IMG/VR virus record: IMGVR_UViG_3300029319_000242
Span: 1-32,847 of that record
Origin: a virus
Strand: one strand, 5' to 3'
DNA: 32,847 bases
A program made the position numbers and the translations under genes. The notes beneath the pieces are model-generated. The model ran no database searches. It was not told the origin of the DNA and saw nothing but the letters and a program-made list of their open reading frames with translations. Every line of letters starts with the position of its first letter. Within the stretch, counting starts at the first letter, position 1. This document shows, one piece after another, positions 1 to 32,847 of this stretch.

Positions 1-1
1 T

Positions 2-160
2 AACATTATGTGCTATGGTAATTTAAGAAGGAAAGTAAAAACAATTCGTACAAATAATGAACCAATTATTGTTACTTTCCCAGATGTATCTTTCAGAGAA
101 CTTACACACTTTGAGGAAGAATTAGAAATGAGAAAGTATATACGAGACAACCCTAATTAG
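2..160 (+). CDS. Small protein, 5' end possibly outside window
   Basis: The frame is open from base 2 to the TAG at 158-160. It encodes about 52 residues ending in RKYIRDNPN. An ATG at 8-10 could be the start, giving a 51-residue protein, but nothing upstream is visible to show a ribosome binding site, so it may be the C-terminal end of a longer gene. The product is mixed charged and hydrophobic, with no signal peptide or membrane segment. I do not recognise a family. The next gene begins 15 bases downstream, so the two may be cotranscribed. Confidence 0.45.
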   Translation, partial: NIMCYGNLRRKVKTIRTNNEPIIVTFPDVSFRELTHFEEELEMRKYIRDNPN

Positions 161-175
161 ACGAGGCCCACTAAC

Positions 176-361
176 ATGAATTACAGACAATTAAGAGACG
201 AGTTACTCACACTTAGTGATGAACAGTTAGAGTTAACAATTACTGTACTTAATCGGGATAGTGAATATTTTACAAGTACAATTGGCGGTCTTTATTATTC
301 AACAGAGGAGGACGATTACAATGAGGTTCTTGTTGCTGGACACCCGTATCTTATGGTATAA
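176..361 (+). CDS. Small conserved hypothetical protein (61 aa)
   Basis: This is a short acidic protein beginning MNYRQLRDELLTLSDEQL. It resembles a type of small ORF common in marine phage and cyanobacterial sequences that begins with a YRxLRxxLxxLxxEQL helix and ends in a GHP motif (here AGHPYLMV). Function is unknown. There is no membrane segment or signal peptide. The ATG is preceded by CCCACTAAC and a weak GAGG rather than a strong Shine-Dalgarno; the CCACTAA sequence recurs before two other ATGs in the noncoding region downstream. A gene-free stretch of about 960 bases follows. The family impression is from memory and unverified. Confidence 0.6.
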   Translation: MNYRQLRDELLTLSDEQLELTITVLNRDSEYFTSTIGGLYYSTEEDDYNEVLVAGHPYLMV

Positions 362-460
362 AAATGTAAAGAAATACGGGTAAAAAAGACTCGTTTTTAT
401 GATATTTTGTAAAAAAAGGTTTCGTCTAGTAAGTGATAAGAATTCACACACGATTAGACC

Positions 461-473
461 CCACTAAATGTTA
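461..473 (+). repeat. CCACTAAATGTTA repeat, copy 1
   Basis: This 13-bp sequence occurs again exactly at 623-635. Both copies contain an ATG followed by 13 sense codons and a stop (468-509 and 630-671). A shorter relative, CCCACTAAC, sits directly before the ATG of the 61-aa gene at 176. The preceding ATTAGAC also recurs upstream of that gene (156-162). Confidence 0.6.
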
Positions 474-611
474 GTAATTGCAAGGAAAGTGCATGAGTTT
501 CGTTATTAGTGTAGAAGGAAGGATTAGAGTCCTTATTTTATATTAATAAATGGTTAAATAAATGTATATCTATTCTCTATAGATTGCGTGAGGAATGTGT
601 ATAGAATCCTT

Positions 612-666
612 ATAGAATACGTCCACTAAATGTTACTATCTTTAGTGATCTTGGCGGGTATTCTAT
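612..666. repeat. Nested inverted repeat / possible structured element
   Basis: The outer arms are ATAGAATAC at 612-620 and GTATTCTAT at 658-666 (9 bp, perfect). Inside lie CACTAAA at 624-630 and TTTAGTG at 641-647 (7 bp, perfect, 10-base loop). The internal gap is 3 bases on the left and 10 on the right. It could be a folded RNA, a cruciform or a protein-binding palindrome. There is no U-run downstream, so it is not a standard intrinsic terminator. Confidence 0.45.
623..635 (+). repeat. CCACTAAATGTTA repeat, copy 2
   Basis: Exact second copy of the 13-mer at 461-473. Here the CACTAAA part (624-630) is also one arm of a perfect 7-bp inverted repeat with TTTAGTG at 641-647, so this copy can fold into a hairpin and the first cannot in the same way. 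Confidence 0.6.
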
Positions 667-723
667 CATAAAACCTCAGAAAAGTCAACACCCTTCAGTA
701 ACAATCAGCAGACCCTAATAATC

Positions 724-752
724 GTGACAAAATAACACTTTTCGTGTATAAT
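724..752 (+). promoter_or_regulatory. Putative sigma70 promoter
   Basis: GTGACA (724-729), a 17-base spacer and a perfect TATAAT (747-752). This suits host sigma70-type polymerase. No long gene follows within 500 bases, so the transcript would be a leader or noncoding RNA reading through the repeat region. Confidence 0.45.
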
Positions 753-816
753 AGCCTCATAAAGTAACAGAAACCTTATGAACAGTTAGTATTAATTAAG
801 GACATAAGATTGCAGA

Positions 817-834
817 GAGTTCGTGATACTTAGT
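817..834 (+). repeat. 18-bp direct repeat GAGTTCGTGATACTTAGT, copy 1
   Basis: Perfect 18-bp direct repeat; the second copy is at 1048-1065. Here it abuts the DnaA-box-like hairpin. The last ten bases, GATACTTAGT, also occur just before the gp15 start codon at 31971-31980, which may be chance. Confidence 0.75.
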
Positions 835-902
835 TTTCCACAATTACCTGTGGAAAAGTGTAAAGAACTGTGTGGCCTTATGTGTTAACAACCTGTGGAA
901 AA
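834..902. promoter_or_regulatory. Cluster of three DnaA-box-like 9-mers (TTTTCCACA)
   Basis: TTTTCCACA lies at 834-842 on the + strand and at 849-857 and 894-902 on the - strand. The first two are separated by six bases (ATTACC) and form a perfect 9-bp inverted repeat. The second and third share the longer ACCTGTGGAAAA (846-857, 891-902). TTTTCCACA is, to my knowledge, the form of DnaA box described at cyanobacterial origins, differing by one base from E. coli TTATCCACA. One other copy was seen inside the gp8 gene (19598-19606), so single copies arise by chance, but three in 69 bases is unusual. Confidence 0.55.
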
Positions 903-1011
903 CTTAGTGCATAAAAGTGTCAAGAATAGGTGCACAATCTGTATAGAGTGAGTATAAACAATTCACACAGACTTGAAGCCCTTATGTGATACTTTCCCGC
1001 CTTATAATAAC

Positions 1012-1041
1012 TTGACAGATTAACAGTTATTATGATACAAT
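1012..1041 (+). promoter_or_regulatory. Putative sigma70 promoter
   Basis: Perfect TTGACA (1012-1017), an 18-base spacer and TACAAT (1036-1041). Transcription would start at about 1048, at the second copy of the 18-bp repeat. It could drive the small gene at 1321. Confidence 0.5.
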
Positions 1042-1047
1042 TAGGGG

Positions 1048-1065
1048 GAGTTCGTGATACTTAGT
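1048..1065 (+). repeat. 18-bp direct repeat GAGTTCGTGATACTTAGT, copy 2
   Basis: Exact copy of 817-834. In both places the 18-mer is followed by a CCTTATG element and AACAAC (at 876-892 after copy 1, and 1068-1087 after copy 2). Copy 2 lacks the TTTTCCACA hairpin found between them after copy 1. This looks like a partial, degenerated tandem duplication of about 230 bases. Confidence 0.75.
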
Positions 1066-1320
1066 GACCTTATGAGTTATTAACAACAATTGACAGTGTT
1101 TTGTGCCCTTATGTGTTGTTATGCCCCGCCCCTTGCCGTTTAAAAGCTGCTAACTACCCTAACCTACAGAGGTGACAAACCGAGAGAGTAATATAAGACC
1201 ATAAAAAAAATTCTGAGATATAAAACGACCACCAAATACCCTGATAGATAAAAAATTTCCCATGGCCTCAAACGCCCTCAGAGGTCTCATAAGAATTCGA
1301 AAGTAATATATAAACTAAAA

Positions 1321-1509
1321 ATGCAAACAACAGGATTACAAATGAGCAATGAGAATAGCTTAGCAGATGTTGATATAGATCAATATGAGAAAGATCTTAT
1401 CATAGAGACCTTGCAATACCGTTTAGAACATGACGACCATTTAATACAGGAAATGACCCTCAAGGACAACTTAGAAGACTTAATGTCCAAACTCGAAGGT
1501 GAGGAATAA
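1321..1509 (+). CDS. Small acidic hypothetical protein (62 aa)
   Basis: A short, strongly acidic and probably helical protein (EKDLIIETLQYRLEHDDHLIQE... ending KLEGEE). No membrane segment or known motif was recognised. No Shine-Dalgarno precedes the ATG at 1321; an internal ATG at residue 8 (1342) is an alternative start that would give MSNENSLADVD. It sits between the repeat-rich region and the glycosyltransferase-like gene and ends before that gene's promoter. It could be a small regulator or inhibitor, but nothing in the sequence shows this. Confidence 0.6.
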   Translation: MQTTGLQMSNENSLADVDIDQYEKDLIIETLQYRLEHDDHLIQEMTLKDNLEDLMSKLEGEE

Positions 1510-1516
1510 CACACCA

Positions 1517-1545
1517 TTGCAATTATTTGATTGAAGTGGTATAAT
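1517..1545 (+). promoter_or_regulatory. Sigma70-like promoter upstream of glycosyltransferase-like gene
   Basis: TTGCAA (1517-1522), a 17-base spacer and a perfect TATAAT (1540-1545), placing the start of transcription at about 1552 and leaving a leader of roughly 17 bases before the ATG at 1569. This resembles an early or middle host-polymerase promoter and contrasts with the late promoters ahead of the structural genes. Confidence 0.6.
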
Positions 1546-1568
1546 AATAACATAGTAATTCAATAATT

Positions 1569-2324
1569 ATGGCAAAAGGATTTACAGTAAAGACTGCAGC
1601 ACCAACAAAGAAGAAAACAGACACCTTTGATCTGGCAGCAGCAAAAGAGATGATAAAAGGAAAGACAATTGTATTCTGTTTACCAGGTAGAGGAGTTTCC
1701 TACCAGTTTCTGAAGAGTTTTGTATCCTTATGCTTTGATCTGGTTCAGAGTGGGGCAAGTATCCAAATCTCTCAGGACTACTCATCGATGGTCAACTTTG
1801 CTCGATGTAAGTGTCTTGGTGCAAATGTACTACGAGGGCCTGACCAGTTACCGTGGGATGGTAAACTGAAGTATGACTATCAGTTATGGATAGACTCTGA
1901 TATTGTATTCAATACCGAACAGTTCTATCGTCTTGTAGCACATGATAAGGATATTGCAGCAGGTTGGTACATGACAGAAGATGGAAGAACTACCTCAGTT
2001 GCCCACTGGTTAGAAGAAGGTGATTTCCGTTCCAATGGTGGAGTCATGAATCACGAGACTGGTGAATCCATGTCCAAGCGTAAGAAACCTTTCACAGTGG
2101 ATTACACAGGATTCGGTTGGGTTCTTATAAAGAACGGAGTATTCGAGCACGAGAAAATGAAGTATCCGTGGTTCGCTCCTAAGATGCAGGTGTTTGAGTC
2201 TGGTGAAGTACAGGATATGTGTGGAGAGGATGTTTCTTTCTGCCTAGATGCAATGGATGCAGGTTTTGAGATCTGGTGCGATCCTACAATCAGAGTTGGT
2301 CATGAGAAGATGCGGATTATTTAA
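1569..2324 (+). CDS. Glycosyltransferase-like protein (GT-A type)
   Basis: This 251-residue protein looks like a compact GT-A glycosyltransferase. The segment DYQLWIDSDIVFN contains a DSD triad (residues 109-111) in the position of the DxD motif that binds metal and the sugar nucleotide. GEDVSFCLDAMDAGFEIW (from residue 219) resembles the ED motif that supplies the acceptor-activating acid, and RVGHEK (about 242-247) ends the fold with a histidine typical of such enzymes. The N-terminal 20 residues are lysine and threonine rich. No signal peptide or membrane segment is visible, so it should act in the host cytoplasm. Substrate is unknown: virion protein glycosylation, DNA base modification or host surface modification are all possible. 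It follows a sigma70-type promoter and has no strong Shine-Dalgarno. Confidence 0.7.
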   Translation: MAKGFTVKTAAPTKKKTDTFDLAAAKEMIKGKTIVFCLPGRGVSYQFLKSFVSLCFDLVQSGASIQISQDYSSMVNFARCKCLGANVLRGPDQLPWDGKLKYDYQLWIDSDIVFNTEQFYRLVAHDKDIAAGWYMTEDGRTTSVAHWLEEGDFRSNGGVMNHETGESMSKRKKPFTVDYTGFGWVLIKNGVFEHEKMKYPWFAPKMQVFESGEVQDMCGEDVSFCLDAMDAGFEIWCDPTIRVGHEKMRII

Positions 2325-2386
2325 TCTGCTCTTTTCGGCCGCGTTTAAAAAAAATCGTCGTATTACACATTAAGGAGATCTAATTT

Positions 2387-2527
2387 ATGGCAATGCATAG
2401 TTTAATGAATCAGGATACTACTGAAGCTCGTCCCAAGAAAACAAGACAAGGAAAAGGAAAACATAGTAAGTATTCTGCTACGAGTCGCAATGGGGCAAAA
2501 AAGAAGTACAGAGGTCAAGGTAAATGA
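2387..2527 (+). CDS. Small basic protein (46 aa), conserved-looking
   Basis: The frame runs from ATG 2387 to TGA 2525-2527, with a good Shine-Dalgarno AAGGAGA at 2372-2378. The product is very basic: RPKKTRQGKGKHSKYSATSR, then GAKKKYRGQGK at the C terminus. The K/R/G pattern suggests nucleic-acid or ribosome binding. I believe near-identical small basic proteins occur in marine T4-like cyanophages, but without known function. Its stop overlaps the start of the next gene (ATGA), indicating translational coupling. Confidence 0.7.
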   Translation: MAMHSLMNQDTTEARPKKTRQGKGKHSKYSATSRNGAKKKYRGQGK

Positions 2528-2706
2528 TATCTAATAAGAATTTAAAGAGAACACCGAGTCGTATTAGAACTCGGTTTATTTCTGTCTTTGCACTAATTAT
2601 ATCTTTAATTAGTTTTGGAACTAGTTTTCTAACGATTCTGTATATTAATAGTACTGCGTTTGAAAATTTACTAGAAATGAAAGGTTTTGTAAGAAGTAAC
2701 AACTAA
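2524..2706 (+). CDS. Small single-pass membrane protein (60 aa)
   Basis: The ATG at 2524 overlaps the stop of the preceding basic-protein gene. Residues 1-17 are rich in K and R (KNLKRTPSRIRTRF), followed by a strongly hydrophobic segment at about 18-41 (FISVFALIISLISFGTSFLT...) and a short tail. The positive-inside rule predicts an inside N terminus and an outside or periplasmic C terminus. It could be an uncleaved signal anchor, a holin-like or superinfection-exclusion type protein; the sequence does not decide. The next gene starts immediately after its stop. Confidence 0.55.
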   Translation: MISNKNLKRTPSRIRTRFISVFALIISLISFGTSFLTILYINSTAFENLLEMKGFVRSNN

Positions 2707-3378
2707 ATGGCTTGTTTAATTGCGAATTTACCATCCTATGAAGTATGGGTAAGAAAAGAGTACCTGACCGACCATAAGAGTGGTCATGGTGAGTTTGTGA
2801 AAGGAGTATGGGTATCTGCAAAGAGTATACCTGGTAGAGCATTCTATTTCGAGACTTACTTACCAGATTATGCTGCGATGTTTGATAAATTACCGATCTC
2901 TGCCTTCACAAGCGACCCTGAGACACCCAAACCTGATATGACCCTACATAATCTTCAGTTTTGGAATTGTATGGACTACGGAGTCGTAGCGGTGCAGAAG
3001 CAGTTTATTGGTTCAATGCACTATGAGGTTTATACAAGAGACTACGGAACGCAAACTGGTACATATATTTGCACTCTTGACAACTATCATCAGGATGTAG
3101 ACGCAATTGACTACTCGACAAGTGAACAACCAGCTGAACATAAGAGTCATAACCTCTTAGAACTTGATAATGGACAGTTTTGTCTGTATCCAAACAACAG
3201 AATGAGGATCTATGATAACAGTTTGACACCAGAAACACCCAAAGTTCCTGATTTTAATGTATCAACCGTATATTATCAGGTAGAAAACGGTCATGATCGT
3301 GATGGATTGGGTTCAGAAGAGAATTATTTCTGGAAAACTGCTAAAGAACGTAAAGGAGGTAAAGAAAATGAGTTTTGA
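2707..3378 (+). CDS. Conserved cyanophage protein of unknown function (223 aa)
   Basis: The N terminus, MACLIANLPSYEVWVRKEYL, and the VWVSAKSIPGRAFYFETYLP segment (about 36-55) look like a family I associate with T4-like cyanophages, usually found among structural or accessory genes and without assigned function. It is soluble and rich in aromatic residues (Y, F, W), with HxxxH-like spacing near DNYHQDVDAIDY but no recognisable catalytic motif. The C-terminal 20 residues are charged (KERKGGKENEF). The start directly follows the preceding stop. Its last 11 bases overlap the next gene's start, and the Shine-Dalgarno AAGGAGGT (3353-3360) for that gene lies within its 3' end. Confidence 0.65.
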   Translation: MACLIANLPSYEVWVRKEYLTDHKSGHGEFVKGVWVSAKSIPGRAFYFETYLPDYAAMFDKLPISAFTSDPETPKPDMTLHNLQFWNCMDYGVVAVQKQFIGSMHYEVYTRDYGTQTGTYICTLDNYHQDVDAIDYSTSEQPAEHKSHNLLELDNGQFCLYPNNRMRIYDNSLTPETPKVPDFNVSTVYYQVENGHDRDGLGSEENYFWKTAKERKGGKENEF

Positions 3379-4150
3379 TACTAATTACTATAGTAAGTAT
3401 GGTAAAAACATTATTAGTCAGAATGGAGAGGATGGTGTCATTGAGCAATTGTTTAGTGACCTTAATATTACTGATGGAATAGTTGTTGAATTTGGTGCAT
3501 GGGATGGAGTATATCTAAGTAACATTTTTAATCTATGGAAAAATAAAGGTTTTAATGCACTTCTTATAGAAGGGGATTCTTATAGAGCAGATCAACTACT
3601 TAATAGTTTAAAAGACTATGACAATACTGAAGCAATGAATTGTTTTGTTGATCCAGATTCAAAAGGAGAGTATTGTTTGGATAATTTATTAAAACTATCC
3701 GAATTTAATATCACCAATGATAATCTATCATTAATATCAATGGATACTGATGGGCTTGATTATGAGATATTTGAATCTTTAAGTGAATACCGTCCTAAAG
3801 TTATTATAATTGAGACTTTAACTCTTCAAGATGGACAAGACATGCATGAAGACAAACATGCAAAGGGTGAAAGAGGTAATACTGGTTATATTATCAATAA
3901 TTTAAAGTCAACTTGGAATTTAGCAGAGAAAAAAGGTTATAAAGTAGTTTGTCACACAGGAAATGCGTTTTTAGTTAGAGATGATTTGGTAAATTTGCTA
4001 CCAGATACGGATTTTTCCTTTGAAAGCATCCATTGTTATGAATCAGACAATGCAATTTGGCAATCTTTGAATGAAAATGGTGAAAAAACAGAAAATATCA
4101 ATTATCAAACTATAAAATATCAAAATTTTCTAAATGAGGCACTAAAATGA
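3368..4150 (+). CDS. FkbM-like SAM-dependent methyltransferase
   Basis: I chose the ATG at 3368 because a strong AAGGAGGT (3353-3360) precedes it and because conserved sequence begins right after it; an upstream in-frame ATG at 3293 lies inside the previous gene. The 260-residue product has SQNGEDGVIEQLF (residues 17-29), VVEFGAWDGVYLSN (39-52), which fits motif I of a Rossmann methyltransferase (E/D-x-G-x-x-x-G), IEGD (about 66-69) as the acidic motif II, and SMDTDGLDYEIF (about 124-135) followed by VIIIET. This pattern is typical of FkbM-related enzymes, which O-methylate sugars and other small acceptors. With the nearby glycosyltransferase-like gene it suggests glycan modification. Its stop overlaps the ATG of a 21-codon ORF. 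Confidence 0.65.
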   Translation: MSFDTNYYSKYGKNIISQNGEDGVIEQLFSDLNITDGIVVEFGAWDGVYLSNIFNLWKNKGFNALLIEGDSYRADQLLNSLKDYDNTEAMNCFVDPDSKGEYCLDNLLKLSEFNITNDNLSLISMDTDGLDYEIFESLSEYRPKVIIIETLTLQDGQDMHEDKHAKGERGNTGYIINNLKSTWNLAEKKGYKVVCHTGNAFLVRDDLVNLLPDTDFSFESIHCYESDNAIWQSLNENGEKTENINYQTIKYQNFLNEALK

Positions 4151-4212
4151 CTGAAAAAAAGGAAGAAAAAGATGAAAGAGAGCAATACGACAAGATTCCT
4201 AGTCGTTATTAA
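4147..4212 (+). CDS. Possible 21-aa charged peptide
   Basis: ATG 4147 overlaps the methyltransferase stop in an ATGA arrangement and the frame closes at TAA 4210-4212. The peptide is almost entirely charged (EKKEEKDEREQYDK) and ends in IPSRY. The overlap favours translational coupling, and AAGGAAG-like purines are scattered nearby. It is too short to assign, and could equally be a chance frame. Confidence 0.35.
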   Translation: MTEKKEEKDEREQYDKIPSRY

Positions 4213-4214
4213 GC

Positions 4215-4222
4215 AATAAATA
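4215..4222 (+). promoter_or_regulatory. T4-type late promoter (AATAAATA) for the baseplate block
   Basis: AATAAATA at 4215-4222 is one base from the T4 late consensus TATAAATA recognised by the gp55 sigma factor with gp33/gp45. It lies in the only gap between the accessory cluster and gene 25, about 43 bases before the gp25 ATG. Cyanomyovirus late promoters are reported with a variable first base. Confidence 0.55.
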
Positions 4223-4265
4223 CTAAAAACCATTATAGATATACTAACAAGTGTATCAAATTTGA

Positions 4266-4667
4266 ATGCCCGTACAAATATCCCGTGCATTTAAGGATAT
4301 TAGTTTATCCTTTTCAAGACATCCAGTTACAAATGACATTGTAGTTCTCCGAAATGAGGACGCAATCAAGAAATCGGTAATTAATTTATGCCGAACTAAA
4401 CTTAATGAGCGATTTTTTAATGAATTATTAGGTACACAAATTGAAGAATCACTGTTTGACTTAAATAATGGTGACATTGCATCTATTTTAGAGACAGAAA
4501 TAGAGACTTTATTGGAAAACTATGAGCCTAGAATATCTTTAAACGATGTTTCTGCCGTAGCAAGACCTGATGAGCACGATTTATACATTCGTATTGGTTA
4601 TTTTATTACAGGATTACCTTTTCCTGCACAAAATATAGAATTTTTACTACAACCGACTAGGGTATAA
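4266..4667 (+). CDS. 25: Baseplate wedge subunit gp25
   Basis: 133 residues, almost exactly the T4 gp25 length (132). The N terminus MPVQISRAFKDISLSFSRHP followed by TNDIVVLRNEDAIKKSVINL and a central ELLGTQIEESLFDL is the characteristic gp25/GpW pattern shared by contractile-tail baseplates. gp25 is the sheath-nucleating wedge subunit at the top of the inner baseplate, where it joins gp6 and the first sheath ring. The gene is first after the late promoter and its TAA shares a base with the ATG of gene 6 (TAATG), so the two are translationally coupled. Confidence 0.92.
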   Translation: MPVQISRAFKDISLSFSRHPVTNDIVVLRNEDAIKKSVINLCRTKLNERFFNELLGTQIEESLFDLNNGDIASILETEIETLLENYEPRISLNDVSAVARPDEHDLYIRIGYFITGLPFPAQNIEFLLQPTRV

Positions 4668-6547
4668 TGGCATTTAATCAGTTTACTAACTTAGATTTCA
4701 ACGATTTACGCACTCAAATTAAGAATTATTTGAGATCTAGTTCATCATTTACGGATTTTGACTTTGAAGGGTCGAACTTCTCTGTATTAATAGACACTTT
4801 AGCGTATAATTCATATATTACATCATATAATACTAACATGGCTGTCAATGAATCTTTCATTGATAGTGCTACTTTAAGAGAAAATGTCGTTTCTTTGGCA
4901 AGAAATATAGGTTATGTACCTAGATCCAAGAAATCTGCTATTGCAAGAATAACTTTTAGTATTGACATAACAGGAAAACCAGCACAAACAGTAAAATTAC
5001 ACAAAGGAATCGTTGCAGTTGGATCACTTCAAGGTGGTAATTACATATTTTCTATTCCAGACGACATTACTGCGACTCCAAATTCTAGTGGTATCGTTAC
5101 TTTTGATAATATTTCAATTTATGAAGGAACATATTTAACAAAAACCTTTACAGTTAATGATTCTTTACCAGATCAAAAGTATATTATTCCAAATGAGAGT
5201 ATCGATACATCAACAGTTCGTGTAACAATCAAATCTAACGTTGAGGAAACCTATGTTCCTTATACAAACATCTTTGATGTGAATAAAGACTCAAGATTGT
5301 TCCTAATTCAAGAGATTGAAGACGAAAAATATCAAATTATATTCGGAGATGGTACTTTAGGTAAAAAACCAGCTGACAAAAGCACTATTGAAGTCAGTTA
5401 TATCATGACAAATGGCATTGAAGGTAATGATGCTTCTAATTTTAACTTCAGTGGTAAGTTAACTTATATGCTTGGTGGTGTTGAAACAAGTATTGACGAT
5501 GGTATTGCTAGTTTAAGCACTCTACAAGCGTCTGAAAACGGTGACGAGATAGAATCTATAGACAATATCAAATATCTTGCTCCAAGGGTATATGCGTCCC
5601 AGTACAGAGCAGTCACTCCAAACGATTATTCGAGTTTAATACCATTTTTATACCCAAATATTGACTCCGTGAGTGCTTATGGAGGTGAAGAGTTAGATCC
5701 ACCTCAATATGGTAAAGTTTTTATTACAGTTAAACCAAAAAATGGTGAAATACTATCCTCAATAACAAAAGACTCAATCAAAAATGACTTGAAAAAGTAC
5801 ACAGTTGCTGGAATTAAACAAGAATTTATTGATTTGAAGTATTTGTACGTTGAATATGAGTCAACAGTGTCATATGACTCTGGATATATTCCAGATCAAC
5901 AACAATTAAGATCTAGAATCCTTTCAGCTATCGAATCTTATTCAAAATCAGCAGATATTAACTCATTTGGTGGAAGATTGAAGTATAGTAAATTGGTTTC
6001 CACTATTGATAGGGTTGATACTGGTATTACATCAAACATTACTAATATTGTAATGAAGAGGATTATGGTTCCAGAGTATAATTTACTTGCTAACTATGAA
6101 ATTTGTTATGGAAATCAATTTCATGCTGATATGGAGGGTTTTAATGTTAGATCTTCTGCATTTAAGTTAGAAGGTGTTGCTGGAAATGTATATTTGACTG
6201 ATTTGCCATATAGTGATGGAAAAACAGGAACTGTTAAGTTCTTTACTATTGAAGATAATGCAATTAAATATATTAATGAAAATGCAGGTATAGTTGACTA
6301 TGTTCATGGTGAAATTATCCTTTATCCAACAATTATTACTTCTAGTAGCGTAAAATCTGGAATTGAGATTGAAGTTACTCCAGAATCCAATGATATTATC
6401 GCAAAAGAGAGCATTTATATCGTGCTAGATAATACTGGAAGTACATTAAATCTTAAAGAAGATACAATTGTTGCTGGAGCTAACAAATCTGGAACAAATT
6501 ATGTACCACCATCAAGTTTCATCAGTGCTAAAAAGTATACAAGATAA
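4667..6547 (+). CDS. 6: Baseplate wedge subunit gp6
   Basis: 626 residues against about 660 in T4 gp6. The N-terminal segment reads FNDLRTQIKNYLRSSSSFTD, then GSNFSVLIDTLAYNSYIT and ESFIDSATLRENVVSLARNIGY (about residues 10-90), the classic gp6/baseplate-J pattern. The middle carries IFGDGTLGKKPADKSTIEVSY (about 226-246), the conserved FGDG motif of the gpJ family, and APRVYASQYRAVTPNDYSSL (about 305-324). gp6 forms the iris-like inner ring of the baseplate wedge with gp25 and gp53 and clamps gp7. It lies between gp25 and the gp7-like gene with minimal spacing, as in T4 order. Confidence 0.93.
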   Translation: MAFNQFTNLDFNDLRTQIKNYLRSSSSFTDFDFEGSNFSVLIDTLAYNSYITSYNTNMAVNESFIDSATLRENVVSLARNIGYVPRSKKSAIARITFSIDITGKPAQTVKLHKGIVAVGSLQGGNYIFSIPDDITATPNSSGIVTFDNISIYEGTYLTKTFTVNDSLPDQKYIIPNESIDTSTVRVTIKSNVEETYVPYTNIFDVNKDSRLFLIQEIEDEKYQIIFGDGTLGKKPADKSTIEVSYIMTNGIEGNDASNFNFSGKLTYMLGGVETSIDDGIASLSTLQASENGDEIESIDNIKYLAPRVYASQYRAVTPNDYSSLIPFLYPNIDSVSAYGGEELDPPQYGKVFITVKPKNGEILSSITKDSIKNDLKKYTVAGIKQEFIDLKYLYVEYESTVSYDSGYIPDQQQLRSRILSAIESYSKSADINSFGGRLKYSKLVSTIDRVDTGITSNITNIVMKRIMVPEYNLLANYEICYGNQFHADMEGFNVRSSAFKLEGVAGNVYLTDLPYSDGKTGTVKFFTIEDNAIKYINENAGIVDYVHGEIILYPTIITSSSVKSGIEIEVTPESNDIIAKESIYIVLDNTGSTLNLKEDTIVAGANKSGTNYVPPSSFISAKKYTR

Positions 6548-6550
6548 GAA

Positions 6551-9500
6551 ATGACATCTAAAAAAGTACAAATATCTGATATCCTGAGTAATTTAATACC
6601 TGATTTTGTAAAATCAGATCATCCAAAATTCAAAGAATTTTTAGAGCAATATTATATTTCTGAAGAGCATACTTATGGAACAACTTATCTTGCTGACAAT
6701 TTAAACGAATTTAAGAAAATATCTAATCTGGTAGATATTTCTTTAGCAGAAGAACAAACTTTACCTCCCCCAAATGCTCTTGCTCCAACAAAACCTATTA
6801 TATTGGCAGTTGATACATTGGCATATGACTCATCAATTTATCTAGCCCATAGTAATACTACTGTAACTCCAGCAGAAACATTATCAATTCCTGTAGAAGG
6901 TCTTCCTGATACTTATGGACTTATTAAAATTGACAATGAAATTATCACTTATACGAATAAATCATTTAATGAAAGTACTGGATTAACTGAGTTAAGTGGA
7001 TGTGTTCGTGGTTTTAGTGGTATTTCTGAAATTGATAATCCAAGTAATCCAGAATTTTTAACATTTTTAGATAGTAATGGTCAATCTCATGAATCGGGAA
7101 CAATTGTTGTCAATTTAAATTTTATATTTTTAAATAAATTTTACGAAAAACATAAACAACAATTCTTACCAGGACTTGAAAAAAGAAAATTTAAACAAGG
7201 TCTCTCAGCTGAGAATATATTATCGAGAGCAAGAGACTTCTATAGTTCAAAGGGAACTGATGTTTCTCTAAAAATCTTATTTCAAGTATTATTTGGAGAA
7301 GAAGTAAGTGTAGTTAAACCTTTTAATGAAACGATTATTCCATCTGAAGCAAGATGGAGTGTTACTGATGATATGATCGTGGAAGCTTTAAGAGGTAATC
7401 CACTTAACTTAATTGGTACAAAATTATTTCAGGGTGATGAAGATTCTCCAACAGCATCAGGTGCTGCGGAAAATGTTAAACAAGTATTTTTAGGAAGTAA
7501 AAAATATTTTAAAATTTCTTTTGTTAAAGGATCAGTTATTAATGAAAAAGAACCAGGTTTACCTCCTGAGTTTGTTATTAATAGTAAAACTAAAATTTTG
7601 GAAGGATTGCAAGATAAAAGTGTTGTAACTGTTGATTCTACTGTAGGATTTCCAGAAAAAGATGGTGTCTTTTATTATTTGGAAAGAAATCCAATAAGTT
7701 TAGAAGAATTTTATTCCACAGTATCTTATGGATCTAAATCATATAATCAATTTTTTGATTGTATTGGTATTGGTAACTTACCTGTAGGACTTGGTTTAAC
7801 GGTTGGTTTGGGAAGAGAAATTCCAGTTATCAGTGGCAATTTTCTTTATGGGTATGAGGATAATGATGAAAGTAAAGTATGTGAAATGAGAATTGTTGGG
7901 TCAGTCTCAGGTGTCTCAGCAAACGTTAGTAGTACAAAATATTTTAATGTAGATGATATTATTAGAGTTAAACATTTAGGTGAAAAAACAGATGTAGAAG
8001 ATCCAAAATTTAATAAGTGGTTTTATAATAATATTTCAGAGATAGAAATTTCAGATTTACCGAAATCAGATCCAAGTAACACAACATCAGACACTATTGT
8101 AACACCAGTAAATCATTTTTTAAAAGTTGGCGATAAAATTGATGTTTTTAACATTGATACTGATTTTATAGCTGTCAATCAAAGTGGTGATAAAATTCAA
8201 AGTGCCGAGGTAATGAGTATTGAGAGTGATAGAAAATTTAAGATTTCTGATAGTATAGTAGTTGGATTTAATTATAAATTTAGAAAAAGATTAGATTATG
8301 TCTCTACTGGTTTTGGTATAACTTCTCTACTTGGTAATATTCAAAATACTTTTGTTGATTCTGAAAATAATACATATCTAACTTTTTCTGGATATCCATC
8401 TTTTGATACAAGTACTAATAGTGGTGAAAAAACTTTTGAATCCGTTGGCGTATCTACTCAAAATTCGCAAATAACAATTACAAACCACCAATTTGTTAAT
8501 GGTGAAAGGGTTTATTATAAATCACCAACAATTGGTATTACTACCCTCGGTGAAACGGGAGTAGAATTCTATACTTCAGAAAATAAGTTTGGCCAAGTTG
8601 GTTTTGGAAATACATTTGAGAGTGGATATTATTTTGTCAATAAAGTTGATAACAATACAATAAGGTTATGTGTTGGTCAAAATAGAGTAGTTACTGAAGA
8701 TTTTGAGTTAATCAAATATACTGGTATTTCGACAAATGCTGTACATACTCTTATTCCTGCAAAAATATACGAATCTAGTGGATTAAAAAATCAAAAAAAC
8801 TTTAAACGTATATTAAAAACTCCATTATTAGCAGAAACTAATTCAGAAATTGTTGGGCCTGTTGGAGTTTCATTAAATGGAGTTGAATTACACTCTCCTT
8901 TAAGTCAAAATTCTATTTTTTATGGGCCTATACAAGAAATTGAAATTTTAGATAGTGGAAAGGGTTATAGTATAGTCAATCCACCAAATATATCAGTTAT
9001 TGACTCTAATGGTAGTAATTGTGAATTATATCCTGCTTTTTCTGGAAAAATATCAAAAATAAATCTTCTTACTGGTGGATTTGATTATGTTGACACTCCC
9101 ACCGTAACAGTTACTGGTGGAAATGGATCTGGAACAGTATGTAAACCAAAAATGAGATCTTTGACTCATTCTATTGGTATTGATGATGCCCAGATTTCTA
9201 TTGGATCGTCATCAATCACACTTCCTACTGATATTGATGGTATACAATCAGAACATAAATTTTTAGATGGGGAAGAAGTAATATACAGTACAACAGGCAC
9301 TCCAATAGGTATCACTAGTACAAATGTTGGATTCTCTACTGATAAATTAACTTCTAGTGGTAGATATTTTATTTCAAAAGTTGATAATAATACTTTTCGT
9401 TTAGCTATTACAAGAGATAGAGCACTTAACAAAACAAAATTAATTGAATTCAATGCATTAGGTAATAAAGGTCACAACTTTAAATCTGTAAAAACAAGAA

Positions 9501-12500
9501 AGATAATTGATGAGATTGCAGTTATTGATTCAGGTTCCAAATATACTAACAGAAATATTGTAGTTGATGCTCAATCATATCCACCATCAGATAAAAAAGA
9601 CTTAATTAATACTTTTAGTGGAATTGATACTCATAGGAATTGTATATATGCAAAAAATCATTATTTCAACGAAGGTGATATTGTTGAGTATGTTGTTAAT
9701 GCTAACGGAAATAATAATAGGATTGTTGGGTTAAATACAATGACTCAATATAAAATTAGTAAAATATCTGACGATAAATTTAAACTTGCTGATATAGGCC
9801 CTACTGAAGATACCAATTATGCAATTTCAGCTGATTTTAGAAGAACTGCTAGATTAGCAGTAGATGGACATACTTATGTGAGTGGTGCTACCTCATGGCA
9901 ACAGACAGATGATCCAAGTACTTTTGCTGGTTTTGTTGGCATAACATTAAGAAATTTAAGAGTTGGTGAAAAGTATAGAATTTCACTAAGAATCGATAAT
10001 AATGCTACTCTTGATGGTGGTGGAAGGATGCATAGAGTTCATAGTAGATTAACTAATGTCCGAACAGATTTTACTCATTGGAATACAGGTGCTCCAACTG
10101 GATTACTCATTGGAGAATTTACTGCAGAAAGTGAAAATCAAGAAGAATTTTTGTTCTATTGCAATAACATTACAGTTAATGTAAGTGATTTTAAAGTTGA
10201 ATTAATTGAGAATAATTACACTGACTATGAAAGAAAAATATATGCAAATTTAAACAGTGTTGGAGTTGGAGTTGGAACAATTACTCCAAATATAACTCAT
10301 ACATTTAAATATCCAGATATTAAAGTAAACATTGATGGTGTTGTTTCTGCTGGAACTACAAGTACCATTCCATCATATTATAATGCAACAGCAGATGTAG
10401 AAATAAAAGGTAATGTTGAAAACGCTTATATTAGAAACGGTGGTATTGCATATGGTACAGAAAATATTATAAACTACTCAAGACAACCAAATATTGAGTT
10501 ATTGACTGGAAGTGGTGCAGCTTTAGTGCCAATCATTGAGGCAGGTGAAATTGTAGATGTAATGATATTAACTCAGGGTAAAAACTATACAAGTGCTCCT
10601 GATTTACAAGTTGTAGGGACAGGTACAACTCAAGGTTTTGCTAGGTTAAAAGCAAATGTTTCTGATGGAAAATTAATTTCGGTTGATATCCTTAATGGTG
10701 GAAAAAATTATGTTAGAAATCAAACAGATATTATAGTTATTCCTAGTGGAGAAGGAGTTAGATTTAATGCTGAAATTTATGAATGGAAATTTAATGCAGT
10801 AAAATATTATGATAAGTACCTTTCTAATATTGATAATGATGCAATGGTTCAAATTACGTCACCTCAATTATTTAAAGGTGTTAAAGTTTGTTCATTCTAT
10901 CCAGGTCAAAAATATCGTAGAATTTTGGGAGATAATATAGGAGAATCTCCAAATTATACTGAAGAGTGTTTGGAACATGGTAAACTAATTGGATGGGCTT
11001 ATGATGGAAATCCAATTTTTGGTACTATAGGTGAAAGAACAGGTATTGGAGTTACATGGATGCAATCTAGTTATTCCATTGATCTTATTACAGAAACTGG
11101 TTTAAGACCATCTACTTCTATATGGGAATCTGGTTATTTTGTTCAAGATTATACTTATGATCAAAGTGGCGATCTTGATGAATTCAATGGTAAGTTTATA
11201 AAACCAGGAGAAGTTGAAGATTTCCCAGAAGGAACATATGCATATTTTTCTACATTAGATATTGATAGTAAAAAACCAAGTTTTCCATATATTACACTAA
11301 AACATCACAACCATACTGATGAATTTAATTATGATGGAGTTAGAGATCAAAGTGATGAGTACATTAATACAGGAGAGTATAAAAGAAATGTGACTCATTT
11401 GGGAATGAATCAGAATTTTGTAGAATACCCATTCCTTAAAGAACCATTACAATCAAAAGTTGAAATAAGGGTAGATTCAATAGAAAAATCCAATATTCAA
11501 AGCATAGATGTTAGTGATGGTGGATCTGGATATAATGTAGGTGATATAATCAAATTTAATGACAATAGAGTAAGTGCTGAAATTTCTGAAGTTTTGGGAG
11601 AACCTATTGTTTCCATAGCAACAACAGAGAGTTTGTTTGATAATGTTAAATTTTCATATTTTGATGGAAAAGTTACTGGTATAACAACTATACCACATTC
11701 TTTAAATTCAATGGAAGATGTCGAAATTACAGGAATAAGTTCGGCACTTTATAAAAATATTGAAGGATTTAGAAAAGTTGGTATTACTACAGTAAGCACT
11801 AATTTAGCTGTTGCTATTGGAAATACTACATTGGATACGAATATTTCGTTAAATGGATCTACTCTTAGTGGAAATTTTGAAATAGATGATGAAATACAAA
11901 TTAACGCAGAAAAAATGCTCATCATTGGTGTTGATAAAATCAATAACAAATATAGAGTTTCTAGGGGATATGATAATACTACACCTGCAGAACATGCAGT
12001 GGATTCTGAAGTTAATAAATTATTGAAAAAATTTACTTTTGATATAAATGGAAAGTTTGAGAATAAAAATATTGCATTTAGTAGAGTTAAGTATTTTGTA
12101 GGTGAATCTTCTGTTGGAATTGGTACTCTCTACACTAATGTAGTTGTTGGAACTGCTGGTAGTAGTAATATTAATAAATCCATTCCACCACGAGCAATTT
12201 ATTTACCAGGTCATCAATTTAAGACTGGTGATGCAGTTACTTTGGTTGGATATGGATCTACTATTTGGGGATCAGAAAGTGTTGGTTTAGGTAATACATT
12301 CAAACTTGCAGAAATGCCCAATTTGTACACTGTTAAACTTAGTGATGAGTTTATTGGGTTAGCAACTGTAAGAAATTATATTGGACTGTCTACAGCACAC
12401 GTATACTTTGCGGGTATTGATACTTATTGGGGTGATAGTAATAAACTTGAAACTATTGAAGATAATATTACTGGAAAATTAACTAAAATTAATGCTACTG

Positions 12501-15500
12501 TTTCTGTTGCAGCTGCAACAACTACAGGATCTCAACACCCTTTAATTGTTGGAGATAATGTAAGACTTAACATTACACCTAATCAGACACAAAATTTTAA
12601 TTTTGCTTACAACACTACTATCAACAGACTCATTGTCAATCCTGTTTCAATAGCATCTACTGTGACTACCTTGTCCGAATCAATTAATTCTGGAACAAAT
12701 GGAATATCTATTGCACAAGATGAATTCATTATACCAAATAACGATTTTGAAACTGGTGACATTGTAGTTTATACTGGTTCAAATGCTGTGGAACCTTTAG
12801 TTAATAATGAGACTTATTATGTAATAAAAAATAGTACTGATACTATTAAGTTAGCACTTAACGAGTATGATCTTAGTGTATTTCCTAATAATAATATTTC
12901 ATTAACATCTGTTGGTTCAGGATCCCATCAGATTGCTAAAATAAATCCAAAATTAATTTTTTACAAGGGAAATAACGTTTCAATTGCAACTTCCGATGCT
13001 AGTTTAAGTGGTTATGATATTGATTTTTATGCTGATTCTAATTTTATAACAAAAATTAATTCTCCTGATATAACAAAGATAGGAACAATTGGTGATGAAG
13101 ATATATCTACAAAAATTAATATTTCAATAGGTAGTTCTTTCCCAAGCAATTGTTTTTATAAAGTTGAAGGTAAGGGAAGTAATTATATGAACACATATCC
13201 AAGTTCAGTGGATACAAATGTTATAAATTACTCAAATATTTCTACAATAGATTCTAAATTTAATAAAAATCATACAATTACTGGAATTGGTGATACTACG
13301 TTTAGTTTTACTTTAGTTGGTGCTGCTGAAACTAGTTCATATGAAAATACTGGATTTAGTAGTTCATTCTATAGCACAAATTCTAAAAATACAAAAGGTG
13401 GTGTTCATTCTGTAAAACTTATAAGTTCTCCAGATAATTTAAGTACTTTACCTATTCTTACATCAGTATCTTCCAGCAATGGAAAAGGAGTAGTATTTGA
13501 TATTCAATCTGATAATATTGGAAAAATACAATCTGTTACTGTTCCTTATCAGGGATTAGAATTTTCACCAGATAATACATTAAGACCAAAAGCAGATAGT
13601 AATGTAATACTTAATTTAAAAAACACTTTAACTTTATCAAAGATTGGTATTGCTACTGGTGGTAGAAATTATGCGAATGGGCCAAAAGTTATTGGAATTA
13701 ACAAACCATTAATTTCTGGAAGAGCTAATCTTAAGGGTGGAGCAGTTGACAGTATTGATATTTTATCAAATGATAGTAACTTAAATGAAACCTTAGAAAT
13801 AATTTCTACAAACAATACAAATGGTGTTGGTATAGTTAATGCTACTTCTGATTTTAATATTACGAGACAACAACAAGAAAATAAGATTTTTATAAAAGTA
13901 CCTACCAATTACACTGGATTTAGTACTGATTCTGATTTTCCATTCCAAAGAGGAGAAAACATATATGTTGAAAATGTAGATAATGTTGGTGGAGCAAATA
14001 CAACAGCTAGTGGATATAATTCATCTGGATATGATTTTAGATTATTCAAAGTTACTGATATCGATATAGTAAGTGATCAAGAAAGTGTTAGTTACTCTAT
14101 TCAAGGAATAGGAAATACTGGTGGTACTTATGATAATACTAATAATTTTGGTAGAATAATAAGAGAAGCAGATTTAGCTAAATTTACACCAGAATTTAAA
14201 AAAGTAGAATTTTTTGAAGGTGAAATAGTAAAATCTTCTAGTGGTGCTACTGGTACTGTTAGTGTTGGTGGTTGGAACTCAGAAAATGATATATTAAAAT
14301 TATCGAATATTCAGGGAGAATTTAAAAAAGATGATATTATTACTGGTACTATTAGTAATGCTAAATCAACCGTAAATTCTTTATTTGTTTCTGAATTTGA
14401 TTTAGAAATTGATAGTGTTGTAGAATCTATCAATGATTGGAGAGATGATGTTGGTAAATTGAATTTAGATAATCAGAGAGTTCATGATAATGATTATTAT
14501 CAAAGATTTTCATATGCCATTAAAGGTGATGTTCCTTACGATAAGTGGAAAGATCCTGTAAATAGTCTTACTCATATTTCTGGATTTAAGAATTTTGCTA
14601 ATCTAGGAATATCTTCTACTGTTTCTGCTTTATCAAAACCAGATGGTGATCTTGAGGTAAGAATAGACCTTTCAAGTGAAGCTTCTGTTTTTGAAAGACC
14701 TTGGTTTGATTATGTAACTGAAGTGACAGATAGTAATATATTCTCTAAAATTATCAAATTTAATAATAAAACAATAACAAATTATAATGAATCTGTAACT
14801 AATAAAGTGCTTTTGGTTAATGATGTAAGTTCAGAATTTACTGGAAAATCTAGCACGTTTACTGGAGAACATAGATTTGTAAACGCTGCTGATGATGGAA
14901 TTAACAAAACTGGTGGTGGTAGTTTAACTGCAACTAGTGGAACAGCATATGATCCAGTAACTGGAGTTTTAACTGTAGTCACTACAACTGTTCATGGTCT
15001 TTCTGATGGAGATACTATAACACTCAATAATGATAGTCTTACATTTAAATGCTCAAAAGATAACTATGCTACTGATCACACCTATCCAAGAAAGACTGAT
15101 CCAGCATCTACTTCAAATACCCAATTTAATAATGGATTATTGGAAGTAACTGTTGTTGATCCTAATACATTCACTGTTGTAGTTAATACTCCAATAACTG
15201 GAGGTCAAATTGTTGGTGTGAGTACATTTACATTGAATACAAATATCAATGGTGTAGACTATAGTTTGTTACATCATTCATTTAACCCAGCTACATCTAC
15301 AAATATTGATGATATAACAAAACATTCATTCAATATTCCAAATCACTATTTTAATACTGGGGAGGTGATACATTACGCCCCTAAAACTGCTGGAAATTCC
15401 ATTGGTATAGTAACAACAACTGTTGCTGGTATTGGTGTTACTGACAAATTACCACCAACATTATATGCAATAAGAGATAGCGATCAAAACTTTAGAGTAG

Positions 15501-18277
15501 CAGTATCGAAAGCAGATGCTGTTGATAGCACTGGAATTGGAGTTACTTTTGTCACTTCTGGTGGTTCTGTCCCAACATATGGTGGATCTGGACATACATT
15601 TAGTGTCCCAACAAGAGATGCAACCGCTAGAAGTTTAATTTTAATTGATAACATCATTCAAAGTCCACTAGCAAGGAGAGATATATCATTAGAATTATCT
15701 GGGCCAGTAGGTGTTGGATCTACGGTTGTTTATGTTGCCGATGCAACTCAATTAGCAGGAAAATCAATTGTTCAAATTAATGATGAAATTATAAAGGTAA
15801 ACACCGTTGGTATTGGGTCTACAACAGCATTAGAAGTTAGTAGAGGTGCAATGGGTACCCAAATAGGTGTTCATACAGTTGGAGCAGGAATAACTGCTAT
15901 ATCAGGTGATTATAGAATTGAAAAAGGTAAAATATATTTTACTACTCCTCCTTACGGGAAGTCTGGAATACACAGCACAAGTTCTTCTTTCCGAGGAAGA
16001 ATATTCTATAGGTTAGATTATACTGATAATAATATTATTGATGATCTTTCTGATACATTTACTGGATCTCAGACTGAATTTACATTACGAAGTGAAGGGA
16101 CAAAACTTCCTGTAGGTATTAGTTCTTTCTTTGGTATTATTCTCATTAATAATATTTTCCAAAGACCTTGGTATGCTGATCTTGGAAGTTCCAGTCAAAA
16201 CGATTATATAGTTGGAACTGGTGTGACAGTTACATTTACTGGAACTGCAGCAGATGGAGATCTTCCAAGAGGTGGTGTTATTAATGAATTTTCTGTGGGA
16301 ATTGGTAGTGGATATCAAATTCCAACTAGGGCGATAGCAACCCCTGTTGTTTCTGCTGCAGGAACTATTGCTTCTGTTGCTATTAATACTGCAGGGCAGG
16401 GATATATTTCATCTCCAAGGGTTTCTATTGGGGTTACATTCCCTTATGGAACAGGAACTGAGGCATTATTAGATGCTCATATTAATAATGCTGGTATTGT
16501 TACTGGTATAACTGTTGTCAATCCAGGTAGTGGATATACGACATCAAACCTTCCTACTTTGACAATTGATGAACCTTCACCATATATTAATATCCCATTA
16601 ACAGGTGGAAGTGGATCTAATGCAACAATGGATGTTGTTGTTGGAACTGGGGGAAGTGTTGTTTCCTTTGCTATCAATAATCGTGGAATAGGTTATGAAG
16701 TTGGAGAGAATCTTATATTATCTGGATTACCAGTTCAAGCTGGAATTGGAACAAGTGCTTTTAATATAACAATTGAAAATGAATATAAAGATAAATTTGC
16801 TTCTTGGAATTTTGGTAAATTCTTAGAAATGGATGATTTAAGTCCATTCTTTAATGGATTTAAGAAAACTTTCTTAATAACCAGAACAACTGACTCTGAA
16901 GAATATTATAGTATTGATAAAAGAGCAGGTTCTGGAATAGTTTTGGCAAATAATCTTCTTATATTCTTAAATGATGTATTGCAGATGCCTGGAGAAGATT
17001 ATATCTTTGATAAGGGTACCAAAATAGAATTTAGAGAAGCACCTCCAAAGGGAAGTAAATTCAAGTTTTATCTTTACATTGGGTCTAATCAAGATGTAAA
17101 TGAAGTAGAAGTTGACGAAACTGTTAAGGTGGGTGATTTACTTCAGATCAGAGCAGGTATTGATACCCTTTCTAAGGATGATAATGGTAATGTGGAATAT
17201 AAAACTCTTAACTATCCTCCTTCACAGGACAATAGAACAGTTCACGAACTAACTGCTTCTGATCTTGTTAATACCAATACTTATTATGGCCAAGGTATTC
17301 TTGCCAATTCTGATTTTAGTAGACCAGTTGTTTGGACAAAACAAAGAGAGGATAAAATAATTGATGGTTTGTATGTTTCCAAAGAAAGAGATTATCTGGA
17401 ACCACAAATTTACCCAAATACAAAAGTCATAAAAAGTATTTCAGCAACGGATACTAAGATATATGTTGAGGATACTTATGCATTTTCTAATATCGATGCT
17501 TCTGTTGGTAGTGCATTAAATGATGTAAGAATTTCTGGATTGGCAACAGCAGCAACAGAATCTTGGACAGGAAGATCACCTTTTTCACTTGCTCAACAAT
17601 TTGATACTCAAACACCACCTAAACCCACACTTAAATATGAGAAAGAAATTGCAAGAGCAGTAAATGATGTCAATTCTTCACCAAGACCTCAAGCTGAAAT
17701 TTTAGATAATTGTACATATACTGGTGATTTTGGAGATGTTCTTGGTATTACAACTCATACAAGTGGAGTTGGTACTGCTACACCTTCCATCAAGTTTATA
17801 ATTAAACCAGATGCATCAATTTATAATGCAACTCCAAATAGTAAACAGAGATCTAAGTCTGGAATTACCACTGGTGATTACTTTGTTATTAGAAATACTG
17901 TAATTGGTAATGTTGGAGGTGGAACTACATCATTGAAAACAGGTGTTAATGATATAGTTTCAATAGGCAATAGTTTTATTGATAATGTTTATTATGCTAA
18001 TACTTGGGAAAATTATGCTTCTATAACTGGTGCTATAATGGTTACATCTAATGTAAATTCCTTATCTGGAATTGTTACTGGTGGTTTGAAAACTGGAGTC
18101 GGTAATACTATTTCTGTAGTACCAAATATTGGTACATATAGTTGGGGAACAATAAATGTTGCTTCTAGATCAGAAAATGCTAAAGCATTTGAAGTGAATC
18201 AAGTAGGACTCGCAACAGATACTATTGAAGCATCTAGAACATTACAAGTTCTACTAGAAAGTGATGATATTAGATAG
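6551..18277 (+). CDS. 7: Giant gp7-like baseplate wedge protein (3908 aa)
   Basis: One uninterrupted 11.7-kb frame. The N terminus (DHPKFKEFLEQYY, 23-35; ILSRARDFYSSKGTDVSLKI, about 223-242, then FQVLFGEEV) resembles the C-terminal part of T4 gp7 (FYSTKGIEASYKFLFKVLYNEEV, as I recall it). A second gp7-like piece, YYQRFSYAIKGDVPYDKW followed by HISGFKNFANLG, lies near residues 2649-2685. The thousands of residues between and after are modular: ten G-x-GY repeats, eight H-x-F-x-x-G-D modules, three IDNEI/RG-GT modules, a jelly-roll-like insert (about 1094-1221) and a YHYH-type domain (about 1440-1588). T4 gp7 has 1032 residues. Position between gp6 and gp8 supports the assignment; the role of the insertions (surface-exposed decoration or receptor contact) is inference. 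Confidence 0.75.
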   Translation: MTSKKVQISDILSNLIPDFVKSDHPKFKEFLEQYYISEEHTYGTTYLADNLNEFKKISNLVDISLAEEQTLPPPNALAPTKPIILAVDTLAYDSSIYLAHSNTTVTPAETLSIPVEGLPDTYGLIKIDNEIITYTNKSFNESTGLTELSGCVRGFSGISEIDNPSNPEFLTFLDSNGQSHESGTIVVNLNFIFLNKFYEKHKQQFLPGLEKRKFKQGLSAENILSRARDFYSSKGTDVSLKILFQVLFGEEVSVVKPFNETIIPSEARWSVTDDMIVEALRGNPLNLIGTKLFQGDEDSPTASGAAENVKQVFLGSKKYFKISFVKGSVINEKEPGLPPEFVINSKTKILEGLQDKSVVTVDSTVGFPEKDGVFYYLERNPISLEEFYSTVSYGSKSYNQFFDCIGIGNLPVGLGLTVGLGREIPVISGNFLYGYEDNDESKVCEMRIVGSVSGVSANVSSTKYFNVDDIIRVKHLGEKTDVEDPKFNKWFYNNISEIEISDLPKSDPSNTTSDTIVTPVNHFLKVGDKIDVFNIDTDFIAVNQSGDKIQSAEVMSIESDRKFKISDSIVVGFNYKFRKRLDYVSTGFGITSLLGNIQNTFVDSENNTYLTFSGYPSFDTSTNSGEKTFESVGVSTQNSQITITNHQFVNGERVYYKSPTIGITTLGETGVEFYTSENKFGQVGFGNTFESGYYFVNKVDNNTIRLCVGQNRVVTEDFELIKYTGISTNAVHTLIPAKIYESSGLKNQKNFKRILKTPLLAETNSEIVGPVGVSLNGVELHSPLSQNSIFYGPIQEIEILDSGKGYSIVNPPNISVIDSNGSNCELYPAFSGKISKINLLTGGFDYVDTPTVTVTGGNGSGTVCKPKMRSLTHSIGIDDAQISIGSSSITLPTDIDGIQSEHKFLDGEEVIYSTTGTPIGITSTNVGFSTDKLTSSGRYFISKVDNNTFRLAITRDRALNKTKLIEFNALGNKGHNFKSVKTRKIIDEIAVIDSGSKYTNRNIVVDAQSYPPSDKKDLINTFSGIDTHRNCIYAKNHYFNEGDIVEYVVNANGNNNRIVGLNTMTQYKISKISDDKFKLADIGPTEDTNYAISADFRRTARLAVDGHTYVSGATSWQQTDDPSTFAGFVGITLRNLRVGEKYRISLRIDNNATLDGGGRMHRVHSRLTNVRTDFTHWNTGAPTGLLIGEFTAESENQEEFLFYCNNITVNVSDFKVELIENNYTDYERKIYANLNSVGVGVGTITPNITHTFKYPDIKVNIDGVVSAGTTSTIPSYYNATADVEIKGNVENAYIRNGGIAYGTENIINYSRQPNIELLTGSGAALVPIIEAGEIVDVMILTQGKNYTSAPDLQVVGTGTTQGFARLKANVSDGKLISVDILNGGKNYVRNQTDIIVIPSGEGVRFNAEIYEWKFNAVKYYDKYLSNIDNDAMVQITSPQLFKGVKVCSFYPGQKYRRILGDNIGESPNYTEECLEHGKLIGWAYDGNPIFGTIGERTGIGVTWMQSSYSIDLITETGLRPSTSIWESGYFVQDYTYDQSGDLDEFNGKFIKPGEVEDFPEGTYAYFSTLDIDSKKPSFPYITLKHHNHTDEFNYDGVRDQSDEYINTGEYKRNVTHLGMNQNFVEYPFLKEPLQSKVEIRVDSIEKSNIQSIDVSDGGSGYNVGDIIKFNDNRVSAEISEVLGEPIVSIATTESLFDNVKFSYFDGKVTGITTIPHSLNSMEDVEITGISSALYKNIEGFRKVGITTVSTNLAVAIGNTTLDTNISLNGSTLSGNFEIDDEIQINAEKMLIIGVDKINNKYRVSRGYDNTTPAEHAVDSEVNKLLKKFTFDINGKFENKNIAFSRVKYFVGESSVGIGTLYTNVVVGTAGSSNINKSIPPRAIYLPGHQFKTGDAVTLVGYGSTIWGSESVGLGNTFKLAEMPNLYTVKLSDEFIGLATVRNYIGLSTAHVYFAGIDTYWGDSNKLETIEDNITGKLTKINATVSVAAATTTGSQHPLIVGDNVRLNITPNQTQNFNFAYNTTINRLIVNPVSIASTVTTLSESINSGTNGISIAQDEFIIPNNDFETGDIVVYTGSNAVEPLVNNETYYVIKNSTDTIKLALNEYDLSVFPNNNISLTSVGSGSHQIAKINPKLIFYKGNNVSIATSDASLSGYDIDFYADSNFITKINSPDITKIGTIGDEDISTKINISIGSSFPSNCFYKVEGKGSNYMNTYPSSVDTNVINYSNISTIDSKFNKNHTITGIGDTTFSFTLVGAAETSSYENTGFSSSFYSTNSKNTKGGVHSVKLISSPDNLSTLPILTSVSSSNGKGVVFDIQSDNIGKIQSVTVPYQGLEFSPDNTLRPKADSNVILNLKNTLTLSKIGIATGGRNYANGPKVIGINKPLISGRANLKGGAVDSIDILSNDSNLNETLEIISTNNTNGVGIVNATSDFNITRQQQENKIFIKVPTNYTGFSTDSDFPFQRGENIYVENVDNVGGANTTASGYNSSGYDFRLFKVTDIDIVSDQESVSYSIQGIGNTGGTYDNTNNFGRIIREADLAKFTPEFKKVEFFEGEIVKSSSGATGTVSVGGWNSENDILKLSNIQGEFKKDDIITGTISNAKSTVNSLFVSEFDLEIDSVVESINDWRDDVGKLNLDNQRVHDNDYYQRFSYAIKGDVPYDKWKDPVNSLTHISGFKNFANLGISSTVSALSKPDGDLEVRIDLSSEASVFERPWFDYVTEVTDSNIFSKIIKFNNKTITNYNESVTNKVLLVNDVSSEFTGKSSTFTGEHRFVNAADDGINKTGGGSLTATSGTAYDPVTGVLTVVTTTVHGLSDGDTITLNNDSLTFKCSKDNYATDHTYPRKTDPASTSNTQFNNGLLEVTVVDPNTFTVVVNTPITGGQIVGVSTFTLNTNINGVDYSLLHHSFNPATSTNIDDITKHSFNIPNHYFNTGEVIHYAPKTAGNSIGIVTTTVAGIGVTDKLPPTLYAIRDSDQNFRVAVSKADAVDSTGIGVTFVTSGGSVPTYGGSGHTFSVPTRDATARSLILIDNIIQSPLARRDISLELSGPVGVGSTVVYVADATQLAGKSIVQINDEIIKVNTVGIGSTTALEVSRGAMGTQIGVHTVGAGITAISGDYRIEKGKIYFTTPPYGKSGIHSTSSSFRGRIFYRLDYTDNNIIDDLSDTFTGSQTEFTLRSEGTKLPVGISSFFGIILINNIFQRPWYADLGSSSQNDYIVGTGVTVTFTGTAADGDLPRGGVINEFSVGIGSGYQIPTRAIATPVVSAAGTIASVAINTAGQGYISSPRVSIGVTFPYGTGTEALLDAHINNAGIVTGITVVNPGSGYTTSNLPTLTIDEPSPYINIPLTGGSGSNATMDVVVGTGGSVVSFAINNRGIGYEVGENLILSGLPVQAGIGTSAFNITIENEYKDKFASWNFGKFLEMDDLSPFFNGFKKTFLITRTTDSEEYYSIDKRAGSGIVLANNLLIFLNDVLQMPGEDYIFDKGTKIEFREAPPKGSKFKFYLYIGSNQDVNEVEVDETVKVGDLLQIRAGIDTLSKDDNGNVEYKTLNYPPSQDNRTVHELTASDLVNTNTYYGQGILANSDFSRPVVWTKQREDKIIDGLYVSKERDYLEPQIYPNTKVIKSISATDTKIYVEDTYAFSNIDASVGSALNDVRISGLATAATESWTGRSPFSLAQQFDTQTPPKPTLKYEKEIARAVNDVNSSPRPQAEILDNCTYTGDFGDVLGITTHTSGVGTATPSIKFIIKPDASIYNATPNSKQRSKSGITTGDYFVIRNTVIGNVGGGTTSLKTGVNDIVSIGNSFIDNVYYANTWENYASITGAIMVTSNVNSLSGIVTGGLKTGVGNTISVVPNIGTYSWGTINVASRSENAKAFEVNQVGLATDTIEASRTLQVLLESDDIR
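10870..11316 (+). other. YHYH-type domain inside the gp7-like protein
   Basis: Residues about 1440-1588 contain HGKLIGWAYDGNPIFG (GWAYDG at 1481-1486), DLDEFNGKF (1541-1549), DFPEGTYAYF (1557-1566), PSFPYITL and then HHNH (1585-1588). The order GxAxDGxPIxG ... LDexNGxF ... FPxGTYAYF ... FPY is the signature of the YHYH family (PF14240), which I know from bacterial and marine proteins of unclear function. The call rests on motif order only; no alignment was run. Confidence 0.6.
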
Positions 18278-18291
18278 ATATATTATATTGG

Positions 18292-18299
18292 TATAAATA
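18292..18299 (+). promoter_or_regulatory. T4-type late promoter (TATAAATA) for gene 8
   Basis: A perfect TATAAATA sits in the 39-base gap between the giant gene and gene 8, 18 bases before the gene 8 ATG. This would allow gene 8 and the following tail gene to be transcribed independently of the 11.7-kb gene upstream. Confidence 0.7.
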
Positions 18300-18316
18300 A
18301 TCAAAAAAACACAGCA

Positions 18317-19906
18317 ATGCCAGCGATAATCACAGACCAGTTTAGAATATTGAATGCCGAGACTTTTATTGAAAGTTTTGTTGGTGTTGGTACGACTGGA
18401 AATAATAATTTCTATACTTTTTTAGCTCATCCAAATCCTGGGTACACGGACGTGGTAAATTATGGAAAAACCAATTGGAGTACAGATGTACCAGATCCTA
18501 GAGATTCTTTCCAACAAGAAAGTCTATATCATGATAGTATGCTCTTCTTGAAAAAAGTTCAAGAAAATGATGTAACACGAGTAATTCCGAGAATAGATTG
18601 GCAATCAGGAACTACTTATGACATGTACAAAAACACCTATGATGGAGATTACTTATCTCCTATTAGTGCTTCTACTACATTATACGGATCAAATTATTAT
18701 GTCATGAATTCTGAATATAGAGTTTATATCTGTATTAATAATGGGGCAAATCCAAACTCTACTGGTGAAAAATCAATATACGAACCAAAATTTGTGGATG
18801 ATGCACCAAGAGCTGCTGGTACAGATGGGTATGTTTGGAAGTATATGTATACTATATCTCCTGCTGATGTTGTTAAGTTTGCAACATCAAAATATTTACC
18901 TCTTCCAAGAAACTGGGGTGATTCTTCAACTCTTTCAGTAAAAAATGCTGCTGTTGCTGGTGAAATACAGACAATTATAATAAAAAATTTCGGATCTGGA
19001 TATGAAATTGTATCTAACCCTTCTACTACAATTTCTAATGTACCCATAGAAGGAGATGGAACTGGTGGTAAAGCATCTGTTAAAATAATCGGTGGTGAAG
19101 TTACTGAAGTAGAAGTTACACAAGGTGGTACTGGTTATACTTGGGCAAGATTGCGATTTGAAAAGGGTGTTAAAGGAGGTGAAGCGGGAGATCCCAAAGA
19201 AGTTTCTTCTGGAGATGGTGCTGAATTTGAAGTTATAATTCCTCCGCCAGGTGGACATGGTGCAGACATTTATAAAGAACTTGGTGGATATCGAGTTATG
19301 ATATATTCCAAATATGAAAATAATGTAGATGATGTACCAGATTATATTACAGACAATGATTTTTCTAGAGTCGGACTTATAAAAAATCCTATGAGATTTG
19401 GTGGCACCGAGTTACTAAATAGTACGACTGCAACTGCTCTTTCTGCACTAAAATTGACTGGTACTGGAGTTACAGCTGCCAATTTTGCTAATAATGCACA
19501 AATTACTCAAACAGTTTCTGTTGGTAATACTGCAATTGGACTAGTCGCTTCTTGGAATCAAAATACTTCTGTATTAAGATACTATCAACCTGTTGGATTT
19601 TCCACATTATCAGTTGCTTCTTATCAGAAATTGGCATTTAGTAATGTAACTGGTTCAGGCAATATCACTGGAGGGACTCATCCATCTTTTTCAGGTACCC
19701 TTGAATTAAAACCTGATACTAGTTTCAATGGTAATGTAAGCACTGTTGGTGACAAAACTATTAATTTAGGGCAAACATTTGACGGTGGAGTGGCTCCACC
19801 AGATATTGAAAAATACTCTGGGGAAATTATTTACATTGATAATAGAGCACCTATCACTAGATCATCCTCTCAAAAAGAAGAAGTAAAAATCGTAGTAGAA
19901 TTCTAA
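18317..19906 (+). CDS. 8: Baseplate wedge subunit gp8
   Basis: 529 residues against 334 in T4 gp8. The ends match the family well: the N-terminal third has IPRIDW (compare T4 IPRRDW) and the GTDGYVWKYMYTISP segment (compare T4 GDGYVWEYLFEIPP), and the C terminus SGEIIYIDNRAPI (compare T4 SGEMIYMENRPPI) ends in a short hydrophobic strand, VKIVVEF. gp8 is a dimeric wedge subunit binding gp7 and gp10. The extra length is partly an insert (about 215-310) with two G-x-GY modules (Y near 228 and 274) of the kind repeated in the gp7-like neighbour. It follows a late promoter and ends four bases before the next gene. Confidence 0.92.
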   Translation: MPAIITDQFRILNAETFIESFVGVGTTGNNNFYTFLAHPNPGYTDVVNYGKTNWSTDVPDPRDSFQQESLYHDSMLFLKKVQENDVTRVIPRIDWQSGTTYDMYKNTYDGDYLSPISASTTLYGSNYYVMNSEYRVYICINNGANPNSTGEKSIYEPKFVDDAPRAAGTDGYVWKYMYTISPADVVKFATSKYLPLPRNWGDSSTLSVKNAAVAGEIQTIIIKNFGSGYEIVSNPSTTISNVPIEGDGTGGKASVKIIGGEVTEVEVTQGGTGYTWARLRFEKGVKGGEAGDPKEVSSGDGAEFEVIIPPPGGHGADIYKELGGYRVMIYSKYENNVDDVPDYITDNDFSRVGLIKNPMRFGGTELLNSTTATALSALKLTGTGVTAANFANNAQITQTVSVGNTAIGLVASWNQNTSVLRYYQPVGFSTLSVASYQKLAFSNVTGSGNITGGTHPSFSGTLELKPDTSFNGNVSTVGDKTINLGQTFDGGVAPPDIEKYSGEIIYIDNRAPITRSSSQKEEVKIVVEF

Positions 19907-19910
19907 ACTG

Positions 19911-22900
19911 ATGACACAAAATACCAATCTGAACGTTTCTCCATATTTTGATGATTTTAACGAATCTAGAAATTATAGTAAGGTACTGTTTAAACCAGGA
20001 TTTCCGATTCAGGCAAGAGAATTAACTACTCTACAAACTATTCTTCAAAATCAAATTGAAAGATTTGGTCAACACTTCTTTAAAGAAGGATCAATGGTTA
20101 TTCCTGGTGGAACATTTTATGATCCTGATTATTGCTCAGTTAAAATTGATCCTAATTTTGTAAATATTCCAGTAAGAAATTACACTCAATTCTTAGCAGA
20201 CAATAAAATAGAAATAGAGGGAGAACTTTCTGGTGTAAGGGCTACAGTTGTTAATAGAATTACATCTACGGAATCAATAGACGGATTTGATACTCTATAT
20301 GTAAAATATAATAAATCTGGAAATGATGGAGAAACAAGAACATTTCAAAATGGAGAAAACTTAATTACCCTTTCGGATATTAATTTTTCAAATACGAGTA
20401 TTGAAGCAAATAATCAATTTGCTAGATGTATAGTTTCTGATGCAACATCAATAGGTTCTGCATTTTCTATTAGTGAGGGTGTATTCTTTATTCGTGGATA
20501 TTTTGTTCGAGTTCCAACTTCAACAGTAATTTTAGATCAATATACTAATAGTCCAAGTTATAGAGTTGGTTTATTACTTAATGAAGAAATAGTTAGGGCA
20601 TCTAATACTAATAGTGATCTTTTTGATAATGCAAAAGGATTTTCAAATGAGTCTGCACCAGGTGCTGATAGATTTAAAATATCAACAACTTTATCAAAGA
20701 AAAATTTAGATGATAATAACGATTTAGATTTTGTTGAATTACTACGTATTGAAGATGGTATTGTAAAAGAGCAGTTAAAGAAAACTGATTATAATATATT
20801 CAAAGATGAATTAGCAAGAAGAACATATGATGAATCTGGAGATTACTACATCAAACCATTTAATATTGATGTTAGAGAATCACTGAATGATAGAATATCA
20901 AATAGAGGTGTGTATTCATCACTTCAAACAACCCAGAATGGAAATACTCCATCTGATGATATTATGAGTTTACAGATAAGTCCAGGAAAGGCTTATGTAA
21001 GAGGATATGAAATAGAAAAAGTTTCAACTTCTTCTGTTGATGTAGTAAAACCAAGAACAACAAAATTAAAAGAAAATATAGCTGTTCCTATTAGAGTAGG
21101 AAATTATGTTAACGTTAACAGTATTACTGGTGCTCCTGCAATAGGATTTTCTACCAGTATTAATCTATTGGATAGAAGACTTAATACAAACAATAATAAT
21201 GGGAAAAATGAAGGTCAGGCAACAGGTGCAGTGGTTATAGGTAAGGCAAGAGTATACGACTTTAAACAAACAAGTCTTGTTGGTGTTGCAAATACAGTTT
21301 ATGAGACAAGACTATTTGATATACAAACATTTACTAATATAGGAGTTGCAGCAACTACAACAGGAATTAGTGCAGGTGTATATATTGAAGGAAAATATAG
21401 TGGTGCTAATGGATTTGTTGAATCTATGGGTGCGAATAACCTTAGCTTTAACTTAAATGATGTTAAAGGATCTTTCCAACTTAATGAACCACTTTTGGTT
21501 AGTGGTTTGGAAGCAGGAAGTAATATAACTTCTATTTCTGATTATGATTTCACATCCGCAAAAGCATTACACAGTCTTGATGGTGTAGGGGCAGGAGATA
21601 CCAGTTTTGCTGCTAACTTAGTTTTAGATAGAAAGAGAAACGTTTTTGAGTCTGGAATTGAATTTAGTATTACTGGTGATGTTTCTACTGCTACTGGTAC
21701 TGTATCAGGTGGAGGAATTGGAGATTTTAGAGATATAGTCAACGTTGGTGATACTCTTACTTACAGTTATTCATCTTCAGTTGATCCTGTATTCAATAGA
21801 GTAACTGAGGTAACTAAATCAAACTTTAGTATTGCTGGACTATCTACTGTTACTGGTGAATGTGACGGTGCTACTATTGCATCCCAATCACCTACTGGTC
21901 TTAATATTCTAGATCCAACATTGAATGCTAGTGATGATCCTGGTTTTAGAATCAAGTTGGCAAATATGAATGTTTCAAGTATTAACCTTTTGGATAGTTC
22001 TTATATTGTAAGAAAACAAATTACTAAGACTATAACATCCACTAATACAGTTATTATTTTTAATATAAGTGATATTGGTGGAGTAACTACAGATCTTTAT
22101 TTTGAACCATTCAGTAATGAAAATTATGTTTTAACTATTGCTAATATAAAAGAACCTTTAAGAGCATCTCAGGTAGTTGTTAATGATACACTTAAAACAG
22201 TTACAATAAGTGGATTATCTCGTAATGGATCTGCAACATTAACAGCAACAGTCAAGAGAAGTAAATTATCTTCTAAAGAAAAAACACTTACAAGGTGTTC
22301 TAATTTAGTTGTTGATAGATCAAAATATAGTGGATCTGGAATTACCACAACATCATTTAACGATGGCTTAACATATAGTACAGTATATGGAACAAGGGTA
22401 CAGGATAATGAAATTTCATTGAACGTTCCAGATCTCTACAGAGTATTAGCTATATTTGAATCTAACAACAAAGATAATCCAACATTACCATCAATAACTG
22501 TAGTGAGTCAGTCTGCTACATTTACTAATAATATTATTATTGGTGAGCAAATAATTGGAGCATCTTCTAACGCTGTTGGTAGAGTTGTTGTTGTTGATAG
22601 TGGAACAAAAATATCCTTTGTTTATGAAAATGATAAGTTTTTTGAGAAAGATGAACAAGTTACTTTCCAAACTTCTGGAATTTTTGCTGATATAAGTGTA
22701 TTAAATGAAGGTGATAGAAATATTACAAAGAGTTATAATGTTGATGATGGTCAAAGATTTGATTTTGCTGATTATGGAAGAATTGTAAGAAAGAAAGATA
22801 TAGAAGAACCAACAAGAAAAATTAGAATAGTATTTGATCACTATTCCACATCAGAAAGCAGTGGAGTAGTCGAATCTATTGATAGTTATACTGATGTAAA

Positions 22901-25900
22901 TTATTCAACTGAGGTGCCGTTTATTGTTGATAGGAGAGCATCAGATGTGCTCGATTTAAGACCAAGAGTTCCTGCATTATCTTCTAATCCTGGAGCATCT
23001 CCATTTAATTTTTATTCTAGAATTTTCAAAGATTCTGGATCAGAGAATGTAGTATCTAATAAAACAGTTGTACTTGATTATTCTTATTATCAAGGTAGAA
23101 TAGATAGACTTTATCTGACTAAAGATGGTAAATTTGAAGTCAAGAAAGGACAACCATCTGATTTACCAAAAGCACCTATACCAAATGATGAAGCATTTGC
23201 AGTTGCAATTCTTAATTTACCACCATATGTTTATAATGCTACAGAAAATGTTTCTGTAAGAACTATTCCTCATAAGAGATATACCATGAGGGATATCAAT
23301 AGTCTTGAGCATAGAATTAAAACCTTAGAAAATTACACCACACTTTCTCTACTTGAAACTGATACCAAAAATTTATCAATTAAAGATCCTAATACTGGGT
23401 TAGATAAGTTTAAATCTGGTTTCTTCGTTGATAATTTTAGGGATCATGGTGTACATAATTTAACTGGTGAATCTTTCTTTGATATTGATTTACAAAGAGG
23501 AGAATGTAGACCTCGTTCTACTGAAAGAAATGTTGGACTAGGATTTGAAACTGTCAGTAGTAAAGCAGATCCAGTTAATTCTGATTATAGATGGATATCG
23601 GATTTTGCTGATGCTAATATTACCAGAAAAGGCCCAGCTTTACTTCTTGATTATTCTACTGAAGTTTTTGTTGAGCAACCATTTGCAACTAGAACTGAAA
23701 ACTTAAATCCTTTCCATATTGCAAATTATGCAGGATCTCTTACTCTAAATCCAGAACAAGATTTTTGGATTGAAGAAGTTCCATTAGGAACACCTGATGT
23801 ATTTAATATAGATTCTACATATAATGCAATTTCTGAATTGTTAGGTATAGAAGACCGTGAAAATGGTGGAATGGCATCGAGTATGTGGAATACTCATGAA
23901 ACCACTTGGGGTGGCATGGAATTGGTTAGTGAAGATATTGTTTCTTCTACTGTAATTAATAGCAGCAGTAGTCAAAGTGTGAGTGGATTTGTTTCAGGAA
24001 TGGGAAGACTTAGAACCACTACTACTACAAATACAACTTCAAATGATGTTCTTCAAACATTTGAACAAAGTGGTGTTGAAAAGGAACTCGGTCTTTTCTT
24101 ATCTTCATCTGAAGAAGTCATTGATCTTGGAACTAAAGTCGTTAGCACTGATATAATTCATAATACTAGAACAAGAAATATTGAAATTGTAGGTAAAAGA
24201 TTAAAACCAAATACCAAATATTATGTTTTCATGGAAAATCAAGATGTTAGTGCATATTGTGTTCCAAAACTTCTCCCAATAACTATGACCAGAGGTTCAT
24301 TCCAAGAAGGAGATATTATAAAAACAACAAATGCTACTATTGGAATTCCTGGAATACCAAGTATCTTGTTTAGAGTGGCAACATCAAATCATAAAACAGG
24401 CCCATTCAACTCTCCAACAGAAACATATACTGTTAGTCCATATGATAATTCATCTATTCCAAATGTTTATTCAAGTTCTAGCACTATTTTAAACGTTGAT
24501 ACTGCAGGTCTTGCGGTACACACAGAAGCAGATCATTTAGGATGGGTTACACCTGGAATGCCACTTGCATCTAATTCTGGAAATGGTGAAGCAACTGTTG
24601 GTGATCTATCATTAATAAGCGATGATAAGGGGTCTTTGATAATATCATTACATATTCCAGATCCCAAACTTGCAAGTAATCCCAAATTTACCACTGGCGA
24701 AAGTACAATTAGACTTACTACAAGTCCAATTAATGCAAATAAATTAGACCCTGGTGGTAGTTCAGCTGAGACTACTTACTTTACTTCTGGTACACGTAAC
24801 AATACTCAAGAACAAGCTATTAATATTAAATCTCCCATAGTAGACAGAAGATTTACAGGAGTTGAGAATGATGTAACACGAATACAAACTAATCTTCTTG
24901 AAGATGTTATAGACACAGATATTGATGTAGATGAAGAATGGTATGATCCACTTGCACAGTCATTCTTAGTTGCTAGAAGTGAATATCAAGATGGTGTGTT
25001 TATTACTGGTGGTGATTTATTCTTTAAAACAAAGGATCAGAGAATTCCAGTAACAGTTCAAATAAGAACAATGAGAGATGGTTCTCCAACAACAACTATT
25101 TTACCATTTGGAGAAGTTGAAATAGATCCAAGTGATGTAAATTTATCTGATGATAGTTCTGTTGCAACTCCATTTGAGTTTGATACTCCAGTGTATTTAC
25201 AAGGTGGTTATGAATATGCTCTTACGCTAGTTGCTCCTACAGAAAAATATCTAGCATTTATTACTAGAATGGGAGAAGAGGATGTACTTCTAAACTCAAT
25301 AAGTAATACTCAACCATATCTTGGTTCATTATTTAAATCACAAAACCAATCAACTTGGACACCAAGTCAGTTAGAAGATTTAAAATTTACACTCAGAAAA
25401 GCAAATTTCGTAACTAATACACCCTCTATTGTATTATTAGATAATGCAGAATTAAATTCTGCAATTATTAGAAGAGATAATCCTGTATTTGCATATTCTA
25501 AAAGAGCAAACGTTTCAATTGCAAGCACAACTACTGCTTTTACCATTGGTAATGAAGTTACGCAAACAGTTAGTGATGTGACTCATACTGGTAGAGTTTT
25601 TGCAAAAGGTGGGCCTATTGATGGTGGAACATTAAGTAATCATGGTGCAACAGCTGTTGATCATGTTTCTGGAACAGGTATAGGACTTACACCTGCAAGT
25701 GGATCTTATAGTCATACTGGAATAGGGTTTACATCTCTTACGGGTAATGGTGGAGGTGCTGAGGCTACAATTACAGTGAATGGTGGTGTTGTTACTGGTA
25801 TTGATATTACTGGTAGAGGTTCAGGTTATGCACCTGGTGATTTAATAATGGCAAATGCACTTGGAGCAACTGGTACTGGAGTAAGAGCAGTAGTTGGTGT

Positions 25901-27287
25901 TGTTACTATGACAGACTTATTGATTGTAGATAATATTTCAAGTCAATTTGTTGATAGTCAACCAATAACGTATATTAATTCTTCTGGTGCAAATACTGTA
26001 TTACCTGGTGCAGGTGTCGGTGTTAATAATGATCCTGTTAGAGATGGTACTACAATGTTATTTGATCATCACAATCATGGTATGCATTCTAGTCAAAATA
26101 AAGTTAAAATTGAAGAATTTAAGAGTGATGTTCCAACAACTACACTATCAGCAAAAATTGAAGATGATTCATCAACTATAACTTTAACTGATGGAACTTT
26201 ATTTTCAACATTTGAAAATAGCAATGTTGGTATAGCAACAACTGGATATTTAAAAGTTGATAATGAGATTATTTCTTATACTTCAATTAGTGGTAACCAA
26301 ATTGATATTACTGCAACAAGTAGAGCTGTTGATGGAAGTTTGAAGTCAATTCACCAATCTGGTTCTGTAGTTGAGAAATATGAATTTAATGGAGTTTCTC
26401 TGAGAAAAATTAACAAAGAACATGACATTTCTGACAAAGAAAAAACATTTAATAGTTACTATATTGAACTAGAAGATAAAACTAAACCATTTAATACAAC
26501 TAAAGCAGGTGGTGGTAATGAACTGAAAGCATCCCAGAATATTCCTTTTGAAATAATAGATCCACGAGTTTCCACAATTACTCCAAGTGGTACTAATGTT
26601 ACTGCTAGAATTAAAACTACATCTGGAACTAGTTTAAGTGGAAATGAAGCATCATTTACTGATAAAGGATATGAAAATGTTGCTCTTAATAAATTAAATT
26701 ACTTAGATGATCCTAGAATTGTAGCATCTAAAGTTAATGAATATGAAATACTTAATAATGAAAAATCATTTGGATTGGAATTAACACTTTCTACAAGAAA
26801 TAAACATGTATCTCCAGTTGTGGACTTAGATACAGCGAATATTGTTGTTATAAGTAACCTAATTGATAATAAGGTAACTGATTTCACCACTGATAGTAGA
26901 CCAAGAGTTCCAGGATTTGATCCAAACTCAGCCATATATGAAACAAAGAGAATTAATTTAGAATTCCCTTCAAACTCAATACAAGTTATGTTTGATGGTC
27001 ATAGAGATGCAGGGGCAAATTTCCGTGTATTCTATAAATTATTCAGAAATGATGCTGTAGATGTTCAACAAAATTATATACCATTTAATACTAATGGATT
27101 ACCTGATAAGACAGTTAATCCAAATACCACATTAAATGCATTTAGTGAGTATAAGTATACGGCAGAGAATATTCCACAATTTAATGGTTTTATGATTAAG
27201 GTAGTAATGACTTCTAATAATCAAGCAGATGCACCAAGGTTTAAGGATTTCAGAGCAATAGCACTTAGATCATTTGATATTACATAA
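19911..27287 (+). CDS. DUF4815-like tail/baseplate protein (2458 aa)
   Basis: The N terminus NVSPYFDDFNESRNYSKVLF, followed by KPGFPIQARELTTLQTILQ and RFGQHFFKEGSMVIPGG (about 8-65), matches the DUF4815 family common in cyanomyovirus tail proteins. A later segment around HRIKTLENYTTLSLLETDTK (about 1133-1152) is also typical. Further on are a jelly-roll-type part beginning DPLAQSFLVARSEYQDGVF (about 1683), a G-x-GY module (about 1968), an HHNHGMH motif (2053-2059) and an IDNEI module (KVDNEIISYT, about 2113). The C terminus NGFMIKVVMTSNNQADAPRF is characteristic. It occupies the T4 position of gp9-gp12, so it probably forms peripheral baseplate or tail-fibre attachment structure. Exact role unknown. 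Its TAA overlaps the next ATG. Confidence 0.7.
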   Translation: MTQNTNLNVSPYFDDFNESRNYSKVLFKPGFPIQARELTTLQTILQNQIERFGQHFFKEGSMVIPGGTFYDPDYCSVKIDPNFVNIPVRNYTQFLADNKIEIEGELSGVRATVVNRITSTESIDGFDTLYVKYNKSGNDGETRTFQNGENLITLSDINFSNTSIEANNQFARCIVSDATSIGSAFSISEGVFFIRGYFVRVPTSTVILDQYTNSPSYRVGLLLNEEIVRASNTNSDLFDNAKGFSNESAPGADRFKISTTLSKKNLDDNNDLDFVELLRIEDGIVKEQLKKTDYNIFKDELARRTYDESGDYYIKPFNIDVRESLNDRISNRGVYSSLQTTQNGNTPSDDIMSLQISPGKAYVRGYEIEKVSTSSVDVVKPRTTKLKENIAVPIRVGNYVNVNSITGAPAIGFSTSINLLDRRLNTNNNNGKNEGQATGAVVIGKARVYDFKQTSLVGVANTVYETRLFDIQTFTNIGVAATTTGISAGVYIEGKYSGANGFVESMGANNLSFNLNDVKGSFQLNEPLLVSGLEAGSNITSISDYDFTSAKALHSLDGVGAGDTSFAANLVLDRKRNVFESGIEFSITGDVSTATGTVSGGGIGDFRDIVNVGDTLTYSYSSSVDPVFNRVTEVTKSNFSIAGLSTVTGECDGATIASQSPTGLNILDPTLNASDDPGFRIKLANMNVSSINLLDSSYIVRKQITKTITSTNTVIIFNISDIGGVTTDLYFEPFSNENYVLTIANIKEPLRASQVVVNDTLKTVTISGLSRNGSATLTATVKRSKLSSKEKTLTRCSNLVVDRSKYSGSGITTTSFNDGLTYSTVYGTRVQDNEISLNVPDLYRVLAIFESNNKDNPTLPSITVVSQSATFTNNIIIGEQIIGASSNAVGRVVVVDSGTKISFVYENDKFFEKDEQVTFQTSGIFADISVLNEGDRNITKSYNVDDGQRFDFADYGRIVRKKDIEEPTRKIRIVFDHYSTSESSGVVESIDSYTDVNYSTEVPFIVDRRASDVLDLRPRVPALSSNPGASPFNFYSRIFKDSGSENVVSNKTVVLDYSYYQGRIDRLYLTKDGKFEVKKGQPSDLPKAPIPNDEAFAVAILNLPPYVYNATENVSVRTIPHKRYTMRDINSLEHRIKTLENYTTLSLLETDTKNLSIKDPNTGLDKFKSGFFVDNFRDHGVHNLTGESFFDIDLQRGECRPRSTERNVGLGFETVSSKADPVNSDYRWISDFADANITRKGPALLLDYSTEVFVEQPFATRTENLNPFHIANYAGSLTLNPEQDFWIEEVPLGTPDVFNIDSTYNAISELLGIEDRENGGMASSMWNTHETTWGGMELVSEDIVSSTVINSSSSQSVSGFVSGMGRLRTTTTTNTTSNDVLQTFEQSGVEKELGLFLSSSEEVIDLGTKVVSTDIIHNTRTRNIEIVGKRLKPNTKYYVFMENQDVSAYCVPKLLPITMTRGSFQEGDIIKTTNATIGIPGIPSILFRVATSNHKTGPFNSPTETYTVSPYDNSSIPNVYSSSSTILNVDTAGLAVHTEADHLGWVTPGMPLASNSGNGEATVGDLSLISDDKGSLIISLHIPDPKLASNPKFTTGESTIRLTTSPINANKLDPGGSSAETTYFTSGTRNNTQEQAINIKSPIVDRRFTGVENDVTRIQTNLLEDVIDTDIDVDEEWYDPLAQSFLVARSEYQDGVFITGGDLFFKTKDQRIPVTVQIRTMRDGSPTTTILPFGEVEIDPSDVNLSDDSSVATPFEFDTPVYLQGGYEYALTLVAPTEKYLAFITRMGEEDVLLNSISNTQPYLGSLFKSQNQSTWTPSQLEDLKFTLRKANFVTNTPSIVLLDNAELNSAIIRRDNPVFAYSKRANVSIASTTTAFTIGNEVTQTVSDVTHTGRVFAKGGPIDGGTLSNHGATAVDHVSGTGIGLTPASGSYSHTGIGFTSLTGNGGGAEATITVNGGVVTGIDITGRGSGYAPGDLIMANALGATGTGVRAVVGVVTMTDLLIVDNISSQFVDSQPITYINSSGANTVLPGAGVGVNNDPVRDGTTMLFDHHNHGMHSSQNKVKIEEFKSDVPTTTLSAKIEDDSSTITLTDGTLFSTFENSNVGIATTGYLKVDNEIISYTSISGNQIDITATSRAVDGSLKSIHQSGSVVEKYEFNGVSLRKINKEHDISDKEKTFNSYYIELEDKTKPFNTTKAGGGNELKASQNIPFEIIDPRVSTITPSGTNVTARIKTTSGTSLSGNEASFTDKGYENVALNKLNYLDDPRIVASKVNEYEILNNEKSFGLELTLSTRNKHVSPVVDLDTANIVVISNLIDNKVTDFTTDSRPRVPGFDPNSAIYETKRINLEFPSNSIQVMFDGHRDAGANFRVFYKLFRNDAVDVQQNYIPFNTNGLPDKTVNPNTTLNAFSEYKYTAENIPQFNGFMIKVVMTSNNQADAPRFKDFRAIALRSFDIT

Positions 27288-27511
27288 TGACTGATTATAT
27301 AAAAGTAAAATCTGATATATCTCTAGTTAGAGATATGGATAATAATGCAATAGTAAATCAAAATCAAAGTGAATATGATAAATTTATGTCTATTTCAAAG
27401 AAAAAGTATAAAGAAAAAAATGAATTAGATACTATGAAATCTGATTTAAATGCATTGAAAAGTGATATGAAAGAAATAAAATCTCTTATTAAATCATTAG
27501 CACGTAATTGA
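27287..27511 (+). CDS. Small coiled-coil protein (74 aa)
   Basis: The ATG shares a base with the stop of the DUF4815-like gene (TAATG). The N-terminal half (KVKSDISLVRDMDNNAIVN) is the conserved-looking part; the C-terminal half, KNELDTMKSDLNALKSDMKE onward, has heptad spacing of hydrophobics (L, M, L, L, M, I, L) and predicts a short coiled coil. I recall similar small proteins downstream of large tail genes in cyanophages, with no function assigned. It is probably a minor virion or assembly protein. It is the last gene before the next late promoter. Confidence 0.65.
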   Translation: MTDYIKVKSDISLVRDMDNNAIVNQNQSEYDKFMSISKKKYKEKNELDTMKSDLNALKSDMKEIKSLIKSLARN

Positions 27512-27513
27512 AT

Positions 27514-27521
27514 TATAAATA
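27514..27521 (+). promoter_or_regulatory. T4-type late promoter (TATAAATA)
   Basis: A perfect TATAAATA lies in the 38-base gap before the gene at 27550, 28 bases from its ATG. It starts the second late unit, which carries the small tail proteins and probably runs on to gp13-gp15. Confidence 0.75.
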
Positions 27522-27549
27522 CCTGAAGATAGACTCTAACTGACTCCTA

Positions 27550-27888
27550 ATGGCAGCATATATTAGCAATATAGTAATTGATGCAGGTGCTGATTTTAAT
27601 CAGACTTTTAACCTTGAGAATAGTGCTAATGCTCCTTTGGATTTGACTGGGTATACTGCTACTTCTGTATTGAAAAAGCATCCCGCATCATTAAATAATA
27701 CTGCATCATTTGTCTGTTCTTTTCCAGATAGGGCTCAAGGACAGTTACGAATTTCATTAGGTTCAACATTAACAACTCCTATAAAACCAGGAAGATATAG
27801 TTATGATATTTTATTGGATAGTGGGTCACTCAAAACTAGAGTTGTTGAGGGTAGTGCCCTCGTCACTGCTGGTGTTACTACAGGTTAA
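27550..27888 (+). CDS. Virion-type small beta protein (112 aa)
   Basis: The sequence has the pattern I-V-I-D-A-G-A-D-F-x-Q-T-F near the start, DLTGYTATSVLKK (about 32-44), LRISLGSTLT (about 67-76), PGRYSYDILLDSG (about 80-92) and a final VVEGSALVTAGVT. This is a widespread small phage protein type with a predicted Ig-like beta sandwich, found in tail and fibre regions. No catalytic motif is present. It is first behind the late promoter, with no clear Shine-Dalgarno, and is followed five bases later by the next gene. Structural role is inferred from type and context. Confidence 0.65.
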   Translation: MAAYISNIVIDAGADFNQTFNLENSANAPLDLTGYTATSVLKKHPASLNNTASFVCSFPDRAQGQLRISLGSTLTTPIKPGRYSYDILLDSGSLKTRVVEGSALVTAGVTTG

Positions 27889-27893
27889 AAAAT

Positions 27894-28121
27894 ATGGCAG
27901 ATATTAAAGTAAGAGTTGGATCAAAAGAAGCGATTAAGGTTGTATCATCACTATCTGGTAGTGGAGGAACTTTAGGAGCGTTAAGCGATGTTGATGTTTC
28001 GGGTGGATTAAGTAATGGTATGGTGCTAGTATATAATGCTTCAACAGCAAAGTGGGAGACTACTTTAGATTTAACACCAGGCAATACACAGAATTTGACA
28101 ATCAATGGAGGTAACTTCTAG
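27894..28121 (+). CDS. Small tail-associated protein (75 aa)
   Basis: The centre, LGALSDVDVSGGLSNGMVLV followed by YNASTAKWET (about 27-56), is the common phage tail motif L-x-D-V-D-x(4-6)-L-x-N-G-x-V-L-x-Y-x(3)-x-x-K-W, which recurs in fibre proteins. The C terminus is INGGNF; its GG codons form the TGGAGGT Shine-Dalgarno (28106-28112) of the next gene. Too small to be a fibre by itself; it may be an adaptor or trimerising piece. Function not assigned. Confidence 0.65.
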   Translation: MADIKVRVGSKEAIKVVSSLSGSGGTLGALSDVDVSGGLSNGMVLVYNASTAKWETTLDLTPGNTQNLTINGGNF

Positions 28122-28123
28122 CC

Positions 28124-29500
28124 ATGGCAAGTATTATTAAGGTAAAGCGATCTACGGGAATTGCAGCACCATCTACAATCAATTATGGTGAATTAGCACT
28201 AACCGTTGGATTAGCAACGCATGGTACCTTTGGTGGACGAATCTTTGCTGGTGATAACAGTGATCCATCAGAACCGATAGAAGTTGGTGGTAAGTATTAC
28301 ACAGATTTAATAAGATATAATAAACCAGGAGAAGTAAGAGAAGGTAGAAACGCAGATGCTGGTAGACTTTCCAATGGATTCATTCCTATCATGGATAGGG
28401 AAAGTGCAGGTAATCCAGGTGGTGCAGGTAATATTGCCAACATGCCAAGAGTTGACTTCTGGGGTGTTGATCAACTAACCTTTGATGATAATGTAATATC
28501 AACCAATGCAACTGATGCTGATCTTATACTTAGGACTAATGGTACTGGTACAGTAAATCTTGAGGATGATAAGAAGTTAAGTTTTGGTAATAGTGAAGAC
28601 GCTGATATTCGTTACGATAATTCTGCAAATCAAGTCATTGTAAATGGTGTTGAGTGGAAATATGAAGGAACTAAGGTTTATTTTGATAATGTTGGTATTT
28701 CATCTAATGTAATTTCTACTAAATCAGGTGGAGGAAATACGTTATATATTGACCCATATCCAGATGGTCTAAGTAGTGATGGTTTAGTTATCGTTAAAGG
28801 TAGTTTACAGGTAGATGGTACTACAACCACTGTTAATTCTACTACATCAACCTTAAATGATGCGGTGATGCATCTTGGTGACGTAACCAGTGAGTTGACT
28901 ATCATGAATAATGATGTCGCTTCTGGTGTATCGACAATGACTGTCGATAAGGTTGTTGGTATCAATACAGGTGATCTTCTTGCTGCTACTGGTTTACCAA
29001 ACTCTGGTGTAACCACTGTTACTGCTTATAATACCACCACAAAGGTTATTACCTTTACTGGAACAACCACAGCTGGAATAAGCACTGGAACTCAGATTAC
29101 AGTTACTCATGCGTATGATACGAATACTGACCGTGGTATTTCGTTCAGTTATAATGCTTCTAGTGGGTCTAGTAATAACAAAAGTGGTTTCTTCGGTTAT
29201 AATGATAGTGCAGGAGAAAATAGTAATGCCCCAGAAAGGTCATTTACTTATATTCCTGATGCTACAATTACTGCTAATGTGGTTACTGGCACAAGAGGTT
29301 TCCTAGATATCAAAGGAATCTATTTTCAGTCAGGTGATTTTGATGCAGTAGGTAATGGTATCGTTTATTTTGATACTACTGGTAAAATGGTTGGTGCTGC
29401 AAGTACCAATGCTGGTATAACTACCTCTAACTTTGTTTTAACAACAAATGCTGCTGGCATACCCAAGTGGACTTCAACCCTAGACGGAGGACAATTTTAA
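28124..29500 (+). CDS. Tail fibre-like structural protein (458 aa)
   Basis: The N terminus, IKVKRSTGIAAPSTINYGEL followed by ALTVG and a RIFAGD turn, is the K-R-S/G-T ... YGELA ... L-x-x-G-D pattern seen at the N terminus of phage fibres and the Bordetella major tropism determinant. The middle contains ILRTNGTGTVNLEDDKKLSF (about 135-154) and RYDNSANQVIVNG, a beta-rich fibre-shaft repeat type, then VDGTTTTVNSTTSTLNDA. The C terminus DGGQF resembles INGGNF of the preceding protein. It has a good Shine-Dalgarno at 28106-28112. It is likely a virion fibre or fibritin-like component; receptor binding is possible but not shown. Confidence 0.65.
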   Translation: MASIIKVKRSTGIAAPSTINYGELALTVGLATHGTFGGRIFAGDNSDPSEPIEVGGKYYTDLIRYNKPGEVREGRNADAGRLSNGFIPIMDRESAGNPGGAGNIANMPRVDFWGVDQLTFDDNVISTNATDADLILRTNGTGTVNLEDDKKLSFGNSEDADIRYDNSANQVIVNGVEWKYEGTKVYFDNVGISSNVISTKSGGGNTLYIDPYPDGLSSDGLVIVKGSLQVDGTTTTVNSTTSTLNDAVMHLGDVTSELTIMNNDVASGVSTMTVDKVVGINTGDLLAATGLPNSGVTTVTAYNTTTKVITFTGTTTAGISTGTQITVTHAYDTNTDRGISFSYNASSGSSNNKSGFFGYNDSAGENSNAPERSFTYIPDATITANVVTGTRGFLDIKGIYFQSGDFDAVGNGIVYFDTTGKMVGAASTNAGITTSNFVLTTNAAGIPKWTSTLDGGQF

Positions 29501-29680
29501 ATGAATAGTGAAGTTGATGTGAATGTTTTAATCAGAAATTATCATAGAAGACTTTCTGAAGTAATTAATCAAAATGTTTTATTAGAATCTAAATTAGAAT
29601 CATTAACACAAGATTATGTACAACTACAAAAAGTGGTTCAAGATCTACAAGAAGAACAAACCGAAAAGGAATCTGAATAA
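29501..29680 (+). CDS. Small coiled-coil protein upstream of gp13 (59 aa)
   Basis: The frame is ATG 29501 to TAA 29678-29680, with GGAGG at 29486-29490 (inside the previous gene's last codons) as ribosome binding site. The product is helical and highly charged: NYHRRLSEVINQNVLLESKL continuing into ESLTQDYVQLQKVVQDLQEE, with heptad leucines and valines that predict a coiled coil over nearly the whole length. Its TAA shares a base with the gp13 ATG, so the two are coupled. In T4 the fibritin gene wac precedes gp13; a coiled coil at this position recalls that, but there is no sequence evidence of homology. Confidence 0.7.
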   Translation: MNSEVDVNVLIRNYHRRLSEVINQNVLLESKLESLTQDYVQLQKVVQDLQEEQTEKESE

Positions 29681-30504
29681 TGAGCAAACCAAGTACCAGA
29701 CAAGGATTAATAGATTATAGTCTACGAAGACTTGGGTATCCCGTGCTCGAAATCAATGTAGATGATGATCAGATCGACGATATTGTTGATGATGCCATTC
29801 AATATTTTAATGAAAGGCATTATGATGGTATAGAAAGAGTTTTTTTAAAACATAAAGTAACCACTGCAGAAAAAACAATATTAGAAGGTGGTGAGGCTGG
29901 AATTACTACAACCACTGCAACATCGACTGCTGGTGTATCTTCAGTTGGATGGGATGAAAATAATAATTTTTTACAATTACCAGATCATGTTGTTGGTGTA
30001 AATCAAGTATTTAAAATGGATAATAGCACTATATCTAGTGGATTATTCAATCTTAAGTATCAATTATTTTTGAATGATTTATATTATTATGGATCTCTTG
30101 ATTTATTAAACTATACGATGACAAAAAGATATTTGGAAGACTTAAGTAGATTAATTACTCCAGATGTTCAGATTAGGTTTAATAAAAAACAACATAGACT
30201 TTACATGGATATTGATTGGAAAGAATTTACTGCAGATCAATATATTGTTCTTGATTGTTATAGAGCAGTAAGTCCTACAGATTTTGCTTCTGTCTATAAT
30301 GATTTTTGGTTAAAAAAATATGTAACTTCATTAATTAAAAAACAATGGGGTCAGAATTTAATTAAGTTCCAAGGTGTTTTAATGCCAGGTGGTGTTCAAC
30401 TTAATGGAAGACAACTTTATGATGATGCAATGATAGAATTAGAAGCACTTGTTCAAGAATTAAAAACAGAGTATGAAATGCCACCTTTGGATATGATAGG
30501 ATAA
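29680..30504 (+). CDS. 13: Neck protein gp13
   Basis: 274 residues (309 in T4). The N terminus SKPSTRQGLIDYSLRRLGYP, then VLEINVDDDQIDDIVDDAIQ and YFNERHYDGIERVFLKH (about 18-54), is the conserved gp13 beginning in T4-like cyanophages. The central part has YYYGSLDLLNYTMTKRYLED (about 138-157) and the C terminus KKQWGQNLIKFQGVLMPGGV with LYDDAMIELEALVQEL. gp13 joins gp14 to form the neck that closes the filled head and accepts the tail. It is coupled to the small gene before it and is followed after four bases by gp14, as in T4. Confidence 0.88.
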   Translation: MSKPSTRQGLIDYSLRRLGYPVLEINVDDDQIDDIVDDAIQYFNERHYDGIERVFLKHKVTTAEKTILEGGEAGITTTTATSTAGVSSVGWDENNNFLQLPDHVVGVNQVFKMDNSTISSGLFNLKYQLFLNDLYYYGSLDLLNYTMTKRYLEDLSRLITPDVQIRFNKKQHRLYMDIDWKEFTADQYIVLDCYRAVSPTDFASVYNDFWLKKYVTSLIKKQWGQNLIKFQGVLMPGGVQLNGRQLYDDAMIELEALVQELKTEYEMPPLDMIG

Positions 30505-30508
30505 TGTT

Positions 30509-31954
30509 ATGCCACTTTCTCCGTATTTCCTTCAAGGATCAACAAGTGAACAGAGATTAATACAAGATCTCATAAATGAGCAGTTAAAGTTTTATGGACA
30601 AGATATTGTATATCTACCAAGAAAAGTTGTAAATAAAAAAACAATAATGAAAGAAGTAGTATCATCTACTTTTGATGATGCTTATCGTATGGAAGCATAT
30701 CTTTTAAACTATGAAGGATTTGAAGGTAATGGAGATATTTTATCTAAATTTGGAGTTCAGACAACAGATGCAGTAACCTTTGTTATATCAAAAGAAAAGT
30801 ATGAGGATTTCATTAGTCCTTTATTAAATGATGATGCTGATGTTCAATTAGCAACAAGACCACAAGAAGGAGATTTAATTTATTTCCCTCTAGACAATAC
30901 TATGTTTGAGATTAAGTATGTTGAGGCAAAAAAACCATTTTATCAATTAAACAATCTTTATGTTTACACTTTAAGTTGTGAAGTAATGGATTACGCTCTT
31001 GATGAGAACATTGATACTGGAATTGAGTCAGTAGATAAAGCAGCTGTAGAGTTTGGTTATACAACCAGATTAACCATGATAGGTGTTGATGCAACCACTG
31101 CAACTGCAACTGTACAAAGAGCACAAGATACTGGCGGTGCTTCTGGTAGATTTTCTGTTAGTCAAATTGATCTTATTAATGATGGAACTGGTTATACTGT
31201 TCCACCATTAATTGGTATTTCTACTGCACCATCTAGTTTTGTTAATGCTACTGCTGTGGCTATAATGACAAGTCGTAGTGGTCAGGTTGGAAGTTCTATT
31301 GATAGTATTCAAATAACCAATCCAGGTTATGGATACACCATGCCACCAACAATTACTATCAGAAGTCAAAATGCTTTTGGTAATGGTGGTATTGCTACTG
31401 CAATAATAAATCAAGGTTCTCTATCTGCTCCAACTATAACTGATGCAGGTAAGAGTTATAGTGGTGCTCCAACAGTTACTATCAATCCTGTTGGATTAGA
31501 TACAAATATTGCAATAGGATCAACTGCCGTTGCTGTTGCTTTTGTTAATACACTTGGTCAACTTAATTCAATTAGATATATAAATGCTGGTGTTGGTTAT
31601 ACTCTTACACCATCAATTACCATATCTGCTCCTACTGCTGCTGGACTTTCTACTGGAAATTATCTATTCAAAGAAAAAGTAACTGGTAAATCTACTGGAA
31701 CCACTGCAGAAGTTGCTAATTGGGATCGTGATGATAGAATACTTAAAGTTACTAATGTTGCTGGTAGTGGATTTGCGGTTGGTGAAGCAGTTGTTGGTAT
31801 TGGAACTACTCAAAATGGTTCCGATTCAGAATACATTGTATTCAGTAGATCTGATGATGATGAATATGATCCTTACGGTGAAAATAGTGTTGTAGAATCG
31901 GAAGCAGATGCAATTATAGACTTTTCTGAAGATAATCCTTTTGGAGACTTCTAA
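30509..31954 (+). CDS. 14: Neck protein gp14 with repeat insertion
   Basis: 481 residues against 256 in T4. The N-terminal half matches gp14: [20 protein letters not shown] and PRKVV, [20 protein letters not shown] (about 68-87), and [20 protein letters not shown] (about 120-139) with [12 protein letters not shown] (T4: [21 protein letters not shown] ... PFYQLG). The C terminus NPFGDF recalls T4 SPFDNDF. Between them, at about residues 200-440, is an insertion with four G-x-GY repeats (tyrosines near 229, 275, 317 and 363) and a [19 protein letters not shown] module. These would be surface additions to the neck ring. The family is confident; the role of the insertion is not known. Confidence 0.9.
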   Translation: [481 protein letters not shown]

Positions 31955-31972
31955 ATATTAATACAAGGAGGA
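31950..31972 (+). promoter_or_regulatory. gp15 leader: strong Shine-Dalgarno, weak late-promoter-like TCTAAATA
   Basis: AAGGAGGA at 31965-31972 is the best ribosome binding site in the structural block, ten bases ahead of the gp15 ATG at 31982, and fixes the start. TCTAAATA at 31950-31957, overlapping the gp14 stop, differs from the late consensus at one position and is only a weak promoter candidate. Confidence 0.5.
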
Positions 31973-31981
31973 TACTTAGTC

Positions 31982-32847
31982 ATGTTAGGTACATATTATT
32001 ATCACGAGATTATTAGAAGAACCATTATTGCGTTTGGTACTCTTTTTAATAATATTGAAATTAAACACAAAACTCAAGCTGGAGGAGCGTTTTCTTCAGT
32101 AAAAGTTCCTATTGCTTATGGGCCAACTGAAAAATTCTTAGCAAGACTAGAGCAAAAACCAGATTTAAGACAAAGAGTTGCTATAACATTACCACGATTA
32201 GCATTTGAAATGGATAGTATTTCATATGATAATCAAAGAAAAGTTTCAACAATGCAAACTTTTAAAGCAGTTACCACTGATGGATCAAAGTCTGCTAGAA
32301 AAGTATTCATGCCTGTTCCATATAACTTGGGATTTAAATTATATGCAATGACACAATATAATGAAGATTCTTTACAGATTATTGAACAAATACTTCCATT
32401 CTTTCAACCATCATTTAACCTAACAGTAGATTTAGTTCAAGCAATTGGAGAGAAAAGAGATATTCCTATGGTATTGGAAAACGTTTCATTTCAAGACAAT
32501 TATGAGAGTGGACTGGAAGAAAAAAGAGTTATTATATACACATTAGATTTCACTGCTAAAACTTATCTCTTTGGCCCTGTTGCTGATACTGCTTCAGGAT
32601 TAATCAAAAAAGTTCAGGTTGATTATGCAACTGATACTGCAAATAGAAATGTAGCATCTAGACAACTTAGATACGTTGCTGAACCAAGAGCAATCAAAGA
32701 TTATAATGATGATGCGATAACCAAACTAGCAGAAGATATTACTCCAACTCAAAGGAAGTTCTTAGTTACTGATGTTTCTAGTCTTGTAATTGATTCTTAT
32801 ATTGCAATTGGTAATGAATTAATGTTTATTAAAGAAATTGCTGGAAA
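31982..32847 (+). CDS. 15: Tail sheath stabilizer / completion protein gp15 (3' end outside window)
   Basis: The visible 288 codons contain MLGTYYYHEIIRRTIIAFGT with LFNNIEIKH (T4: MFGYFYNSSFRRYATLMGDLFSNIQIKR), ITLPRLAFEMDSISYDNQRK (about 68-87) and SLQIIEQILPFFQPSFN (about 130-146; T4 QIVEQILPYFQPHFN), plus FGPVADTASGLIKKVQVDY near 200. gp15 is a hexameric ring that caps the tail tube and sheath and binds the neck. T4 gp15 ends at 272 residues; here the frame continues past that with VTDVSSLVIDSY and AIGNELMFIK, which resembles the IDNEI module of the giant baseplate protein, so a C-terminal extension is likely. The gene is cut by the window end. Confidence 0.9.
   Translation, partial: MLGTYYYHEIIRRTIIAFGTLFNNIEIKHKTQAGGAFSSVKVPIAYGPTEKFLARLEQKPDLRQRVAITLPRLAFEMDSISYDNQRKVSTMQTFKAVTTDGSKSARKVFMPVPYNLGFKLYAMTQYNEDSLQIIEQILPFFQPSFNLTVDLVQAIGEKRDIPMVLENVSFQDNYESGLEEKRVIIYTLDFTAKTYLFGPVADTASGLIKKVQVDYATDTANRNVASRQLRYVAEPRAIKDYNDDAITKLAEDITPTQRKFLVTDVSSLVIDSYIAIGNELMFIKEIAG

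Follow-up and report, generated by a model that had tools for sequence, protein, structure and literature searches.

The window, which is the entire 32,847-bp viral contig of IMG/VR record IMGVR_UViG_3300029319_000242, comes from a T4-like cyanophage and includes its baseplate genes gp25, gp6 and gp7. A cluster of repeated words sits in a noncoding stretch (361–1320, about 960 bp), and the features of this stretch and its surroundings were located as follows.

176–361, plus strand: small ORF left of the locus, to which the predicted minus-strand transcript would be antisense
503–582, no strand assigned: A/T-rich candidate duplex-unwinding zone (TTAATAAATGGTTAAATAAATGTATAT), located by nearest-neighbour energy
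541–707, no strand assigned: E12 (A/T-rich zone and minus-strand promoter), the conserved 170-bp core element of the locus; matched by an iterated nhmmer model at 98.5 bits
660–688, minus strand: sigma70-type promoter TTGACT-N17-TAGAAT with extended −10; predicted start at about 652
724–752, plus strand: promoter-like GTGACA-N17-TATAAT, 11/12 consensus; such sites in the region do not exceed shuffles
774–1113, plus strand: five copies of CCTTATG (774, 876, 980, 1068, 1107), a local feature
817–834, plus strand: 18-bp repeat GAGTTCGTGATACTTAGT, copy 1, exact
834–842, plus strand: DnaA box TTTTCCACA, exact word match
849–857, minus strand: DnaA box TTTTCCACA, inverted partner of 834–842
894–902, minus strand: DnaA box TTTTCCACA, exact word match; kept in the relative L005
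1012–1041, plus strand: promoter-like TTGACA-N18-TACAAT between the boxes and E3, 11/12 consensus
1048–1065, plus strand: 18-bp repeat GAGTTCGTGATACTTAGT, copy 2, exact
1154–1178, plus strand: E3 CTACCCTAACCTACAGAGGTGACAA, conserved noncoding element at the right edge of the locus; found without mismatch in at least 120 IMG/VR contigs
1569–2324, plus strand: glycosyltransferase-like gene (T4-GC 102), syntenic marker
4266–6547, plus strand: genes for the baseplate wedge proteins gp25 and gp6, used as syntenic anchor; gp7 follows

The three exact copies of TTTTCCACA fall within 69 bp, and a fourth lies at 19598; this total of four compares with 0.72 expected in the window and was reached by only 1 of 100 shuffles. 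The boxes at 834–842 and 849–857 are perfect inverted copies separated by a 6-base loop. A sequence-only reading of the window had claimed this triplet and pair, an exact 18-bp direct repeat, five CCTTATG copies and an A/T stretch about 250 bases upstream, and all of these observations held. The nearest relative (L005) has all three boxes, identically arranged and with the inverted pair, while the remaining sequence differs; the pair is also present in P-TIM68 with a 5-base loop. The 18-bp repeat is missing from L005, and CCTTATG is kept there only in part. Five of the seven CCTTATG copies in the window sit in this cluster (4.4 expected window-wide), a clustering that is unusual though the word itself is not rare. 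We rejected CCTTATG as iterons, since its conservation stops at a close relative; both this word and the 18-bp repeat look lineage-specific and lie outside the conserved core.

Aligning the loci exposed a conserved element, E12, that is kept even without boxes. It had escaped the sequence-only reading, and it forms the core of a larger conserved locus that includes the boxes. An iterated nucleotide HMM (nhmmer) for E12 gave matches in 98 stretches, including those of P-SSM2, S-SSM7, S-SKS1, S-CAM9, S-SRM01 and Bellamy, and the element was found in 139 dereplicated T4-like cyanophage regions and in most isolates tested. Its place is upstream of gp25-gp6-gp7, at a distance of 2.3–7.5 kb from gp25 in the window, P-TIM68, DSL-LC03, S-PM2 and Syn9. 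The four complete isolate genomes checked (DSL-LC03, P-TIM68, S-PM2 and Syn9) each have a single significant match, which is weak in Syn9 (18 bits).

The A/T-rich zone at 503–582 ranks, by nearest-neighbour energy, in the least stable 0.19% of the contig's 80-bp windows. This instability is extreme in the window, P-TIM68 and a 284-kb contig and only moderate in Syn9, DSL-LC03 and S-PM2 (1.7–8% of windows); TTAATAAATGTA-type words within the zone are conserved. The promoter (688 to 660) points left, through the A/T zone and antisense to the plus-strand genes. Read as the reverse complement across relatives, the E12 promoter block is TTGACA/TTGACT-N17-TAGAAT with an extended −10, and its bases are the best-conserved part of the locus. 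A minus-strand promoter with at least 10/12 consensus was found in 95 of the 139 dereplicated regions, compared with 9 of 139 on the opposite strand and 41 of 1,390 in shuffles; it is not clear in Syn9 or S-PM2. Downstream of it, a minus-strand ORF of at least 60 aa was present in only 12 of 98 regions. No consensus RNA fold of the E12 region was found, and no Rfam family matched in the region. A dyad in E12, TTGTGAT-N16-ATCACAA, was considered as a hairpin or operator and dropped, being broken in several relatives; the promoter reading was kept because the promoter persists where the dyad breaks and no RNA fold was found. Separately, TTGAGAAT words recur between the A/T zone and the E12 promoter (34 versus 11.6 expected; L316, L266, L079 and L228).

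To count boxes around E12 without selection bias, box-scan loci, the contig reached from that scan and the window were all removed, which left 91 dereplicated E12 regions. These contain 93 copies of TTTTCCACA, where the flanking sequence of the same contigs predicts 0.84, and 28 of the 91 have at least two. In a nearly identical non-selected set, TTTTCCACA was the top enriched 9-mer, while an exact box was missing in 57 of 93 regions; DnaA therefore cannot be required in all lineages. One-mismatch variants were barely enriched (highest count 9 versus 3.7 expected), and the E. coli box form TTATCCACA occurred 6 times versus 0.4 expected. As a control, regions were anchored on short DNA patterns in place of the E12 HMM, and boxes were again enriched (61 versus 0.3 expected with the E2 anchor; 26 versus 1.9 with a second pattern set). 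Same-strand box spacings cluster at 11–12 and 20–22 bp and those of inverted pairs at 12–14, 23–25, 34–35, 56 and 78–79 bp. These spacings correspond to whole helix turns, as would be expected of a protein binding one helix face, an inference that rests on sequence alone. The boxes fill two zones, one around the A/T part and the other 100–200 bp right of E12, leaving the promoter free; in the window, about 250 bp separate them from the A/T zone, with the promoter in between.

The locus was also reached by a gene-blind IMG/VR scan for two spaced CTGTGGAAAAC words, which returned at least 120 contigs. About half of these contigs carry the glycosyltransferase-gp25-gp6 neighbourhood, in which as many as 8 boxes precede the glycosyltransferase gene. 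Among complete isolates, boxes less than 50 bp apart occur at the matching place in P-TIM68, S-SM2, DSL-LC02, DSL-LC03, Syn9 and S-PM2, whereas the cluster is missing at the locus in P-SSM2, P-SSM4, S-SSM7, Bellamy and others. In boxed complete isolates TTTTCCACA is rare genome-wide, at 3–10 copies per 170–200 kb, with at least two bunched at the locus. The two outcomes that would have counted against the sequence-only reading, a 9-mer equally frequent across the genome and a cluster not conserved in relatives, were thus not observed.

On a tree of 112 glycosyltransferase rows, box presence needs 19 changes versus 36.4 in shuffles, and at least 7 gains or losses are forced by well-supported branches. 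All members of one clade of 21 are boxed; those of a clade of 13, including P-SSM2, S-SRM01, S-SKS1 and Sf-CH5, are all box-less. Most of the box-less clade has TCTCGACGAG or TCTCGTCGAGA repeats to the right of E12, some of them within a small Asp-rich ORF. Because the box-less clade bears other repeats at this place, the accessory repeats seem exchangeable while E12 stays. More widely, near-palindromic TCTCGTCGAGA / TCTCGACGAGA repeats were observed to the right of E12 in mostly box-less lineages, partly inside a small Asp/Glu-rich ORF (L266, L079, L066, L065, L041, L054, L265, L272 and L316).

At the right edge of the locus, the E3 core is represented by 137 dereplicated copies, and no ORF, Rfam family or RNA fold accounts for the element. 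TATAAAAA comes before it and A/T runs come after it, and it varies hardly at all across more than 100 phage contigs (window 1154–1178; L331–L446).

The sequence-only reading had taken TTTTCCACA for the cyanobacterial DnaA box, and this held: most cyanobacteria have this word as their DnaA box, and binding has been assayed for Cyanothece and Anabaena (PMC4674748). Among bacterial genomes, many cyanobacteria contain triple TTTTCCACA arrays, but so do Clostridia, Saccharibacteria and others. We thus rejected the word as exclusive to cyanobacteria; because triple arrays occur in other phyla too, the motif points to DnaA and not to cyanobacteria alone. Binding of host DnaA to the cyanophage boxes is inferred, without binding data, and no paper on DnaA boxes in T4-like cyanophages was found in the literature searched.

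The closest resemblance in position is to T4 oriE, which lies just upstream of baseplate genes 6–7 (oriE is annotated at 79355 and gene 6 at 81081, 1.7 kb apart), as E12 lies upstream of gp25-gp6. The T4 origin yields a minus-strand primer RNA complementary to gene 5, and the cyanophage promoter has matching polarity, its transcription being inferred. An early-mode promoter serves oriE, and the cyanophage promoter is of sigma70 type in most of the 139 regions. Repeats lie nearby in both, but those of T4 are unrelated, 24-bp-spaced and inside gene 5, whereas those of the cyanophages are TTTTCCACA; the cyanophage element is, moreover, noncoding, and sequence kinship has not been shown. No DnaA boxes were found in the searched 76–86 kb of T4, T4-type 12-nt iterons are absent from the cyanophage locus, where the repeats differ, and equating the oriE repeats with the cyanophage boxes was rejected given that the former are 24-bp units within the gene 5 coding sequence. 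The oriE repeats themselves (L447 3403–3570; T4 79.4–79.6 kb) may reflect protein repeats rather than iterons.

In anatomy, the minimal origin of T4 oriF/oriG consists of a promoter and a downstream A/T-rich unwinding element, which E12 resembles only at the level of sequence layout. At oriF/oriG the A/T element is where the transcript forms an R-loop, whereas an R-loop in the cyanophages is inferred; the T4 promoters are MotA-dependent middle promoters, whereas the cyanophage promoter is plain sigma70, with a −35 of TTGACA or TTGACT and a 17-bp spacer. Like cyanobacterial oriC, the locus places several exact TTTTCCACA boxes beside an A/T-rich zone, an arrangement that is patchy among cyanophage relatives. 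It differs from oriC in having no adjacent dnaA or dnaN and in belonging to a lytic phage with its own replisome, in which box sets are gained and lost between relatives. The plasmid origins ColE1, R1 and R6K have DnaA boxes alongside an RNA primer or iterons. They share with the locus a promoter-derived primer or repeats plus host DnaA boxes in a compact origin; here, however, the setting is a large T4-like phage, no plasmid Rep protein was seen, and the likeness is not sequence-based.

We propose that the locus at about 500–1180 is the replication origin of this phage, an oriE-equivalent of R-loop type that recruits host DnaA in some lineages. The balance of evidence tips modestly towards this reading, in which origin activity and DnaA binding are both inferred. 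Host sigma70 RNA polymerase would start a noncoding transcript at the minus-strand promoter (688 to 660), and this transcript would head left across the A/T-rich zone (503–582). There the RNA may stay paired as an R-loop, by analogy with T4 oriF/oriG, supplying a 3′ end for leading-strand synthesis and exposing a single strand for the phage primosome. In boxed lineages, host DnaA on the helically phased TTTTCCACA copies around the core would help melting or replisome assembly. What is shown is that the boxes exist and are enriched and phased, that the promoter and A/T zone are conserved, that the locus is syntenic and that each complete isolate genome checked has a single E12; promoter firing, R-loop formation, DnaA binding and the start of replication at the locus are inferred. 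The evidence is accordingly strong for a conserved functional locus with DnaA-type sites and indirect for origin activity. Weighing against the proposal are the E12 regions that lack an exact box, the merely moderate A/T instability in Syn9, DSL-LC03 and S-PM2, the weak E12 of Syn9, the unclear promoter there and in S-PM2 and, in the window, the distance of the boxes from the A/T zone. Cumulative GC skew, one of the checks proposed at the outset, was computed for five sequences (DSL-LC03, P-TIM68, Syn9, S-PM2 and the 284-kb contig) and has no clear turn at the locus; it appears dominated by coding strand and is uninformative. A single theta origin has been predicted for Syn9, with no position given (review, PMC2984593).

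The sequence-only reading had offered three options, a phage origin using host DnaA, a DnaA decoy and a regulatory array; the first is the best supported, with binding still inferred, and the other two are weaker without being excluded. A transcription-control region remains possible: DnaA, which is also a known transcription factor, would bind the boxes and tune divergent promoters at the border of early and late baseplate genes, and the minus-strand RNA would be regulatory rather than a primer. The boxes do stand between the minus-strand promoter and a plus-strand promoter, and sigma70-type promoter bases are the best conserved. Against this, the minus-strand transcript serves no conserved gene, as the scarcity of downstream ORFs (12/98 regions) indicates, the flanking genes on both sides differ between phages, and neither the A/T zone nor the strict T4 oriE synteny would be necessary for such a role. 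It is improbable, though less so than a decoy, that a phage-encoded protein of DnaA-like specificity binds the boxes and uses the site as its own origin or control site. T4 oriE does involve the phage proteins RepEA and RepEB, and different binders must be possible given that box-less relatives have other repeats at the same place; yet it is the host DnaA box in its exact form, rather than any one-base variant, that is enriched, which is unexpected for a private phage protein.

A decoy, in which the boxes titrate host DnaA and halt host replication, has in its favour that several exact boxes are concentrated at one place and would multiply as phage genomes accumulate. We regard it as very improbable, since titration would call for neither helical phasing nor synteny nor a constant position next to a promoter and A/T zone, and the first injected genome brings just 3–8 sites; titration as a side effect is possible. 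Chance clustering or an assembly artefact, such as a host oriC in the contig, can be practically ruled out: no evidence supporting it was found, the contig is continuous phage sequence with gp25-gp6-gp7, and the same arrangement occurs in cultured complete phage genomes and dozens of independent contigs.

Under the preferred origin reading, the contrast between R-loop initiation and DnaA is probably false, because the core has the anatomy of a T4 R-loop origin and the boxes are an add-on. A bolder version, towards which we are rather more sceptical than favourable, is a conserved hybrid origin with an oriE-equivalent R-loop core and exchangeable accessory repeat modules, some lineages having taken up host DnaA boxes and others TCTCGTCGAGA-type repeats for a different binder. 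If true, a lytic phage with its own complete replisome would leave recognition of the origin to the host's initiator. T4-like cyanophages rank with the most abundant viruses of the ocean, and no mapped origin was found in the literature searched, only the Syn9 prediction. The locus offers a precise, conserved origin candidate (promoter, melting zone and initiator sites) in the culturable P-TIM68, S-SM2, Syn9 and S-PM2 and allows a comparative test of accessory-repeat change in oriE-type origins. It also raises the prospect that the phage needs host DnaA to replicate, which would tie infection to the light-following cyanobacterial cell cycle.

Several minor observations concern individual sequences. 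The 284,050-bp IMG/VR contig (that of L123; L250–L264) contains two complete E12-boxes-glycosyltransferase-gp25-gp6 sets; two origins in one genome were rejected as an explanation, and with two complete glycosyltransferase-gp25-gp6 sets it is probably two phage genomes joined. The S-PM2 boxes fall in stretches annotated as tRNA. ARAGORN detected no tRNA in this stretch (L226, NC_006820, 17.4–19.3 kb) despite several being annotated, and the annotation there looks misplaced. In the baseplate region of the window, 6551–18277 and 19911–27287 are very long ORFs of 3,908 and 2,458 aa. A 223-aa ORF at 2707–3378 is matched by a homologue of 87% identity in P-TIM68 that sits well away from the baseplate cluster (118 kb), which suggests a mobile gene.
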